This document shows positions 1-64,000 of a stretch of 64,000 nt of DNA, piece by piece. A program made the position numbers and the translations under genes. How positions within the stretch are numbered: position 1 is the stretch's first letter; the number at the start of each line of letters is the position of its first letter. The notes below the pieces were generated by a model. It did no database searches and was not told where the DNA came from. It saw nothing but the letters and a program-made list of their open reading frames with translations. Origin of the DNA: Marinobacter sp. X15-166B. Lineage in GTDB: Bacteria; Pseudomonadota; Gammaproteobacteria; Pseudomonadales; Oleiphilaceae. The stretch lies in assembly GCF_001752365.1 (NCBI RefSeq), contig NZ_MEIY01000001.1, forward strand, positions 1,499,044 to 1,563,043, given 5' to 3'.

Positions 1-2
1 AC

Positions 3-659
3 CCCGCCGTCAATCTGCAATTCATCGGCCCGGATCAGGCCATTCCGGCGGCGGATTTGATTATTCTGCCCGGCAGCAAAAGCACCCGCACCGATCTCGC
101 CTGGCTGCACACTCAGGGCTGGACACAGGCCATCCACAAACACTTGCGCTACGGCGGTAAGGTGTTGGGCCTTTGCGGCGGTTTTCAGATGCTCGGCCAA
201 CGGGTGGACGACCCGGACGGGCTGGAAGGCAACGCCGGCAGCACCGACGGCTTGGGTTTGCTGGCCATGACCACCACCATGGTGGCCGGCAAACAGTTGA
301 AAGAGGTGCGTGGTACCCTGAATCTGCCGGTCGGCAACGCTGCGATGGGTGCGACCTTCAGCGGCTATGAAATGCACAATGGTGTCAGCAAAGGTGCGGC
401 TCTGGCGCGGCCACTGGTAACAATGAATGGCCACAACGACGGCGCCCTCAGTGCCGATGGCCAGGTGGCTGGCACCTATGTACACGGCATCTTTGATCAG
501 CCCTCCGCCTGTGAGTCTTTACTGCAATGGGCCGGGCATACGGGGGCCGGCGCAGCGGTGGACTATCAGCAGCATCGCCTGACCCAGCTCGACCGGCTGG
601 CGGATCAGGTGGAGCAGCAGCTCGACACCGATTGGCTGCGCAAGTTGCTGAATTTATGA
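3..659 (+). CDS. cobQ: Cobyric acid synthase CobQ, C-terminal part (5' end outside window)
   Basis: The frame is open to the left edge, and the 218 visible residues are the C-terminal glutamine amidotransferase domain. CobQ/CbiP amidates four side chains of adenosylcobyrinic acid a,c-diamide, using glutamine, to give adenosylcobyric acid in the cytoplasm. Visible family motifs are ADLIILPGSKST near the start, the nucleophile-elbow block GLCGGFQMLG with the catalytic cysteine, and YVHGIF with the catalytic histidine near the end. The N-terminal dethiobiotin-synthetase-like domain must lie upstream. The stop codon overlaps the next start in ATGA, so this gene and bluB are probably translationally coupled. 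The family assignment is firm; only the missing 5' end is unknown. Confidence 0.95.
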   Translation, partial: PAVNLQFIGPDQAIPAADLIILPGSKSTRTDLAWLHTQGWTQAIHKHLRYGGKVLGLCGGFQMLGQRVDDPDGLEGNAGSTDGLGLLAMTTTMVAGKQLKEVRGTLNLPVGNAAMGATFSGYEMHNGVSKGAALARPLVTMNGHNDGALSADGQVAGTYVHGIFDQPSACESLLQWAGHTGAGAAVDYQQHRLTQLDRLADQVEQQLDTDWLRKLLNL

Positions 660-1387
660 ACGACATTCCCCACAGGGACCCAACCGCCATGAGTGACCCC
701 AATCGCCCCTTCAGCGACGAAGAACGCGCCGGCCTCTACCGCGCCATTTACGAGCGCCGCGATGTCCGCTCCCAATTCCTGCCCGACCCCATCCCCCGGC
801 CCGTGCTGGCGCGGTTGCTGAAATCGGCACACCATGCGCCCTCTGTAGGGTTTATGCAGCCCTGGGACTTTATTCTGATCGACAGCCCCGAGGTGCGTCA
901 GCAGGTACTGGCCAGTTTTAACGAAGAGAACGCCAAGGCCGCACAAAACTACACCGGTGAGCGCCAGCAAACCTACCGCAGCCTGAAACTGCAGGGCATT
1001 GTCGACAGCCCGCTGAACCTGTGCATCACCTGCGACCGCAGCCGTGGCGGCACCCATGTGTTGGGGCGCAACTCCATTGTGGACATGGACCTGTTCAGCA
1101 CCTGCCTGGCCGTGCAAAACTTGTGGCTGGCGGCGCGGACGGAAGCCATTGGTGTTGGTTGGGTCAGCATTCTTGATCAAACCAAACTGGCCGGTATCCT
1201 GAACCTGCCGGATAACGTCTACCCGCTGGCTTATTTGTGCCTGGGCTACGTCAACGAGTTTCTGGACCAGCCCGAGCTGCAAGCCAAAGGCTGGCGGTCG
1301 CGCTTGCCCCTGGAAGATCTGCTGCATCGTAATGGCTGGGGCAGCGGGGTGGACGATGAGGCGTTGCTGGAGCAGCTGAAACAGTAA
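656..1387 (+). CDS. bluB: 5,6-dimethylbenzimidazole synthase BluB
   Basis: BluB cleaves reduced flavin mononucleotide with oxygen to make 5,6-dimethylbenzimidazole, the lower ligand of vitamin B12. The 243-residue product shows characteristic blocks: RRDVRSQFLPDPI, the flavin-binding HHAPSVGFMQPW, YRSLKLQGI, CDRSRGG and WLAARTEAIGVGWVSI. It is a nitroreductase-fold, FMN-dependent enzyme of cytoplasmic aerobic B12 synthesis. The start at 656 gives a 4-base ATGA overlap with cobQ. An in-frame ATG at 689 has a weak AGGGA upstream and gives a product nearer the usual family N-terminus, so either start is possible. With cobQ on one side and cobS at 3.5-4.3 kb, the organism probably makes B12. Confidence 0.93.
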   Translation: MNDIPHRDPTAMSDPNRPFSDEERAGLYRAIYERRDVRSQFLPDPIPRPVLARLLKSAHHAPSVGFMQPWDFILIDSPEVRQQVLASFNEENAKAAQNYTGERQQTYRSLKLQGIVDSPLNLCITCDRSRGGTHVLGRNSIVDMDLFSTCLAVQNLWLAARTEAIGVGWVSILDQTKLAGILNLPDNVYPLAYLCLGYVNEFLDQPELQAKGWRSRLPLEDLLHRNGWGSGVDDEALLEQLKQ

Positions 1388-1414
1388 GCGGCCGTCGCTT
1401 CGGATGGGGTTGTT

Positions 1415-2083
1415 ATGGAGTTTTCAGACATTCATGAACGTGCCATCGCCCGCAAAGGTGGTGTGAAGCAGTTGAACGCTTTGTTGCCCAGTGTGTTTCC
1501 GGCCAGTGAGCTGGAAAAACTGGGCGATGATCGCTACCTTGCCGAAATCACCCGCTGTGTGTTCAAAGCGGGCTTTGTGTGGCGGGTGATCGACAACAAG
1601 TGGCCGGGGTTTGAGGCCGCTTTTCACGGCTTTGTGCCGGCCTACTGGCAGCAGGTCTCGCCGGACGTGCTCGAAGACCTGGCCCGCGACGAGCGCATTG
1701 TGCGCAACATGCAAAAAATCCGCACCGTGCCGGACAATGCCCGCATGATTATGGACGCGGTCTACGAGCACGGCAGTTTCGGCGCGTTTCTGCGCCAGTG
1801 GCCCTGCGAGGATCAGGTGGGGCTGTTGTTGTGGCTCAAGCGCCACGGCTCCCGCCTGGGGGGTAACAGTGCGCAATACTTTTTGCGTGTTGTGGGTTGG
1901 GACGGGTTTATCCTGTCTCACGACGTGGTGACGGTGTTGCGTCAGGCCAACCTGTTGGATGCATCGCCTACCAGCAAGAAAGGCCTGCAGCAGGCCCAAA
2001 CCGCGTTTAACCACTGGCATCAGCAAACCGGCATACCCTACAGCCACCTGTCGCGGATTGTGGCCTGCTCACTGGACAGTTGA
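1415..2083 (+). CDS. DNA-3-methyladenine glycosylase I family protein (Tag-like)
   Basis: The 222-residue protein belongs to the helix-hairpin-helix Tag superfamily of base-excision glycosylases, which remove 3-methyladenine from alkylated DNA. Tag-like features are the EITRCVFKAGFVWRVIDNKWPGF block, where classical Tag carries its helix with catalytic acidic residue, and RNMQKIRTVPDNARMI, matching the RNxxKIxxxxxNA helix. The N-terminal Cys and His ligands of the E. coli Tag zinc site are not apparent; a C-terminal HLSRIVAC may hold remnants. This is therefore the divergent Tag-like subfamily and substrate range is uncertain. The gene starts 27 bases after bluB on the same strand and may be cotranscribed with the B12 genes without a functional link. 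Confidence 0.75.
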   Translation: MEFSDIHERAIARKGGVKQLNALLPSVFPASELEKLGDDRYLAEITRCVFKAGFVWRVIDNKWPGFEAAFHGFVPAYWQQVSPDVLEDLARDERIVRNMQKIRTVPDNARMIMDAVYEHGSFGAFLRQWPCEDQVGLLLWLKRHGSRLGGNSAQYFLRVVGWDGFILSHDVVTVLRQANLLDASPTSKKGLQQAQTAFNHWHQQTGIPYSHLSRIVACSLDS

Positions 2084-2186
2084 CGCGTGACTGCGGCATG
2101 TCGCTGCCGTAATGGATGGTGTTCAGCCAGTTGAACTATAGTGGGTGAGAACAAACAGATTGATGAACCATCATGAGGGCGTTGTC

Positions 2187-2747
2187 ATGAACGCACTGCG
2201 CGACAGATTGTGCGGGGTTTTACTGGCACTGGCATCCATCACCCTGATCGCCGGCACCAGCCAGGCTGTGGCGGCAAGCGCTGAAGACCTCAGCCGCGAC
2301 GCCAAACAGGCACTGGAGCGGCTGTACAAATCACAACCGGTTGCCGAAACACTGTCCAAAGACGCCAAGGCGGTGCTGGTGTTCCCGAATATCGTCAAAG
2401 CCGGGCTGGTATTTGGCGGCAGCTACGGGGAGGGCGTTTTACTCAAAGGCGGTGAAGCGGTTGACTACTACAACTCCGTTACCGGCTCCTGGGGGCTGCA
2501 AGCCGGTGCACAATCCTACTCCTATGCCGTGTTTCTGATGACCGACGAGGCCGTGTCTTACCTCCGGAAAACAAAAGGCTGGGAAATTGGCGTCGGCCCG
2601 ACGGTAGTCGTGGTGGATGAAGGTGTGGCGAAAAACCTGTCCAGCACCTCACTCAAGAGTGGTGCCTACGCGTTTATCTTCGGACAGCAGGGGTTGATGG
2701 CCGGGCTCAGCATTGAGGGGGCAAAAATTACCCGCATTAATCGTTGA
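2187..2747 (+). CDS. SYLF/YSC84-domain lipoprotein-like exported protein
   Basis: The 186-residue product begins with a basic N-terminus and a hydrophobic signal stretch ending near AVAASA, so it is probably exported to the periplasm or outer membrane. The rest is a SYLF (YSC84-like, DUF500) domain, seen in AKAVLVFPNIVKAGLVFGG, the glycine-rich GVLLKGGEAVDYYNS, SWGLQAGAQSYSYAVFLM and GAYAFIFGQQGLMAG. SYLF domains bind phospholipids; bacterial members are common but poorly characterised. ATG 2187 is preferred over GTG 2145 because it has a GAGGG-type ribosome site and puts the signal peptide at the N-terminus. It is convergent with acyP. Confidence 0.82.
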   Translation: MNALRDRLCGVLLALASITLIAGTSQAVAASAEDLSRDAKQALERLYKSQPVAETLSKDAKAVLVFPNIVKAGLVFGGSYGEGVLLKGGEAVDYYNSVTGSWGLQAGAQSYSYAVFLMTDEAVSYLRKTKGWEIGVGPTVVVVDEGVAKNLSSTSLKSGAYAFIFGQQGLMAGLSIEGAKITRINR

Positions 2748-2803
2748 ATCGAAAATGGCCGGAGCGCATGGCTGGTGTGGTTTCCGCCCGCGCTGGTGGG
2801 CAG

Positions 2804-3082
2804 TTAACGTAAAATTCCGAACTCGCTGAACTCTCCGGTCGCGTCCTGCTTGTCCACATTCACCGAGTGCACACGCGCTGCGGGCGGGCCTTCCCGGCAC
2901 CAGGCTGCCAGCTTGTCGAGCTGCTCCTCGGTGCCTTCAGCAATAATTTCCACACAGCCGTCCGGGAGATTTCGGGCGTAGCCGTGCAGACCAAGGTCGT
3001 TGGCCTGCGCCACCGCCGACGCGCGGTAGTAAACCCCCTGAACCCGACCTGTAACGATCAGTTTCCAGCGTTGTACCGTCAT
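2804..3082 (-). CDS. acyP: Acylphosphatase
   Basis: The 92-residue protein matches the whole acylphosphatase family, which hydrolyses acylphosphates such as acetyl phosphate and 1,3-bisphosphoglycerate. The motif VTGRVQGVYYRA carries the phosphate-binding loop and catalytic arginine, and GYARNLPDGCVEIIAEG carries the catalytic asparagine. Length and motif spacing are normal for this small cytoplasmic alpha/beta enzyme. It follows the PAAR gene on the same strand with a 31-base gap and could be cotranscribed, but no functional link is evident. Confidence 0.95.
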   Translation of the reverse strand: MTVQRWKLIVTGRVQGVYYRASAVAQANDLGLHGYARNLPDGCVEIIAEGTEEQLDKLAAWCREGPPAARVHSVNVDKQDATGEFSEFGILR

Positions 3083-3113
3083 GTTGCACCTCTCTTGTTA
3101 TTTGCGTCAGCGC

Positions 3114-3404
3114 TCATCCGACAATAACCGACCCACTGCCAATGGTAACGCCCCCGCAATCAATAGCGCTACCGGTAACCGCCGCAGGTCTGCCGTTGAT
3201 CAGCACCGTTGCCGAACCGCTTGCAATGGCACGCGGATGGGGAGGGTGTTTGCGTTTGGCATGGGGCGCCAGGGCATCGCCAACGCGGGCGACGGGTTTA
3301 CCGTCGATCAGGACGTCGGGGGAGCCGGAAATAACCGGGGTGGGGGGAAACCCCTGGTGGTCAGAACCCAGGTCGCCCAACAGGACGACGTTTTTACCGC
3401 TCAT
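3114..3404 (-). CDS. PAAR-domain protein (type VI secretion spike tip-like)
   Basis: The 96-residue protein is a stand-alone PAAR domain with regularly spaced small beta repeats: an N-terminal GSDHQGFPPTPVISGSPDVLIDGKPVARVGD, then HPPHPRAIASGSATVLINGRPAAVTGS and a C-terminal glycine-rich turn. PAAR proteins cap the VgrG spike of type VI secretion systems and bind zinc through His/Cys residues. AAGGAG lies at correct distance before ATG 3404. No VgrG, effector or other type VI gene is present nearby, so the protein probably acts with a system encoded elsewhere or is a remnant. No effector domain is fused to it. Confidence 0.85.
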   Translation of the reverse strand: MSGKNVVLLGDLGSDHQGFPPTPVISGSPDVLIDGKPVARVGDALAPHAKRKHPPHPRAIASGSATVLINGRPAAVTGSAIDCGGVTIGSGSVIVG

Positions 3405-3497
3405 AAGATGCTCCTTGCAGACTGTGTTGGCTCACGGATCCGTCGTGACCAACGTCCAGTCTAACAGGGCCGCAACGCCCGTCAATTGGACGCGGTC

Positions 3498-4268
3498 TCA
3501 GAACCCCAGCAACAGCACCAGCTCGCACAGCACCACGCTGGCCCCCAGGGCGTCGCCGGTGTAACCGCCCAGCTGGCGCCGCAAATACCAGCCCCAGAGC
3601 CAAGTGACCATCACAATGGCGGTTGCGGCAGTGAGCCACAATCCCGGCAACCACAGGCTGCCAACAAGGCCCACCAGGGCGGTGAACGTCACTGCGACCA
3701 TCAACCGCGGGCGCGAAAACCCTTCCGCCACCGGCTTGCTTTTACTGGTTTCCGGGTCGCTGACGTAGGGCAGGAATGCCATCAACAACAGCGGTGGCAG
3801 CCGGCTGATGGCGGGGGCGGTCAGCAGGGCCAGGCCGATGCTGCCGGCGTCCAGCAACAGAGCGGCTTTGAGCGCCAGGGCCAGCACCAGCGCGACGGTG
3901 CCATAAGTTCCGATGCGGCTGTCCTTCATGATGGCCAGCCGTTTGGCGACGGTATAGCCTCCGCCCAGCGCATCCACACTGTCCGCCAGACCGTCTTCGT
4001 GAAACGCCCCGGTGATGAACAGGTGAAAGCACAGCACCAGCAACACGCACACCAGCGGACTCCAGGCCAGACTCAGCAAGGCAAACAGACCGGCGTACAG
4101 GGCTCCCAGCAACAGCCCTACCAGCGGAAAATACAGGCTGCACTGGTTCATCAGTTGCTGGGAATAATCTATGCGCACCGGTATGGGAATGCGGGTCAGA
4201 AACCCCAGTGCCAACCAGAACGCCTGCCATTCACGGGAGCCAGTGATGCGGCCGGAGTGTTTGCTCAT
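3498..4268 (-). CDS. cobS: Adenosylcobinamide-GDP ribazoletransferase (cobalamin synthase) CobS
   Basis: CobS joins adenosylcobinamide-GDP to alpha-ribazole (phosphate) to form cobalamin (phosphate), the last assembly step, at the inner membrane. The 256-residue protein is highly hydrophobic with about six membrane segments. It carries the family hallmarks LGFLTRIPIP near the N-terminus and GAFHEDGLADSVDALGGG around residue 95, whose acidic residues bind the metal and nucleotide. Length is normal. CobU and CobT, often adjacent, are not in the window. The gene is on the opposite strand to cobQ-bluB and separated by four unrelated genes, so the B12 set here is loose rather than one operon. Confidence 0.95.
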   Translation of the reverse strand: MSKHSGRITGSREWQAFWLALGFLTRIPIPVRIDYSQQLMNQCSLYFPLVGLLLGALYAGLFALLSLAWSPLVCVLLVLCFHLFITGAFHEDGLADSVDALGGGYTVAKRLAIMKDSRIGTYGTVALVLALALKAALLLDAGSIGLALLTAPAISRLPPLLLMAFLPYVSDPETSKSKPVAEGFSRPRLMVAVTFTALVGLVGSLWLPGLWLTAATAIVMVTWLWGWYLRRQLGGYTGDALGASVVLCELVLLLGF

Positions 4269-4448
4269 GCAGGGCGCTCCTGTCGGGCGTTGAAAAAAGG
4301 CCCAAGTATATAGATCGCCAGAGTGTTTGTCCGGCGGCGCCGGTTAAATGGGTTTTTATCGCAAAATTACTTACAACAATAAAAGTTAGAGCCGAAAGCT
4401 ATGTCATAATGGGCGGGCTCATGTGAAACGATAACAACGAGGTAAGTG

Positions 4449-5294
4449 ATGAGACTGTTAAAAGCTACAGGGATTAAAGCGCTGGCCCTGGGCGCCATGT
4501 TTGCGGCCAGTGCCGCCGTGCAGGCCGGAACGCTGGAAGACCGGATCCACGCGGGGGAGACCATCAGGCTGGGGTTTGCCGCAGCTCCGCCCTGGGCTTA
4601 TGCCGGTAACGATGGTTCCGCCAAAGGGTTTGTCAATGGCATCGCCATCGATGTGCTCGAGCGTATGGGGCACACCAACATTGAACCCGTGTTGACCGAC
4701 TGGTCCAGCTTGATTCCGAGTCTGAAAGCAGGCCGCGTAGACATAGTCACGGGCGGGATGTACGTGGTCAAGGCGCGCTGTGAAAACATGGACTTCTCCG
4801 ACCCGATCGGTGCGTTTGGCGACACCTTTGTGGTGCCCAAGGGTAATCCGAACAATCTGCAAACCTACCAGGATCTGATTGACCAGAATCTGACCATGGT
4901 GGCACCGTCGGGTTACAACACCCTGGCGGATGCGAGAGAGGCAGGTGTTCCCCCGGGCAACATCACGGAAGTCCCCGGTACCACTGAGGCCCTCGCCGCC
5001 TTGCGCACGGGCCGGACCGATGCGGTCGCCACCAACGTACTGGAAGCCAAGCATGCCGCCGATATGGATGATGCGTTTGAGATCTCTGACCCGCAGGCCT
5101 TCGTGGGGCGGGACAAGCAGGTGGTGGGGATCGGCTTCCGCCCGGAAGACAGCGCGTTTCGCGAGGCGTTCAACAAGGCCCTGAAGGATTATATCGGCTC
5201 CGAAGCGATGATGGCGACGGTTGCCCCCGATGATTATATCGAAGCGTTTTTGCCGGGTGACCTGACCACGGAAGCAGCCTGTAAGGCTGATTGA
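4449..5294 (+). CDS. ehuB: Ectoine/hydroxyectoine ABC transporter substrate-binding protein (EhuB-like)
   Basis: The 281-residue protein has a signal peptide (about residues 1-26, cleavage near VQAG) and a family 3 solute-binding fold. Visible blocks are IRLGFAAAPPWAYAG, IDVLERMGH, LIPSLKAGRVDIVTGGMYV and the hinge-region ALRTGRTDAVATN. Polar amino-acid binding proteins of this type with neighbours like these are annotated as EhuB, which delivers ectoines to EhuCD-EhuA. ATG 4449 is preferred to the overlapping GTG 4446 because GAGG sits at good spacing. The gene converges on ehuA instead of heading the permease operon. Assignment to ectoine rests on the resemblance of all four components to the Ehu system; a related amino-acid ligand is possible. 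Confidence 0.82.
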   Translation: MRLLKATGIKALALGAMFAASAAVQAGTLEDRIHAGETIRLGFAAAPPWAYAGNDGSAKGFVNGIAIDVLERMGHTNIEPVLTDWSSLIPSLKAGRVDIVTGGMYVVKARCENMDFSDPIGAFGDTFVVPKGNPNNLQTYQDLIDQNLTMVAPSGYNTLADAREAGVPPGNITEVPGTTEALAALRTGRTDAVATNVLEAKHAADMDDAFEISDPQAFVGRDKQVVGIGFRPEDSAFREAFNKALKDYIGSEAMMATVAPDDYIEAFLPGDLTTEAACKAD

Positions 5295-5295
5295 A

Positions 5296-5312
5296 CCGGG
5301 GGCGCACCCCGG
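5296..5312 (+). terminator. Hairpin just after ehuB
   Basis: CCGGGG and CCCCGG form a 6-bp stem around a 5-base loop, starting two bases after the ehuB stop. There is no T-run. A second, larger inverted repeat (CCTTGCCAG at 5321, CTGGCAAGG at 5357) lies between ehuB and the convergent ehuA end and could stop transcription both ways. Confidence 0.45.
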
Positions 5313-5381
5313 ATCCGGCACCTTGCCAGTCCAAGGCCCCTGTTCCGGTCGTTGAGCTGGCAAGGCAGAGGATAATGGGGG

Positions 5382-6200
5382 CTAGTTGGCGTCCATGACC
5401 GCGCTCAGAAATTGCTGGGTGCGGTCATTCTGCGGGTTATCGAGCAATACGGCCGGAGCGCCCTGTTCTTCGATCCTGCCTGCGTAAAAGAAACAGACCC
5501 GATCCGAGATCTCCCGGGCAAATCCGATCTGGTGGGTCACCATCAGCATGGTCAGATTGTGTTGATCGACCAGGCTGCGGATGACGTTGGTGACCTCGCT
5601 GATGACCTCCGGGTCCAGTGCCGAAGTCACTTCGTCAAACAGCATCACCTTGGGCCGCATGGCCAGTGCCCGGGCGATGGCGACCCGCTGCTGCTGGCCG
5701 CCCGACAGGCGGGACGGGTGCTGGTCGCGTTTTTCCGCCATACCCACCATGTCCAGAAGCTCCAGGGCACGCCCTTCGGCCTCGTCTTTGGACAGCCCCA
5801 GAACCTGTATCGGACCTTCCATGCAGTTGCCCAGCGCGGTCATGTGCGGGAACAGATTGAAGTGCTGAAAACACATGCCGATTTTGGCGCGCATCCTGCG
5901 CAGATGCGCCGCGTCGGCGCGCACCAGGCGGCCGTTTTTTTCCATATGGGTCAGGGGCTCGCCGTCAACATAGATTACGCCGCTGTCGATGGTTTCGAGG
6001 GTCATCAACATCCGCAGCACGGTGGTCTTGCCCGAGCCCGAAGGCCCGATGATGGTCACCATTTCACCCTCGGCGACATCCAGATTGAGGCCGTCGAGTA
6101 CGGTCAGCGGGCCATATTTCTTGGTCACGTTCTGAAACCGCACCATGGGCACGTTGTCGCCCTCCAGGCGCAGTGGGTATTGGCTCATGTCGTGTGTCAT
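5382..6200 (-). CDS. ehuA: Ectoine/hydroxyectoine ABC transporter ATP-binding protein (EhuA-like)
   Basis: This 272-residue ABC ATPase shows Walker A GPSGSGKTT, Q-loop CFQHFNLFPHMTAL, signature LSGGQQQRVAIARALAM, Walker B VMLFDEVTSALDP and H-loop MVTHQ, all typical of polar amino-acid uptake ATPases. The internal LVRADAAHLRRMRAKIGM and the SQYPLRLEG N-terminus resemble EhuA. It energises import through the EhuC/EhuD pair at the inner membrane. The longer open frame upstream is antisense-like read-through of ehuD sequence. The start at 6200 overlaps the ehuD stop by 4 bases (ATGA), with MSQ at 6188 as alternative. It is the last gene of the ehuC-ehuD-ehuA operon. Confidence 0.86.
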   Translation of the reverse strand: MTHDMSQYPLRLEGDNVPMVRFQNVTKKYGPLTVLDGLNLDVAEGEMVTIIGPSGSGKTTVLRMLMTLETIDSGVIYVDGEPLTHMEKNGRLVRADAAHLRRMRAKIGMCFQHFNLFPHMTALGNCMEGPIQVLGLSKDEAEGRALELLDMVGMAEKRDQHPSRLSGGQQQRVAIARALAMRPKVMLFDEVTSALDPEVISEVTNVIRSLVDQHNLTMLMVTHQIGFAREISDRVCFFYAGRIEEQGAPAVLLDNPQNDRTQQFLSAVMDAN

Positions 6201-6868
6201 CCAGTCAGTCCCATTTTGCGGCGCAAGGCCGTTTCGAAGCGGCGCAGAAGCCAGGCGGTGGGCAGCGATATGGCCAGAAAGATAAGGCCAACAAGGGTAT
6301 ACGGCTCCAGATAGCGGAAGTTGTCGGCGCCGATTGAATTGGCGGTATGCATCAGCTCGGCCACACCGATAACCGACAGCATCGGGGTGTCCTTGAAGAT
6401 ACCCACCAGATAATTGCCCATGCCCGCCAGCGCTGGCGGCAGCGCCTGCGGAATGATGATGCGGCGATAGGTCTGGGCGGTTGACAGATTGATGGCCCGG
6501 GCGGCCTCCCACTGACCCTTGGGCACATTTTCGATCCCGCCCCGATACACCTCGGAAAGATAGGCGGCGTAATGCAGACCGATGGCAATCAGTCCGGCCG
6601 CCCAGGGTGACAGGCGCAGCCCGAACTGGGGACCGACGTAATAGATAAAGAAAATCTGCAACAGCAGGGGGGTGGAGCGAATGAATTCCACCAGTTCGCG
6701 CACCACAAAGGTCAGGGGGCGGGACGGGGTGCGCTGCGCCAGGGCAAACACCAGCCCGAGGGCCACCGCCACAAGGTAACCGCCCCCGGCCGCCATCAGG
6801 GTATTGCCCGTCGCGGCGATCAGGCGGGGCAAGATTTGCCAGGTAAAGTCCAGTTTCCAGTCAAGCAT
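6197..6868 (-). CDS. ehuD: Ectoine/hydroxyectoine ABC transporter permease (EhuD-like)
   Basis: The 223-residue protein is a His/Glu/Gln/Arg/opine-family permease with five or so membrane segments. It carries the cytoplasmic EAA loop GQWEAARAINLSTAQTYRRIIIPQALPPALAG, which docks on the ATPase. VRELVEFIRSTPLLLQIFF matches the family's FRGTPLLVQ helix. It pairs with EhuC to form the channel. There is a 3-base gap from ehuC and a 4-base overlap into ehuA, typical of tight coupling. The solute preference is inferred from the whole locus. Confidence 0.86.
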   Translation of the reverse strand: MLDWKLDFTWQILPRLIAATGNTLMAAGGGYLVAVALGLVFALAQRTPSRPLTFVVRELVEFIRSTPLLLQIFFIYYVGPQFGLRLSPWAAGLIAIGLHYAAYLSEVYRGGIENVPKGQWEAARAINLSTAQTYRRIIIPQALPPALAGMGNYLVGIFKDTPMLSVIGVAELMHTANSIGADNFRYLEPYTLVGLIFLAISLPTAWLLRRFETALRRKMGLTG

Positions 6869-6871
6869 GGG

Positions 6872-7537
6872 TTAAGTTCGTCCGATTTTGCGAGCCATGA
6901 CCCGTTCCAGCCAGCGCATCACCGGGGTCACCATAAAACGCGCAAACAGGTAGTAGATGACAAGCGCGGTACCGAACGCCTGGGCTGACAGGTAGGTGTT
7001 GTTGTTGATCTGACGGGTTTCAAACATCAGATCAGCGACCGAAATCAGGGCCACCAGGGCGGTGCCTTTGAGGATCTCGACCATCAAATTACCCCAGGGG
7101 GGCAGTATGGTGACCAGCGCCTGGGGCAATATGATCCGCCGCATGCGCTGGGTCGGGGACATGTTCAGCGCCAGCGCTGCTTCCCACTGGCCGCGGGGAA
7201 CGGCCTGGATCGCCCCGCGGACCAGTTCGGCACCGTAGGCGCCATAGCACAGACCGACGGTGACAAAGCCCGCGGTAAATTTTTCCATGGTGAATCCGAA
7301 CAACGGCAGTACAAAGTAAAACCAATACAGCTGCACCAGCAGTGAGGTTCCGCGGAACAACTCGATATAGGCGGTGGCCAGGGTGCGCACGGCCCGGGAG
7401 CGCGCCAGTTTCATCAATCCCGAGATGAGGGCGGCGACAGTCGCCACCAGCACGGCGAGCCCGAACTGCGCCAGAGTGATCAGGGTGCCGTCAAGAAAGC
7501 GGCCACTGTAGGTAACAAGGAATTCAACATAGGACAT
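6872..7537 (-). CDS. ehuC: Ectoine/hydroxyectoine ABC transporter permease (EhuC-like)
   Basis: The 221-residue polar amino-acid-type permease is the first gene of the minus-strand operon. It has the motif IELFRGTSLLVQLYWFYFVLP and the EAA loop GQWEAALALNMSPTQRMRRIILPQALVTILP near the middle. EhuC and EhuD form the heterodimeric inner-membrane channel for the binding protein at 4.4 kb. The ATG at 7537 follows an A-rich leader. Its promoter should lie in the 214-base gap it shares with the divergent metallo-hydrolase gene. Confidence 0.86.
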   Translation of the reverse strand: MSYVEFLVTYSGRFLDGTLITLAQFGLAVLVATVAALISGLMKLARSRAVRTLATAYIELFRGTSLLVQLYWFYFVLPLFGFTMEKFTAGFVTVGLCYGAYGAELVRGAIQAVPRGQWEAALALNMSPTQRMRRIILPQALVTILPPWGNLMVEILKGTALVALISVADLMFETRQINNNTYLSAQAFGTALVIYYLFARFMVTPVMRWLERVMARKIGRT

Positions 7538-7692
7538 CGTTATTTTTTAAGCCTTATGAGAGCAGCCCGCAATTATGACATAAAAATGACCGAATTGGTT
7601 GCAGCTCTAAACATTTGATCGCTCGGTCCGAAGGCGACCGGCCCTGGCGCTCTGGTCGGACGCAGCCCTTAGAAGAAAACAGCACTTCACTC

Positions 7693-7713
7693 AATATTCT
7701 ATTTTGCTATATG
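7693..7713. promoter_or_regulatory. AT-rich imperfect inverted region upstream of the metallo-hydrolase/SulP pair
   Basis: An AT-rich stretch with AATATT at one end and ATATAG-like bases at the other sits about 40-60 bases before the hydrolase start, in an otherwise GC-rich gap. In Agrobacterium and Xylella, similar hydrolase genes are controlled by the ArsR-type sulfide sensor BigR through an AT-rich operator. The position suggests a promoter or such an operator, but I have no consensus to compare base by base. Confidence 0.3.
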
Positions 7714-7751
7714 CTTATGCCATACTTGCGAGTTTGCCGGGAGATGGCGTT

Positions 7752-8624
7752 ATGAGCGCGACGAATCCGATCGTTCAGCACTTTTTTGATGAACCCAGCC
7801 ACACCTTCAGTTACGTGATTCAGGACCCTGCCAGCCGCACTTGCGCGATCGTCGACCCGGTCCTGGATTTCGACTACGCCTCCGGTCGCACCGGTGTGCA
7901 TTCTGCTGATGAGATTATTGCCTATGTGCGCCGCCACGACCTGACGGTGGCGTGGATTCTGGAAACCCACGTGCATGCGGACCACTTGTCAGCGGCGCCC
8001 TATCTGCGTGACAATCTCGGCGGCAAAACCGCGATCGGCGCGCGCATCAGCGACGTCCAGCGCATTTTTGGCGACGCGTTCAATGCCGGCGACAGCTTTG
8101 CCCGGGACGGCAGCCAGTTTGACGTGCTGTTCGATGAAGGGGACGAATTCCGCATCGGCGACCTGAACGTTGCTGTGTTGCATACCCCGGGGCATACGCC
8201 TGCCTGTCTGACTTATGTGGTGGGTGACGCGGCATTTGTGGGGGACACCCTGTTCATGCCGGATTACGGGACTGCCCGGTGTGATTTTCCCGGTGGCGAT
8301 GCGCGCACCCTGTACCGCTCAATCCGCAAAGTGCTGGCCCTGCCGCCCGCCACCCGCATTTTTCTGTGCCACGACTACAAGGCTCCGGGGCGCGACACCT
8401 ATCAGTGGCAAACCACGGTACAGGCGCAGCGCGACAGCAACGTGCATGTACGGGACGGGGTGACCGAAGAGGCATTCGTGCGCTTACGGGAAGCGCGGGA
8501 TGCCACCCTGGCAATGCCCCGGCTGCTGCTTCCCTCGGTGCAGGTGAACATGCGTGCCGGTGCCCTGCCGCCGGCTGAAGACAACCACCAGCGTTACCTT
8601 AAAATTCCAGTTAACCGGTTCTGA
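7752..8624 (+). CDS. MBL-fold metallo-hydrolase, persulfide dioxygenase/Blh-like
   Basis: The 290-residue protein has the metal-binding signature ETHVHADHLSAAPYL, then HTPGHTPACLTYVVGD, FVGDTLFMPDYGTARCDFPGG and a C-terminal FLCHDYKAPG. This set is typical of ETHE1/Blh-type enzymes, single-iron persulfide dioxygenases that oxidise glutathione persulfide to sulfite in sulfide detoxification. ATG 7752 has GGGAGA upstream and is preferred to an upstream alternative at 7704. The SulP gene starts 25 bases downstream, a pairing consistent with oxidising sulfane sulfur and moving the sulfite or sulfate formed. No sulfide:quinone reductase or rhodanese is visible. The family is certain; the substrate is inferred. 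Confidence 0.85.
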   Translation: MSATNPIVQHFFDEPSHTFSYVIQDPASRTCAIVDPVLDFDYASGRTGVHSADEIIAYVRRHDLTVAWILETHVHADHLSAAPYLRDNLGGKTAIGARISDVQRIFGDAFNAGDSFARDGSQFDVLFDEGDEFRIGDLNVAVLHTPGHTPACLTYVVGDAAFVGDTLFMPDYGTARCDFPGGDARTLYRSIRKVLALPPATRIFLCHDYKAPGRDTYQWQTTVQAQRDSNVHVRDGVTEEAFVRLREARDATLAMPRLLLPSVQVNMRAGALPPAEDNHQRYLKIPVNRF

Positions 8625-8649
8625 ACCCGGTCCGTATGACAGAGTGCTT

Positions 8650-10353
8650 ATGAACTTGAAGCGATACCTGCCGGCCCTGCAATGGTTGTCGGATTATCAG
8701 CGCAGTACCTTTGCCAACGATCTGCTGGCCGGCGTGATCATGACCGTGGTGCTGATTCCCCAATCGCTGGCCTACGCCATGCTGGCAGGACTGCCGGCAC
8801 ACGTCGGGCTGTACGCCAGTATCTTCCCGCCGATCCTGTACGCGTTCTTCGGCACCAGCCGAACCCTGGCGGTCGGTCCGGTGGCGGTGACCGCCCTGAT
8901 GACCGCCGCTGCCCTGGGCGGCGTGGTGGCGCCGGGCAGTCCGGAATACATGGCCGCCGCCCTGTTGTTGGCGGTGATGTCCGGGTTGATGCTGTTAGTG
9001 ATGGGGTTGCTGCGGCTGGGGTTTGTCGCCAATTTTCTGAGTCATCCGGTGGTGTCCGGGTTTGTCAGTGCTTCGGGCATTCTGATTGTCGCGTCCCAGT
9101 TGGGCAGTTTGACCGGTATTGCCACTTCCGGGCATAACCTGCTGACCCTGGGAGGCTCGCTGATCGCCGGCTGGGCGACCCTCAACCTGCCTACGCTGGT
9201 GCTGGGGGCCGGGGTGCTGGCGTTTCTGATGTTCACCCGTACCCGCCTGAAGCCTTTATTGGTGGCCATGGGGCTGGCTCCGGCGCTGGCGGGCATGCTG
9301 GTGCGGGTGGCCCCGGTGGTGGCGGTGGCGATTACCACTGCGCTGGCCCTGACCTGGCAGTTGGCGGATGCCGGCGTGGTGCTGGTGGGCAGCGTCCCCA
9401 CCGGGCTGCCCGGGCTGACCCTGCCATCGCTGGATCCCCAGCACTGGAAAAATATGGCCTTGTCGGCACTGCTGATCAGTGTGGTCAGCTTTATCTCGTC
9501 GGTGTCCGTGGCGCAAACTTTTGCCGCCAAACGTCGCCAGCGGATTGATCCGGATCAGGAACTGATTGCGCTGGGAGCGGCCAACCTGGGTGCCGGGTTT
9601 TCCGGTGGTATGCCGGTGACCGGCGGCATGTCGCGTACCGTGGTCAGTTACGACTCGGGCGCGGAAACACCCGCCAGCGGTGTGTTCACGGCGGCGGGGC
9701 TGGCACTGGTGACGCTCACCCTGACGCAGGCCCTCGCTTTTTTGCCGGTCGCCACCCTGGCGGCGATCATCATGATTGCGGCGGCCACCCTGGTGGACGT
9801 GCCCGCGCTGGTGCGCACCTGGCATTACGCCAAGGCTGATTTTGTGGCCATGCTGGCCACCATAGTCCTGACCCTCGGGCACAGTCTGGACGCGGGGTTG
9901 GTGGCGGGCGTGGGGCTGTCGCTGGCGCTGTATTTATACCGTACCTCGCGCCCCCATGTGGCTTTGGTAGGGCGGGTGCCGGGTACCGAACATTTTCGCA
10001 ACGTGCTGCGCCACCAGGTAGAAACCCGTCCTACCCTGGGCATGTTGCGGGTCGATGAAAGTCTGTATTTTGCCAACTCGCGGTTTCTGGAAGAAGCGGT
10101 GCTGGAACTGGTGAGTCGCTACCCGGAGATGACCGATCTGGTGCTGGTGTGTTCGGGGGCGAACCTGATTGACGCCTCCGCGCTGGCTAGTCTGGAAGGT
10201 ATTCATGAACGGCTGGCGGATGCCAGTATCAAGTTGCACCTGTCTGAGGTGAAAGGGCCGGTGATGGATCGTCTGCAGAGAACCGAGTTTCTCGAGAAGC
10301 TGAGCGGGCGGGTCTACCTGAGTACCTTTCAGGCCTGGTGTGAGCTGGGCTGA
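8650..10353 (+). CDS. SulP family inorganic anion transporter with STAS domain
   Basis: The 567-residue protein is a SulP (SLC26) carrier. The N-terminal SDYQRSTFANDLLAGVIMTVVLIPQSLAYAMLAGLP is the family start, followed by about 12-14 membrane segments and a C-terminal cytoplasmic STAS domain from roughly residue 435 (LRVDESLYFANSRFLEEAV, then LVCSGANLIDASALASLEGIHERL). Members carry sulfate, bicarbonate or other anions. GTSRTLAVGPVAVTALMTAA is the conserved anion-site region. It lies 25 bases after the persulfide-dioxygenase-like gene, so sulfite or sulfate export or uptake is the simplest idea. ATG 8650 fits the family N-terminus; a longer frame from 8554 overlaps the upstream gene. Confidence 0.9.
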   Translation: MNLKRYLPALQWLSDYQRSTFANDLLAGVIMTVVLIPQSLAYAMLAGLPAHVGLYASIFPPILYAFFGTSRTLAVGPVAVTALMTAAALGGVVAPGSPEYMAAALLLAVMSGLMLLVMGLLRLGFVANFLSHPVVSGFVSASGILIVASQLGSLTGIATSGHNLLTLGGSLIAGWATLNLPTLVLGAGVLAFLMFTRTRLKPLLVAMGLAPALAGMLVRVAPVVAVAITTALALTWQLADAGVVLVGSVPTGLPGLTLPSLDPQHWKNMALSALLISVVSFISSVSVAQTFAAKRRQRIDPDQELIALGAANLGAGFSGGMPVTGGMSRTVVSYDSGAETPASGVFTAAGLALVTLTLTQALAFLPVATLAAIIMIAAATLVDVPALVRTWHYAKADFVAMLATIVLTLGHSLDAGLVAGVGLSLALYLYRTSRPHVALVGRVPGTEHFRNVLRHQVETRPTLGMLRVDESLYFANSRFLEEAVLELVSRYPEMTDLVLVCSGANLIDASALASLEGIHERLADASIKLHLSEVKGPVMDRLQRTEFLEKLSGRVYLSTFQAWCELG

Positions 10354-10356
10354 AAC

Positions 10357-10391
10357 GACGCCAGGCCCGGGGGTGAGCCGGGCCTGGCGTC
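10357..10391. terminator. Strong bidirectional hairpin between sulP and gdhA
   Basis: A perfect 14-bp stem (GACGCCAGGCCCGG and its complement) encloses a 7-base loop. It starts four bases after the SulP stop, between two convergent genes. There is no T-run, but the GC-rich stem should halt transcription from both sides. Confidence 0.8.
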
Positions 10392-10413
10392 AGGGGTCAG
10401 CCATGGGGACGGA

Positions 10414-11856
<1,443 letters not shown>

Positions 11857-11950
11857 TTAGCTATCAACTCCAGACGGGATTAATATGTGTATACGGGTGT
11901 TCAGCGGTGTCGCGGGAGCCCCATCATACGGATGATGACGAGGTATTACG

Positions 11951-12610
11951 ATGGGAATGACTGAAAACCTTTTGCCTGTTAGTCAATGGATAATAACCGC
12001 TATTTTGTTTTTTTTCATCACTTTTCGAGCGGTTCTTAGCGTCAATTGGGCCCAGTTGCGCAAAAATCAGGCACTGCAGCACAGTTTTTTCGGCGCTGCG
12101 GTGGTGTTGGCACTCCTGTGGCACATGCGGGCGGGGCTGGCACCGGGGTTGTCCATTCACATTTTCGGCATCACCGCGGTGGTGCTGATGCTGGGGTGGG
12201 GGTTGGCGGTTATTGCCGGGTTGCTGGCGCTGGTATTGGTGGTCATCACCGGACGCGAACCCGCCATCATGTTTGCCGCCAACGGGCTGATCACCGTAAT
12301 CATCCCGGCGCTGGTGAGCCATCGCATCATGTTGTGGGAGCGGCGCCGGGGGTTTCGGAATTTCTTTGCCTATATTTTTGTCTGTGGCTTTTTTGGTGCC
12401 GCCCTTGCGGTGGCCGCCGCGGGGGTAACCATGGTGGTGCTGCTGTGGTTGGCCGGGGTTTACCCCTGGAGCGAGCTGGTCAGTGAATACCTGCGTTACC
12501 TGCCGTTGATCATGGCGCCGGAGGGGTTTGTGAATGGCACCGTGGTGACCGGGTTGATGGTGTTTCATCCCGAGCGCCTGCTGACCCTCGATGTGCGCCG
12601 TTATCGCTGA
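11951..12610 (+). CDS. CbiM-like integral membrane protein (energy-coupling-factor permease family)
   Basis: The 219-residue protein is almost wholly hydrophobic with about six membrane segments. The block HIFGITAVVLMLGWGLAVIAGL and the later APEGFVNGTVVTGLMVFHPERL resemble predicted membrane proteins related to the CbiM cobalt/nickel permease family. An ATPase, CbiQ or CbiN partner is absent here, so it may be solitary. GAGG lies eight bases before the ATG. It sits between gdhA (divergent) and a convergent DUF1232 gene. Cobalt uptake would fit the B12 genes at the left end, but that link is speculative. Confidence 0.6.
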   Translation: MGMTENLLPVSQWIITAILFFFITFRAVLSVNWAQLRKNQALQHSFFGAAVVLALLWHMRAGLAPGLSIHIFGITAVVLMLGWGLAVIAGLLALVLVVITGREPAIMFAANGLITVIIPALVSHRIMLWERRRGFRNFFAYIFVCGFFGAALAVAAAGVTMVVLLWLAGVYPWSELVSEYLRYLPLIMAPEGFVNGTVVTGLMVFHPERLLTLDVRRYR

Positions 12611-12615
12611 CCGCG

Positions 12616-12637
12616 CCGCCCGCACCCGGTGCGGCGG
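12616..12637. terminator. Hairpin between convergent genes at 12.6 kb
   Basis: CCGCCCGCAC pairs with GTGCGGCGG with one bulged C and a 3-base loop, just after the CbiM-like stop and before the end of the convergent DUF1232 gene. There is no T-run. Confidence 0.55.
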
Positions 12638-12639
12638 AT

Positions 12640-13047
12640 TCAGGGGGTCGGGTCGAGCCCCCGCTGCTCACGCCAGGCGGCGTAGCGAAACAGGTCGGCT
12701 TCCACCAGGGTGAGGCACACCGCCACCACCCCGGCGTCATCCAGCAGTCCAAAACCGGGAATGAGATCGGGAATCAGGTCGAGCGGGTTGAGCAGGTACA
12801 GTAACGCGCCGGCCACCGCAGCGATGGCCTTCCAGGGAACGGTGCGGTAATGGCCGTGCCAGTAGTCACGCAGCAGGGCAAACATCAACTGGATATCGGT
12901 GCCAAAGCGCGCCAGGCGGCCACTGTTTTTGACCCGTTCTTCAATGCGGTGCTGCCGGGCCAGCAGCGCTTCCAGATCGGCACCGGTCACCCGGTTGGCG
13001 CTGGCGTGCAATTCGTCTGTGGCCTGCTTGGTGGTGAAGGGGCGCAT
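12640..13047 (-). CDS. YkvA/DUF1232 family membrane protein
   Basis: The 135-residue protein has the DUF1232 core WKAIAAVAGALLYLLNPLDLIPDLIPGFGLLDDAGVV, a short amphipathic or membrane segment with the NPxDxIPD signature. The N-terminal half is charged and probably helical. Function is unknown across the family. The start at 13047 has GAGGA at nine bases, whereas the upstream ATG at 13056 abuts the same GAGGA and is less likely. It is divergent from ygiQ. Confidence 0.85.
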   Translation of the reverse strand: MRPFTTKQATDELHASANRVTGADLEALLARQHRIEERVKNSGRLARFGTDIQLMFALLRDYWHGHYRTVPWKAIAAVAGALLYLLNPLDLIPDLIPGFGLLDDAGVVAVCLTLVEADLFRYAAWREQRGLDPTP

Positions 13048-13240
13048 GGGGAGCATTCCTCGCTTTCAGAGCCTGGGGGTCATCATCGCTGAAACGGGCG
13101 GGGTTGCCAATGACCGGTACCAACGGAATGTACGCCTCGGGCGGCGGTAACGCCCCCGGCGCATGGGTTTTGGTCAAAAAGTGTGCTAGTATCCTTCCCC
13201 TTTTTATGAATATTCCATCCAATACCCTGGTCGCCATTCT

Positions 13241-15481
13241 ATGCAACCCGCAAGACTTCTGTTTGATTACCCCAAATTCTGGGCCGAGTGCTTCGGTCCG
13301 TCGCCGTTCCTGCCGATGTGCCGGGAAGAAATGGACCAGTTGGGGTGGGATTCCTGCGATGTGATCATCGTCACCGGTGACGCCTACGTGGATCACCCCT
13401 CCTTTGGCATGGCGGTCATTGGCCGGCTGCTGGAAGCCCAGGGGTTTCGGGTGGGCATCATTGCGCAACCCGACTGGCACAGCAAAGACGACTTCATGAA
13501 GCTGGGGCGGCCCAATCTGTTTTTCGGGGTGGCCGCCGGCAACATGGATTCGATGATCAACCGCTACACCGCTGACCGCAAGGTGCGCTCCGACGATGCC
13601 TACACTGCCGGCGGCGTCGGCGGCAAGCGTCCGGACCGGGCCAGTCTGGTGTACACCCACCGGTGCAAAGAAGCCTACAGGGATGTGCCTGTAGTGTTGG
13701 GGGGCATCGAAGCGTCGCTGCGCCGGATTGCCCATTACGATTACTGGCAGGACACGGTGCGCCGTTCCATTCTGGTGGACTCGGGGGCGGACATTCTGCT
13801 GTACGGTAACGCCGAGCGGGCCATCGCCGAGGTGGCCCTGCGACTGTCGTTCGGTGAAACCGTGGCGTCCATGACGGATATCCGCGGTACCGCCTTTATT
13901 CGCCGTGACAGCGGGGCGGACTATTACGAGCTCGACTCCACCCGGGTGGATCGCCCCGGTCGGGTCGACAAACTGATCAGCCCCTACGTCAATACCCAGG
14001 ACACGCAGAGTTGTGCGACCACCCAGGCCGAAGGTCCGGAAGCGGACACAGATACCACGGTGGTGGTCGACCTGCTGCCCAGTTCGCGCATCAGTCGCGA
14101 CAAGACCGTGGTGCGGCTGCCGTCCTTTGAGAAGGTACGCAACGACCCGGTCCTGTATGCGCACGCCAACCGGGTACTGCATCAGGAAACCAACCCGGGC
14201 AACGCCCGCGCGCTGGTGCAGAAACACGGTGACCACGATATCTGGTTCACCCCGCCGCCGATTCCGCTGACCACGGAAGAGATGGATTACGTGTTTGATC
14301 AGCCGTTTGCCCGGGTGCCTCACCCCAGTTACGGCGACGCCAAAATTCCCGCCTATGACATGATCCGTTTTTCGGTCAATATCATGCGCGGCTGCTTTGG
14401 GGGCTGTACCTTCTGCTCGATCACCGAGCACGAAGGCCGGGTGATCCAGAACCGCTCGCAAGACTCCATCCTGCGGGAAATTGAGGCCATGCGCGACAAG
14501 GTGCCGGGCTTCACCGGGGTGGTGTCGGATCTGGGCGGTCCCACCGCCAACATGTACCGCATGGCGTGCAAATCCCCGGAGATCGAAAAAGCCTGCCGGT
14601 TGCCCTCCTGCGTGTTCCCGGGCATCTGCAGCAACCTCAACACCGATCACTCGGCGCTGATTGAGCTCTATCGCAACGCCCGTGAGTTGCCCGGCGTCAA
14701 AAAAGTGCTGATCGCCTCCGGGCTGCGTTACGATCTCGCCGTGGGCTCGCCGGAATATGTGCGTGAGCTGGTGACCCACCATGTGGGGGGGTATCTGAAA
14801 ATTGCCCCGGAACACACCGAAGAAGGCCCGCTCAACAAAATGATGAAGCCGGGTATCGGTGCCTACGACCGCTTCAAGCGGATGTTCGAAAAATTCACCA
14901 AAGAAGCGGGCAAGGAGCAGTACCTGATTCCCTACTTCATCGCCGCCCACCCGGGGACCACCGATGAAGACATGATGAATCTGGCCCTGTGGTTGAAGCG
15001 CAATGGTTTCCGCGCCGATCAGGTGCAGGCGTTTTACCCGTCGCCGATGGCCACGGCGACCACCATGTACCACACCGAGCGTAACCCGCTGAGCAAGGTC
15101 ACCTATAAAACCGAGAAGGTGGGCACGGTGAAAGATCCGGAGCAACGCCGCCTGCACAAAGCCTTTTTGCGCTACCACGATGCCAATAACTGGCCCCTGC
15201 TGCGGGAAGCGTTAATGCGCATGGGGCGCGCCGATCTGATCGGCCCCGGTAAACACCAGTTGATTCCCAAAGACCAGCCGGTAGCGCAGGGGTACAAAAG
15301 TGCCCGTCGCAAAAACTCCACTGCTCCGGGCGCCCGCAAGGCCGGCAAACCGCTACTGACCCAACACACCGGCTTGCCGCCCCGGTCCACCGACGGCCGC
15401 CGGCCGCCGGCGCATCGGGGTGCCCCCAAGCCGGGCGCCCGCCGGGGGGCCGACCGGGCCAGGGCGCGCGTCAAACACTGA
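13241..15481 (+). CDS. ygiQ: YgiQ family radical SAM protein
   Basis: The 746-residue protein matches YgiQ across its length: an N-terminal domain ([37 protein letters not shown]), a middle region with [19 protein letters not shown], and a radical SAM core near residue 385 with the Cx3Cx2C cluster in [12 protein letters not shown]-rich downstream motifs include [20 protein letters not shown] and [16 protein letters not shown]. The 4Fe-4S cluster should bind S-adenosylmethionine; the reaction is not known for the family. The C-terminal 90 residues are basic and low in complexity, rich in Arg, Pro and Gly, and could contact nucleic acid. It appears monocistronic. Confidence 0.94.
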
Positions 15482-15657
15482 AATGACGCTTTGGTGGCCA
15501 CGGGCGATGGGTAGAATATGCCCCATCGTCCGTGCCCTGTGTGTCGTTTTCCACCCATAATTCACCGCGCGCCTGACGCTTTCCGCGCTCATTTCTCCGC
15601 ATCTTACAGAAAACATTAAAGTTTTTTTAATGTGGTTCGCTATTTGCCTAGTTTCAT

Positions 15658-15673
15658 CGGTTATACTGTTGCG
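15658..15673 (+). promoter_or_regulatory. Candidate sigma-54 promoter for the TAXI-TRAP operon
   Basis: CGGTTATACTGTTGCG keeps the GG-N10-GC spacing of sigma-54 promoters and a TTGC at -12; the -24 element matches TGGCAC only at GG. It lies about 75 bases before the binding-protein start. A sigma-54-dependent DctD-like regulator is encoded in the same cluster at 20.9 kb, which makes it plausible. Confidence 0.35.
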
Positions 15674-15747
15674 CGCTCAAAGCGCCTGTGAGGCAAGCTT
15701 TGGCAAGCGGATTTCATGAAAACAATGACGATGAATCTGGAGCAAGT

Positions 15748-16728
15748 ATGAGCATCAAGCGTTCTTTGGTTATGGCGGTCGCTGCGGCCAGCTTTACGAT
15801 GGCGGGCGTGGCGAGCGCTCAGGACCGGTCAGACTGGCCTGATAACTTCACCGTAGGCACAGCGAGTCAGGGCGGCACCTATTTCGCTTATGGATCTGGC
15901 TGGGCCAATTTCGTTGCTGAAAATCTGGGCGTGTCCGGCGGTGCCGAAATTACCGGTGGCCCGGTCCAGAACATGGCGCTGGTCCACACCGGTCAGCTGA
16001 AGTTCGGTCTGACCACTCTGGGGCCTGCCCGAGAGTCCTTGGACGGCAACAGTCCTCTGGCACCGGGAATGAAAATGGACAACGTGTGTGCGTTGTTCCC
16101 CATGTACGAGACCCCGTTTTCGGTCACTGCGCTGAGCAGCAGCGGTATTACCAACATTTCCGAGATTCCGGCCGGCTCAACCATCGGTTTCGGTCCCGCG
16201 GGCTCTACTTCTGATACCTATTTCCCGAAAATGATGGACACCTTGGGTGTTGATTACCGGCGTCGTAACGGCAGCTGGACGGATCTGGGCGGGCAGCTGC
16301 AGGATGGCCTGATTGATGTGGTGGCGTTCGCGGCGGGGATCCCCATTCCTGCGGTCAGCCAGCTCGAGGTGCAGACCTCGGTCAACATTCTGGAGTTCAC
16401 CGAAGAGGAACAGCAGAAACTGATCGACGCGTTCCCGGTCTCGGCCTTTACCATTCCGGCCAGCACGTACAGCACCTTGAAAGAGGACGCACGGGCGGTG
16501 TCCATGTGGAACTTCGCCATCGCCAGCTGCGATGTGTCTGAAAGCTTTGTCTACGAAATGACCAAGCTGACCATGGAGAACAACGACAAGATGGTGTCCA
16601 TTCACAAGGCCGCTACCAACAGTGTGCCCGAGAACTACACCAAGAACACCTTCCTTCCCTGGCATCCGGGCGCCGCTCGCTGGTTTAACGAAAACGGCTA
16701 CACCATCGACGCCAACCTGATCAAGTAA
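15748..16728 (+). CDS. TRAP transporter solute receptor, TAXI family
   Basis: The 326-residue protein has a signal peptide ending near VASAQ and a TAXI-type receptor fold, recognised from FTVGTASQGGTYFAYGSGWANFV, GGPVQNMALVHTGQLKFGL, the LDG region and GSTSDTYFPKMMDTLGVDY. It binds the ligand in the periplasm and passes it to the fused permease encoded next. GGAG precedes ATG 15748, which replaces an upstream in-frame start at 15688 that would precede the signal peptide. The ligand is unknown; known TAXI systems take glutamate or other carboxylates. A terminator-like hairpin separates it from the permease. Confidence 0.92.
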   Translation: MSIKRSLVMAVAAASFTMAGVASAQDRSDWPDNFTVGTASQGGTYFAYGSGWANFVAENLGVSGGAEITGGPVQNMALVHTGQLKFGLTTLGPARESLDGNSPLAPGMKMDNVCALFPMYETPFSVTALSSSGITNISEIPAGSTIGFGPAGSTSDTYFPKMMDTLGVDYRRRNGSWTDLGGQLQDGLIDVVAFAAGIPIPAVSQLEVQTSVNILEFTEEEQQKLIDAFPVSAFTIPASTYSTLKEDARAVSMWNFAIASCDVSESFVYEMTKLTMENNDKMVSIHKAATNSVPENYTKNTFLPWHPGAARWFNENGYTIDANLIK

Positions 16729-16733
16729 TGGGC

Positions 16734-16758
16734 GCGGGGCTTCGGCCCCGCTGTTTTT
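16734..16758 (+). terminator. Intrinsic terminator with UUCG tetraloop inside the TRAP operon
   Basis: GCGGGGC and GCCCCGC enclose TTCG and are followed by TGTTTTT. This is a textbook intrinsic terminator placed six bases after the TAXI binding-protein stop and 55 bases before the permease. It probably gives partial termination, so binding protein is made in excess over permease. Confidence 0.8.
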
Positions 16759-16812
16759 GGCCATGGGCCAGTGTGCAACTGGCCTTCGTATTTCTGGAAA
16801 GTTAACGACATT

Positions 16813-18996
16813 ATGACCACCACCCCGCATGAAAAAGATTCCGCTGCCGAGTTGCTCATGGGCGCACCTATCGTTGTTGAGGGAGTGGATGAAGAGCCCA
16901 TAGAAGCCAACCGACGGTTGTTCGACGGCTGGTTGCTGCGCGCCGTCACCACGCTCGCCATTGCGTATTCGGTGTTCCACCTTTACACCCTTAACATCGC
17001 CCCTCTGGAAACCTGGTCGTTCCGGATTGTGCACGTGTGTGGTGCTCTGGTACTGGGTTACATCCTGTTTGCCGGCAACCACTTTGAAGCCGACAACCCC
17101 GACAAGCACCGCCATGGCTGGACCACCTGGGTGGCTGCGCTGCTGCTGATACCGGCGGCCTATGCGCTGGTGCAGACGGGCATCATGTACCAGATGGTGC
17201 TGGACGGTGCGATGCGCCTGCCGGCAGAAATGGAAACCTGGCAGTTTGGCTGGCCGCTGTTGTTGGCCACCGGTGCGGGCATCGTGGTGAGCTGGTTTCA
17301 CCACCGCGGCCGTGCGGTGTTCAGCCTGCCGGACCTGGTATTGATTGTCTGCTCGGTGGCGGCCTCGGCCTATCTGTTGGTGGTCTATAACACCAGCATG
17401 CGCATGTCTACGGGCACCCCGTTTGCGCCGGTAGGCATTTCGTTTGCCGCGGTTGCGGGAACCGCATTGATCATGGAAATGACCCGCCGCCTGACCGGCA
17501 TGGCGTTGGTGGTTATTTCTCTGGTGTTTCTGGCCTACGTATTCCTCGGACCCTACCTGCCGGGCTTTTTGGGATACCCGGGGTTGTCGGTGCAGCGCTT
17601 CTTCAGTCAGGTGTACACCGACGCGGGCGTGTTGGGGCCCACCACCGCGGTCTCCTCAACCTATATCATTCTGTTCATTATCTTCGCCGCGTTTTTGCAG
17701 GCCTCCAAAGTCGGCGATTACTTCGTCAATTTTGCGTTTGCGGCTGCGGGGCGCTCCCGGGGCGGACCGGCCAAGGTCTCCATCTTTGCGTCCGGACTCA
17801 TGGGTATGATCAACGGCACCAGTGCCGGTAACGTGGTGTCGACCGGATCGCTCACCATACCGCTGATGAACAGGGTCGGTTACAGCCGCAAATCAGCGGG
17901 TGCGGTGGAAGCGGCGGCTTCCACCGGTGGCCAGATCATGCCTCCGATCATGGGGGCCGGCGCGTTCATCATGGCGGAAATTACCGGCATTCCCTACACC
18001 GACATCGCCATCGCCGCCATCATTCCGGCGATTCTCTACTTTGCCTCGATCTACTTCATGGTGGACCTGGAAGCTGCGCGCACCGGTATGCGCGGCATGC
18101 GCAAGGACGAGCTGCCGGTGCTGCGTAAACTGGTAAAGCAGGCCTATCTGTTTGCCCCCATCCTGATCCTGATCGTGGCCTTGTTCATGGGCTATTCGGT
18201 CATTCGTGCCGGCACCCTGGCGACCGTCTCGGCGGTGGTGGTCAGTTGGTTGTCGCCCCACAAAATGGGCCTCCGCGCAATCCTCCGGGCGCTGAATCTG
18301 GCCAGCATCATGTCGATTCAGATCATCGTGGTGTGTGCCTGTGCCGGGGTCATTGTCGGGGTGATATCGCTTACCGGGGTAGGCGCGCGCTTTTCATCCC
18401 TGCTGCTGGGCGTGGCGGAAGCGAGCCAGTTGCTGGCGCTGATATTCGCGATGCTGATCTCCATCCTGCTGGGCATGGGCATGCCCACCACAGCGGCCTA
18501 TGCAGTGGCGGCGTCGGTGGTGGCACCGGGGCTGGTGAAGCTGGGCATTGATCCGCTGACCGCGCACTTTTTCGTGTTCTATTTCGCGGTGGTATCGGCG
18601 ATAACACCTCCGGTGGCACTGGCGTCGTATGCCGCAGCGGGGATCTCGGGGGCCAATGCGATGGAAACCTCGGTGGCCTCCTTCCGCATGGGGCTGGCGG
18701 CGTTCATCGTGCCCTTTATGTTCTTCTACAACGGAGCCTTGCTGATGGAAGCCGGCGCCGGAGCCATTGTGCAGGCCCTGGTAACCGCTCTGTTTGGGGT
18801 CTACCTGCTGTCTGCCGCGGTGCAGGGCTGGTTTGTGAATCGTCTGGCCGGAGTGCTGGTACGCCTGTTGTTGCTGGCGTCTGCACTGCTGATGATCGAG
18901 GGCGGCCTGATGACCGACCTGTTGGGCATCGGTGCCGCGGTGGTTGCCTTTTTGCTGCAAAAGCAGTTTGGTGGCCAGCAGCCGGCGGCCTCCTGA
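16813..18996 (+). CDS. TRAP transporter permease, fused 4TM/12TM (DctQM fusion)
   Basis: The 727-residue protein fuses the small and large TRAP membrane subunits, as usual for TAXI systems. After a short cytoplasmic N-terminus come about 4-6 membrane segments of the DctQ-like part, then the DctM-like part with SRGGPAKVSIFASGLMGMINGTSAGNVVSTGSLTIPLM, AVEAAASTGGQIMPPIMGAGAFIMAE and LLGMGMPTTAAYAVAASVVAPGL. These are the hairpin and ion-site regions of the transporter. It uses a sodium or proton gradient to import the solute held by the TAXI receptor. ATG 16813 agrees with the family N-terminus. Confidence 0.93.
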   Translation: MTTTPHEKDSAAELLMGAPIVVEGVDEEPIEANRRLFDGWLLRAVTTLAIAYSVFHLYTLNIAPLETWSFRIVHVCGALVLGYILFAGNHFEADNPDKHRHGWTTWVAALLLIPAAYALVQTGIMYQMVLDGAMRLPAEMETWQFGWPLLLATGAGIVVSWFHHRGRAVFSLPDLVLIVCSVAASAYLLVVYNTSMRMSTGTPFAPVGISFAAVAGTALIMEMTRRLTGMALVVISLVFLAYVFLGPYLPGFLGYPGLSVQRFFSQVYTDAGVLGPTTAVSSTYIILFIIFAAFLQASKVGDYFVNFAFAAAGRSRGGPAKVSIFASGLMGMINGTSAGNVVSTGSLTIPLMNRVGYSRKSAGAVEAAASTGGQIMPPIMGAGAFIMAEITGIPYTDIAIAAIIPAILYFASIYFMVDLEAARTGMRGMRKDELPVLRKLVKQAYLFAPILILIVALFMGYSVIRAGTLATVSAVVVSWLSPHKMGLRAILRALNLASIMSIQIIVVCACAGVIVGVISLTGVGARFSSLLLGVAEASQLLALIFAMLISILLGMGMPTTAAYAVAASVVAPGLVKLGIDPLTAHFFVFYFAVVSAITPPVALASYAAAGISGANAMETSVASFRMGLAAFIVPFMFFYNGALLMEAGAGAIVQALVTALFGVYLLSAAVQGWFVNRLAGVLVRLLLLASALLMIEGGLMTDLLGIGAAVVAFLLQKQFGGQQPAAS

Positions 18997-19090
18997 TAAT
19001 CGCCAGGACAGCCCGTTGAAAACCCTGAGCGGGTTGTCCTGGTCGACTGCAGTGACTAGTCTGAGGGCTGTCTGCACGAGCCCGACCACT

Positions 19091-20914
19091 ATGATATATC
19101 GATTATGGGCCGGTGCCGCCTTCCTGCTGACCCTGCTAGTGGCATGGCAGCTGGGGGGGTGGGCCGGTTACCAGCAGGTGGAGCGGGAGAGTCTGGAAGA
19201 CTCTTTCCGCTACAGCCAGCTGATAGCCAACGAACTGAAGCGCTATCGGGCCATTCCCGAACTGATGGCCGAACACCCGTTAATGTTGCAGGTGCTGGAA
19301 ACCCCCACCGACCCCTCTTTGCTGCTCCAGGCCAACATCGAAATGAAGCGCATGGCGCACATTGTGGGCAGTTCCGACGTCTACCTGATGGATCGCACGG
19401 GGTTGACCATCGGGGCCAGCAACTACCAGTCGCCCGACAGTTTCATCGGCGGCAACTTCAGCTACCGGCCTTACTTCAGCGAGGTCATCGCCTCGGGCAC
19501 TTCAGCGTTTTACTTTGCCCTCGGCGCCGCTTCGAATGTCCGTGGGCTGTTTTTTTCCAGTCCGGTCAACAACGACGTGGGCGACCTCCTCGGAGTGCTG
19601 TCGGTCAAAGTACAAGTGGAAGGGCTGGAGTCCCAGTGGCGTCGGCCCGTGTCTCTCAATAACGCCGAAATGGTGGTGCTGGATGAAGACGGCATCAGTT
19701 TTATGGCGAGCCGGGCGCAATGGTTGTACCGGGATTTTGAGGCCGGGCGGATGGATGACGGCAAGCGCGCACGTACCGGCCTGCGGTACCCCCGGCAGGA
19801 TACCCGGCCGATCTCCATTACCCGCCTGGGGCGGCCCGGGGGGGTGTCGGCGCGCACTCAGCGTCTGCTGATAACCGATGATCAGCATCAGAGCCGGGAA
19901 TACCTGTCGGTGCGTACGCCGCTGCCGCAACTGGATTGGTCGCTGCGGGTGATGGTGGCAACCGAAGCGGTACTGTGGACCCGATTGCGCTTTGTGCTGG
20001 CCGGGGCGGGGTTGTTTCTGGGGTGTGTGCTGGCCTGGCTGTATCTGCGTGAGCGTTATCGCCGCGAAGCCGAACTGGCGCAACGGGGCGAACAGCTGGA
20101 GTTACGGGTCCGGGAACGCACCGCGGCGCTGGAAGCCTCCAACCAGCGGCTGCTGACGGAGATCGATCAGCGGGAACAGGCCGAGGCCGAGTTGCGGGAA
20201 ACCCAGCAGGAACTGATACAGGCCGCCAAGCTGGCAGTGCTGGGGCAAATGTCGGCGGGGCTGAATCACGAAATGAACCAGCCACTCACCGCGATCCAGT
20301 CGTACGCCCGGAACAGCCAACGGTTCTTGCAGCGCAACGAGCACACCATGGTTGATGCCAATCTCAAGGAAATCATCAGCTTGTGTGACAAAATGGCGGA
20401 TCTTACCCGGCAGTTCAGAGTGTTTGCCCGCAAATCCGAGGGCCGGCCGGCGACGGTGGATCTGCGCATGGCGGTGGATGCGGCGCTGAAGATCATGTGG
20501 GCCCAGGGTGACGACACCCGCAACATTGATTTGCATTGGGATCGACCGACGCAGCCGGTCTGGTGCCACGGTGATCTGATTCGTATCGAGCAAGTACTTA
20601 TTAACCTGTTAAGCAATGCCAGACAGGCGGTTGAACAAACCGATAAACCGCAAATAACCATTGTGATCATTGACCGGGGAGCGGTATGGCAGTGCCAGAT
20701 TACCGACAATGGCCCGGGGCTTCCGGCCAATACCGAACAGATTTTCGAGCCCTTCTTTACCACCAAATCGGTGAAGCAGGGGCTGGGGTTGGGGTTGTCC
20801 ATTTCTCGCCAGATTGTGGACGCATTGGGCGGACAACTCACCGGGTGTAATCGGGATGACGGCCCCGGTGCCCGCTTTGTGCTGACGCTACAAAAAAAGG
20901 ACCTCGCAGAATGA
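19091..20914 (+). CDS. Sensor histidine kinase, DctB-like
   Basis: The 607-residue membrane kinase has an N-terminal membrane segment (about residues 4-25), a periplasmic double-Cache sensor domain to about residue 300 and a second membrane segment near 305-325. A coiled coil leads to the phospho-acceptor helix LNHEMNQPLTAIQSYARN with the conserved histidine, and the ATPase has N-box LINLLSNARQAVEQ, DNGPGLP and GLGLGLSISRQIVDALGG. The architecture is that of DctB, which senses C4-dicarboxylates and phosphorylates DctD. ATG 19091 gives the membrane segment at the N-terminus; an upstream frame from 18932 overlaps the permease. Its last codons overlap the regulator gene in ATGA. It probably senses the substrate of the TRAP system next to it. 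Confidence 0.9.
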   Translation: MIYRLWAGAAFLLTLLVAWQLGGWAGYQQVERESLEDSFRYSQLIANELKRYRAIPELMAEHPLMLQVLETPTDPSLLLQANIEMKRMAHIVGSSDVYLMDRTGLTIGASNYQSPDSFIGGNFSYRPYFSEVIASGTSAFYFALGAASNVRGLFFSSPVNNDVGDLLGVLSVKVQVEGLESQWRRPVSLNNAEMVVLDEDGISFMASRAQWLYRDFEAGRMDDGKRARTGLRYPRQDTRPISITRLGRPGGVSARTQRLLITDDQHQSREYLSVRTPLPQLDWSLRVMVATEAVLWTRLRFVLAGAGLFLGCVLAWLYLRERYRREAELAQRGEQLELRVRERTAALEASNQRLLTEIDQREQAEAELRETQQELIQAAKLAVLGQMSAGLNHEMNQPLTAIQSYARNSQRFLQRNEHTMVDANLKEIISLCDKMADLTRQFRVFARKSEGRPATVDLRMAVDAALKIMWAQGDDTRNIDLHWDRPTQPVWCHGDLIRIEQVLINLLSNARQAVEQTDKPQITIVIIDRGAVWQCQITDNGPGLPANTEQIFEPFFTTKSVKQGLGLGLSISRQIVDALGGQLTGCNRDDGPGARFVLTLQKKDLAE

Positions 20915-22287
20915 CAGAACCCATGGTCGTTTTTATTGATGATGACCCGGATATTCGCCAGGTGATTGCGCAAACGCTGATGCTGGATGACATCTCCGTG
21001 GCATGCTTTGCCGATGGCGCCAGCGCGCTGGCGACCCTCGATGAAACCTTCTCCGGCGTGGTGTTGTGCGATTACAACATGCCGGAAATGGACGGCCTGG
21101 CGGTACTGGGCGCCATCCAGGCCATGGACCCTGGCATTCCGGTGATTCTGCTCACCGGCGAAGGTGATATCAGTACCGCGGTGACCGCCATGCATCAGGG
21201 CGCTTACGATTTTATTGAAAAGCCGTTCGACCACGACGCCTTGATCGAGTTGTTGCGCCACGCCCGGGAAAAGCGTCAGCTGGAGCTGGAAAACCGGCGG
21301 CTCAAAATGCAAGTGAAGATGCTGGCCCGGCCCGGTCCCAAATTGCTGGGCAGTTCGGATGCCATGCAGAAAGTGATCGCCACCATCAACCCCATAGTAG
21401 AAATCCCGGCGAATGTGCTGTTGTGGGGGGAAACCGGTGTCGGCAAAGACGCTGTGGCCCGATATATTCATGAAAACAGTGCCCGCAACGCCCATAATTT
21501 TGTCGCCATCAACTGCGGTGCGGTGCCGGAAAACCTGATTGAATCGGAGTTGTTCGGCCACGAAGCGGGGGCCTTCACCGGTGCCGACCAGCGCCGGATC
21601 GGCAAATTCGAGCACGCCCATGGGGGCACCCTGTTTCTGGACGAAGTGGAAAGCATGCCGTTGGCGCTGCAGATCAAACTGCTGCGGGTGCTGGAAGAGC
21701 GCAGTGTCGAGCGGCTGGGCAGCAATAGTCCGCAGGCGGTGGATGTGCGCGTGATTGCGGCCACCAAAGCGGATCTCAAGGCGCTGAGCGATGAAGGCCG
21801 GTTTCGCCTCGATCTGTATTACCGGCTCAATGTGGTCGGCGTCAGCATCCCTCCGTTGCGGGAGCGCAAAGAAGACATCCCGGTCCTGTTTCATCACTTT
21901 GCCTTGATCGCCGCAGCCCGCTATGGCCGAGAAAGCATACCCCTCAATGCCGCTCAGGCGGCGCATCTGATGCAGCAGAGCTGGCCCGGTAACGTCCGGG
22001 AGTTGCGCAATCTGGCTGAACGCTATGTGCTGCTGGGACCTGCCACGCTGATGGACAATGACAGCCGGGGCGCGGGCGGTCCGCTGACCAAGGCGGCCGG
22101 TCGGCAGACGCTGGCGGAGATGGTGGAGGCGTTTGAGCGATCGGCCATTGCCGCGGCCTTGCATCGCTGTGGTGGCAGCATCAAGGACACCATGGTGGAG
22201 CTGGGTCTGGCCCGGAAGACCCTGTACGACAAGATGAAACGCTACCGTCTGGACAAAGCCGAATTCAAAGACGGCGATCAGCCCTGA
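20911..22287 (+). CDS. Sigma-54-dependent response regulator, DctD-like
   Basis: The 458-residue protein has an N-terminal receiver domain with acidic pocket D10-D12, phospho-acceptor D54 in [11 protein letters not shown] and lysine in EKPFDHD. The AAA+ domain (about 140-370) shows Walker A GETGVGKD and the sigma-54 contact loop GAFTGADQ, and a Fis-type helix-turn-helix ends the protein. It should remodel sigma-54 RNA polymerase to activate promoters such as the candidate at 15658. The 4-base overlap with the kinase gene indicates translational coupling. It pairs with the upstream kinase; the target transporter is probably the TAXI-TRAP system. Confidence 0.93.
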
Positions 22288-22438
22288 CCTGAGCGCACCG
22301 GCGCGCAGACGCCCACATCAGCAAGGTGTTCCGCTCAAGAAATCCACTGCGCGGCCGTTAAGCCCCTACAGAACCGAACGGCAGGCGCCGGTTTTGGTAG
22401 CCTGCCCCGGCGTTGTTGGCCAGCTTGGAGGGTGGATC

Positions 22439-24121
22439 GTGAGTGTATTGAGTCAATTAAGTATTCGCATGCGGCTGTTGTTGGCGATTCTCGTGCCGGT
22501 GACGTTAACGGCCCTGGTCGGGGCGGCCGTATCCGTCAATGAAATCCGCAGTAACGGCGACGCCGAACTGCAGCGCCTGCACGAAACGTTGCTGGGGGCC
22601 CGCCAGGAAGGCTTGAAGAACGTGGTGGAAACTGCGCGCAGCGTGGTCGAAGCGGTGAGTCAGGATCCCTCATTGAGCGATGCCGAGGCCAGGCAGGAAG
22701 CCCTGCGACGGATCCGGGCAATCGATTTTGGCGACAACAACTACGTCTTTGCCTACGAGCGTGATTTTCGCACCCTGGCGCTGCGCACCAATCCCGCCAG
22801 TGAAGGCTCCATCGTAACCAACCCCAAGGTTCAGAATTTGATCCGCGACCTGTTCAGTGTCGCCAGAAGCGGTGAGCCCCTCGCCTACGAATGGGCCAAC
22901 CTGGCGTCCGGGGGTAAGGTTGAGCCGAAAATCGCCTACTCCGCGATCATCGACAAATGGGACTGGATGCTGGGGGCCGGTGTGTACACTACCGACATTG
23001 ATGCGGTGGTTGCGGAGGCGGCAGCCAATATCGACCGGCAAATTGCGTCCACCCTCGGTGTTATTCTGATGGCGACCCTGGTGGTGGTGGTCGCCTCGCT
23101 GGTGGTGGGCAGTCTGGTGATTCGTACGGTGACCCGACCACTGAATCGTGTGACCGGCCTGATGCGGGAAATTGCCGAAGGTGACGGCGACTTGCGCCAG
23201 CGCTTGCCGGATCGCGGCTCGGATGAGCTGGCCGAACTGGGGCGCCGGTTCAACGCCTTTGTCGGCAAGATACAACACGCCATGCAGGAGGTGGGCACGA
23301 CCACCCATCAGCTGGCTTCAGCTGCGGAAGAGCTCAGCAGCGTGGCGGTGGAAACCAGCCAGTCGGTCCAGGAGCAAGGGTCGCAAACCGACCAGATTGC
23401 GTCGGCCATCAACGAAATGGCCGCAACCATTCAGCAAATTGCCGGCAACGCCAACTCCGTGGAAAGTGCCGCGTCCGACGCGGATCGCCTCGCCCGGGAG
23501 GGCGGTGAAACCATCGGTAACGCCCAGACCGCGGTGAACCAGCTGTCCGCTGAAATTGAACAGAGTGCGCAGAGCATCGCCTCATTGGCGGAGCGTTCCG
23601 ACTCGATCCAGCAGGTGCTGGACGTGATTCATTCGGTTACTGATCAGACCAACCTGCTGGCATTGAATGCCGCCATCGAAGCCGCCCGGGCCGGTGAGCA
23701 TGGCCGGGGGTTCTCGGTGGTTGCCGACGAGGTGCGCCAGTTGGCACACCGCAGTGCCGAATCCGCCGACCAGATTCGCGAGATGATCGATGGCTTCGTG
23801 ACCGAATCCCGCACCGCGGTCGCCCGTATGGAAGCCGCACAGCAGCATTCGGGGGCAACCGTTGAGCGGATTGATCACGCCACCGGGGCACTCACCACCA
23901 TCGAAACATCCGTCGGCCATATTCACGAGCAGGTCACCCAGATCGCCGCTGCCGCCGAGCAGCAAGGTCAGGTGGCGGAAGAAATCAACCAGCACATTGT
24001 AGGCATTGTGGACGCCGCGCAGCGCAGTGACGCCGGGGTATCCCAGACCACCGCCGCCAGTCAGGAACTGGCACGGCTGGGTGAAAGCTTGCGATCGCTG
24101 GTGGGACAGTTCAAGGTTTGA
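22439..24121 (+). CDS. Methyl-accepting chemotaxis protein with single Cache domain
   Basis: The 560-residue receptor has a membrane segment near residues 12-30, a periplasmic Cache domain with [23 protein letters not shown] and [16 protein letters not shown], a second membrane segment near 205-225, a HAMP domain and the long signalling coiled coil. The hairpin tip [41 protein letters not shown] is the invariant CheA/CheW contact. Start is GTG 22439, with GGAGGG six bases upstream; a TTG at 22394 is less likely. It sits between the DctBD-like pair and a DctP-type binding protein, so it may steer the cell toward substrates of these transporters. Confidence 0.94.
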
Positions 24122-24233
24122 CCCGGAAAACGGGCCCGTGGCTTTTTATCGCTGCAGAGGGCGGTTATGATGCTCGGGTAACAACTCGGTTATGCAGTTA
24201 CATAATTGATAATAAAGGGATGGCTAGATTGAT

Positions 24234-25313
24234 ATGAAATCATTACGACTAACGGTCGCGGCGGGTGTGCTGGCGTTGTTGACGCTGGCGAGTGCCCCCG
24301 CCCTGGCAGAGAAAACCTACACTCTGAAGCTGGCGGAAACCTGGGGACCAAATTACCCGATTCTGGGGGATACCACCAAGAACATGGCGGCCATGGCCGA
24401 AAAAATGTCCGGTGGCCGGCTGAAGATCCGCATTGATTCGAGCAACCGGCACAAAGCGCCGTTCGGCATTTTTGACATGGTAAAAGCGGGCCAGTACGAC
24501 ATGGGCCACACTGCTTCTTACTATTACAAAGGCAAAATCCCCAACGCCATGTATTTCACCACCATCCCGTTCGGCCTGATGGCGCAGGAACAGTACGCCT
24601 GGTTTTACCACGGCGGTGGCATGGAATTGATGCAGAAGGTGTACGAGCCCCATGGAATGTTGTCCTTCCCGGGTGGTAACACCGGCAACCAGATGGGTGG
24701 CTGGTTCCGTAAAGAGATCGAAAGCGTCGACGACCTGAAAGGGTTGAAAATGCGGATTCCGGGCTTTGCCGGCGAAGTGATGGCCGAACTCGGTGTGGCG
24801 GTGACCAACATCCCACCAGGCGAGTTGTACACTTCGCTGGAGCGGGGCACCATTGATGCCCTCGAGTGGGTGTCTCCGGGGCTGGATCTGCCCATGGGCT
24901 TCCACCAAATTGCCGATTACTACTATTCCGGCTGGCAGGAACCCGGAGCTGAAGTGCAGTTCCTGATCAACCTCAAAACCTGGAACAAACTTCCGGAAGA
25001 TCTGCAGGAAATTCTGCGCGTGGCCATCCGCACGGCGGCCTATGACATGTACAGTCAAAGCACCCACGCCAACGGTATGGCCTGGGACAAAATGAAGGAA
25101 GATTATCCGAACGTCACCCACAAGACCTTCCCGCCGGCGGTGATTGAGGCTCTGCAGGAAGCCAACGAACGGTTGTTGCGGAAAGAAGCCGAAAACAATG
25201 CTCTGGCGAAAGAGATCATTGATTCGCACATGAACTATCTGAACATTGTGCGGAAGTGGACCAATATTTCGGATCGTGCCTACCTGAACACGGTGGCTCC
25301 CGAAGAAGACTGA
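24234..25313 (+). CDS. TRAP transporter substrate-binding protein, DctP family (no permease adjacent)
   Basis: The 359-residue protein has a signal peptide ending at ALAEK and DctP-family features: LKLAETWGPNYPILGDTTKNMA, GMELMQKVYEPHGMLSFPGGNTGNQMGGWFRKEI, LKGLKMRIPGFAGEVMAELGV and PPGELYTSLERGTIDALEWVSPG with the conserved ligand-binding arginine. The MGFHQIADYYYSGWQEPGAEVQFLIN region and long C-terminal helix resemble dimeric 2-keto-acid-binding members. No DctQ or DctM genes follow, so it must use a permease encoded elsewhere, or report to the adjacent chemoreceptor. The gene is flanked by its own promoter region and hairpin, suggesting a single-gene transcript. Confidence 0.9.
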   Translation: MKSLRLTVAAGVLALLTLASAPALAEKTYTLKLAETWGPNYPILGDTTKNMAAMAEKMSGGRLKIRIDSSNRHKAPFGIFDMVKAGQYDMGHTASYYYKGKIPNAMYFTTIPFGLMAQEQYAWFYHGGGMELMQKVYEPHGMLSFPGGNTGNQMGGWFRKEIESVDDLKGLKMRIPGFAGEVMAELGVAVTNIPPGELYTSLERGTIDALEWVSPGLDLPMGFHQIADYYYSGWQEPGAEVQFLINLKTWNKLPEDLQEILRVAIRTAAYDMYSQSTHANGMAWDKMKEDYPNVTHKTFPPAVIEALQEANERLLRKEAENNALAKEIIDSHMNYLNIVRKWTNISDRAYLNTVAPEED

Positions 25314-25329
25314 CCGCCACTCCCTGTGT

Positions 25330-25360
25330 CTGGAGAGCACCGCCGCGGCGGGCTCTCCAG
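25330..25360 (+). terminator. Long hairpin after the DctP-type gene
   Basis: CTGGAGAGC pairs with GCTCTCCAG and the enclosed CCGCCGCGGCGG is itself self-complementary, giving a nearly continuous stem. There is no T-run. It begins 16 bases after the stop codon. Confidence 0.65.
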
Positions 25361-25425
25361 CGCTCTCCAACCCGCTCACGTCTTTCCTCACTAACTCCAA
25401 AATCAGGCAGACCGCCAGATTAGTC

Positions 25426-25458
25426 TTGCCTCATCAAACGATAATAATTATCATTGCG
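25426..25458 (+). promoter_or_regulatory. Sigma-70 promoter overlapped by a Fur box (exbB operon)
   Basis: TTGCCT at 25426-25431 and TATCAT at 25449-25454 are separated by 17 bases, a good -35/-10 pair. The bases 25440-25458, GATAATAATTATCATTGCG, match 14 of 19 positions of the classical Fur box GATAATGATAATCATTATC and cover the -10. Iron-loaded Fur bound here would block polymerase. Transcription should begin near 25461, so translation cannot start at the upstream TTG at 25426. Confidence 0.8.
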
Positions 25459-25536
25459 ATTCTTGTTGCTGCTGATTTGGTGGGGATTCTTGTGGACGCT
25501 GCTCTTTCTGTCGCTGTCACTTCCAAAGTTGACCGG

Positions 25537-26187
25537 ATGCAAACGGTATTGGTTGCCGGTGGCCCGGTGGTCTGGATTCTGGCGGTATTTTCGGTTGTCG
25601 CCCTGACCATTATTCTGGTGAAATTATGGCAGTTCTCTCAGGCACGGGCCGAGAGTACCGCCGATGTCAGTGCGGCGTTGTCGATGTGGCGCCAGGGTAA
25701 GGGCGCCGATGCGGTCAAGGCACTGGATACGCAGCGTCCCGTTTCTGCGGTGGTGGCGCATGCAATGCAGGGCCACCTGGAGGCGGCCAACGATGCCCTG
25801 CTGCGGGAAGAAACTGAGCGCATCGCTACCGGATACCTGAACGGGTTGCGCAGCTTTTTCCGCCCGCTTGAAGTCATTGGCTCATTGAGTCCACTGCTGG
25901 GCCTGCTGGGTACCGTCATGGGGATGATTGTTGCGTTTCAGCAAATGGAAACCGCCGGCAGTCAGGTGGATCCGTCGGTGCTGTCCGGGGGGATCTGGCA
26001 GGCCCTGTTGACCACCGCCGTGGGGTTGGCCGTGGCCATTCCGGTAGTCGCGGCGCATGCCTGGCTGGAGCGCAAGGTTGATCGGGTGTCCGCCAGCATG
26101 AGTGACGCCGTGACCCGGGTATTTACCTGCCCACCGGTGTCCGTGCAGGCCGCCGGGTCTGCGGAGGCATTGCAGAGTGCAGCTTGA
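25537..26187 (+). CDS. exbB: MotA/TolQ/ExbB proton channel family protein (ExbB)
   Basis: The product (216 residues from ATG 25537) has three membrane segments. The first is AGGPVVWILAVFSVVALTIILVKLWQF, and the second and third contain the conserved GSLSPLLGLLGTVMGMIVAFQ and LLTTAVGLAVAIPVVAAHAWLERKVD. ExbB and ExbD form the inner-membrane proton channel that powers TonB. A GTG at 25492 with GGGG upstream could add 15 residues; starts further upstream are ruled out because they lie in the promoter and Fur box. exbD overlaps its 3' end. The gene order exbB-exbD-exbD-tonB indicates one iron-regulated energy-transduction operon. Confidence 0.9.
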   Translation: MQTVLVAGGPVVWILAVFSVVALTIILVKLWQFSQARAESTADVSAALSMWRQGKGADAVKALDTQRPVSAVVAHAMQGHLEAANDALLREETERIATGYLNGLRSFFRPLEVIGSLSPLLGLLGTVMGMIVAFQQMETAGSQVDPSVLSGGIWQALLTTAVGLAVAIPVVAAHAWLERKVDRVSASMSDAVTRVFTCPPVSVQAAGSAEALQSAA

Positions 26188-26569
26188 TGCCGCACCGGTA
26201 AGGCGCGCCAGGGGCATCAGCATGACGCCATTGATTGACGTGGTGTTTATTTTGTTGCTGTTCTTCATGCTGACCTCCAGCTTCGTCAGCTGGCGGCAGT
26301 TGGAGGTGGTGTCGCCGACGACCAGTGCCGACTCCCCCGCAGAGGTGCAGATTATTCGCCTGACCTCGAACCAGGGGCGCCTGGAACACGACGGGCGCAT
26401 CTATGCACCGGCCAGTGACCAGGACCTGGCTGCATTGGTGGCCGCCGCGCCGGAGGCCGTGTTTGCCATCCAGGCGGATGGCCGGCTGCATACCCAGGCC
26501 ATTATCAGCTTGCTGGACCGGTTGAAACACGCCGGCGCAGCCCATGTGTCGCTGGTGGAGGGGCCGTAA
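26177..26569 (+). CDS. exbD: ExbD/TolR family protein, first copy
   Basis: The 130-residue protein has the ExbD hallmark: one membrane helix near residues 17-37, SMTPLIDVVFILLLFFMLTS, containing the conserved aspartate that conducts protons. A periplasmic domain follows, ending in AVFAIQADGRLHTQAIISLLDRLKHAG. GTG 26177 has GGAGG nine bases upstream and overlaps the exbB end by 11 bases. The stop overlaps the next start by one base. Its neighbour is a second ExbD with a different helix, so the complex may contain two ExbD types. Confidence 0.88.
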   Translation: MQLDAAPVRRARGISMTPLIDVVFILLLFFMLTSSFVSWRQLEVVSPTTSADSPAEVQIIRLTSNQGRLEHDGRIYAPASDQDLAALVAAAPEAVFAIQADGRLHTQAIISLLDRLKHAGAAHVSLVEGP

Positions 26570-26994
26570 TGAGATTTTCCGCGACGCCGCCGAAGAAAGA
26601 CCTGGCTGCGGATGACAACCTGGTGCCGTTGATCAATATCGTATTTCTGATGCTGATTTTCTTCATGGTGGCCGGACAAATCACCGCGTCCGATGCGGCA
26701 CTGGTTCAGCCGCCTGAATCCCTGACAGCCGCCCAAGCGAAAGAGCACCCGGTGACGCTCCTGGTGACTGCGACGGGTGCCATGTACCTGGATGATGATG
26801 AGGTGACCGCGGAGCAACTGGTGTCAGCACTGGGTGTTCGGCTGGATGCAGCCGCTGACCCCGATGATGTCTCAGTGCTGGTCAAGGCGGACGCGGAACT
26901 GCCGGTGGACGAGCTGCACCAGGTGTTGCGCCATATCAGGAACTCCGGCTTGTTGCGGGTCGCGTTGCTTGCCCGTCAGGGTGATACCGGATGA
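26569..26994 (+). CDS. ExbD/TolR family protein, second copy
   Basis: This 141-residue protein resembles ExbD in topology but differs in the helix, [24 protein letters not shown]. The usual helix aspartate (LIDVV in the first copy) is replaced by asparagine (LINIV), so it may not conduct protons itself. The periplasmic half ends in [35 protein letters not shown], the typical dimer and peptidoglycan-facing fold. Its ends overlap both neighbours, so it is translated with them. Tandem ExbD genes of this kind occur in marine gammaproteobacterial TonB systems; the division of labour is not known to me. Confidence 0.85.
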
Positions 26995-27941
26995 TTGCCA
27001 AACACCACTGGCTCAGTGCGGGGGTGATGGCACTGGCGCTGCACGCGCTGGTGTTTGCAGCCATGGCGCGCACCGCCAATGAGCAAGAAGGCGCAGCAGC
27101 ACCGGGGCAACAGGGTGTGGAGATCGGGTTGGGCATGCTTGGCGACTTGGGCACCGAGGCCGAGACCGTCGAGGTAAAAACAGCGCCACAGAAAGTTGTT
27201 GAGCCCGCATCGGCAGAGCCGCCGAAACCCGAGACACCCCCCGCCAGGCCGGCCCCGGTTATCGCCAAGCCGGTACCGCCGGTACAAACAGCGGAAGTGA
27301 GGGTAAAGAAAGACCCGCCAGAGCCGAAGCCGGAGCCTGAGCCAGAACCTGAGCCAGAACCTGAGCCAGAACCGGAGCCAGAACCGGAGCCAGAACCGGA
27401 GCCAGAACCGGAGCCAGAACCGGAGCCAAAACCGGAGCCAAAACCGGAGCCAAAACCGGAGCCAAAACCGGAGCCAAAACCGGAGCCAAAACCGGAGCCA
27501 AAACCGGAGCCAGAGGTTACCGCAGAACCGGCCAAGGCCGCCAGTAACACCGTGGACGCTGCTGCTCAGGGCACCAACCCCCAATCTGCCCGCAAGACCA
27601 GTACGGGCAGCGGCCAGTCGAATGCATCGGGTGGTCATCCGGGTGCGCGCAGCTCCTATTTAACAAGGGTGGCGGCCAAACTGGCGCGTTATAAACGCTA
27701 TCCGATGATGTCGCGCCGCCGCGGGCAGGAAGGTGTAACCGAGCTCAGCTTTGTGGTGGACCGCCAGGGGCGTATTGTGCAGTCGAGCGTTACCACCTCG
27801 TCCGGCCATCCCGAGTTGGACAAGGCGGTGCTGCGCATGCTGAAGAACGCGGCCCCGCTACCACCGTTCCCGGATGATCTCGCTGGGCAAACTCTGAGCG
27901 TCTCAATTCCGGTGGCGTTCCGCTTGAGTGACCGGCGCTGA
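26991..27941 (+). CDS. tonB: TonB family protein with long Pro-Glu/Pro-Lys linker
   Basis: The 316-residue protein has an N-terminal membrane helix (about residues 8-24, with [20 protein letters not shown] and the conserved histidine), a periplasmic linker with a long PEPE then PKPE run (about residues 105-175), and a C-terminal TonB domain. The TonB domain begins at [17 protein letters not shown], with [37 protein letters not shown] and ending in VAFRL. It carries energy from ExbBD to outer-membrane receptors. The start overlaps exbD by 4 bases. No TonB-dependent receptor is encoded in the window, so partners are elsewhere. The linker is encoded by 14 tandem 12-bp units. Confidence 0.92.
27339..27506 (+). 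repeat. Tandem 12-bp repeat, 14 units, in tonB
   Basis: Fourteen exact-length units run in frame: two GAGCCAGAACCT, five GAGCCAGAACCG and seven GAGCCAAAACCG. Each unit encodes Glu-Pro-Glu-Pro or Glu-Pro-Lys-Pro. The blocks differ by single bases, which indicates spread by unit duplication and suggests the linker length can vary between strains. Units repeat without spacers, so this is not a CRISPR. Confidence 0.97.
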
Positions 27942-28030
27942 CCAACGTCAGTCAGAATCACTCAGCTGTCGTTGATCGTGAGTAAAACTGATGCAAGAGA
28001 GGCTCTCCGGGAGGAGGGGGGGGGGCGAAT

Positions 28031-28074
28031 GGCAATGAGAATTGTTTGCGTTTGTGCGAGTGGTGAACCATAGT
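28031..28074 (+). promoter_or_regulatory. Second Fur-like promoter, upstream of the 45-codon ORF
   Basis: GGCAATGAGAATTGTTTGC (28031-28049) matches 12 of 19 positions of the classical Fur box. It overlaps TTGCGT (28046-28051), which is 17 bases from CATAGT (28069-28074), a fair -35/-10 pair. Transcription would start near 28081, 44 bases before the small ORF. Confidence 0.5.
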
Positions 28075-28124
28075 CAGACGGGACCGAACGCAGATACACC
28101 AAGGTGATAAACCCGGAGGCAAAC

Positions 28125-28262
28125 ATGAGTGACTCAGCGGTTCAGATGGCCGGTTCTACCCGTTCCCTGTTGAAGGCGTGGAAGCGACTCCAACGAGCGG
28201 TAAATGAAGATAAAAAGAGTGACAAGCCCGACCCGGGCCGAACGTGGTCGGTACACCAGTGA
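28125..28262 (+). CDS. Small protein of 45 residues, unknown function
   Basis: A short ORF begins with ATG 28125, has GGAGG eight bases upstream and ends at TGA 28260. The product has a basic, likely amphipathic helix in the middle (SLLKAWKRLQRAV) followed by a Lys/Asp-rich segment and a C-terminal GRTWSVHQ. I do not recognise the family. It has no signal peptide or membrane segment. Evidence for a real gene is the strong ribosome site plus a promoter with a Fur-like box, right after the Fur-type exbBD-tonB operon. The next gene downstream is on the opposite strand, so nothing follows it in an operon. It could also be the leader of a regulatory RNA. Confidence 0.5.
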   Translation: MSDSAVQMAGSTRSLLKAWKRLQRAVNEDKKSDKPDPGRTWSVHQ

Positions 28263-28313
28263 CAGCGATGTGGATAGGGCCACCTGGTAGATGATTGCTG
28301 CAAAATTGTCACG

Positions 28314-29267
28314 TCAGGACAGTACTGCTGCGAGGAAACGGGAGAGGCTTTGGTAGGTGCGTGCGCAGGCGTCCGCTGCCAGATCTTCCAGATTCAGGTA
28401 GGCGTGAATCATGGTGTCTTCGTGATGGCGTTGAGCGTTTACGCCAGCCCGCTGCAGTCGATCGATGTACGCAACCCCTTCATCCCGCAGTGGACAAAAC
28501 CCTGCGGTAGCCAGCCAGGTGGCCGGATGTCGCGCGGAAATGGGCATAAACAGGGGTGAGACCTCGCGGCGGGGTTCGTTCTGTTGCAGGTAGTGATCGA
28601 AGTACCATTCGATACGGTCTTGTTCCAGCAGGTAACCGCGAGCCCGTTGCCTCACCGAGGGGCAGGACAGGGTGTAGTCGAGACTCGGGTATATCAGCGC
28701 CTGGCGCTGGATCGGTAAGCTGTTGTCCTGCTGGCTCAAGGCGCTGAGGGTGGCGCAGAGTGCGCCACCGCCAGAATCCCCTACCAGGCTTAACGCCGGC
28801 AAAAAGCGCAGCGGCAGCTGATCCAGCCGCGACCAAAGCCCGCGGATGACGGCAAGACAATCTTCCAGAGCGGCGGGATACGGCCATTCCGGTGCCAGTC
28901 GGTACTCTACTGCCACGATCAGCTGGCCGGATGCAGCCGCAAGCCGGCGACAGATGGGGTCGTACACCGAAATACTGCCGCACATGTGGCCGCCACCATG
29001 AATAAACAGCACCACTGGCGTGGGGTGATCCGGCGCCGGGTCGTAAACCCGCAGGGGGACCGAGTGGCTTTCGCTGGTCAACACCGTATCGGTAATTGAG
29101 GCGACTCGCGATTGCCTGGTGACGAAAGACTCAGTCATGCGGGCCAGGCCGCTGCGCATCATTTCGGGCGTGACCCGGGTGTTGTTGGCGCGCTGCCGTG
29201 AGCTCAGCTGATTCGCCGCCACGAGCCACTCCGCCAATTTGGGGTCCAGCTTGTCAGTGCTCAGCAT
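28314..29267 (-). CDS. Alpha/beta hydrolase, hormone-sensitive-lipase family
   Basis: The 317-residue protein carries the HSL-family oxyanion motif FIHGGGHMCGS and nucleophile elbow LVGDSGGGALCA with the catalytic serine. A C-terminal aspartate (LRDEGVAYIDRL) and histidine (DTMIHAYLNL) complete the triad. These enzymes hydrolyse esters of short and medium acyl chains or lactones; no signal peptide is seen, so it is cytoplasmic. It is the last gene of the minus-strand acyl-CoA operon and overlaps the preceding hot-dog gene by 7 bases. It may open an ester or lactone in the pathway substrate; the substrate is unknown. Confidence 0.88.
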   Translation of the reverse strand: MLSTDKLDPKLAEWLVAANQLSSRQRANNTRVTPEMMRSGLARMTESFVTRQSRVASITDTVLTSESHSVPLRVYDPAPDHPTPVVLFIHGGGHMCGSISVYDPICRRLAAASGQLIVAVEYRLAPEWPYPAALEDCLAVIRGLWSRLDQLPLRFLPALSLVGDSGGGALCATLSALSQQDNSLPIQRQALIYPSLDYTLSCPSVRQRARGYLLEQDRIEWYFDHYLQQNEPRREVSPLFMPISARHPATWLATAGFCPLRDEGVAYIDRLQRAGVNAQRHHEDTMIHAYLNLEDLAADACARTYQSLSRFLAAVLS

Positions 29268-29644
29268 TGGAACAGCACCAGGGCTTCGCCGCGACAGATG
29301 AAGCGATCACCTTCGCCCGTGCAGATGGTGGTGAGATTAACCAGGGCCTTGTCTGGCCGCAGCCGCGATACGGTGACGGTGGCGGTGAGTTCTTCATCGG
29401 CGCGGGCGTGCTGCTCGAATGCCAGCCATTGTTTCAGGTAGTTGGTGCCATGTCCCGGCAACTCCATGCCCAACAGGCAGGAAAACAGACCGGCGATCAA
29501 CGGCTCTGGTACGCTGGTCGGCGGCTGCTCCAGCTGCGCCAGTTGACCCCATAAATCGAGGTCGTCGGGACTGAAACGGCGACGGATACTGGCTTGCTGG
29601 CTCAGAACCAGTTGTTGAAAACGGGGGAAGGTGTTCTGGTTCAT
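29261..29644 (-). CDS. MaoC-like hot-dog protein lacking the catalytic Asp/His motif
   Basis: The 127-residue protein resembles the second half of (R)-specific enoyl-CoA hydratases: PEPLIAGLFSCLLGMELPGHGTNYLKQWLAF then DEELTATVTVSRL. The N-terminal part, where active hydratases carry the SGDxNPxH catalytic motif, reads FSPDDLDLWGQLAQL and lacks it. It follows an active-looking MaoC gene with a 4-base ATGA overlap, which suggests the two proteins form a heterodimer, one catalytic and one structural. That arrangement is known for steroid side-chain hydratases such as Mycobacterium ChsH1-ChsH2. Heterodimer formation is inferred. The longer upstream frame overlaps the MaoC gene and is not used. 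Confidence 0.7.
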   Translation of the reverse strand: MNQNTFPRFQQLVLSQQASIRRRFSPDDLDLWGQLAQLEQPPTSVPEPLIAGLFSCLLGMELPGHGTNYLKQWLAFEQHARADEELTATVTVSRLRPDKALVNLTTICTGEGDRFICRGEALVLFQC

Positions 29645-30036
29645 GATGCCGTTCCCGTGTTCGGTTCCAAATAGCATTGACCTTGCAGGCAGGCGGTGCC
29701 GTCGTTTTTGAGAACCTGAGTATTCAGGATAAGAGCTGAGCTGCTGGCCGCCCTGGTCACGTCGATCCGCAGTGTCAACGCTTCGTCCGCGAATGCCGGG
29801 GCAGGGAACACCAGTTCTTGTGTGGCCAGGGTATACGTTGGGAAGGTACGCAGCAGGCACCCTCGCAGCACGGTAAACAGCAGCATGCCGTGGGATACCG
29901 TGGCGCCGAAGCGAGTCCGCGCGGAGAAGTCCGGGTCGACGTGAATCGGGTTATGGTCACCGCTCAGATGTGCAAAGCGGTTGAAGTCGTCCTGGCTGAG
30001 CCGGAATGCTTCCTTGATCGGGGTCAGATTGGTCAT
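29641..30036 (-). CDS. MaoC-like (R)-specific enoyl-CoA hydratase
   Basis: The 131-residue protein is a single hot-dog domain with the hydratase motif RFAHLSGDHNPIHVDPDFSARTRFGATVSHGML, including the catalytic aspartate and histidine. Members hydrate trans-2-enoyl-CoA to (R)-3-hydroxyacyl-CoA in the cytoplasm. Length is as in PhaJ-type enzymes. ATG 30036 is one base from the ligase stop; the longer frame to 30108 overlaps the ligase and is rejected. It sits in an operon with acyl-CoA ligase and a degenerate hot-dog partner. Confidence 0.88.
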   Translation of the reverse strand: MTNLTPIKEAFRLSQDDFNRFAHLSGDHNPIHVDPDFSARTRFGATVSHGMLLFTVLRGCLLRTFPTYTLATQELVFPAPAFADEALTLRIDVTRAASSSALILNTQVLKNDGTACLQGQCYLEPNTGTAS

Positions 30037-30037
30037 G

Positions 30038-31552
30038 TCAGCTCTTCCGCAATGATTGCTTGGTGATTTTACCCACGGCGTTACGAGGAAGTTGCTGCAG
30101 ACACTCAAAGACCCTGGGGACCTTGTAGCCGGCCAGGCGTGCGCGGCAGAAGGCCTTTAGCTCTTCCGTATCCGGTGCCCGGGTCTGGCCGGCGAGGGAA
30201 AAGTACGCCTTGCCCACTTCTCCCCAGTGATCGTCGGCGATGCCAATAACCGCAACGTCTGCAATCGCCGGGTGTTCCCGGAGAACGTTCTCAACCTCGG
30301 CGGGATAGACATTCTCACCACCGGAAATAAACATGTCTTTCCAGCGGTCAACAATGTAATAGCAGCCGTCGCTGTCACAGCGGGCTACGTCGCCGCTGTG
30401 AAACCAGCCCTCGGAACTGAAGGCATCGGCCGTTGCCTTCGGGCGATTCCAGTAACCTGGTGTAACGCCAGGCCCTCGTATCAGTAATTCACCGGCAGCG
30501 CCTCTGACCACATCTTTGCCATGGGTATCCACGATACGCACTTCCACCAGCAGCTGAGGCTTGCCGACAGACCCGGGCTTGTTGAGAACCGCGTCTTCAT
30601 CCAGTAAAAACACCGTGGGTCCGGTCTCTGTCATGCCCATGCCGGTGCGTATTCGAATGCCGTCGTCGGCGTACTGTTTAGCTACCGAAAGCGGCAGTGG
30701 GGCCCCACCACATCCCCAGGAGCGGACGTTTGCCAGAGTCCGGGCATCAAATGCAGGCACCTCCCGTAAAGCCTGGTAGATTGCGGGCACGGCAAAAAAT
30801 ACCGTGGCACGCTCAGCCAATAGTGTCAGGGTGTGCCCTGCATCGAATGTACGGGAGACCAGCACACAACCGCCCGCCAGGAGCACGGCGCTGGAGTAAA
30901 GATTGATACCAGCGGTATGAAACAGAGGGAGTACGTTCAGCAACACGTCGTCCTGAGTCAGGCCGACGGCCACGCCGATGTTGAAATAGTTGGATTCCAT
31001 CATCCGGAAGGTCTGAATCACCCCCTTGGGGCGTCCCGTGGTACCGGAGGTATACAGAAGGTACCAGGGACGATCCGGGCTGCGCACCGGATGAGGGCTC
31101 AGGTCAGGGGTGGCGTTGGCCAGATCCTGTTGGTAGCAAGTGTGGTTGTCGGCAATGCAGGTATCTTCCAGAGCGATCCCCAGCACACCGGCAGTGGTCA
31201 GGTGGTGCGCTGTTTCTGCAAACTCCTCCCCGTAAATCAGGGCACCGGGTTCCGCGTCTGCCATCAGCATCTGCAGCTCCGGTCGTGCCAGACGCCAATT
31301 CAGCGGCACCAAAATCAGGCCGGCTTTGGCACAGCCGAACAACATGACAAAAAATTCGGCGCGGTTGTGTCCCAGGTAGGCGACCCGGTCGCCGGGAGCC
31401 AGCCGCCAATGTTGACGCGCTGCTGCGGCGAAGCGGGCAGCCCGGGCGTTGAGCTCTCGATAGTTGTAGGTGACGCCATCGTGCGTGTCTTCCAGCGCCG
31501 GGCGCTCCGGCGTCGCCTGTGCCCGTTGCGCGAGTAGATCGAACATCTCCAT
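30038..31552 (-). CDS. Acyl-CoA synthetase (AMP-forming)
   Basis: The 504-residue protein is a class I adenylate-forming ligase that activates a carboxylic acid to its CoA thioester with ATP. Motifs are the P-loop YTSGTTGRPKG, WGCGGAPLPLSV, GMTETGPT, GWFHSGDVARCDSDGCYYIVDRWKDMFISGGENVYPAEVE and the C-terminal catalytic lysine in PRNAVGKITKQSLRK. The short N-terminus is like fatty-acid and aryl-acid ligases of the FadD3/FadD17 size class. GAGG precedes ATG 31552. It is the entry enzyme of the operon; the adjacent Liv-type transporter probably supplies its acid substrate. Confidence 0.9.
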   Translation of the reverse strand: MEMFDLLAQRAQATPERPALEDTHDGVTYNYRELNARAARFAAAARQHWRLAPGDRVAYLGHNRAEFFVMLFGCAKAGLILVPLNWRLARPELQMLMADAEPGALIYGEEFAETAHHLTTAGVLGIALEDTCIADNHTCYQQDLANATPDLSPHPVRSPDRPWYLLYTSGTTGRPKGVIQTFRMMESNYFNIGVAVGLTQDDVLLNVLPLFHTAGINLYSSAVLLAGGCVLVSRTFDAGHTLTLLAERATVFFAVPAIYQALREVPAFDARTLANVRSWGCGGAPLPLSVAKQYADDGIRIRTGMGMTETGPTVFLLDEDAVLNKPGSVGKPQLLVEVRIVDTHGKDVVRGAAGELLIRGPGVTPGYWNRPKATADAFSSEGWFHSGDVARCDSDGCYYIVDRWKDMFISGGENVYPAEVENVLREHPAIADVAVIGIADDHWGEVGKAYFSLAGQTRAPDTEELKAFCRARLAGYKVPRVFECLQQLPRNAVGKITKQSLRKS

Positions 31553-31597
31553 GGAATACCTCGCTGTTGTTTTTGTTGCTTTAGTTACCAGGGATTG

Positions 31598-32365
31598 TCA
31601 GGTTGCCCGCTTCAAGAACGCGGCCATGCCCTGGTGCGCTTCGTCGGAGTGAATCTGCTCAAGGAATTGGCGGAATTCCTGGTCGAGCTGGCGCGCGGTG
31701 ATCGCCAGATCGGGGCGGTTCAGGCTTAACGTCCGGCGCACACTGTCGGGTTGTTTACGCAGCAGGGTCTGACACAAGTTGGCGACTTTGGCCGGCAGCT
31801 GGTCGTTGTCGACCAGATAGTGGGCCAGACCGTAATCCACGGCTTTCTGAGCGGTAAGGGTGCGGTTGGTCAGTTGCATCTCCAGCGCTCTGGAGGCGCC
31901 GATTTTTTGCCCCATGAGCCCGGTCCAGCCACCATCCGGGCTGAAACCGACCACTGTGTACCAGGGCGCGAAACTCGCTTGCTCGGCAACCACCACAATG
32001 TCGGCCGCCAGTACCAGACCCACCGAGCCACCGGTGACCAGACCGTGCACTGCGGCAACGGTGGGGAAGGGCAGGTCGAGCAGCGCCAAAATCACCCGGT
32101 TCAAGCGGCCGACGACCTCACTGGCATAGGCCTGGCGCGCACGCTGTGGCGTGTCAAAGAAAGCGCTCACATCACCCCCGGAGGAAAACGATCTTCCTTC
32201 GGCGTCCAGGATCAGCGCCCGTGGGTTGGCGCGGCGGCAGGCAGCCAGCGCACTGAGCAGCTGGCCCAGCAGCGCGGGTGTCAACGCGTTATGGCGCTCG
32301 GGACGGTCCAGCGTAATACGGGCAACCTGGCCATCCAGGCGGTAGCGTACGCATGTGTCGGTCAT
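31598..32365 (-). CDS. Enoyl-CoA hydratase/isomerase family protein
   Basis: The 255-residue crotonase-fold protein shows LDRPERHNALTPALL, the oxyanion-hole segment ALILDAEGRSFSSGGDVSAFF and VHGLVTGGSVGLVLAADIVV. In bona fide hydratases two glutamates act in GG..E-type positions, and here the second oxyanion region has GGSVGL rather than GGGxEL, so the exact reaction is uncertain. AAGGA lies before ATG 32365; a longer frame overlaps the tetR gene. It lies between tetR and the acyl-CoA ligase, likely one operon. Confidence 0.85.
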   Translation of the reverse strand: MTDTCVRYRLDGQVARITLDRPERHNALTPALLGQLLSALAACRRANPRALILDAEGRSFSSGGDVSAFFDTPQRARQAYASEVVGRLNRVILALLDLPFPTVAAVHGLVTGGSVGLVLAADIVVVAEQASFAPWYTVVGFSPDGGWTGLMGQKIGASRALEMQLTNRTLTAQKAVDYGLAHYLVDNDQLPAKVANLCQTLLRKQPDSVRRTLSLNRPDLAITARQLDQEFRQFLEQIHSDEAHQGMAAFLKRAT

Positions 32366-32382
32366 GCCAGATCCTTGTTCAG

Positions 32383-33012
32383 TCAGGACTTCGGGTCCAG
32401 GGCCAAACCGTGTTGCAGCAGATCCGATACCGTGGCGATTATGTCGTCCACCGGTACATCCTGTTCCCACAGGGCGAATCGCAGACCCAAAAAGTTGGAC
32501 AGCCCCATCAGCGCCCAGACGCGTATTTCATCATTGCCCGGGCGAATCTCACCTTTGCGGGTGGCATCTGCCAGCATGCGCAAGTAGCCGCGGCCGAAGG
32601 CTTCGTAATATTCCCGGTAGATGGACTCATCAACAAACTGGGCTTCCTGCAGTACCCGATACAGCGAGGGGTTGTCAGCCACGTATTGCAGAAATGCCTT
32701 CAGCCCCAGGGTTTCTGCGGCAAGGCGACCGTCGGCATCTTTCACTGCGGCGGCCAGGTGGGCGCGAACCTTATGCCCCATGTCGCGCACCAGTTCCCGC
32801 AAGGTGTCTTCCTTGGTTGCGAAATAGGTGTAGAACGTGCCCTGGGCAACGCCGGCCAGCCGGGTGATATCGCTAACGCCGGCCTGGTGATAGCCGAGGC
32901 TGCCAAAGGCGTCTTCAGCGGCTTTCAGGATCTTGGCCCGGGTCCGGGCGCCCCGCGCCGTTTTGGGCGCCTCCCGGGCAGGGCTTTTGGTGTTGTGTTT
33001 GATTGTGTTCAT
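32383..33012 (-). CDS. TetR family transcriptional regulator
   Basis: The 209-residue protein has a basic tail and an N-terminal TetR DNA-binding domain (about residues 24-72), with RAKILKAAEDAFGSLGY and helix-turn-helix VSDITRLAGVAQGTFYTYFATKEDTL. The C-terminal ligand domain is variable. It heads the minus-strand acyl-CoA operon and is divergent from the LivKGFHM-type transporter, so it probably represses both until an acyl-CoA ligand appears. A perfect 6-4-6 palindrome at 33025-33040 lies 13 bases before its start. No ribosome site is visible, and the predicted start of transcription is almost at the ATG, so the mRNA may be leaderless. Confidence 0.92.
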   Translation of the reverse strand: MNTIKHNTKSPAREAPKTARGARTRAKILKAAEDAFGSLGYHQAGVSDITRLAGVAQGTFYTYFATKEDTLRELVRDMGHKVRAHLAAAVKDADGRLAAETLGLKAFLQYVADNPSLYRVLQEAQFVDESIYREYYEAFGRGYLRMLADATRKGEIRPGNDEIRVWALMGLSNFLGLRFALWEQDVPVDDIIATVSDLLQHGLALDPKS

Positions 33013-33019
33013 GCTGTCG

Positions 33020-33049
33020 ATTTAAGTTCAAACATGAACTGATTGTCAA
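33020..33049 (-). promoter_or_regulatory. tetR promoter with palindromic operator in its spacer
   Basis: On the minus strand a perfect -35 TTGACA (33049-33044) is 18 bases from TTAAAT (33025-33020). The palindrome AGTTCAAACATGAACT (33025-33040, 6-bp arms, 4-base spacer) fills the region between the two boxes, the usual place for a TetR-type autorepressor. Confidence 0.7.
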
Positions 33050-33184
33050 CTAAATTGAGTTGTATTGCGATCAAGATCAATCGGTCTTGACGCTTTAATG
33101 AGGTTAATTTGCTGTTTTTATTGCTATTTTGTTAGCGAAAGGTGGTTTGAGCAAACAATAGGCCCGTTATTTTTGTCGCGATAG

Positions 33185-33213
33185 TTGACGAAACCTGAAT
33201 CAGTTGTCATATT
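33185..33213 (+). promoter_or_regulatory. Sigma-70-like promoter of the Liv-type transporter operon
   Basis: TTGACG (33185-33190) and CATATT (33208-33213) are 17 bases apart, in an AT-rich part of the gap. Transcription would begin about 80 bases before the binding-protein ATG at 33299. Confidence 0.6.
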
Positions 33214-33298
33214 TTGATTCAAGTTGTTGGGCACTGCCAACCTGAAAGCCTGGAGCGCCTGATACCTGCAACAATAACTACAAGGGAGTGATGCCCAT

Positions 33299-34507
33299 AT
33301 GAAACGCGCACTTTTTGCTGCCGCCATCTCGCTGGCGGTGGTGTCCCCGGGACACGCCGCTGATACCGTGCGTATCGCTCATGTGACCGATTTTACCGGA
33401 GCGCTGGCCCCCTATGCGGAGCAGTTGCACATCGGCATGAAGTTGGGGTTTGAGTACGCAACGGACGGCACCATGACCGTCTCCGGACGTCAGATCGAGA
33501 TGTCGCGCAAGGATTCACAGCTGGACCCCGCCCGGGCCCGCACGCTGGTGGAAGAAGCGTATGGCGAGGACGACGCCCACATAGTTGTGGGGCCGGTGTC
33601 CTCTGGCGTAGCCCTGGCCACACTGCCGCTGGCAGAGGAATACGAGCGCATCATCATTCCCGAAGGAGTGGCCGATGCCATTACCGGCAGCAGCTGGAAC
33701 CGTTATGTGGTGCGGATTGGCCGCAATTCGTCACAGGACGCGGTCTCCAATGCGGTTGCCCTGGGTGAACCGGGAATTTGCGTGGCGACCATCGCTCAGG
33801 ATTATGCCTTCGGCCGTGATGGCGTTGCCGCCTATCGGGAGTCCATGGAAGCTGCCGGTGGCAGCGTGGTGCATGAAGAGTACCTGCCCCTGGACGCCAC
33901 CGACTTTACCGCAGCGGCCCAACGCCTGTTCGGCGCGCTGAGAGATCGGGAGGGCTGCGACAAGGGTCGTTACATCTTCTCCATCTGGGCCGGGTCCACC
34001 AACCCGTTGGGACGGATCAAGGATCTGGAGCCCGGACGTTACGGAATTCAGTTGGCGGCTGGTGGTAATACCCTGGCGGCGATGGTGGGTTACGCGGATT
34101 TCCCCGGTATGGAGGGGGCCGGTTTCTACTACTACGAGTCCCCTGAAAACGAGGTGAATCGTTGGCTGGTCGAAGAGCACTTCAAGCGCTATCAGCAAGC
34201 GCCCGACTTCTTTACTGCCCAGGGTTTCTCCCAGGCCATGGCCATTGTTGCGGCCATCCGCAAGAGTGGCGGTTCCACCGACAGTGAAGACTTGATCGCG
34301 GCCTTCCGTGGCCTGATCTTTGCCAGCCCCAAGGGCGAGATGAGGATAAGACCGGATGACCATCAGGCTCTCCAGGCCATGTACCATTTCCGCATCGAGG
34401 CGGAAAACCGTGACAACTGGTTTGCCGATCGTACGGTGACCGCCGGCGTTCCCAAACTGATGCGCACCATCCCCATTGATGCGATGAGCATACCGGTGCG
34501 CAACTGA
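33299..34507 (+). CDS. Branched-chain-amino-acid-type ABC transporter substrate-binding protein
   Basis: The 402-residue protein has a signal peptide (about 1-20, cleavage near GHAAD) and a family 5 periplasmic-binding fold of two Rossmann-like lobes: VRIAHVTDFTGALAPYAEQLHIGMKLGFEYA, VVGPVSSGVALATLPLAEEYERIIIPEG and VATIAQDYAFGRDGVAAYRESMEAAGG. GGGAG lies before ATG 33299. Such proteins carry amino acids but also aromatic and aliphatic acids. The neighbouring acyl-CoA ligase and hydratases argue for a carboxylic acid rather than an amino acid. First gene of a five-gene transporter operon. Confidence 0.9.
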   Translation: MKRALFAAAISLAVVSPGHAADTVRIAHVTDFTGALAPYAEQLHIGMKLGFEYATDGTMTVSGRQIEMSRKDSQLDPARARTLVEEAYGEDDAHIVVGPVSSGVALATLPLAEEYERIIIPEGVADAITGSSWNRYVVRIGRNSSQDAVSNAVALGEPGICVATIAQDYAFGRDGVAAYRESMEAAGGSVVHEEYLPLDATDFTAAAQRLFGALRDREGCDKGRYIFSIWAGSTNPLGRIKDLEPGRYGIQLAAGGNTLAAMVGYADFPGMEGAGFYYYESPENEVNRWLVEEHFKRYQQAPDFFTAQGFSQAMAIVAAIRKSGGSTDSEDLIAAFRGLIFASPKGEMRIRPDDHQALQAMYHFRIEAENRDNWFADRTVTAGVPKLMRTIPIDAMSIPVRN

Positions 34508-34558
34508 TCCCGAGGGCAGGTGTTACCGCGGTAATGCCCGGTAACCGAGGAGAGAGTG

Positions 34559-35341
34559 ATGGCGTTAGCGCAACCGGTTCTGGAAGCCCGGAACCTTTCT
34601 GTTCACTTTGGTGGTCACAAGGCGGTACACGACGTTAACTGTGCGTTTTACCGCGGTACCTTGACCACGATTGTCGGTCCCAACGGGGCCGGCAAGACCA
34701 CCTGGTTCAACCTGCTGTCCGGTCAATTGCGGGCGACCTCCGGGCAAGTGCTGTTGCGGGGTGAAGATCTGACTCCGCTGGGTGCTGCGGCGCGGACCGA
34801 CAAAGGTCTGGGGCGTGCCTTTCAGCTCACTAATCTGTTTCCCGGGCTGACCGCCCTTGAAAACGTGCGTTTGGCGGTCGCATCCCGGCACCGTACCGGG
34901 CATGTGTTTTGGCAGATGTCCTCGCGCCGCAGTGATATTGCCGGGCGGGCCTTCGAGGTGTTGCAGACGGTGGGACTGGATCACCGCGCGGAGAGCCTGG
35001 TGGCGAATCTGCCCCACGGTGACCAGCGCAAGCTCGAGGTGGCCCTGCTATTGGCTCTGGAGCCCGAGGTGTTTATGTTTGACGAACCCACGGCGGGCAT
35101 GAGCGTCGATGAGGTGCCGGTGATCCTGGAGCTGATTGCAGCCATTAAGGCGAAACAGGACAAGGTGGTCTTGCTGGTGGAGCACAAAATGGATGTGGTG
35201 CGTTCGCTGTCTGATCGCATTGTGGTGCTGCACAACGGTGAACTGGTGGCCGATGGTGAGCCCGCTGAGGTGATCGCGTCGCCGGTGGTGCAGGAGGCGT
35301 ACCTGGGCACCAGTCCGTCGGCAGCGGAGGTCGCCCTATGA
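34559..35341 (+). CDS. Liv-type ABC transporter ATP-binding protein (LivG-like)
   Basis: The 260-residue ATPase has Walker A GPNGAGKTT, the Q-loop region GLGRAFQLTNLFPGLTALENV, the Walker B FMFDEPTAGMSVDE and HKMD at the H-loop, with NLPHGDQRKLEVALLLALEPE in the signature region, which is LPHGDQR rather than LSGGQ as in LivG proteins. GAGGAG precedes ATG 34559, preferred over GTG 34556. Its stop overlaps the LivF-like start by 4 bases. It powers the LivHM-like channel. Confidence 0.93.
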   Translation: MALAQPVLEARNLSVHFGGHKAVHDVNCAFYRGTLTTIVGPNGAGKTTWFNLLSGQLRATSGQVLLRGEDLTPLGAAARTDKGLGRAFQLTNLFPGLTALENVRLAVASRHRTGHVFWQMSSRRSDIAGRAFEVLQTVGLDHRAESLVANLPHGDQRKLEVALLLALEPEVFMFDEPTAGMSVDEVPVILELIAAIKAKQDKVVLLVEHKMDVVRSLSDRIVVLHNGELVADGEPAEVIASPVVQEAYLGTSPSAAEVAL

Positions 35342-36081
35342 GCGGGGCATCGGGCAACCCCAGGGCTGCACTCACTCTCAGCGGCATTCACGCCAACATC
35401 GACCAGTACCACATTCTGGAGGGTGTCGATCTGGTGGTGCCCGCCGGTGAGCTGACGGTGTTGCTGGGGCGCAACGGTGCGGGCAAGAGCACCACCCTGA
35501 GAACCATCATGGGACTGACCACCATCAAGGCGGGCCGGGTCCGCTTCGGCGACCACGACATTACCGGTTGGCCGACGCCTCGTATTGCCCGCGCAGGTAT
35601 CGCTTTTGTGCCCGAACACATGGGTGTGTTTGGCCAGCTCACGGTCCGGGAAAATTTGGTGCTGGCGGCGATCAATGGCCCTATGGATGAAGACCGGCTG
35701 GCCTGGCTGCTGGATTTGTTCCCGCCCCTGAAGAAATTTTGGGACCGCCCGGCGGGCAATCTGTCCGGGGGCCAGAAGCAAATGCTGGCCATAGGCCGCG
35801 CGGTGATTGAGCCGCGGCAACTGTTGCTGATTGATGAGCCCACCAAAGGCCTGGCGCCGGCGATCATTAATGATCTGGCGGATGCGCTGGAGCAGCTGAA
35901 GGCCGAGAAGGTCAGCATTTTGCTGGTGGAACAGAACTTCAACTTTTCCCGTCGTCTCGGTCAGTCGGTGGCGGTCATGAACGATGGCCGGGTGGTGCAT
36001 ACCGGCTCCATGGCCGAACTCGCCACTGATGACGCCCTGCAGCACCGGCTGTTGGGTCTGGGTTTGGGCGCGCACCAATAA
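35338..36081 (+). CDS. Liv-type ABC transporter ATP-binding protein (LivF-like)
   Basis: The 247-residue ATPase has Walker A GRNGAGKST, FVPEHMGVFGQLTVRENL, signature LSGGQKQMLAIGRAVI, Walker B LLLIDEPTKGLAP and H-loop LVEQNF, all typical of LivF. It forms the ATPase heterodimer with the preceding LivG-like protein. There is a 4-base overlap upstream and an 18-base gap to the permease gene. Confidence 0.94.
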   Translation: MSGASGNPRAALTLSGIHANIDQYHILEGVDLVVPAGELTVLLGRNGAGKSTTLRTIMGLTTIKAGRVRFGDHDITGWPTPRIARAGIAFVPEHMGVFGQLTVRENLVLAAINGPMDEDRLAWLLDLFPPLKKFWDRPAGNLSGGQKQMLAIGRAVIEPRQLLLIDEPTKGLAPAIINDLADALEQLKAEKVSILLVEQNFNFSRRLGQSVAVMNDGRVVHTGSMAELATDDALQHRLLGLGLGAHQ

Positions 36082-36099
36082 CACGAGGAGAACGCAGGT

Positions 36100-37143
36100 A
36101 TGCCGACCACCAACCATACTGCTGCCCCTGCGGGCACTCCGGCCCGCTTGGGGGCGTCCATCCGCCAGTTCCGGGATCAGCACCCCCATTGGTTTCTGCT
36201 GCTGGGCCTGATGCTGGCGGCTCTGTTGTTGATGGATTTCACCACCTGGCTGGTGTTGACGCTGAGCGGGGCCGCCATGGGAGCCATGCTGTTTCTGATG
36301 GCCTCCGGCATGACGCTGACCTTTGGGCTGATGAACGTACTCAACCTGGCGCACGGTGCGTTTATATCTCTGGGCGCCTTTGCCGGTGCCACGACCTTGC
36401 TGTTCTGGCTCAACGATCAGGCGGCGGCTTCGTCGCTGTGGTTGAATCTGGCCGGCGTGCTGCCGGCGCTGCTGTTTGCGGTGCTGGTGGCGGCTGCCAT
36501 CGGGCTGATGTTTGAGTGGCTGGTGATCCGCCCGGTGTATGGCGACCACCTGAAACAAATCCTGGTGACCGTGGGTGGTTCCATTATTTTGATGCAGTTA
36601 ATCGAAGTAGTGTGGGGGCCCAATGAGATTCCGGTGCCGCGTCCGGAAGCGTTCAGCGGCGCTGTGGTGGTTGCCGGCATCGCATTGGAAAAGTATCGGT
36701 TATGGGCGGTGGCGCTGGGGGTGTTGGTGTACGCGCTGATGACCTGGGTGATCGAGCGCACCCGCATTGGCATCCTTATTCGTGCCGGTGTGGAAGACCG
36801 GGAAATGGTGGAAGTGCACGGCTACCGGGTGCGCCTGTTGTTTCTCGGTGTGTTTATCGCCGGCTCAGCCCTGGCGGGGCTGGGCGGTGCCATGTGGGCC
36901 ATGTATCAGGAACTCATCACTGCCCATATGGGGGATGAGCTGATGATCTCGGTGGTGGTGATCATCATTCTTGGTGGGCTGGGTTCGGTCAAAGGCTGTT
37001 TTTTCGGCGCCATTCTGGTGGGCTTGATCAATCTCTACGTCGGCTTTCTGGAGCCGCGCCTGGCGGCGGTCGCAACGGTGGGGTTGATGGTTGCCGTGTT
37101 GATGTGGCGGCCCCAGGGCCTGATTCCGGTTATTCGGGTATAG
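36100..37143 (+). CDS. Liv-type ABC transporter permease (LivH-like)
   Basis: The 347-residue membrane protein has about eight to nine hydrophobic segments and the LivH signatures GMTLTFGLMNVLNLAHGAFISLGAF and VEDREMVEVHGYRVRLLFLGVFIAGSALAGLGGAMWAMY, with IILGGLGSVKGCFFGAILVGL near the end. It is a bit longer than the usual ~300 residues because of an N-terminal cytoplasmic stretch. GAGGAG precedes ATG 36100. It pairs with the LivM-like permease. Confidence 0.93.
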   Translation: MPTTNHTAAPAGTPARLGASIRQFRDQHPHWFLLLGLMLAALLLMDFTTWLVLTLSGAAMGAMLFLMASGMTLTFGLMNVLNLAHGAFISLGAFAGATTLLFWLNDQAAASSLWLNLAGVLPALLFAVLVAAAIGLMFEWLVIRPVYGDHLKQILVTVGGSIILMQLIEVVWGPNEIPVPRPEAFSGAVVVAGIALEKYRLWAVALGVLVYALMTWVIERTRIGILIRAGVEDREMVEVHGYRVRLLFLGVFIAGSALAGLGGAMWAMYQELITAHMGDELMISVVVIIILGGLGSVKGCFFGAILVGLINLYVGFLEPRLAAVATVGLMVAVLMWRPQGLIPVIRV

Positions 37144-37154
37144 GAGAGGTCAGC

Positions 37155-38354
37155 ATGCTATCGAACTTGTTGTCCGGGGACCTGCCCCGCAGTCGGCGAT
37201 TGACGGCGGCGCTGCTGGCTATTCTGCTGGCACTGGCCTTCGGCCCCTTTTTGTTCCCCGGTGTTCGTGCGTTTTCAATGATGGGCATGATTTGTGTGTT
37301 CATTATTTTGGTGGCGTCCTACGATCTGATGCTGGGTTATACCCACATAGTGTCGTTCGCCCATACCATGTTTTTCGGTATCGGCGCCTACGGTGTCGCC
37401 ATGGCGGTCGGCACCTGGGGCAATAGCTTTGGCTCAGTGCTGCTGGGCATGGCAGGCGCACTATTGCTGACGATTGTGCTGGCCCTGCTGTTAGGTCTGC
37501 TGTCGCTGCGGGTGAAAGCCATCTTCTTTGCCCTGGTGACGCTGGCGGTGGCGTTTGCATTTCTCAGTCTGGTTACGCAGTTGTACCCGGTTACCGGCGG
37601 TGAAGACGGCATGCGCGTGCGGGTGCCCCGGGAGCTGGGGCCAGCCTTCCGGCCCCTGGAGCAGTCATTGTGGGGCTTCAGTCTGCCCGATTTTTGCAGC
37701 GCGCTGGTGTCAGGGTCTGCAACGGCGTGGGACGATGCCCTGTTTCAGGTTCGGATTAATGGCCGTACGCTGATGTACTACGTCGCTTTCGGCACCGCGT
37801 TGCTGGTGTTCCTGTTTCTTTTGCGCGTGGTTAATTCACCGTTCGGCAAGGTTCTGCAGGCGATCCGTGAAAACGAGTTCCGGGCGCAGGCCCTGGGGTA
37901 TAACACCGTCCTGTATCGCACCTCTGTGGTCATATTGTCGGCCTGCCTGGCGTGTCTGGCCGGGGTGCTGTTCGCGCTGATCAACCGCTACGTTAACCCG
38001 GAAAACACTCTGGCATTCGAGTTGATGGTGTTCATATTGTTGATGTGCGTCATGGGCGGCATGGGCACGCTGTACGGTGCCGTGGTTGGCGCCAGCCTGT
38101 TCCTGCTGGCGCAGAATTACCTGCAGGATTTACTCAAACTGTTGGTCACCCAGCTGCCGCCGGACAGTGGCCTGGCGAATCTGGTGGGCCCGGAACGCTG
38201 GCTGCTCTGGTTCGGCCTGTTGTTTGTGCTCAGTGTGTATTTCTTCCCGGCGGGGGTGGTCGGACAACTCCGGCGTTGGAGCGCCCGCAGGCAGCAAAAT
38301 AACCCGGTAGTGGAGGTTGTCGCCAAGCCCGGCTCTCAGACCCTGTCCAGCTGA
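37155..38354 (+). CDS. Liv-type ABC transporter permease (LivM-like)
   Basis: The 399-residue permease has the LivM features LMLGYTHIVSFAHTMFFGIGAYGVAM, LRVKAIFFALVTLAVAFAF, RENEFRAQALGYNTVLYRTSVVILSACLACLAGVLFAL and MCVMGGMGTLYGAVVGA, with about ten membrane segments. GGAGAGG precedes ATG 37155; a frame from 37104 overlaps the LivH-like gene. It is the last gene of the transporter operon and converges on hrpB with 87 bases between them. Confidence 0.93.
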   Translation: MLSNLLSGDLPRSRRLTAALLAILLALAFGPFLFPGVRAFSMMGMICVFIILVASYDLMLGYTHIVSFAHTMFFGIGAYGVAMAVGTWGNSFGSVLLGMAGALLLTIVLALLLGLLSLRVKAIFFALVTLAVAFAFLSLVTQLYPVTGGEDGMRVRVPRELGPAFRPLEQSLWGFSLPDFCSALVSGSATAWDDALFQVRINGRTLMYYVAFGTALLVFLFLLRVVNSPFGKVLQAIRENEFRAQALGYNTVLYRTSVVILSACLACLAGVLFALINRYVNPENTLAFELMVFILLMCVMGGMGTLYGAVVGASLFLLAQNYLQDLLKLLVTQLPPDSGLANLVGPERWLLWFGLLFVLSVYFFPAGVVGQLRRWSARRQQNNPVVEVVAKPGSQTLSS

Positions 38355-38441
38355 TCACGACGCGCCCCAATCTGCACGCGGCTTAGTGACTTGAATGACG
38401 ATCGAGGGTGTGACCGACCAAGCGCGTTTGCCGCTGTCTGA

Positions 38442-40940
38442 CTAGCGTCGCTTAACTCCCTGGTTTGCTTCAGCGGTCCGTGGGTCTTCCGGCCAAGGGT
38501 GCTTGGGATAGCGGCCGCGCATGTCTTTGCGTACCTCCGGGTAGGCGTTGCGCCAAAAACTGGCCAGATCGGCGGTCACCGCCAGCGGGCGCTGCGCGGG
38601 GGAGAGCAGGTGGACCACCACCGACACCAGGCCGGCGGCCACCCGGGGGGTGTCGGTCCAGCCGAACAGCGCTTGCAGTTTGGCCGCCAGCACAGGGCCG
38701 TTGTCGGCAGTGTAGTCGAGTTTGACCGCCTGACCGGTGGGAATGGTCAACGCCACCGGTGCCAATTCGTTCAGCCGCTGTTGTTGGGGGTAACTCAGCA
38801 GGCTGTTCAGCGCGTCGAGCAGGTTCAGTCTCTGCAGGTCGGACCAGCGCTGCATGCCGGCCATAAAGGGCAGCAGCCAGTGCTCCAGGCTCGCAAGCAG
38901 GGCGCCGTCACTGACATCCGGCCACTCACCCGGAAATACCTCCGCCAGCAGGCGCACCCGGGCGCACCACTGGGTGGCACGGTCTGGCCAGGCCAGGCTG
39001 TGCAGACCACGTTTGCGCACGGCGTTCAGCAGGCCCTGCTGTATCAGCGCCGTATCTGGCTTGGGTAATTCTTGCTCGGCCAGTATCAGCTCGCCCAGTG
39101 TGCGCACTCGCCGCGCGATCACGGTGCCACGTTGGTCGTTCCAGAGGGCTTCTTCGCGCTCCTCAATCAAAGCCGACAAATCCTGCTCCACATCGGCGAT
39201 CTCCACCGGGGCGGCCAGATAAATGCTAGCCTCCCGGGCTTTGCCATCCAGATCGGCAGCCACCAGCCAGTCGTGGCGGGCCAGCGCGTCAGCGTCACGC
39301 AGTGAGGCGCCTTTGCCGTTGCTGAGTTGATAGCGGGGGGCTTGCCCGGAGCGGCGCTGGCCGATACGGTCGGGGTAAGCCAGAGCCAGCAGACGCCCGG
39401 TTTCGGTGGGGCTGGGCAAGGGCGTTGTCCGGTCAGGCTGGAGGGTCAACTGTCTGGCGACCTGACGTAAGGTGCGCAGCTGGGCAGGGTCCAGACCCTC
39501 GGGCCGGTACTCACCCCGCAGCACCCGCAGCCGTTCATGCAGATCGGCACCCGCCGCACGGCCACCCCGGGCGAGCAGGTCGCGTTCCCCCAGCAGGGCC
39601 GCCAGTTCCGCGGCGGCAGTGCCGAGTCCCAGCGTGCGACCGTGCACCACCATGTTGGCCAGGCGCGGATGAATGCCCAGTTGGCGGGCGGCTTTGCCAT
39701 GCTCACTAATGGCCCCTTCAGGGGTAAGCATGCCCAGCAACCGCAGCAACCCGGTAGCCTGATTCCAGTGGGCGGCCGGGGGTGGATCAATCCAGGCTAC
39801 CTGGCCCGGGGCACGGGCGCCCCACTGGGCCAGTTCCAGCACCAGCGACACCAGATCGGCTTCCTGAATTTCCGCTGGGGTAAACTCCGCCAGAGCGAAA
39901 TGTTCGGATTCACTCCACAGCCGGTAGCAGACCCCGGGACCGGTGCGTCCGGCCCGGCCTTTGCGCTGTTCGGCGGAGGCTTTGGATACCCGCCCGGTGT
40001 GCAGCCGGGACATGCCACTGTTGGGGTCAAACACCGCCCGCCGCTGCAGGCCGCTGTCGACCACCACGCTGACACCTTCGATGGTCAGGCTGGTCTCGGC
40101 AATCGCGGTGGCCAGCACCACCTTGCGGGTACCCGCGGCGGCCGGTGCTATGGCGCGATCCTGGTCTTCGGCGGGCAGGTTGCCGTACAGGGGCGTGATG
40201 TGCACCGAATCGGCCACCTGTCCCCGCAAACGCTGTTCCACCCGGCGAATCTCACCGGCCCCCGGCAGAAACACCAGCAAGGAGCCAGTCTGCCGGGCAA
40301 GCGCTTCATGAATCACCGCCACTACCGGGTCAATGGTACTGAGGCGGCGGTTGCGCCCCCGTGCTTGCGACGGTGTCGGGCGGTAGAGGACGTCCACCGG
40401 AAAGGCCCGGCCTGCGCTGCTGATAACCGGTACATCCCCCAGCACCCGGGCGATGGGGGCGGTGTCGAGAGTGGCTGACATCACCAGCAGGCGCAGGTCC
40501 GGTCGCAACGCCTGCTGCGACTCCCGCACCAGCGCGAGCCCCAGGTCGGCGTGCAGCGAGCGCTCATGAAATTCATCAAACAACACCGCCGCGTACTCGT
40601 CCAGCATGGGGTCGTTCTGAATCAGGCGGGTCAGAATGCCTTCGGTCACCACTTCAATCTGCGTTGCCGCCGACACCTGACTGTCCAAACGGGTGCGATA
40701 GCCCACCGTTTGGCCTGCCTTTTCCCCTATTTGTCGAGCCATAAAACGGGCCGCCGAGCGGGCCGCCAGCCGTCGCGGCTCCAGCATCAGAATCTTGCGG
40801 CCCTCCCGCCAGGGCGCGTCCAGCAAGGCCAGGGGAACCCGGGTGGTTTTACCGGCACCGGGCGGGGCTTGCAGCAAGGCCGTGGGGGTCTGCTCCAGGG
40901 TCTGTTGCAGTTGGGGGAGTATGGCTTCGATCGGGAGCAT
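38442..40940 (-). CDS. hrpB: ATP-dependent helicase HrpB
   Basis: The 832-residue protein is a DEAH-box-related helicase of the HrpB family. Near the N-terminus lie Walker A APPGAGKTTRVPLALL, motif Ia LEPRRLAARSAA, motif II FDEFHERSLHADLGL, SATLD and, in the second RecA domain, VLATAIAETSLTIEGV and QRKGRAGRTGPG. The C-terminal HrpB-specific domain follows. Its substrate in most bacteria is not settled; it is thought to act on RNA. The family length is about 800-850. The start at 40940 is close to the first helicase block as expected. It is monocistronic. Confidence 0.96.
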   Translation of the reverse strand: MLPIEAILPQLQQTLEQTPTALLQAPPGAGKTTRVPLALLDAPWREGRKILMLEPRRLAARSAARFMARQIGEKAGQTVGYRTRLDSQVSAATQIEVVTEGILTRLIQNDPMLDEYAAVLFDEFHERSLHADLGLALVRESQQALRPDLRLLVMSATLDTAPIARVLGDVPVISSAGRAFPVDVLYRPTPSQARGRNRRLSTIDPVVAVIHEALARQTGSLLVFLPGAGEIRRVEQRLRGQVADSVHITPLYGNLPAEDQDRAIAPAAAGTRKVVLATAIAETSLTIEGVSVVVDSGLQRRAVFDPNSGMSRLHTGRVSKASAEQRKGRAGRTGPGVCYRLWSESEHFALAEFTPAEIQEADLVSLVLELAQWGARAPGQVAWIDPPPAAHWNQATGLLRLLGMLTPEGAISEHGKAARQLGIHPRLANMVVHGRTLGLGTAAAELAALLGERDLLARGGRAAGADLHERLRVLRGEYRPEGLDPAQLRTLRQVARQLTLQPDRTTPLPSPTETGRLLALAYPDRIGQRRSGQAPRYQLSNGKGASLRDADALARHDWLVAADLDGKAREASIYLAAPVEIADVEQDLSALIEEREEALWNDQRGTVIARRVRTLGELILAEQELPKPDTALIQQGLLNAVRKRGLHSLAWPDRATQWCARVRLLAEVFPGEWPDVSDGALLASLEHWLLPFMAGMQRWSDLQRLNLLDALNSLLSYPQQQRLNELAPVALTIPTGQAVKLDYTADNGPVLAAKLQALFGWTDTPRVAAGLVSVVVHLLSPAQRPLAVTADLASFWRNAYPEVRKDMRGRYPKHPWPEDPRTAEANQGVKRR

Positions 40941-41181
40941 GGTGGGTGTCGGTGTGCAAAGTGAAGGTTATCTGCACCTTATAACACAGGGGCGGCCCGG
41001 TTGATAAATTCCGGGTAAACTTTAGTGTTGCTAAGGTCTTCAGGGGGAGCGAGTGTCCCGGTGGCAGCTGCGACAGGGTTCCCGGTTGTTAAAAACCCAT
41101 AGAGGCCTAAAGAATTTGGCTTGCATTGCGCTGTGACTGTCCGTAAGGTGTGCGGCCAAATTTCAAATCACGTTGGACTTG

Positions 41182-42756
41182 ATGTCGCATTCCGCTAGTG
41201 TTGCCCAATCTGCAGTGCCCGTTTCCGTCGTAACTACTTCCCCCCACCGGTTTGGCGATCCGATCGTTCTGACCCTGACCATGGGCTTTATCGCTCTGTT
41301 TGTCGGTCTGTCGATTTACGACGCAGCCTGGCTGAGCACGCAAATCGGCGAGGAGTTTGCCTGGACCGCCAAGTATCTGGGCTCGTTTTTCCAGATCTTG
41401 CTGATTGCCACCTTCTTTATTGCCCTGGGTGTTGCCCAGAGTCGCGCCGGGCAGGCCCGAATCGGTAATCTGGATGCACCGGAAATCAGTACGTTTCGCT
41501 GGTTATCCATGGTGATGTGCACTTTGCTGGCCGGTGGCGGGGTGTTTTTTGCCGCCGGTGAACCCGTGTATCACTTCGTGGTGACGCCCCCGGCCTTCGA
41601 CACCCAGGCGGGGACCGCCGCCGCCGCTGCGCCCGCTCTGGCGCAGTCGTTCATGCACTGGGGGTTTCTGGCCTGGGCGGTGCTCGGCTCGCTGGCGGCC
41701 ATTGCACTGGCCTATGCCCATTATAACCAGGGCAAACCCCTGCAGCCGCGTACCTTGCTCTATCCGGTGTTCGGCGAGTGGATCTTGACCAGCTGGGTGG
41801 GCAGTGTGGTGGACGCTGTGTGCGTTATCGCGATCGTCGCGGGCACTGTGGGCCCCATCGGGTTTCTCGCCACTCAGATGAGTTATGGCCTCAGCGTGCT
41901 GTTCGGGTTTGACAACGGCTTCGGCACCCAGCTGATGATTCTGATGTTGCTGGCGACGGTGTACATTGTCTCGGCCATGAGCGGTGTCCAGAAAGGCATT
42001 CAGATGCTGAGCCGCTTCAATGTGTTCCTCGCGCTGGCCATTGGTGCGGTGATTTTTATTTTCGGGCCGACCCTGTTTTTGACCAATCTGTATCTGCAGT
42101 CGGTGGGTGAATACATCACCTCGTTCTTTACCATGGCCACCATGACCGCGGATGTGGCGCCGGACTGGTGGATGCAGTGGTGGACGGTGTTTTTCTTTGC
42201 CTGGTTTATCGGTTACGCCCCGTTGATGGCCATTTTTGTGGCGCGGATTTCCCGCGGCCGCACCATCCGTCAAGTGATTGTTGCGGTGGCGGTGCTGGCG
42301 CCGATCGCCACCAGCATCTGGTTCACGCTGCTGGGGGGATCGGGGATTTATTATCAGCTGAGCGGCGCCGTTGATCTGGCGGGAGCCTTAAATAACTTCC
42401 AGTTTGATGTGGCCACGCTGACGGTGGCGCAGGCCTTGCCGGGCGGTGCCTGGATGGCGGCGGCAATTTTATTGCTGACGACCATCTTTGTGGCCACCAC
42501 CGGCGACTCCATGAGTTATTCCATCGCCGTGGTCGGTGCCGGTCACGACGAACCCCACTATCTGATCCGGGCCTTCTGGGGCGGTGCCATGGCGGTGATG
42601 GCGGGCATACTGCTGTCGATGGGTGGTGGCCAGATCGGGGTGTTGCAGCAGTTCATTGTAGTGACCGCGATTCCGGTGTCGCTGGTGATCCTGCCAACGC
42701 TGTGGACCGGGCCACAAGCGGCCCGGGCGATGGCCCGGGAGCAACAATTGCTGTAA
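41182..42756 (+). CDS. BCCT family transporter (betaine/choline/carnitine type)
   Basis: The 524-residue protein has about twelve membrane segments and the BCCT signature TVFFFAWFIGYAPLMAIFVARISRGRTIRQ, preceded by the tryptophan-rich DWWMQWW of the substrate box. LGVAQSRAGQARIGN and GEWILTSWVGSVVDAVCVIAIVAG match the family. It couples uptake of a quaternary amine such as betaine or choline to sodium or protons. ATG 41182 is used; a TTG at 41173 would add three residues. It is followed by a strong terminator. It likely serves osmoprotection along with the ectoine-type transporter. Confidence 0.9.
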   Translation: MSHSASVAQSAVPVSVVTTSPHRFGDPIVLTLTMGFIALFVGLSIYDAAWLSTQIGEEFAWTAKYLGSFFQILLIATFFIALGVAQSRAGQARIGNLDAPEISTFRWLSMVMCTLLAGGGVFFAAGEPVYHFVVTPPAFDTQAGTAAAAAPALAQSFMHWGFLAWAVLGSLAAIALAYAHYNQGKPLQPRTLLYPVFGEWILTSWVGSVVDAVCVIAIVAGTVGPIGFLATQMSYGLSVLFGFDNGFGTQLMILMLLATVYIVSAMSGVQKGIQMLSRFNVFLALAIGAVIFIFGPTLFLTNLYLQSVGEYITSFFTMATMTADVAPDWWMQWWTVFFFAWFIGYAPLMAIFVARISRGRTIRQVIVAVAVLAPIATSIWFTLLGGSGIYYQLSGAVDLAGALNNFQFDVATLTVAQALPGGAWMAAAILLLTTIFVATTGDSMSYSIAVVGAGHDEPHYLIRAFWGGAMAVMAGILLSMGGGQIGVLQQFIVVTAIPVSLVILPTLWTGPQAARAMAREQQLL

Positions 42757-42784
42757 TGCTGGTGCAGCAACCCGGGTAACCCTG

Positions 42785-42826
42785 AAACAACGCCCCGCCG
42801 GGATGGCACCTGGCGGGGCGTTGTTT
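42785..42826. terminator. Bidirectional terminator between BCCT gene and valine operon
   Basis: A 15-bp perfect stem (AAACAACGCCCCGCC and its complement) encloses 12 bases, with an A-rich start and T-rich end, so it can act as an intrinsic terminator for both the BCCT gene and the convergent mmsB end. Confidence 0.85.
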
Positions 42827-42858
42827 ATCGGATACCGCGGTCAGCTGGGGCCGACGGT

Positions 42859-43755
42859 TCAGTCGGCGTCGGTGCCGCGATAGAAGTTCTGGATACTGGA
42901 AAAATCCAGCCGGCCATGCCCCTGCTGACTGTGCAGCTGGAACAGGTTGCGTGCCAAAGCACCCATGGGAATGGCCGCCTTGTTGGTCACCGCATTATCG
43001 AACGCCAGTCCCAGATCCTTGGTCATCAGATCCACCAGAAAACCACCCTGGTAGTCGTTGCCAGCGGGCACATTATCCATCACCCCGGGCCAGGGGTTAT
43101 AGACGTTCAGAGCCCAATTGCCGCCCGAACTCTGGCGCATGATTTCCGACAGCACCGCTGGATCCAGGCCGTTTTTAACGCCCAGCGCCAAGGCCTCACA
43201 GGTACCGCTCATCAGAATCGCCAGCAGCATGTTGTTGCACACCTTGGCCACCTGACCGGCACCGGATTCACCGGCGTGGAAGATGTTCTTGCCCATGGCC
43301 TCGAGGACCGGTTTGGCGCGTTCAAAGGCGGCGTCCGTGCCCCCGCAAATAAAGGTCAACGCTCCGGCTTTGGCGCCCCCGACCCCCCCGGACACTGGTG
43401 CGTCAAGAAACGCCAGGCCGCGTTGCTCTGCTGCTGCGCCGACCTTACGGGAGGTCTCCGGCGCAATGGTGGATGAATCAATCACCAGTGTGCCGGCGTT
43501 CAGGGCGCTCAGCAGGCCGTCTTCGCCCAGATACAGGGCTTCCACATGCTGCCCCGCGGGCAGCATGGAGATGACCATCTCGGCGCCCTGAACCGCATCC
43601 CGGGCCGAAGCCGCCTTTTTGGCGCCGGCGCTTACAACCGCGTCGAGCGCGGTGTCCGAGAGGTCAAACGCGGTGACCTGATGGCCGCCTTTGACCAGAT
43701 TGCAGGCCATCGGCCCACCCATATTACCCAGTCCAATAAATCCGATTGTCGCCAT
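42859..43755 (-). CDS. mmsB: 3-hydroxyisobutyrate dehydrogenase MmsB
   Basis: The 298-residue NAD-dependent dehydrogenase oxidises 3-hydroxyisobutyrate to methylmalonate semialdehyde in valine degradation. It shows the Rossmann start IGFIGLGNMGGPMACNLVKGGHQVTAFD, the substrate loop DAPVSGGVGGAKAGALTF, and AGQVAKVCNNMLLA with the catalytic lysine. Length is normal. It is the last gene of the minus-strand valine operon, 21 bases after the HIBCH gene. Confidence 0.95.
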   Translation of the reverse strand: MATIGFIGLGNMGGPMACNLVKGGHQVTAFDLSDTALDAVVSAGAKKAASARDAVQGAEMVISMLPAGQHVEALYLGEDGLLSALNAGTLVIDSSTIAPETSRKVGAAAEQRGLAFLDAPVSGGVGGAKAGALTFICGGTDAAFERAKPVLEAMGKNIFHAGESGAGQVAKVCNNMLLAILMSGTCEALALGVKNGLDPAVLSEIMRQSSGGNWALNVYNPWPGVMDNVPAGNDYQGGFLVDLMTKDLGLAFDNAVTNKAAIPMGALARNLFQLHSQQGHGRLDFSSIQNFYRGTDAD

Positions 43756-43776
43756 GTCGGGTTCCCCCGGTTGTTG

Positions 43777-44856
43777 TTAGTTATAAAAGCTGTCGATCCA
43801 CTCCGGGTCCAGGCTCTCGAGTGAGGCGTAACGCCAGCGTGGCTGTCTGTCTTTGTCGATCAGCAGGGCGCGTATCCCTTCGGCAAGCTCGCCCTTTTCC
43901 AGGCAGCGGATCGACAGGTGTAATTCCGCAGCGAACACTTCTGCCAGGCTGAGGTGTTGGCTGGCGTGGAACTGCCGCCAGATCAGGGCGATGGAGGTGG
44001 GGGAGCCGGCGGCCAGGGTTTTGGCCGCTTTTGCCAGCGCCGGGTGATCACCCTGGTAGCCGGTGATGTTGGCCACCACTGCGCCCAGAGTGGCCTCGTC
44101 GGTCAGTTCCTGAATGGTGTCGAACTGATCGCGAATGACCGAAGGGGGCATGGCACCGGCGCTGTGGGCCTCCGCGGCTTTCAAATGGTGATGGATGCAA
44201 GGGTCCGCATCCTCGGCCAGCTGCGGGTCGGCGCACAAGGCGGCCAGCACTGCGTCGCGCTGTTCGTGATGGATGCAACGGTCGGCGAGGCCCACGAAGC
44301 GGGCATCCTCGGCGTTCAGGTGAATGCCGGTGAGCCCGATGAACAACCCGGTGCGGCCGGGCATTTTGTTGAGAAACCAGCTGGCACCCACGTCGGGATA
44401 CAGACCGATGGTGACTTCCGGCATGGCAATGCGAGCCGACTCCGTGGCCACCCGGTGGGAGCCTGCGGCCAGCAAGCCAAGGCCGCCGCCCATCACAATG
44501 CCATTGCCCCAGACGATCACCGGTTTGGGGAATCGGTGCAGCAGGTGATCCAGTTCGTACTCCTCGGTGAAGAAATCCACCCCGTCCTGCAGTTTGCCGT
44601 TGTCCCCCCGGGCGACCATGGCCTCGTACAGAAACACGATGTCGCCCCCGGCGCAAAAGGCTTTGTCGCCACTGCCTTCGAGCCAGACCGCGGCGACCGA
44701 ATCGTCGTCGCGCCAGCGTTGCAGTTGGGGGGTCAACGCGCGAATCATCGCCAACGACAGAGCGTTCAACGATTTGGGCTGGTTCAGTCGGGCGATGCCG
44801 ATCTTTTTGCCGCCGGCCGCCGCCCGCTCTTCAAAAATAATCGCAGAATGATCCAT
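43777..44856 (-). CDS. 3-hydroxyisobutyryl-CoA hydrolase
   Basis: The 359-residue crotonase-family protein matches HIBCH, which removes CoA from 3-hydroxyisobutyryl-CoA. Its longer-than-hydratase length and motifs LNQPKSLNALSLAMIRAL, GSGDKAFCAGGDIVFLYE, PVIVWGNGIVMGGGLGLLAAGSHRVATE, and RIAMPEVTIGLYPDVGASWFLNKMPG are diagnostic, including the catalytic Glu and Asp of this subgroup. Next gene upstream is enoyl-CoA hydratase with a 12-base gap. In valine breakdown this step releases free 3-hydroxyisobutyrate for MmsB. Confidence 0.94.
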   Translation of the reverse strand: MDHSAIIFEERAAAGGKKIGIARLNQPKSLNALSLAMIRALTPQLQRWRDDDSVAAVWLEGSGDKAFCAGGDIVFLYEAMVARGDNGKLQDGVDFFTEEYELDHLLHRFPKPVIVWGNGIVMGGGLGLLAAGSHRVATESARIAMPEVTIGLYPDVGASWFLNKMPGRTGLFIGLTGIHLNAEDARFVGLADRCIHHEQRDAVLAALCADPQLAEDADPCIHHHLKAAEAHSAGAMPPSVIRDQFDTIQELTDEATLGAVVANITGYQGDHPALAKAAKTLAAGSPTSIALIWRQFHASQHLSLAEVFAAELHLSIRCLEKGELAEGIRALLIDKDRQPRWRYASLESLDPEWIDSFYN

Positions 44857-44868
44857 GACAGCCTCGGG

Positions 44869-45648
44869 TTAGCGGTTGGTCCAATTGGGTTTGCGCTTCT
44901 CCAGAAACGCATTCACGCCTTCGCGCTGGTCCTGGGTGCTGAACAGTTCCACGAACAGTTCCCGCTCCATGCGCCAGCCATCACTGTGGGCGCGGCCATC
45001 CCGCGCACTCATCACCAGCTGCTTGCAACGGGCGGTGGACGACGGGCTTTGTTTGCACGCCATGGTGGCCAGTTCCAGCGCACGGTTGAGGCCCTCACCT
45101 TGGGGGACCACTTCTTCCACCAGGCCGATGCGCTCGGCCGTGGCGGCGCTGACCCGCTCACCGCACAGAATCATGCGCTTGGCCCAGCCCTCACCCACCA
45201 GCCAGGGCAAATTCTGGGTGCCGCCGGCGCAGGGCAACAGGCCTACGCTGGCCTCTGGCAGGGCCATTTGTGCCTGTTCCTCGGCCACCCGCAGGTCGCA
45301 GGCCAGGGCGCACTCCAGACCGCCGCCCATGGCATAGCCGTTGATGGCCGCAATGGACACGCCGCGAAACGCCGTCAGGGCCGCAAACGCATCGCCGAAA
45401 GCTTGAGCCATGGTGGCGGCGGTGCCGGTGTCGCCGTCAGCGAACAGCTTCAGGTCGGCACCGGCGGAAAAGAATTTGTCCCCTTCACCGGTGATCACCA
45501 GCGCGTACATATCGGCGTCATTGTTCAATTCGGTGACTATGTCGGCGAGCTGGGCAAGGGTGGCCTGGGTCCAGGTATTCGCTGGTGGATTGGCAATCGT
45601 CAACAGCGCGATGTGTTCGCGTTTCTCCAGTTTGATTTGAGCACTCAT
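44869..45648 (-). CDS. Enoyl-CoA hydratase (methacrylyl-CoA hydration)
   Basis: The 259-residue crotonase shows SAGADLKLFADGD, NGYAMGGGLECALACDLRV and EASVGLLPCAGGTQNLPWLVGEGWAKRMILCGERV, with the two glutamates of active hydratases. In this operon the expected reaction is hydration of methacrylyl-CoA to 3-hydroxyisobutyryl-CoA. The gene is 9 bases from the acyl-CoA dehydrogenase gene and 12 from the HIBCH gene, so one transcript is very likely. Confidence 0.93.
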   Translation of the reverse strand: MSAQIKLEKREHIALLTIANPPANTWTQATLAQLADIVTELNNDADMYALVITGEGDKFFSAGADLKLFADGDTGTAATMAQAFGDAFAALTAFRGVSIAAINGYAMGGGLECALACDLRVAEEQAQMALPEASVGLLPCAGGTQNLPWLVGEGWAKRMILCGERVSAATAERIGLVEEVVPQGEGLNRALELATMACKQSPSSTARCKQLVMSARDGRAHSDGWRMERELFVELFSTQDQREGVNAFLEKRKPNWTNR

Positions 45649-45657
45649 GTCCGGTCC

Positions 45658-46824
45658 TTATTGAATGGCTTCGATCACCCCCGGCTCCAGTACGCGCCGG
45701 GCAATGATCAATCGCATGATTTCGTTGGTACCTTCGAGAATCTGGTGCACCCGCAGATCCCGCAGGTAACGCTCGAGTGGGTACTCGCGGATGTATCCGT
45801 AACCGCCGTGCAACTGCAGGGCGTCGTTGCACACGTCAAAACAGGCGTCGGTGGCAAACCGTTTCGCCATGGCACAGTGGAGGGTGGCCTCCGGATCCCC
45901 CTGGTCCAGTTTCCAGGCACCGAGGCGCACCATTTGGCGGGCGGCCACCAGATGGGTGGCCATATCCGCCAGTTTGAACTGCAGGGCCTGAAAGGCGGCC
46001 AGTGGCTTGCCGAACTGTTCCCGCTCCTGCACGTAATTGCGCGCCCGCAGCAGCGCGGCCTGGGCGCCGCCGAGGGAGCAGGTGGCTATGTTGAGCCGGC
46101 CGCCGTCCAGACCTTGCATGGCAAAACGAAAGCCTTCGCCTTCTTCGCCCAGACGGTTGCTGGCCGGCACCCGCACCTGATCAAAAGTGATCTGGCGGGT
46201 GGGCTGGCTGTTCCAGCCCATTTTGTCCTCGCTCTTGCCATAGTGAATACCGTCGGCATCGGCGGGGATCACAAACGCGGAGATGCCCCGGGCACCGCTG
46301 TCCGCGCTGCCGGTGCGGGCCATGACCACCAACACCTGGGTCGCACCGGCGCCGGAGATAAACACCTTGGAACCGGAGATCCGGTATTCGTCGCCGTCCC
46401 GAACCGCTTTGGTGCGCAGATTGGCGGCGTCGGAGCCTGCACCCGGTTCGGTGAGGCAATAGGACGCCAGCCATTCGCCGCTCACCAGCCTGGGCAAAAA
46501 CGACTGGCGAATGTGGTCGTTGCCAAAACAGGCCACCATCCAGGTGGCCATATTGTGAATGGTGATGAACGCGGCGGTGGACGGGCAGGCCGCGGCCAAC
46601 TCTTCCACCACCACCGAGGTGTCCAGCCGGGACAGGCCCAGCCCGCCGAGCTCCTCCGGCACATACAGGCCGCAGAACCCCAGCTGGCCGGCTTCGGCGA
46701 TCACCTCCACCGGGAAAATGTGCTCTTCGTCCCAGCGCGCGGCCTCGGGGGCCATCGCTTTCTCAGCAAAGGTTCGCGCGGCGTCGCGGAACGCTTGCTG
46801 ATCTTCGGTGAGATCAAAGTTCAT
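45658..46824 (-). CDS. Acyl-CoA dehydrogenase (isobutyryl-CoA dehydrogenase type)
   Basis: The 388-residue FAD enzyme fits the acyl-CoA dehydrogenase family: YCLTEPGAGSDAANLRTKAV, GAQAALLRARNYVQEREQFGKPLAAFQALQFKLADMAT and the catalytic glutamate region LEGTNEIMRLIIARRVLE. The last block resembles isobutyryl-CoA dehydrogenase. It should oxidise isobutyryl-CoA to methacrylyl-CoA with electrons to electron-transfer flavoprotein. It follows mmsA with a 5-base gap. Branched or short-chain alternatives cannot be excluded, but the operon makes valine the best choice. Confidence 0.92.
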   Translation of the reverse strand: MNFDLTEDQQAFRDAARTFAEKAMAPEAARWDEEHIFPVEVIAEAGQLGFCGLYVPEELGGLGLSRLDTSVVVEELAAACPSTAAFITIHNMATWMVACFGNDHIRQSFLPRLVSGEWLASYCLTEPGAGSDAANLRTKAVRDGDEYRISGSKVFISGAGATQVLVVMARTGSADSGARGISAFVIPADADGIHYGKSEDKMGWNSQPTRQITFDQVRVPASNRLGEEGEGFRFAMQGLDGGRLNIATCSLGGAQAALLRARNYVQEREQFGKPLAAFQALQFKLADMATHLVAARQMVRLGAWKLDQGDPEATLHCAMAKRFATDACFDVCNDALQLHGGYGYIREYPLERYLRDLRVHQILEGTNEIMRLIIARRVLEPGVIEAIQ

Positions 46825-46829
46825 ATCGA

Positions 46830-48320
46830 CTAATCCAGTTTGATGGAGAAATTCGGGCCGGCCACGGCATCACTGGAGAACCAGCGTGCGGTGGTGGTTT
46901 TGGTCTCAGTATAGAACTTGACGCCCTGTTTGCCGTACGCGTGCTGGTCACCGTAGAAAGAGCCTTTCCAGCCGGTGAACGAGAAGAAGGGCAGGGGCAC
47001 CGGAATGGGGATGTTGATTCCCACCTGGCCGACCTCCACTTCGTGATTGTAACGGCGCGCAGCACCGCCGGAGCTGGTGTAAATCGACGTGCCGTTGCCG
47101 TAAGGGCTGGCGTTGACCAGCTCCAGGGCCGCATCCAGCGAGTCGACTTCGGTGCAGCACAACACCGGGCCGAAGATCTCTTCTTTATAGATGCTCATCT
47201 CCGGGGTGACCCCGCTGAACACGGTCGGGCCCACCCAGTTGCCGTTCGGGAACCCGTCTACTTCGTAGTTGCGGCCGTCCAGCAGCAGATTGGCACCTTC
47301 TTCCACCCCCTGGCCGATCAGCTTCTCGATCCGCGCCTTGGCAGCGGGGCTGATCACCGGGCCGTAGCTCGCCTCGGGGTCGTTCCAGGCACCGGGACGG
47401 ACCTTGGCGATGGCGTCTTTCAGTTCCGGAATCCACTCCCGGGCCTCGCCCACAAACACCGCCACCGAAATGGCCATGCAGCGCTGACCGGCGGCCCCGA
47501 CCGAGGCACCCACCAGGGCACTGATCACATGGTCCTTGTCCGCATCCGGCATGATCACCATGTGGTTTTTCGCACCGGCAAAGCTTTGTACCCGCTTCAT
47601 GTGACGGGTGCCGGTTTCATAGATGTACTGCCCAACCGGGACCGAACCGACAAACGACAACGCCTTGACGCGGGGGTCGGTGAGCAGGGTGTCGACCTGG
47701 GTCTTGCCGCCGTGCACCACTTGCAGCACGCCTTTGGGCGCACCCGCCTCGACGAACAACTCGGCCAGCCGCATGGGGGTCAGCGGATCCTGTTCGGAGG
47801 GCTTGAGAATAAAGGTGTTACCGCAGGCAATGGCGAGCGGGAACATCCACAGGGGGATCATGGCCGGGAAATTGAACGGCGTGATACCGGCGCAGACGCC
47901 CAGTGGCTGGGTGTAGGAGTAGCAATCGATGCCCCGGCCGACGTTGCCGACGGTCTCGCCCATGAGCAGGGAGGGAATGTTGGCGGCGTGCTCGACCACC
48001 TCAATCCCGCGCCAGACATCGCCCTTGGCGTCGTCAAAGGTTTTCCCGGTTTCCTGTGACAGGATCTCCGCAATTTCGTCCTGGTGTTCTTTCAGCAGCG
48101 CCTGGTAGCGCATCATCAGCCGGGCCCGCTCAGGCACCGGTACCTCGCGCCAGGATTGGAATGCTGCGCCGGCCGACTCGATGGCCCGTTGCATTTCCGC
48201 CTCCGTGGTGACGGGCGCGCGGGCGATGACTTCATTGGTGGCCGGATTGGTGACGTCAATCCATTCGCTGGTCTGACTGTCTTGGAATTCGCCTTCGAGG
48301 AAGAGCTTTACATTCGTCAT
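46830..48320 (-). CDS. mmsA: Methylmalonate-semialdehyde dehydrogenase (acylating) MmsA
   Basis: The 496-residue protein is the CoA-acylating aldehyde dehydrogenase that converts methylmalonate semialdehyde to propionyl-CoA and CO2. Motifs are [48 protein letters not shown], and the catalytic cysteine in [17 protein letters not shown]. The subfamily ends with [35 protein letters not shown]. It is the first gene of the valine operon, divergent from mmsR. Confidence 0.96.
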
Positions 48321-48403
48321 GATGAAACCTCAGGGGATTTGTTGTTGTAGTGTTTGGGACAAGGGTATGACTTGATGCTAGCACAGCAAGGTGGCCATGG
48401 TGA

Positions 48404-48433
48404 TTGACTAAATTTTTTCCAGGATGGATTATA
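48404..48433 (+). promoter_or_regulatory. Sigma-70-like promoter before the mmsR-like gene
   Basis: TTGACT at 48404-48409 is followed at 17-18 bases by the AT-rich GATTATATTT (48427-48436), a plausible -10 region, in the 138-base gap between mmsA and mmsR. The mmsA promoter must lie in the same gap on the other strand. Confidence 0.45.
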
Positions 48434-48458
48434 TTTAGATTGTAAAAGGACTGAGCGA

Positions 48459-49331
48459 ATGGCTAGAACATCCCAGTGGCCGGTACCCGCCAACAGCACC
48501 CGGTACGTTATTCCGGAACCAATGGTGGCCCTGCTCGCCGATAATCCGTTGACCAACGACCTGTATCCACTGGCTTTCGGACACTATCGCATCGCCCGTG
48601 GCCACCATATGCAACGCCCCAGTCACAACGATCATCTGCTGATCTATTGCACCGACGGTCGCGCCTATCTGCACGCCAATGGTGAGGCAGTCACCGTGGA
48701 GGCCGGTGATTTGCTGCTGCTTCCCCGCGGCATGGCGCACCGCTACAGCGCCGATCCGGAGCACCCATGGACAATATATTGGGTGCATTACAGCGGTGCC
48801 CTGGCGCCGGCGTTCGCTGCACATATGGGGTTTGGGGAGGGTGTGTGTCTGTCCGTCGGTCAACAGCCCCGCTTGTTGCTTGATTTCAGCGGCTTGCTGG
48901 CGGTGCAGCAAACCGGGTTCCGGTTGCAAGAACTGGTGCACTCCGCCAGCCGGTTGCGGCAACTGCTGGCTTCGGTGCCATTGTATGCCCGCGCCGACCA
49001 CACCCGGCAGCCGTTCAGTCTGGAGACCATTCACGACTATATGAAGGCCAATCTGGAGCAGCGGCTGACGCTGGAAGAGTTGGCCAGCCTGGCCGGGTTG
49101 TCGCCCGCCCACTTCGCCACCCGGTATCGGCGTATGACCGGGGTGTCCCCGGTACAGCACTTCCTCCACCTCAAGGTGGAGCGTGCCTGCCAGCTGATGG
49201 ACACCACCACGGATAGCTTCCGCGCCATCAGCGCCCAACTGGGTTACGACGACAGCTACTACTTTTCCCGTCTGTTCAAAAAAATCATGGGGCAGGCGCC
49301 GGCGGTCTACCGGCACACCCACCGGCATTAG
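48459..49331 (+). CDS. mmsR: AraC family regulator of valine operon (MmsR-like)
   Basis: The 290-residue protein has an N-terminal cupin-like effector domain (HMQRPSHNDHLLIYCTDGRAYLHANGEAVTVEAGDLLLLPRGMAH, the typical AraC cupin) and a C-terminal double helix-turn-helix: LEELASLAGLSPAHFATRYRRMTGVSPVQHFLHLKVERACQLM and AISAQLGYDDSYYFSRLFKKIMGQAP. Divergent orientation from mmsA is the arrangement known for MmsR, which activates mmsAB in Pseudomonas. The effector is expected to be a valine metabolite. The AraC family is sure; the MmsR name rests on position. Confidence 0.87.
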   Translation: MARTSQWPVPANSTRYVIPEPMVALLADNPLTNDLYPLAFGHYRIARGHHMQRPSHNDHLLIYCTDGRAYLHANGEAVTVEAGDLLLLPRGMAHRYSADPEHPWTIYWVHYSGALAPAFAAHMGFGEGVCLSVGQQPRLLLDFSGLLAVQQTGFRLQELVHSASRLRQLLASVPLYARADHTRQPFSLETIHDYMKANLEQRLTLEELASLAGLSPAHFATRYRRMTGVSPVQHFLHLKVERACQLMDTTTDSFRAISAQLGYDDSYYFSRLFKKIMGQAPAVYRHTHRH

Positions 49332-49402
49332 GTCGCTTCCCGGTTGACGCCCGCTAACGTTGCGCGCAAGTTCTCATTTCATCGTGCCCGACGCATCCGG
49401 GC

Positions 49403-49430
49403 TTGAGTTGCTCTCAATGGTATGTATACT
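49403..49430 (+). promoter_or_regulatory. Sigma-70-like promoter upstream of the GGDEF gene
   Basis: TTGAGT (49403-49408) and TATACT (49425-49430) have a 16-base spacer. Transcription would start near 49437, leaving a leader of about 140 bases before ATG 49578. I see no known riboswitch in that leader. Confidence 0.5.
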
Positions 49431-49577
49431 TTTACGACACTGGTGGCGTTGAATGGGATAATCGCCGCTGATGCAATTAATAATAACGAACAGCACAATC
49501 GAACAAACACACGCTGGGTCAGGGGTGTGGGGTAATCAAGCCAGACCGGGGTGTTTGCTTCGCAGGGATGTGACCAG

Positions 49578-50585
49578 ATGCGCTACCGCCTTAGAAACGA
49601 TTTCCGGCTCTCCATCATCACCCTGATCGGAGTTTTTGCCGCCCCCGCCATTGCGGTGATGGGCGTGATCCGATACCAACAGGGCAGTACCCTGGGGATG
49701 GCGCTTGATGGCGCGCTGGTGCTGTTCATCATCGCAGTGGTAGTGCAGGCCTGGCGCACGGAAGATACCCGGGTGACTGGCCTGGTGGCGGCACTGGGCA
49801 CCAGCGCCGGCGCGGTCGGCGCTACCATGATCAACGGGCTCGACGCCTTACTTTGGCTTTATCCCTGCCTGATGTCGGCCTTCTTTCTGGCGCGCCCCTC
49901 CGAGGCTTTTATCATCAGCGGCACGACGGTGGCCGTGCTGGTGATATTTTACGACCTCGCCAGCATCGTTGATCCGGTGCCGTTTGTGATTACCGCAGCC
50001 CTGTTATCCATCTGTTCGTACATCTATGCGAGCCGTGCCGACAAGCAGCAGCAGCGACTCAAGACCCTGAATTTCATCGATCCGTTGACAGGCACCCGGA
50101 ATCGGCGCGCCATGGATTTGGAACTGACGTCGGCTATTGCCAATTTTGACCGGACGGGTACCGGTTACGCTCTGGCGATGGTGGACATAGACCACTTCAA
50201 ATCCGTCAACGACCGATACGGGCACGCCGTCGGGGATTCGATACTCATCGGGCTGGTGGACATCATGAAGTCGGTCATCCGGCCCTACGACCAGATCTAC
50301 CGGTATGGCGGTGAGGAATTTGTGATTCTGTTCAGCGCCGTCGACATCCACAGCCAGCAAGCGGTGGTGGCCAAGTTGCGCCAGGCGGTCAGAACCCGGC
50401 TGTTCACCCCGAGCGGGCAACCGGTCACCATTTCCTGCGGCGTGGTCTGCTTGCAACCGGGCATGTCCCGGGAGCAATGGCAGAAAGAGGCCGATCAAGC
50501 GATGTACGAGGCCAAAGCCTCGGGCAGGGACGCGGTGGTGCATTGCTCCGATGGGGCCGCGCCGGATCCCGTGACGCCGGGCTAG
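49578..50585 (+). CDS. Membrane diguanylate cyclase (GGDEF domain)
   Basis: The 335-residue protein has about six membrane segments in its first 150 residues and a C-terminal GGDEF domain with substrate motif LNFIDPLTGTRNRRAMD, MVDIDHFKSVNDRYGHAVGD and the signature YGGEEF (GGEEF variant, active in many enzymes). An inhibitory RxxD site, RPYD, lies five residues before the signature, so product inhibition by cyclic-di-GMP is likely. It makes c-di-GMP from GTP at the inner membrane. ATG 49578 has AGGGA upstream; a GTG at 49551 is an alternative. The start of this gene precedes an apparent catabolic region, but no direct link is evident. Confidence 0.92.
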   Translation: MRYRLRNDFRLSIITLIGVFAAPAIAVMGVIRYQQGSTLGMALDGALVLFIIAVVVQAWRTEDTRVTGLVAALGTSAGAVGATMINGLDALLWLYPCLMSAFFLARPSEAFIISGTTVAVLVIFYDLASIVDPVPFVITAALLSICSYIYASRADKQQQRLKTLNFIDPLTGTRNRRAMDLELTSAIANFDRTGTGYALAMVDIDHFKSVNDRYGHAVGDSILIGLVDIMKSVIRPYDQIYRYGGEEFVILFSAVDIHSQQAVVAKLRQAVRTRLFTPSGQPVTISCGVVCLQPGMSREQWQKEADQAMYEAKASGRDAVVHCSDGAAPDPVTPG

Positions 50586-50617
50586 CTGGCGGGGCCGATC
50601 GGTGCCCGAAGCATCTG

Positions 50618-50633
50618 GTCTGCTTTGACGATG
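50618..50633 (+). promoter_or_regulatory. Catabolic-region motif, site F (before EthD-like gene)
   Basis: GTCTGCTTTGACGATG matches 12 of 16 positions of GTCTGAACAGACGATG, the site B form of the consensus. It ends 80 bases before ATG 50714 and points toward that gene. One of seven such sites in 50.6-63.3 kb. Confidence 0.55.
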
Positions 50634-50713
50634 CCGGCGGCCTGCCCGGGGAGGAAGATGGAGCTATCGGCAAAGCCCTATACCGGGGCGGCTGCACAGA
50701 CACAGGCCACACC

Positions 50714-51361
50714 ATGAAGACCCTATCCCTGATCTCCAGATGTGACACACTTTCGCCTGCGGCGTTTCGGCATTATTACGAACACCACCACTGCTGGCTG
50801 GCCATGAAGCACTTTCCCTTCCGCCGGTACATCCGTAATCATGTGATCGCCGCCCCCGGCGGGCTGGACTTTGATTGCGTCAGCCAATTCGCCATGGCCC
50901 CCGGGTTTCAAAGTGGCGATGTCATGGGGTCTGGTTCCCGGGCGATGATGCTGGAGGACGAGCGGAAGTTCATGAAGCCCGAGTGCATTCGTGTTGCCCG
51001 CGTGCGCGAACAGACGCTGGTGGGCGCTACTGCTGCGCCCATGGCCGCTGAATGTCGGCGCCTGGTGTTGATGGTTGAGCGCGACGGTGCCGCGCAGACG
51101 GACTTTCAGGCGGCGGTAGAAGCGGCCGCGCACGCACTGGTGGCAAGGTCTTCCGGTATTCGTCATGCCAGTCTCGACACGGTCCACCCAGACGCAGACT
51201 TCCCCTACGACGCGCTGGTGTGGCTGTCCATGGAGGAGGGACGCGAGCTCCATCGGCCGCAGCTGGAACAGCTGCCGGGACGGGTGACCCCGGTAACCGT
51301 CAGTACGCACGCTACGCCGGAGGCCATCCTGGCCCGGCAATTTGAGGCTTACGTGCCGTGA
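50714..51361 (+). CDS. EthD-domain-like protein of unknown function
   Basis: The 215-residue protein has two EthD-like (dimeric alpha/beta barrel) halves: MKTLSLISRCDTLSPAAFRHYYEHHHCWLAMKHFPFRRYIRNHV, then LVLMVERDGAAQTDFQAAVEAAAHALV. EthD-like proteins accompany degradation genes; their role is mostly unknown, with some acting on hydroxylated or ether compounds. No signal peptide is seen. It lies between the diguanylate cyclase and a convergent serine hydrolase, with a copy of the shared motif at 50618, so it may belong to the catabolic regulon. The frame extends upstream to 50477 but overlaps the GGDEF gene. Confidence 0.7.
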   Translation: MKTLSLISRCDTLSPAAFRHYYEHHHCWLAMKHFPFRRYIRNHVIAAPGGLDFDCVSQFAMAPGFQSGDVMGSGSRAMMLEDERKFMKPECIRVARVREQTLVGATAAPMAAECRRLVLMVERDGAAQTDFQAAVEAAAHALVARSSGIRHASLDTVHPDADFPYDALVWLSMEEGRELHRPQLEQLPGRVTPVTVSTHATPEAILARQFEAYVP

Positions 51362-51371
51362 ATCCGGCGCC

Positions 51372-51406
51372 CCGGGCGGGAAACAACTTGCGTGCGTCCC
51401 GCCCGG
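51372..51406. terminator. Bidirectional hairpin between EthD-like and serine hydrolase genes
   Basis: CCGGGCGGGA and TCCCGCCCGG form a perfect 10-bp stem around a 15-base loop, between the two convergent stop codons. There is no T-run. Confidence 0.7.
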
Positions 51407-51412
51407 AGTGGC

Positions 51413-52732
51413 TCAGCGGGTGAGGTAATCGGCGACGGCCTGATACGCCGGCAGGGAGGTCGGGTCGTTGTGGGCATTGGCGCCCTTCGGGTGGGAGGCG
51501 AGGCGCACAATCACCATCCTGGCGGTCGGGTCTATATAAATGGTCTGGCCATGAACGCCCCGGGCCGCATAAGCCTCGTTGTCGTTGTGGTAAAACCACC
51601 ACATGCTCCGGTAGCTGCCGTTGGGCATGCTGGTGTAGCCTGCTTTGGCGAACAGCGCCGGGTCACCGCCCTGGCGGATGTTGCGCACGGCGGCGGCGGG
51701 CACCAGCTGTTCTCCGTTGAACTTGCCTTCATTCAGCATCAGCTGGCCGATGCGGGCCAGATCCCGCAAACCCGCATTCAGGCCGCCGCCGGCGAAGGGG
51801 GTGCCGATGGAGTCGATGGTGAAATAGGCCGACTGCTCGGCACCCATACGCTGCCAGATCCGTTCGGACAACAATTCGCTGACGGACTTGCCCGATGCGC
51901 GGGCAATGATCCAGCCGAGGGCATCGGTGTTGATGGTTTTATAGGCAAACGCCTCACCATGCGCCCCGTCGGCCGGCACGGTCTGCAGGTACCCGAAAAA
52001 GCTGCGCGGACCTTGATAGCTCTCCGGCTGGGGCATGGGGCTGGTGGCGGTGGAGTATTTCCACAAATCCCCATCGGGGTCGAGAAAATTGCCACTGTAG
52101 TCCTCATTGAATTTGAGGCTGGTGGTCATGTCGAGAATCTGGCGCAGGGTTGCGGTACCGAACGCGCTGCCCTGCAACTCGGGAATCAACTCACCGGCCA
52201 GGGCCGCTTCATCCAGCACGCCCTCGGCAATCAGGGTTTCCGCCAGCAGCCCGGTGAGCGATTTGGTCATCGACATGGCCGCATGGGTACCCATCTCGTC
52301 CAGGCACCCGGCGTAACGCTCGTACACCACTTTGCCGTCATGCAGCACGATCACGCCGTCGGTGTGATTGGCGTCAAACGCCTGGTCCCAGCTCATGGGG
52401 GTGTCTGTGCCGGTGGGCGTAAAGGTCACCTCGGCGATTGCCGGATCCAGTTGGTAGTCCAGATTCACCGGTGCGCCCAGGCCCCGGTGCAAAACCTTGG
52501 AAGGAAACAGCTCGCGCAGGTGGCACACCGTCCAGCGCAGCTTGTCGCCGGCAAAATAGTCGCGGTCGGAATTGCGGATCAGGCGGTCATCGGCGGGGGG
52601 AAACCCGCTCATCCAGGGGGTGGCAGGCTGCGCCGTGGTTGCCGCCAGCGCCCCGCCACTGAGCAGCAATCCGGTGCAGGCACCCAGCAGCCAGGAGGTT
52701 GCCAGCAGTCGTAGTTTGGACTTGTTGTTCAT
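51413..52732 (-). CDS. Serine hydrolase, beta-lactamase/6-aminohexanoate-dimer hydrolase type
   Basis: The 439-residue protein has a signal peptide (about residues 1-30, ending near ALAAT) and a class C beta-lactamase-fold domain. The nucleophile is in SMTKSLTGLLAETL (SxxK), with a tyrosine in AFAYKTINTDALGW and a late WWFYHNDNEAYAARGVHGQTIYIDP block. Such proteins hydrolyse esters or amides and not usually lactams. It is expected in the periplasm or outer surface. ATG 52732 replaces a longer frame to 52810. Site A of the shared motif lies 75 bases before its start. It may release a conjugated or esterified substrate for the downstream catabolic genes. Confidence 0.88.
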   Translation of the reverse strand: MNNKSKLRLLATSWLLGACTGLLLSGGALAATTAQPATPWMSGFPPADDRLIRNSDRDYFAGDKLRWTVCHLRELFPSKVLHRGLGAPVNLDYQLDPAIAEVTFTPTGTDTPMSWDQAFDANHTDGVIVLHDGKVVYERYAGCLDEMGTHAAMSMTKSLTGLLAETLIAEGVLDEAALAGELIPELQGSAFGTATLRQILDMTTSLKFNEDYSGNFLDPDGDLWKYSTATSPMPQPESYQGPRSFFGYLQTVPADGAHGEAFAYKTINTDALGWIIARASGKSVSELLSERIWQRMGAEQSAYFTIDSIGTPFAGGGLNAGLRDLARIGQLMLNEGKFNGEQLVPAAAVRNIRQGGDPALFAKAGYTSMPNGSYRSMWWFYHNDNEAYAARGVHGQTIYIDPTARMVIVRLASHPKGANAHNDPTSLPAYQAVADYLTR

Positions 52733-52807
52733 AACGCTTTCCCTGTTGCAGTTCGGTGTTTGAATCACATGGTCTGGGCTCAAGTTTGCCCGGACTGGGG
52801 GCGATGA

Positions 52808-52823
52808 CATCGTCTGTTTGGAT
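52808..52823 (-). promoter_or_regulatory. Catabolic-region motif, site A (before serine hydrolase)
   Basis: On the minus strand ATCCAAACAGACGATG matches the consensus fully. It ends 75 bases before ATG 52732. Confidence 0.7.
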
Positions 52824-52861
52824 CAAAGACGGGTGCTGTAAAGGAAAATGGTGGCCAACTG

Positions 52862-52877
52862 GTCCGAATTGACGATG
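52862..52877 (+). promoter_or_regulatory. Catabolic-region motif, site G (before HsdA-like SDR)
   Basis: GTCCGAATTGACGATG on the plus strand matches 14 of 16 consensus positions. It ends 117 bases before ATG 52995, more distant than the other sites. With site A it makes a divergent pair in one 262-base gap. Confidence 0.6.
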
Positions 52878-52994
52878 CCGGGGCGGGGCGGTTCGGCCAT
52901 GCTACAGTTGCTCGAAGCCAGCATAAAAACAGCCCTGAAGCCTGTTCAGCCTGGACGCATCGGGGATGCTAACCACTTGAGGGAGAACAATATC

Positions 52995-53762
52995 ATGCCT
53001 ATTACAGCGGTAACCGGCGCGGCATCGGGAATCGGCGCCGCCCTGAGCCAACAACTCTGCGACGCGGGCCACACCGTGATTGGCATCGATCGCAGTGGCA
53101 GCGACGTCAACGCCGATCTGTCGACCGGCGAGGGACGCCGGAGTGCGGTTGACCAGGTGCTGGCAGCCAGCGGGGGTGTGCTGGACCATCTGGTGCTGTG
53201 TGCCGGTCTGGGCATCACCGCGCCGAACTGCGGTCTGATTGTAGCGGTAAATTATTTTGGCGTAACCGAATTGCTGGATGGTCTGGCGGATGCGCTCTCA
53301 AAAGGCACACAAGCATCAGCCGTAGTGGTTGGTTCGGTCGCCTCTGTGCAAACCGGCGCTGATCAGTTGCCTATGGTTGAAGCCATGCTGTCGGGGGACT
53401 TCGATGGGGCCGTGGCGGCCGCCAACGAGGACAACAATCCCAGTATGGCGTATGCGGGCTCGAAGTACGCGGTTACCGTGTATGTGCGGCGCAAGGTTCG
53501 GGCATGGGCTGAACAGGGCATTCGTGTCAATGTCCTGGCACCGGGTGTGGTGGAAACCCCATTGTATAAAGCCTCCACCGAAGACCCCAAGTATGGTGAA
53601 GCCACCCGCAATTTTGTGGCGCCCCTGGGGCGTGGCAGCAAACCGGAAGAAGCCGCGAACGTCATTCGCTTTTTGCTGTCCGAGCAGGCCAGCTTTATCC
53701 ACGGTACCGTGCTGTTTGCCGACGGCGGCATGGACGCGATGATCCGTCCTGGCAAGTTCTGA
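52995..53762 (+). CDS. SDR, 3-alpha-hydroxysteroid dehydrogenase/carbonyl reductase-like
   Basis: The 255-residue short-chain dehydrogenase has TGAASGIGAAL, VIGIDRSGSDVNADLSTGEGR, LVLCAGLG and the active-site YAGSKYAVTV, then LAPGVVETPL and a tail ending in FADGGMDAMIRPGKF. The pattern follows Comamonas testosteroni HsdA, whose tail and middle motifs (LVLCAGLG, VNYFG, YAGSK, DGGIDAVMRP) are closely similar from memory. HsdA interconverts 3-alpha-hydroxy and 3-oxo steroids. GAGGGAG lies before ATG 52995; the frame upstream to 52848 includes site G and is not coding. Steroid specificity is inferred from the resemblance and neighbours. Confidence 0.8.
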   Translation: MPITAVTGAASGIGAALSQQLCDAGHTVIGIDRSGSDVNADLSTGEGRRSAVDQVLAASGGVLDHLVLCAGLGITAPNCGLIVAVNYFGVTELLDGLADALSKGTQASAVVVGSVASVQTGADQLPMVEAMLSGDFDGAVAAANEDNNPSMAYAGSKYAVTVYVRRKVRAWAEQGIRVNVLAPGVVETPLYKASTEDPKYGEATRNFVAPLGRGSKPEEAANVIRFLLSEQASFIHGTVLFADGGMDAMIRPGKF

Positions 53763-53778
53763 GACCGTTAGGTGGTCA

Positions 53779-53804
53779 AGCCCCTTCGCGCGCGGGTTGG
53801 GGCT
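53779..53804 (+). terminator. Hairpin after HsdA-like SDR
   Basis: AGCCCC (53779-53784) and GGGGCT (53799-53804) pair around a 14-base loop, 17 bases after the stop. There is no clear T-run. Confidence 0.4.
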
Positions 53805-53878
53805 GGTAAATAACTGACGCCTTCCCCCTGGCTGTTTGCCCGGTGTCCGATCCCGGAAAAGGGCACAATCCGCCAGCG

Positions 53879-54811
53879 CTAGTTTACCGGAGTCAGGGCC
53901 GGTTCGCCGGCAAAATGAGCCGCCAGGTTCGCGAACACCAGATCCAGCATTGCCTGCACGGTCGCCTCAGTGCTGCTCGCCATATGCGGCGTCAGCACCA
54001 CATTGGGGAGCGCTTTCAGGGCGGGTGAAACATGGGGTTCGTCGCCAAACACATCGAGGCCGGCGGCCAGAATTTTGCCCTCGCGCAAGGCCTCCAGCAG
54101 GGCATCTTCGTCGACAATGGAGCCGCGCGCAATGTTGACCAACACACCGCGGGGACCCAGCGCAGCGAGTACCGCCCGGTTGATCAGACCGTCGGTTTCG
54201 GCCCCACCGCTGGCGCACACCACCAGAAAGTCGACACTCGCGGCCAGGTCGCGCACATCGTCGCACCAGCGGTAGGGCAGGTCGGGCTTGGGTGTGCGTC
54301 CGCTATAGGCAACCGCCATCCCGAACGCCTCGGCCCGGGTCGCTACCGCTTGGCCAATGCGCCCCAGGCCCACAATACCGATGCGTCCGCCGAACACCCG
54401 GGGGGTCATGGGGTAACGCCCCGTTGCCCAGTCTCCCCGGCGGACGAAGCGATCGGCATTGACAATCTGGCGGGCGGCGCACAGCAGCAGCGCCATGGCA
54501 AACTCGGCGATGTCTTCGGTGGATAATCCGGGGGTGTTGGTCACGCGGACCTTGTGTTCACGGGCCGCCTCAAGGTCAATACCGTCGTAACCGACACCCA
54601 GCACCGAAATGATTTCCAGCGCCGGGAGTTGGGCAATCAGCGAACGGGGGACGCTGGCATTGGCGGCGGTTACCACGCCGCGCACTTTGGGGGCCAGCGC
54701 GGTGAATTGCACCTCGTCCAGTGCCCAGTGCAACTGACAGTCGAAATGTTCGCCTAAGCGGTTGACGAAACTGTCGGGCAAGCGACACAGCAGTAACAGG
54801 GTGGGCTTCAT
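53879..54811 (-). CDS. D-2-hydroxyacid dehydrogenase, NAD(P)-binding
   Basis: The 310-residue protein is of the D-isomer-specific 2-hydroxyacid dehydrogenase family, close to glyoxylate/hydroxypyruvate reductases. The Rossmann motif is RIGIVGLGRIGQAVATRAEAFGM, with catalytic VVCASGGAETDGLINRAVLAALGPRGVLVNIARGSIVDE (arginine), GKILAAGLDVFGDEPH (glutamate) and the histidine in VLTPHMASST. It probably reduces a 2-keto acid from the pathway. It follows MFS1 downstream with 91 bases between, and could be read from the site B promoter. No motif lies directly before it. Confidence 0.9.
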   Translation of the reverse strand: MKPTLLLLCRLPDSFVNRLGEHFDCQLHWALDEVQFTALAPKVRGVVTAANASVPRSLIAQLPALEIISVLGVGYDGIDLEAAREHKVRVTNTPGLSTEDIAEFAMALLLCAARQIVNADRFVRRGDWATGRYPMTPRVFGGRIGIVGLGRIGQAVATRAEAFGMAVAYSGRTPKPDLPYRWCDDVRDLAASVDFLVVCASGGAETDGLINRAVLAALGPRGVLVNIARGSIVDEDALLEALREGKILAAGLDVFGDEPHVSPALKALPNVVLTPHMASSTEATVQAMLDLVFANLAAHFAGEPALTPVN

Positions 54812-54902
54812 TGCGTTCTTTCACCTCAAACTCTTCGCCTCACAGGGCGTGATGGTTGTTCCACCGGGCGAGCCGCTCGCGGCACAGCGTCACCGGCGAG
54901 TA

Positions 54903-56234
54903 TTACGCCGGTTGCGCGGCTGCGGCCGGTGCCAGGGCCTGAACCGGATAATTTTTGACCTGGTGGCGGTAACGGGGGATCGCCACAGACAGGCTCACAC
55001 AGGAAACAGCCAGCAGCCCGATGCAGATGGCCAGCGCGTAGCGCAGGGCCTCTCCGCCCAGGGAGGGGCTGAAATAGTCGCTGAGCAGGCCCACCAGCAG
55101 CGGCCCCAGACCCACGCCCAGCAGGGTGTTGCCCATAAACAACAGGGCTGTGGCTTGTGCCAGCTGGCGGGCGGGAAACAAGTGACTCAAGGAACCGAAG
55201 ATGGGCACTGTCCACCAGACCCCGAAAAACGCAAATCCCGCGTAAAACAGAAACGCCTGAGGCACCGCCATGCTGCCGATGTGAACAGCCAAGCCACTGG
55301 GCCAGAGGAAAAACAACAGGCCAAAGGGGATGCTGAGAATGGTGCCCAGCAGCGCCGTTCCCAGTTGCCAGCCACTGTCGCGGCTATTCAACCGGTCAGT
55401 GACCACCCCGCAGGTGAGGGTGCCCAGTACCGAGACGAGGCCGCCGCCTACGCCCATCAGGAAGCCGGCCTCCTGCAGGCTCAGACTGTGGGAGCGAATC
55501 AGAAAACTGGGGTTCCAGGTACCGACCGCCATGCCTGTTACGGTGGCCACGCTGGCGGCCAGCATAATCAAGCCAAACCCGGGCGTGCGCAGCAGCTGGT
55601 TGAGCGTATCGGCCAGACTTTCGTCGGGTGCCTGAGCAGCAGGTGCCACCGGGGCTTTGGGTTCGCGGACGGTCAGCGCCAGAAGAACGCCCAGGGCTAC
55701 GCCCGGGGCGCCGATCAGGATAAAGGCCCAGCGCCACCCATACAGCTCGGCAATCCAGCCCCCCAGCCCCAGACCCGCTACGGCCCCGATGGCCGGCCCC
55801 ATCATGAACACGGATAACGCCCGGGAACGCAACCGGGCCGGATAGAGTTGCGACACCATGGCCACCGACGGGGCCGAGCCACCGGCTTCCCCGATGGCGA
55901 CGCCAATGCGAAACAGCAGCAGCATCGCAAAACTGGTGGCCACTCCGCACAGCATGGTCATCACACTCCAGGCAACGCATGCTGCGGCGACCACCGGCTT
56001 GCGGCCAATACGATCCGACAACCGGCCGATGGGGATTCCGAAGACGGTGTAAAATATCGCGAAAGCCACCCCTGACAGCAGGCCGATCAGGGTGTCCGAC
56101 ACGCCAAACTCCAGCTTGATCGGTTCGATCAGGATCGACACCAGCAGGCGGTCAACAAAATTGAACACATAAATAATGGCGAGCATCCCCAGCGCGTAAT
56201 GGGTGCGCCAGGTGACGGTTGGTTCAGAGGGCAC
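54903..56234 (-). CDS. MFS transporter, spinster-like
   Basis: The 443-residue carrier has twelve membrane segments and the MFS motif GRLSDRIGRKPVVAA between segments 2 and 3. The start VDRLLVSILIEPIKLEFGVSDTLIGLLSGVAFAIFYTVFGIPIGRLSDR is the typical spinster-type N-terminal half common in aromatic and steroid degraders. GTG 56234 has AGGAG at good distance. It is homologous to the second MFS gene at 57.2-58.6 kb, with the same N-terminal pattern. Site B lies 59 bases before its start. The likely substrate is the pathway compound or an intermediate. Confidence 0.88.
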   Translation of the reverse strand: MPSEPTVTWRTHYALGMLAIIYVFNFVDRLLVSILIEPIKLEFGVSDTLIGLLSGVAFAIFYTVFGIPIGRLSDRIGRKPVVAAACVAWSVMTMLCGVATSFAMLLLFRIGVAIGEAGGSAPSVAMVSQLYPARLRSRALSVFMMGPAIGAVAGLGLGGWIAELYGWRWAFILIGAPGVALGVLLALTVREPKAPVAPAAQAPDESLADTLNQLLRTPGFGLIMLAASVATVTGMAVGTWNPSFLIRSHSLSLQEAGFLMGVGGGLVSVLGTLTCGVVTDRLNSRDSGWQLGTALLGTILSIPFGLLFFLWPSGLAVHIGSMAVPQAFLFYAGFAFFGVWWTVPIFGSLSHLFPARQLAQATALLFMGNTLLGVGLGPLLVGLLSDYFSPSLGGEALRYALAICIGLLAVSCVSLSVAIPRYRHQVKNYPVQALAPAAAAQPA

Positions 56235-56293
56235 AGAGAGGCTCCTGTTGTTTTTATAGTTGATGCATAGTCGGCCGTCCGCGAGCAGGCGTG

Positions 56294-56309
56294 CATCGTC
56301 TGTTCAGAC
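56294..56309 (-). promoter_or_regulatory. Catabolic-region motif, site B (before first MFS gene)
   Basis: GTCTGAACAGACGATG on the minus strand is the best match and contains the near-perfect inverted repeat GTCTG-AA-CAGAC. It ends 59 bases before GTG 56234. Confidence 0.75.
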
Positions 56310-56354
56310 CATATTGCTGCCCGCCGGCCCTTGTGTGGCGGGCGGCGGAGCGGT

Positions 56355-57107
56355 TCAGGCGGTTAACGCCCCGCCATTCAGGGGCAGCACCTGGCCCGTG
56401 ACCCAGGCTGCCTCCGGGGAGGCGAAATAGGCCACGCCGGCCCCCACGTCCTCCGGGCTGCCCGCCCGGGGTACAAAACAGGTCTTTTTGGCCAAAGCGT
56501 CGGAATCCCAGTTGTTCATGGTGCCCAGAGACAGTGCGTTGACGGTGATGCCCGAGCGCCCGGTTTCGGCCGCAAGATGGCGGATAAAACCCACCGCCCC
56601 GGCTTTAGAGGCGGCGTAGGCGGCGATGCCCATGGGCAGACCAGCGCGCCAGGATTCCGAGGTAATGGCGACCACACGGCCGTAACCGCGTTCTTGCATA
56701 CCGGGCACTGTGGCGTGGCAGATGTTCATCAGCCCGAACATGTTCAGGTTGACGAACCGTTGCCAGTCTGCCGGTGTCGAGGCCAAAAACTTCTTGTAAC
56801 CCATGCCCTCTGCAGGCACGCCCGCATTGGAGACCAGAATGTCAATGCCAGCAGTGGCGGCGTTCACCCGGGCCACCATGGCGGCGACCTGATCGTAGTC
56901 GGTGATGTCCGCAGCGGCGGGAAAGGCATCAATGCCCTCAGCGCGCAGCGTGTTAACGGTGTCTGCCGCCCGCTCCGTGAACAGATCGTTCACCGCCACT
57001 CTGGCGCCCAACCGGCCCAGGGTGCGGGCAATTCCAACGCCCATGCCGCGACCGGCCCCCGTGACCAGGGCGGTTTGCCCCTGTAATCCGAACATTTGCT
57101 GTGACAT
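56355..57107 (-). CDS. SDR family oxidoreductase
   Basis: The 250-residue classical SDR has cofactor motif TGAGRGMGVGIARTLG, SNAGVP, the active-site AYAASKAGAVGFIRHLAAE with Tyr and Lys, a serine in ITSESWRAGLP and a late LSLGTMNNWDSDAL. The C-terminal QVLPLNGGALTA is as usual for the family. AAGGAG precedes ATG 57107. Site C lies 68 bases upstream, so it has its own promoter in the catabolic region. Substrate unknown; a hydroxysteroid or hydroxyacyl compound would fit the neighbours. Confidence 0.87.
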   Translation of the reverse strand: MSQQMFGLQGQTALVTGAGRGMGVGIARTLGRLGARVAVNDLFTERAADTVNTLRAEGIDAFPAAADITDYDQVAAMVARVNAATAGIDILVSNAGVPAEGMGYKKFLASTPADWQRFVNLNMFGLMNICHATVPGMQERGYGRVVAITSESWRAGLPMGIAAYAASKAGAVGFIRHLAAETGRSGITVNALSLGTMNNWDSDALAKKTCFVPRAGSPEDVGAGVAYFASPEAAWVTGQVLPLNGGALTA

Positions 57108-57175
57108 GAGTCAACTCCTTGTTTTTGTTAGAACGAGCGCGAGACCACAGAGTCCCAGACAGCGACGCAGAGCGG

Positions 57176-57191
57176 CATCGTCCGTTTGGAT
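57176..57191 (-). promoter_or_regulatory. Catabolic-region motif, site C (before SDR)
   Basis: ATCCAAACGGACGATG on the minus strand matches 15 of 16 consensus positions. It ends 68 bases before ATG 57107. Confidence 0.7.
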
Positions 57192-57229
57192 ATTTTGGTG
57201 TCAGGGGCGGGCTGGTGTGCCGGGTGGGC

Positions 57230-58558
57230 TTAAACCGTTGCCGGCTGTACCCGGGCGGCCGGTTGATGCCAAGGCTGGTGACGCAGCAAGGTCCATAACA
57301 GCCCGATGGGTATCAGCACCGTCAAACTCACCAGCACCAGGGCGTACCGCAGGGACTCGTCGCCCGCGTAAGGGGTCAGCGCATCGCTGAGAGCCCCGGT
57401 CACCAGCGGCCCCAGACCGACGCCAAGCAGGGTGGTGAACACGGTTTGCAGGGCAATGGCGGTGGCCCGTTGCCATTGGGTCACCAGCTGGGTCAACAGG
57501 TTGAAGGAGGGACCCACCCAGAAAACGGTAAAGAAGCCCGACAGCGCACACCAGAGCATGGCACCGGGCACCGGCACCCCGGCCAGCTCAAAGGCGATAC
57601 CGGCCGGAGTGAGCAAATAGGCAACCATGGCACTGGTGGCCACGGCGTGACCGATCAGCGGCATGCGCACCAGCCAGGCCCGGTTGCGGGCGCTGAGCCG
57701 GTCGGTTAGCCAGCCGCTGAACAGACTGCCGACCCCCGCGGCAACACCGGTCACCACTCCGGCCAGAATGCCCGCGTGCTGCAAGGAAAGCCCATGGGAG
57801 CGCACCAGAAAAGCGGTGTTCCACATGGCAAAGGAAAAAGCCCCGAAGGTGGTGATGGCGCTGGCGCCGATCAGCATCAGGCAGCTGCGGTTGCGGATCA
57901 GTTTGAGGGCTGCCTGAACCAGACCTTCTTTGGGTGGCGCCTCCCCACCGCCTATATCCCATCTGCCCCGGGCGGGCTCGCGCACCACCAGCCCGAAAAT
58001 GAGCGACATCAGTATCAGCGGGGTGCCAATGGCAAAGAACCCGGTTCGCCAGCCAAACGCGCCGACTATCCAGGCACCGGCACTCAGACCGACAATGCTG
58101 GAAATGGTGGGAGCGCCGGTGAAACAGCTGATCGCCAGCGAGCGCCGGTGGGGCGGGTACAGGTCCGCAATCAGCGACAGGGATGCCGGAGTCACCGGCG
58201 CTTCTGCGGCGGCCACCAGCATGCGCGCCACAATCAGCATCCAGAAACCGACGGCGAAGCCGCACAGCAGTGTGGCAAAGGCCCACAACCCCAAACTGAA
58301 AGCCAGCACTTTGGCGCGGCTGTATCGGTCCGACAGGCGCCCGGCGGGCAGCCCCAAAAAGGCGTACACCACCGCAAACGCCAGCCCGGAGATCAACCCC
58401 ATGGCGGTGTCGCTGGCGTTGAACTCCAGTTTGATGGGTTCGATCATGACCGACATGATCTGACGCCCCATGAAACTGCCGGCGTAGGTGATCACCAGTA
58501 GCGTGAGAAACCCGTGGGTGCGCCACCCCAGCCGACGGGCGCCGGCGGTCACGGACAT
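57230..58558 (-). CDS. MFS transporter, spinster-like, second copy
   Basis: The 442-residue carrier has twelve membrane segments and MFS loop GRLSDRYSRAKVLAFS. Its N-terminal IEPIKLEFNASDTAMGLISGLAFAVVYAFLGLPAGRLSDR and the central FLVRSHGLSLQHAGIL are parallel to the first MFS carrier, so the two arose by duplication or belong to one subfamily. It is the last gene of the six-gene operon starting with the flavin reductase; the aldolase gene stops 4 bases before it. Candidate uptake or efflux carrier for the ring substrate or a side product. Confidence 0.88.
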   Translation of the reverse strand: MSVTAGARRLGWRTHGFLTLLVITYAGSFMGRQIMSVMIEPIKLEFNASDTAMGLISGLAFAVVYAFLGLPAGRLSDRYSRAKVLAFSLGLWAFATLLCGFAVGFWMLIVARMLVAAAEAPVTPASLSLIADLYPPHRRSLAISCFTGAPTISSIVGLSAGAWIVGAFGWRTGFFAIGTPLILMSLIFGLVVREPARGRWDIGGGEAPPKEGLVQAALKLIRNRSCLMLIGASAITTFGAFSFAMWNTAFLVRSHGLSLQHAGILAGVVTGVAAGVGSLFSGWLTDRLSARNRAWLVRMPLIGHAVATSAMVAYLLTPAGIAFELAGVPVPGAMLWCALSGFFTVFWVGPSFNLLTQLVTQWQRATAIALQTVFTTLLGVGLGPLVTGALSDALTPYAGDESLRYALVLVSLTVLIPIGLLWTLLRHQPWHQPAARVQPATV

Positions 58559-58562
58559 GAGG

Positions 58563-59594
58563 TTACGCGGTAGCCTGGCGCTGTTTGAGCAGTGTCAGGG
58601 CGGTGTCCTCGATCATGTCCTCCTGCCCGCCGACCATGCCGCGACGGCCCATTTCCACCAGAATTTCCCGCGCCGACACACCGTATTTGGCTTCGGCGCG
58701 CTTGGCGAACAGCAGGAAAGAACCATAGACCCCGGCGTAGCCCATGGTCAGGGCATCCCGGTCGCTGCGGATCGGGAAGTCCATGATGGGGACCACCAGG
58801 TCTTCTGCGACGTCCTGAATACCAAACACATCCACCCCGGTGTCAATGCCCATGCGGTCACAGACCGCCACCAGCACTTCCATCGGTGTGTTGCCTGCGC
58901 CTGCGCCCAGACCGGCGCAGGCGGCATCAATGCGGGTGGCACCGGCGTCAATGGCGGCAATGGAATTGGACACCCCCATGGCCAGGTTGTGATGGCCGTG
59001 AAAACCGATTTCGATGTCGTCACCGAGCGCCTGGCGGATGGCGGTAACCCGCTCATGCACGTCGTGGGGCAGCATGTAACCGGCCGAATCGGTGATGTAG
59101 ATGCAGTTGGCGCCGTAACTTGCCATCAGCTTTGCTTGCTGGGTCAGGCCTTCGGCCGTGTTCATGTGCGCCATCATCAAAAAACCCACGGTGTCCATGC
59201 CCAGCGTGCGGGCTTCGGTGATGTGCTGTTCCGAGACGTCCGCTTCGGTGCAGTGGGTGGCCACCCGAATCGTATTCACACCGAGGTCTTTGGCCATGCG
59301 CAAATGATCCACGGTGCCGATCCCGGGCAACAGCAGGGCCGACACTTTGGCCTTGTTCATCAGCGGAATAACCGCCGACAGGTATTCTTCATCCGTGTGC
59401 GCGGGGAACCCGTAGTTTACCGATGCGCCACCCAGACCGTCGCCGTGGGTAACTTCAATCAGGGGGACGCCTGCGGCATCCAGCCCTTGCGCAATAGACT
59501 TCATCTCCGCGAGGGAAATCTGATGGCGTTTCGGGTGCATGCCATCGCGCAGGCACATGTCGTGAACGGTGATCTTTTTGCCTTGCAGGTTCAT
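58563..59594 (-). CDS. dmpG: 4-hydroxy-2-oxovalerate aldolase
   Basis: The 343-residue DRE-TIM metallolyase splits 4-hydroxy-2-oxo acids to pyruvate and an aldehyde in the last steps of meta-cleavage pathways. It has the N-terminal [51 protein letters not shown] with the metal histidines, and [18 protein letters not shown]. Its partner, acylating acetaldehyde dehydrogenase, is encoded 10 bases upstream in the operon, matching the known physical DmpFG/HsaFG complex that channels the aldehyde. The steroid-pathway name would be hsaF. Confidence 0.95.
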
Positions 59595-59604
59595 GACAGT
59601 CTCC

Positions 59605-60501
59605 TTAAGCCACAGTTTGGGTGAGTAGTTTTTCGGCGAACAGTTCGGCGGTGCGGGCCGCGGCGGCGGTCATGATATCGAGGTTGCCGGCGTATTTCGG
59701 CAAATAGTCTCCCAGTCCCTCAACTTCCATGAAGATGGACACCCGGTTGCCGTCAAACACCGGGCCGTTCACCAACTGGTAGCCGGGTACGTACTTCTGT
59801 ACTTCGCCGATCATGGCATGAATGGACGCGGTGATGGCGTCCTGGTCGGGCTCGCCTTCCACCAGGCAATGCACCGTGTCCCGCATGATCAGTGGTGGTT
59901 CAGCCGGGTTGATAACGATTATGGCTTTGCCTTGCCGGGCGCCGCCGACCTGTTCCACCGCGCTGGCGGTGGTGCGGGTAAATTCATCAATATTCTTGCG
60001 GGTGCCGGGGCCCACCGATTTGGACGCCGCGGTGGCAATGATCTCGGCGTACGCCACCGGTTGCACGCGGGACACGGCGGCCACCAGAGGGATGGTGGCC
60101 TGACCACCACAGGTGACCATGTTGACGTTGGTTGCGCCCTGGTTCAGTTTCGCTTCCAGGTTGACCGGCGGGACACAGTACGGGCCGATCGCAGCGGGCG
60201 TCAGGTCGATCATCAGGACGCCCAACTCGTTGAGCTTACGGCTGTTGTCAGCGTGGACGTAGGCCGAGGTGGCATCAAAGGCAATGCGGATATCGTCGTC
60301 CTGTATGTGCGGCAGCAGTCCGTCGACCCCGTCGGCGGTAACTTTCAGGCCCATGTCCCGGGCCCGTTGCAGACCTTCAGAGGTAGGGTCGATGCCCACC
60401 ATCCACACGGGTTCGAGGACTTCGCTTCGTTGCAGCTTGTACAGCAGGTCGGTGCCAATGTTGCCCGGACCGATCAGGGCGCAGCGGATTTTTTTACTCA
60501 T
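59605..60501 (-). CDS. dmpF: Acetaldehyde dehydrogenase (acylating)
   Basis: The 298-residue protein converts acetaldehyde or propionaldehyde with NAD and CoA to the acyl-CoA. It shows [14 protein letters not shown] at the cofactor site, the catalytic cysteine C131 in [19 protein letters not shown] and a C-terminal dimer domain with [15 protein letters not shown]. It is the DmpF/BphJ/HsaG family with normal length and works in a complex with the aldolase next to it. The steroid-pathway product would be propionyl-CoA via HsaG. Confidence 0.95.
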
Positions 60502-60524
60502 TGTTTGACTCTCCGGTAACAGAC

Positions 60525-61319
60525 TCAGTCGGTAAACGTCAGGCTGGCGGAACCCAGACCGGTGATGTTCATGGCGAAGCGGTCGCCGGCGGCCACAGGC
60601 ACCAGCGGCGCGAGGGCACCCGACAGGATGATTTCACCCTTACGGAAGGGGATGCCCAGTTTGCCCAGGGTGTTGGCCAGCCAGGCAACCGCTTCACAGG
60701 GGTGGCCCTGCACCGCCGAACCCAGGCCACTGCCGGCGGGTGCACCGTTCTTGGTCATGGTGAGTTCGACACTGGCCAGATCGACGGTACGCGGGTTGAT
60801 ACGCCCGCTGCCGAGGGCAAAAACGCCACAGGAGGCGTTATCGGCCACCGTGTCTTCGATGGCAATCTGCCAGTCGCGAATCCGTGAATCGACGATCTCG
60901 AAGCAGGGCACCACCCATTCGGTGGCGGCCAGCACGTCACTGGCGGTCACTCCGGGGCCGTTCAGATCTGCTGCCAGGATAAAGGCGATTTCACCTTCGG
61001 CCCGGGGCTGGACCAGGCGGTGTTCCGCCATGCTCACGGCGCTGCCGTCCGGCACCGACATGGCGTCGGTGAGAAAACCGAAGTCAGGCTGATGCACGTT
61101 CAGCATTTCCTGGACGGCTTTCGAGGTCACCCCGATTTTCTTGCCGATGACCCGTTGCCCGGCGGCTTCTCGGCGCTGCAGAAAGCGCAGCGAGATCCGG
61201 TAGGCCTGGTCCAGGGTCAGGTCGTGGTAACGCTCGGTCAGCGGGGCCAGACTGGTGCCCGATTGCAGGGCGTCAAACAGTTCGTCGCCCAGGGCTTGAA
61301 TGAGGTTGTCGTCGATCAT
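60525..61319 (-). CDS. 2-oxopent-4-enoate (2-hydroxypentadienoate) hydratase
   Basis: The 264-residue protein belongs to the fumarylacetoacetase-like hydratase/decarboxylase family of meta-cleavage pathways: RRFEA-like start, [63 protein letters not shown] and [27 protein letters not shown]. It hydrates 2-hydroxydienoates to 4-hydroxy-2-oxo acids for the aldolase. HsaE/TesE-like function fits the neighbourhood; 4-oxalocrotonate decarboxylase is a related alternative. A TTG at 61334 is a less likely start than ATG 61319. Confidence 0.88.
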
Positions 61320-61357
61320 GGTGGTGTCTCTCAACCGGCTCGGTGGAATGAATGGGT

Positions 61358-62131
61358 TCAGCTCGGGAATACGCTGGTATCGGCACCGCCATCCACATCG
61401 ATGATTTTGCCGGACACCCAGCCCGATGCGGGTGACGCCAGATACAGGGCTGCCGCAGCGATATCTTCAACTTCACCCAGGCGCTGCAGAGGCGTGTTCC
61501 GGGTCATGGTTTCCTTGACCGTGTCCGGCATCACCTTGGCGAGGGCGTCGGTCATCACCGGACCGGGGGCAATGCCGTTGATGCGTACCTCCGGAGCAAA
61601 GTCCTGGGACAGCAGCTTGGTCATGTGGGTCAGGGCCGCTTTGGCGGTGCCGTAGGCACTGAAATTGGGTTGTACATAGCGGGCGGCCACCGACGTGATG
61701 TTGATGATGTTGCCGCCACCGGCCTCGCGCATGTGGGGCACGCACAACTGGGTCAGGTGGTAAGCGGTGGTCACATTGAAATGCAGCAGCCGGTCCAGTT
61801 CCTGCCAGGATTGTGTCAGCGGGTCGTTGGGGCCACCGCCGCCCACGTTGTTGACCAGGTGGGTGATGGTGCCAAAGGCGTCCAGCGCCTGTTTTACCAG
61901 GGTTTCACGGTCACCGGCGTCGGTGGCGTCACAACGGACGGCGATCGCGTCGCCGCCGTTATCGCGAATTTGGGCGACCACCGCCTCCACGTCGCTCAGG
62001 GTGCGGGCGGCGCAGACCACCCGGGCACCGGCTTCGGCGTAGGCCAGGGCAATGGCGCGACCAATGCCTTTGCCTGCCCCGGTAATCACGGCCACACTGC
62101 CGGTCAGGCGGAAACGATCAATCAGGCTCAT
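61358..62131 (-). CDS. SDR, 7-alpha-hydroxysteroid dehydrogenase-like
   Basis: The 257-residue classical SDR has TGAGKGIGRAIA, VNNVGGGGPNDPLTQSW, AYGTAKAALTHMTKLLSQDFAPEVRINGIAPG and MTDALAKVMPDTVKETMTRNTPLQRLGEVEDIAAAALYLASPASGWVSGKIIDVDGG. The NNxGGGGP block, MTDAL, and late SPASxWVSGxI motifs resemble E. coli HdhA, 7-alpha-hydroxysteroid dehydrogenase, which oxidises bile acids. ATG 62131 is 20 bases downstream of the flavin reductase. Steroid substrate is inferred, but the placement with two more hydroxysteroid-like genes and a meta-cleavage lower pathway supports it. Confidence 0.78.
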   Translation of the reverse strand: MSLIDRFRLTGSVAVITGAGKGIGRAIALAYAEAGARVVCAARTLSDVEAVVAQIRDNGGDAIAVRCDATDAGDRETLVKQALDAFGTITHLVNNVGGGGPNDPLTQSWQELDRLLHFNVTTAYHLTQLCVPHMREAGGGNIINITSVAARYVQPNFSAYGTAKAALTHMTKLLSQDFAPEVRINGIAPGPVMTDALAKVMPDTVKETMTRNTPLQRLGEVEDIAAAALYLASPASGWVSGKIIDVDGGADTSVFPS

Positions 62132-62151
62132 GTCACACTCCTTCTTTCGCG

Positions 62152-63153
62152 TCAGGCGGTTTGCTCGGTTTTGTTGGTCTCGCCGCCGCCCCACAGGTCC
62201 GGCAGACCGGGATCGGTGATCTTGATCAGGCGCTTGAGCAGAAATTTCAGGGCTTCGGTTTCACCGGCACCCAGCTGGTCAATCACCTGCTCCTCAACAG
62301 CTTTGGCCAGAGCAATGTGCTGGACCGAGGCATCGCGGCCGTCAGCAGTGAGCACGTAACGGTCGTCACCGGCCTGGTTTACCCGCACCACCAGGTCGTA
62401 TTCCTGCAGTTTGTCCATTTCCGCGCGGCTCACCGAACTGCCGGTGTAATCAACAAACCGGTTGATTTCTTCCAGGGTCAGATTGTCCTGAATACTGAGG
62501 ACCGAGAGGATAAAAAACTGCTGCTCATCCAGTCGCTGACTCTGCAAGAGGTTGCGCAACGAGGCGACCAGTTGAAAATGGGCCCGTCCGGCCAGGTAGC
62601 CCAGCAGATCTTCGGTGTAGCTGCACTCCGGAGTCGGGGTGGCACCAAGCTGAACGCCTTCCCGTGGTTTGCGGGCGGCCAGCGCATACTGGCCGCTCTG
62701 GAAGGCCAGTGGCGGCAGGTCGGTTTTGTCAAAGTTGAGGACTTCGCCCACGAAAATCATGTGGTCACCGCCTTCGTACATAAAGGCCGTGCGACAGTTG
62801 AAGCGGGCCGTGCAGTTCTTCAGCAACGGAATATTGTTGATGCCCGGATCCAGCTCCAGGCCTTTGAACTTGTCTTCCCCGCGGGACGCAAAACGCCCGG
62901 ACAAGGCTTCCTGTTCGGTCGACAGGATATGTACGTTCCAGTGTTTGTTGTTGGTGAACGCCGACAGGCTCATGGCGGATTTGTCCAGACTCCACAACAC
63001 CATGGGTGGGTTCAGCGACACCGAGTTGAAACTGTTGGCGGTAATGCCAACGGGCTCGCCGTTCTCGGCCCGCGTGGTAATGATGGTGACGCCTGTGGTG
63101 AAGGTGCTCAGTGCCGAGCGAAATTCCCGGGGGTCGAAGCTGGCTTTGGCCAT
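62152..63153 (-). CDS. Flavin reductase with MarR-like C-terminal domain
   Basis: The 333-residue protein has an N-terminal flavin-reductase domain (about residues 1-165) with FRSALSTFTTGVTIITTRAENGEPVGITANSFNSVSLNPPMVLWSLDK, the FMN-binding type of HsaB and HpaC. The C-terminal domain (about 195-310), with FFILSVLSIQDNLTLEEINRFVDYTGSSVSRAEMDKLQEYDLVVR and a basic DRYVLTADGRD, resembles a MarR winged helix. This layout is that of the C1 reductase of Acinetobacter 4-hydroxyphenylacetate hydroxylase, where the domain senses the substrate. It supplies reduced flavin to a two-component monooxygenase, not encoded here. GAGGTG precedes ATG 63153. First gene of the operon. Confidence 0.83.
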   Translation of the reverse strand: MAKASFDPREFRSALSTFTTGVTIITTRAENGEPVGITANSFNSVSLNPPMVLWSLDKSAMSLSAFTNNKHWNVHILSTEQEALSGRFASRGEDKFKGLELDPGINNIPLLKNCTARFNCRTAFMYEGGDHMIFVGEVLNFDKTDLPPLAFQSGQYALAARKPREGVQLGATPTPECSYTEDLLGYLAGRAHFQLVASLRNLLQSQRLDEQQFFILSVLSIQDNLTLEEINRFVDYTGSSVSRAEMDKLQEYDLVVRVNQAGDDRYVLTADGRDASVQHIALAKAVEEQVIDQLGAGETEALKFLLKRLIKITDPGLPDLWGGGETNKTEQTA

Positions 63154-63217
63154 GGTGGTACACCTCATGTATGACTTGCTGGGTTAGCCTCAGTATCGGG
63201 GGCTCGCCGGCCCTGAA

Positions 63218-63233
63218 CATCGTCTCTATGGAC
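63218..63233 (-). promoter_or_regulatory. Catabolic-region motif, site D (before six-gene operon)
   Basis: GTCCATAGAGACGATG on the minus strand matches 14 of 16 positions. It ends 64 bases before ATG 63153 and would control the flavin reductase operon. Confidence 0.65.
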
Positions 63234-63285
63234 TATCGACCGGTTGCCTGCAACTGCCCGTCGCTGACGGTTTTTTTTCGCCATC

Positions 63286-63301
63286 GTCTGAACAGACGAG
63301 G
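63286..63301 (+). promoter_or_regulatory. Catabolic-region motif, site E (before aldehyde dehydrogenase)
   Basis: GTCTGAACAGACGAGG lies 74 bases before ATG 63376. The core CGTCTG-AA-CAGACG (63285-63298) is perfectly palindromic, so it reads almost equally well from the minus strand, and could bind a dimer symmetrically. Confidence 0.7.
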
Positions 63302-63375
63302 CGGCCTTGCAGAGGCGCTTCTAAGCTACCCCTATAGCCTGCAAATAATTCAAACAAAACAATAAGGAGAGCCCC

Positions 63376-64000
63376 ATGAGCGCTCAGTTGCGAACGCCGG
63401 AAGATTTGTCTGGGTTGTTAAAACAGCACCGAGCAGCAACAGACGGACAGGGCGCGGTTGATGTGGAGACGCGCAAACGCCGGCTCCAGGCGGTCATCGA
63501 CTTGCTGGTGGATCATCATCAGGAACTGTGCGCCGCCATGGCTGCCGATTTTGGCGGCCGCCCCATCGGTTTCAGTCTGATGAACGACATTCTGGGCTCT
63601 CTGGGGTCGCTCAAGTATGCCCGCGATCACCTGGAAGAATGGATGGGGCCGGAACCGCGGCAGGTGTTTACGCCCTACGACCAGATGGGGGCGCAGGCGT
63701 GGGTCCAGTATCAGCCCAAGGGCACCGTCGGCATTATCGGCACCTGGAACGCACCCATTTTCACCCTGTTCAGCCCGCTGGCCTCCGCGTTGTCGGCCGG
63801 TAACCGGGCGGTGCTCAAACCGTCGGAAGTGGTGCCGGAAACCGCGCGGGTGCTGGGGCGTATTATCGGAGAGTGCCTGGACCCCCTGGACGTGGCCGTG
63901 ATCACCGGCGGGGTAGAGATCGGCCAGGCCTTTGCCGGTATGCCGTTCGATCATCTGGTGTTTACCGGCAGTACTCAGGTGGGTAAGAAGATCATGCGGG
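63376..64000 (+). CDS. Aldehyde dehydrogenase, coniferyl-aldehyde type (3' end outside window)
   Basis: The visible 208 residues from ATG 63376 run off the right edge. They carry PKGTVGIIGTWNAPIFTLFSPLASALSAGNRAVLKPSEVVPETA and HLVFTGSTQVGKKIM, typical of the NAD(P) aldehyde dehydrogenases of the coniferyl aldehyde group; the catalytic cysteine lies beyond the edge. AAGGAG precedes the start. Site E lies upstream. It may oxidise an aldehyde from side-chain or ring degradation; the substrate is unknown. Confidence 0.87.
   Translation, partial: MSAQLRTPEDLSGLLKQHRAATDGQGAVDVETRKRRLQAVIDLLVDHHQELCAAMAADFGGRPIGFSLMNDILGSLGSLKYARDHLEEWMGPEPRQVFTPYDQMGAQAWVQYQPKGTVGIIGTWNAPIFTLFSPLASALSAGNRAVLKPSEVVPETARVLGRIIGECLDPLDVAVITGGVEIGQAFAGMPFDHLVFTGSTQVGKKIMR

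Follow-up and report, generated by a model that had tools for sequence, protein, structure and literature searches.

The right end of the window (the whole stretch of 64,000 nucleotides of Marinobacter DNA analysed here) raises the question of what its catabolic genes degrade. A preliminary description, made from the letters of the window, reported short-chain dehydrogenases/reductases (SDRs) resembling hydroxysteroid dehydrogenases (HSDs) beside the genes of a lower meta-cleavage pathway, and proposed a steroid as substrate. The window edge falls within the left arm of an island of about 77 kb with 64 called genes, and the cluster continues rightward on the flank. The island runs from 51.4 kb of the window to extended position ~128.6 kb (the numbering of the window continued along the flank) in a host genome of 3.49 Mb. 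It is very probably one chromosomal cluster for the aerobic (9,10-seco) degradation of steroids with a C5-carboxyl side chain, i.e. bile acids. Its genes, their families and their order are observed, and each reaction, like the substrate, is predicted from them.

Catabolic genes within the window

The left arm is conserved in 11 loci from other genomes, as far as each extends. The island begins with a beta-lactamase-family serine hydrolase gene (51413-52810, minus strand; PF00144, 99 bits), relatives of which (71-74%) adjoin the same cluster in L014, L015 and L017. The gene set named in the preliminary description is present by family profiles at 52848-63168. Its list was right except for the omission of a D-2-hydroxyacid dehydrogenase family gene (53879-54811, minus strand; PF02826/PF00389), for which the 11 loci have no listed match. 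The outer bounds were less exact: the start at 52733 lies inside the serine hydrolase gene, and an aldehyde dehydrogenase gene begins at 63376, one base past the end then given.

The first SDR (52848-53762, plus strand) is of the 3-alpha-HSD type. The nearest solved structures are both named 3-alpha-HSD (2dkn, 329 bits; 1fjh, 236 bits; next best 67), and the motifs TGAASGIG and YAGSK are present. Its true start is probably 52995, since the best PDB relatives align from residue 50 onward, and it is found near the cluster in 4 of the 11 loci. The second SDR (56355-57107, minus strand; adh_short, 154 bits) has no steroid-specific match above a cut-off. The third (61358-62194, minus strand) has 7-alpha-HSDHs as its nearest PDB relatives (8hax/3gaf, 230 bits). 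It is not classed as a 7-alpha-HSDH because it falls below the NCBIfam cut-offs (PRK06113, 262 of 367 bits; AlphHSDSHdhA, 181 of 350), though this is its nearest solved family. The alignment of its best PDB relatives from residues 22-28 onward argues that it probably starts at 62131; it occurs in 10 of the 11 loci and is missing from L018. The finding named beforehand as a refutation of the steroid reading, SDRs outside the steroid families, thus applies only in part.

Two MFS carriers possibly transport steroids. One (54903-56234, minus strand; MFS_1, 174 bits) has 73% relatives in L014 and L017, and the other (57230-58558, minus strand) adjoins HsaF in nine of the 11 loci. They had been called spinster-like; the MFS assignment stands, and the narrower label has no support beyond the MFS_1 and OATP Pfam matches, OATP being above cut-off, alongside MFS_1, in the second carrier and not in the first.

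The lower meta-cleavage genes are assigned by families together with gene order. HsaF/TesF, a 4-hydroxy-2-oxo acid aldolase (58563-59594, minus strand; TIGR03217, 548 bits, cut-off 286), is 85-94% identical in 10 of the 11 loci, and the eleventh (L016) ends before it. In the PDB it is closer to 8ih7 and to 1nvm, which we take to be the phenol-pathway enzyme DmpG, than to 4jn6, presumably the HsaF of M. tuberculosis. HsaG/TesG, an acylating aldehyde dehydrogenase (59605-60501, minus strand), also exceeds its cut-off (TIGR03215, 474 bits, cut-off 282). HsaE/TesE, a 2-hydroxydienoate hydratase of the 2-oxopent-4-enoate hydratase type (60525-61334, minus strand), scores 384 bits with TIGR03220, below the cut-off of 409, yet this is the best among the four models listed (next 246). 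The order HsaB-(SDR)-HsaE-HsaG-HsaF is found again in loci from other genomes and is therefore not due to chance.

The HsaB position is held by a flavin reductase with a C-terminal MarR-like domain (62152-63168, minus strand; Flavin_Reduct, 125 bits; HTH_27, 24 bits, cut-off 22.2). Both domains expected from its earlier description as an HsaB/C1-type reductase are present, the same two as in reductase C1 of the Acinetobacter baumannii hydroxyphenylacetate hydroxylase. The best PDB match by sequence (5zc2) is aligned over residues 6-173 only. The AlphaFold model has a mean pLDDT of 53, with 67-87 over residues 211-280. Its top Foldseek match is C1 (5zyr, 315 columns), with a TM of 0.33 and an rmsd of 17.1, so a C1-like domain arrangement is not confirmed. 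The overall model is weak, and the C-terminal domain alone, with a VIA-align Z of 13.6 against MarR, is used as structural evidence.

The divergently oriented aldehyde dehydrogenase (63376-64000, plus strand; Aldedh, 268 bits) runs off the window and is complete on the flank (extended 63376-64806, 476 aa). It is present in 10 of the 11 loci and fills the slot between the reductase and HsaA, as Sad does in the Chol1 table of PMC8399759, which makes it a candidate Sad.

Predicted ring and side-chain genes beyond the window edge

HsaA, HsaC and HsaD had been predicted right of 64 kb, and a search for KshAB and KstD had been proposed there; genes of all these types are found on the flank. Those of the HsaA, KstD and KshB types lie less than 8 kb from the window edge, and those of the HsaD, HsaC and KshA types farther right. 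The HsaA type (extended 66712-67902) scores 380 bits with NF045629, the better of the two models listed, versus 226 for the hydroxyphenylacetate oxygenase, and its best PDB match (2rfq) is named 3-HSA hydroxylase. Because the curated cut-off is 450 bits, it is termed HsaA type and not certified as HsaA. KstD (extended 67957-69693) has as its best PDB match a 3-oxosteroid 1-dehydrogenase (7p18, 674 bits), and of its three best-scoring NCBIfam models two are for 3-ketosteroid 1-dehydrogenases; every one scores below cut-off (best 569 of 788). A KshB-type reductase gene (extended 70458-71492) adjoins it.

The HsaD-type hydrolase (extended 82386-83219) carries the motif GNSLG. In the PDB its score of 180 bits with BphD exceeds that of 147 bits with HsaD. 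The HsaC type (extended 93457-94380) is the sole BphC_D1 match in the genome (61 bits). It is named by superfamily and position since it reaches the cut-off neither of NF045631 (267 of 450) nor of the biphenyl-diol dioxygenase model TIGR03213, with which it scores higher (284 of 366). KshA (extended 127559-128605) matches KshA_C with 231 bits against a cut-off of 23.3, its top three PDB sequences are all 3-ketosteroid 9-alpha-hydroxylases/monooxygenases, and the motif CPH...CPFH is present. The genome has two further KshA_C matches, both at 23.7 bits and so barely above that cut-off.

The island also holds two Sal/Shy-type side-chain cassettes. The side-chain set includes two Thiolase_C_1 proteins, two ChsH2-domain proteins and MaoC domains, as well as acyl-CoA dehydrogenases and three CoA ligases. 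Its domains and order are as expected for SCP-x-type aldolases, DUF35/MaoC hydratases, paired acyl-CoA dehydrogenases, CoA ligases and Sad. The C/D-ring set comprises CoA_trans, FabK/IpdC-type, enoyl-CoA hydratase and thiolase genes. The names Sad, Sal, Shy, Std, IpdB and IpdC are provisional, given by position and domains.

Substrate and proposed route

Bile-acid degradation is already known in other bacteria, and the cluster described here is probably a further example. In Pseudomonas stutzeri Chol1 the cholate cluster (C211_RS10975 to RS11300) has nearly the same functions, with the order shared in blocks such as Sal1-Shy1-HsaC-IpdA-IpdB-ScdN-IpdC and Shy2-Scd2B-hydratase-Sal2-Scd2A-Delta4KSTD; this comparison is by domains and by the locus-tag order in Table 1 of PMC8399759, not by sequence. 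In the same table TesG (RS10985) and TesF (RS10990) stand in the order opposite to that of the window, and Scd3A/B and StdA3 are placed differently than in the island. Unlike Chol1, the island has a chemoreceptor gene between the aldehyde dehydrogenase and HsaA, and no bile-salt amidase is seen among its scanned genes. By family and position the island also has counterparts of the tes/scd genes of Comamonas testosteroni TA441/CNB-2 (TesA1, TesA2, TesB, TesD-G, TesH, TesI, Scd, Sal/Shy), whose locus-tag order, again compared by table (PMC8399759), differs from that of the island.

Our best guess for the substrate is a C24 bile acid and not a C19 steroid, since the Chol1 match equates the aldehyde dehydrogenase that crosses the window edge with Sad. 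A pathway that lacks side-chain removal and degrades only testosterone or other androstanes is unlikely. In its favour, several proteobacterial clusters are without most side-chain genes according to passages of PMC4810484, and in a metagenome-assembled genome (MAG) of the same genus (G139, locus L018) the contig stretches covered show neither Sal/Shy cassettes nor an aldehyde dehydrogenase or third SDR. The present island, however, has two aldolase/hydratase cassettes and an aldehyde dehydrogenase in the Sad slot.

Cytochrome P450s and Mce-type importers are marks of sterol pathways, and neither is found among the scanned island genes. A passage in the literature names Mce4 as such a mark. 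Degradation of a sterol such as cholesterol is thus very improbable here, although its ring degradation steps are homologous to those of the bile-acid pathway according to section 6 of PMC8399759. It is likewise very improbable that the locus encodes a catechol, phenol or biphenyl meta-cleavage pathway only, with a coincidental steroid look. The HsaE, HsaF and HsaG families cannot separate the steroid from the phenol pathway, and for HsaD and HsaC the biphenyl models give slightly better scores, but KshA, KstD, an HsaA-type oxygenase, a 3-alpha-HSD and side-chain cassettes share the island. The steroid guess was right, and the neighbouring region is not merely that of a catechol or phenylpropionate pathway.

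The route proposed for a bile acid follows from families and gene order. Ring A would be oxidised by the 3-alpha-HSD, a Delta4-KSTD and KstD. Loss of acetyl-CoA, by a CoA ligase and a dehydrogenase pair together with Shy1 and Sal1, would leave an aldehyde for oxidation by the putative Sad, and a second ligase, dehydrogenase pair and hydratase, with Sal2, would remove propionyl-CoA. KshAB would then open ring B, HsaA with the HsaB of the window would hydroxylate ring A, HsaC would cleave it and HsaD hydrolyse the product. The released C6 acid would be converted to pyruvate and propionyl-CoA by the HsaE, HsaF and HsaG of the window, and rings C/D would be cleared by the IpdA/IpdB/IpdC/FadA6-type set.

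The MarR-like domain on HsaB and the chemoreceptor within the cluster are less ordinary details. The chemoreceptor is present in two of the 11 loci, L015 and L020. By analogy with C1 and hydroxyphenylacetate, we tentatively suggest that in clusters of this family the MarR-like domain might bind the phenolic seco-steroid and allow flavin reduction only in its presence, so that the steroid monooxygenase would be switched by its own substrate, and that the cluster might carry its own steroid chemoreceptor in this strain, in the Denitrificimonas caeni record and in Halopseudomonas formosensis. HsaB differs from C1 in sitting with an HsaA-type oxygenase, and the gating is an analogy. The word chemoreceptor is not found among the matches listed in the literature on bile-salt and steroid degradation; in Comamonas, according to passages of PMC10637631, estradiol induces a chemotaxis transducer.

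Conservation and possible inheritance of the cluster

Left-arm relatives, in records that include those titled Denitrificimonas caeni (L015), Halopseudomonas formosensis (L020) and Pseudomonas saudimassiliensis (L019), share the divergent layout of HsaB, HsaE, HsaG, HsaF, HsaA and KstD at 67-94% identity, and the left arm is partly present on a Vibrio plasmid. In a six-protein tree (without the partial loci L014 and L016, and with KstD missing for Vibrio) the window groups with L013, L015 and L017, and L018 of the same genus falls outside. Recent horizontal gain was considered from this tree and dropped, as the flanking core gene HrpB shows the same picture. HrpB is 78-79% identical to that in the genomes of L013, L015 and L017, 66-76% in 18 other genomes of the genus and 36-50% in genomes of the same order, seven of the 10 searched having a match; the same-genus MAG (82% complete) has no full-length HrpB match, with 36% over part. 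Irrespective of record titles, the genomes of L013, L015 and L017 look like the nearest relatives of the window, and the cluster may have been passed down within this small group, through a gain at its base or with losses elsewhere.

Composition gives no support for transfer, since the island (GC 61.1%, GC3 0.744; 64 genes) hardly differs from its left flank (60.7%, 0.740; 38 genes) and right flank (61.4%, 0.758; 39 genes). No tRNA that could serve as an insertion site is found in the window or in L003-L008. PaaX bounds the island on the right. Eight of the stretches from 10 relatives searched for an empty site (L034, L035, L037-L042) hold PaaX without a listed steroid-gene orthologue beyond it, L035 having one 34% ligase match there. 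The other two are uninformative, as L043 ends 146 bases past PaaX and L036 shares just paaZ and 27-31% matches. The joined left and right flanks of an empty site are found in none of the 10 stretches. A GGDEF gene was rejected as a left marker because its family is too common.

In the passages of the steroid-degradation literature examined, matches to Marinobacter are to Marinobacterium. Lower meta-cleavage genes and HSD-like SDRs alone correctly foretold a steroid pathway that is nearly complete by families. KshA is rare in this genus, with 2 of 124 genomes carrying it, and the present island adds a bile-acid-type cluster.

Gene content of the island

The ten genes at 52848-63168 and the aldehyde dehydrogenase (ALDH) gene starting at 63376 are real and belong to the families named in the preliminary description. 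Missing from that list were a D-2-hydroxyacid dehydrogenase (53879-54811) and a beta-lactamase-family serine hydrolase at the left edge of the island (51413-52810). The serine hydrolase accompanies the cluster in three of 11 loci (L014, L015, L017). Further left, 42859-48320 carries acyl-CoA dehydrogenase, enoyl-CoA hydratase, 3-hydroxyisobutyrate-type dehydrogenase, and aldehyde dehydrogenase genes, a set typical of valine breakdown that is kept apart from the island. The first SDR (52848-53762, forward strand), proposed to be HsdA-like, groups well with 3-alpha-HSDs. The third (61358-62194, reverse strand) is nearest to 7-alpha-HSDHs as suggested, but does not reach the curated cut-offs.

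The 117 kb following the window (G000:C1:1499044-1563043 in the source genome) were read and genes were called by a simple codon-usage script; coordinates continue rightward past 64,000. The steroid-like interpretation is supported, as steroid-type genes lie there, including HsaA, HsaC, and HsaD types, which it was suggested might lie to the right, and the KshAB and KstD proposed as the search targets. An MCP chemoreceptor (64844-66589, L003:3887-5632; TarH/4HB sensor, HAMP, and MCP signal domain) precedes an HsaA type (66712-67902), KstD (67957-69693), an SDR (69662-70456), a KshB-type reductase (70458-71492), DUF1302 and DUF1329 proteins (71612-74642), a SnoaL-like protein (74819-75316), an acyl-CoA dehydrogenase pair with a CoA ligase (76055-80086), an old-yellow-enzyme type (80213-82345), an HsaD-type hydrolase (82386-83219), an MFS protein (83233-84579), a CoA ligase (84717-86699), a metallo-beta-lactamase fold (86696-87787), and a second DUF1302/DUF1329 pair (87834-90929).

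Next are Sal1-type (91107-92327), Shy1-type (92324-93274; zinc ribbon, OB fold, and MaoC), HsaC-type (93457-94380), and IpdA-type (94293-95252; CoA_trans) genes. The adjoining IpdB candidate (95264-96073) is named by position and had no Pfam match. A hydratase, an IpdC type, another hydratase, acyl-CoA dehydrogenases, thiolases, and SDRs extend to 108089, followed by a YCF48-like protein with an MMPL exporter (108358-111741). The product of 111957-113210 has no Pfam match; by eye its end resembles a LuxR-type helix-turn-helix, and a 47% relative on a Vibrio plasmid has been assigned to the helix-turn-helix regulators. The island continues with a CoA ligase (113267-114874), an enoyl-CoA hydratase and SDR (114954-116671), the second side-chain cassette (116742-121634), an FAD dehydrogenase that is Delta4-KSTD by position (121742-123220), further SDRs with an old yellow enzyme (123291-127432), and KshA (127559-128605). 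Named without a family search were 100054-101112 and 120450-121634, each matching a gene annotated as acyl-CoA dehydrogenase on the Vibrio plasmid, and 106337-106873, a MaoC-type hydratase by eye.

Beyond KshA are PaaX, an ABC transporter, and phenylacetate genes. The ABC ATPase of the transporter adjoining the phenylacetate genes is fused to an N-terminal hemerythrin domain (L006:13036-14400, extended 133993-135357); a full-length match (454/454) occurs in all nine transporter-bearing stretches of 10 from the genus.

Judged by sequence, the identities of KshA and KstD are firm. Of the two NCBIfam models listed for the HsaA-type protein, that of HsaA fits better, at 380 where the curated cut-off is 450; the best solved relative is 3-HSA hydroxylase. 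HsaC and HsaD fall in the expected superfamilies yet score slightly nearer biphenyl enzymes; their names depend on position in the island. HsaE, F, and G taken alone cannot, as sequences, separate a steroid from a phenol pathway.

Comparison with Pseudomonas stutzeri Chol1

Genes of the cholate degrader Chol1 are listed by locus tag in Table 1 of PMC8399759. If tags follow gene order, one block reads 3-alpha-HSD, TesG, TesF, TesE, (gap), HsaB, Sad, (amidase), HsaA, KstD, (gap), KshB. A later block reads Shy2, Scd2B, hydratase, Sal2, Scd2A, Delta4-KSTD, Scd1A, Scd1B, StdA1, and a third HsaD, StdA2, Sal1, Shy1, HsaC, ScdL1, ScdL2, ScdN, ScdK, (gap), two dehydrogenases, ScdF, ScdE, ScdG, hydratase, thiolase; KshA is last (PMC8399759). 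The same blocks recur in the island with corresponding domains. However, the blocks follow one another in a different order, F and G have changed places, a pair of dehydrogenases separates ScdE from ScdG, StdA3 is elsewhere, and the Chol1 amidase has no counterpart among the scanned island genes. The window-edge ALDH stands where Chol1 has Sad, the enzyme acting on the aldehyde that Sal1 leaves, which it oxidises (PMC8399759). The likeness, which points to a bile acid as the probable substrate, is one of position and domains, known from a table rather than from sequence comparison.

Distribution and kinship of the cluster

A scan of genome contigs with the HsaB-position flavin reductase (62152-63168, reverse strand) gave 11 loci. 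The divergent layout around the reductase is kept in all of them, as far as each extends, and the third SDR and ALDH in 10, L018 lacking both. Because recruitment was through the reductase itself, these loci are uninformative on clusters with another reductase. Among 390 genomes sampled within the order, 12 contain a near-full-length relative of the reductase (E up to 1e-60). Besides the source genome these comprise five at 61-68% and another six at 38-41%, whose reductases perhaps belong to other pathways.

Within the genus, counting the source genome, two of 124 genomes have KshA (E up to 1e-40) and one of 37 has a match to HsaA with E below 1e-60. The second KshA carrier, a MAG (G139), shares a run of 4138 identical bases with the L018 genome, located alike on the contig. 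In the stretches read, its cluster is without both side-chain cassettes and ALDH, which makes it different in kind from the other same-genus cluster.

A six-protein tree (FastTree, 11 taxa) grouped the window with L013, L015, and L017 (support 1.000). This tree does not demonstrate horizontal gain, because the flanking HrpB likewise places the window nearest those genomes (78-79%, versus 66-76% to 18 same-genus genomes). Horizontal spread has been proposed for Proteobacteria in general (PMC4810484). HrpB of the L015 genome (NZ_CAJHOA010000003.1, titled Denitrificimonas caeni isolate Isolate_2) is 79% identical to that of the window, equal to MAG DTU037; HrpB from three other records, two of them titled Pseudomonas and the third Halopseudomonas, reaches 52-53%. 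By this sequence measure the title Denitrificimonas caeni may be wrong.

The 176-kb plasmid pVa1 (NZ_CP032095.1; L073, L074), from a Vibrio alfacsensis fish-gill isolate, bears a comparable set of steroid/bile-acid genes, one for an amidase among them. The two parts of pVa1 that were read, together 68 of its 176 kb, showed neither KstD nor KshA. HsaA and HsaB also have matches in two more plasmid records of V. alfacsensis. Steroid genes were reported absent from the 186 marine Vibrio genomes analysed in PMC4810484, and no literature joining V. alfacsensis with steroid was found among the matches listed.

The reductase domain and the chemoreceptor

The C-terminal domain of the reductase is MarR-like (Pfam HTH_27, 24 bits, barely above cut-off), and this region was found in all 12 reductase sequences aligned. 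The top Foldseek match was C1, the reductase of Acinetobacter baumannii hydroxyphenylacetate hydroxylase (5zyr; 315 columns, E 1.1e-17), but with TM 0.33, rmsd 17.1, and a weak model. VIA-align to E. coli MarR gave Z 13.6 (rmsd 1.7, 107 aligned), with many MarR-family rows tied, a score that helical folds may attain through arrangement alone. In C1, the MarR-like domain inhibits flavin reduction until substrate binding (PMC10816480); a seco-steroid might have such an effect on the reductase here.

The chemoreceptor gene was found in two of the 11 loci, L015 (6619-8289) and Halopseudomonas formosensis L020 (6658-8295), and in these two genomes and the source genome it sits between ALDH and HsaA inside the steroid cluster. 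The sensor half shares 74% identity with its counterpart in the L015 genome and 50% with the one from H. formosensis, the more telling case because L015 comes from a close relative. The genomes of the other nine loci gave no match or matches of 19-22% (four such matches across the 11 genomes). The steroid/bile-acid pathway itself is already known; two details of the cluster are testable, the MarR-like domain on the reductase and the chemoreceptor gene.
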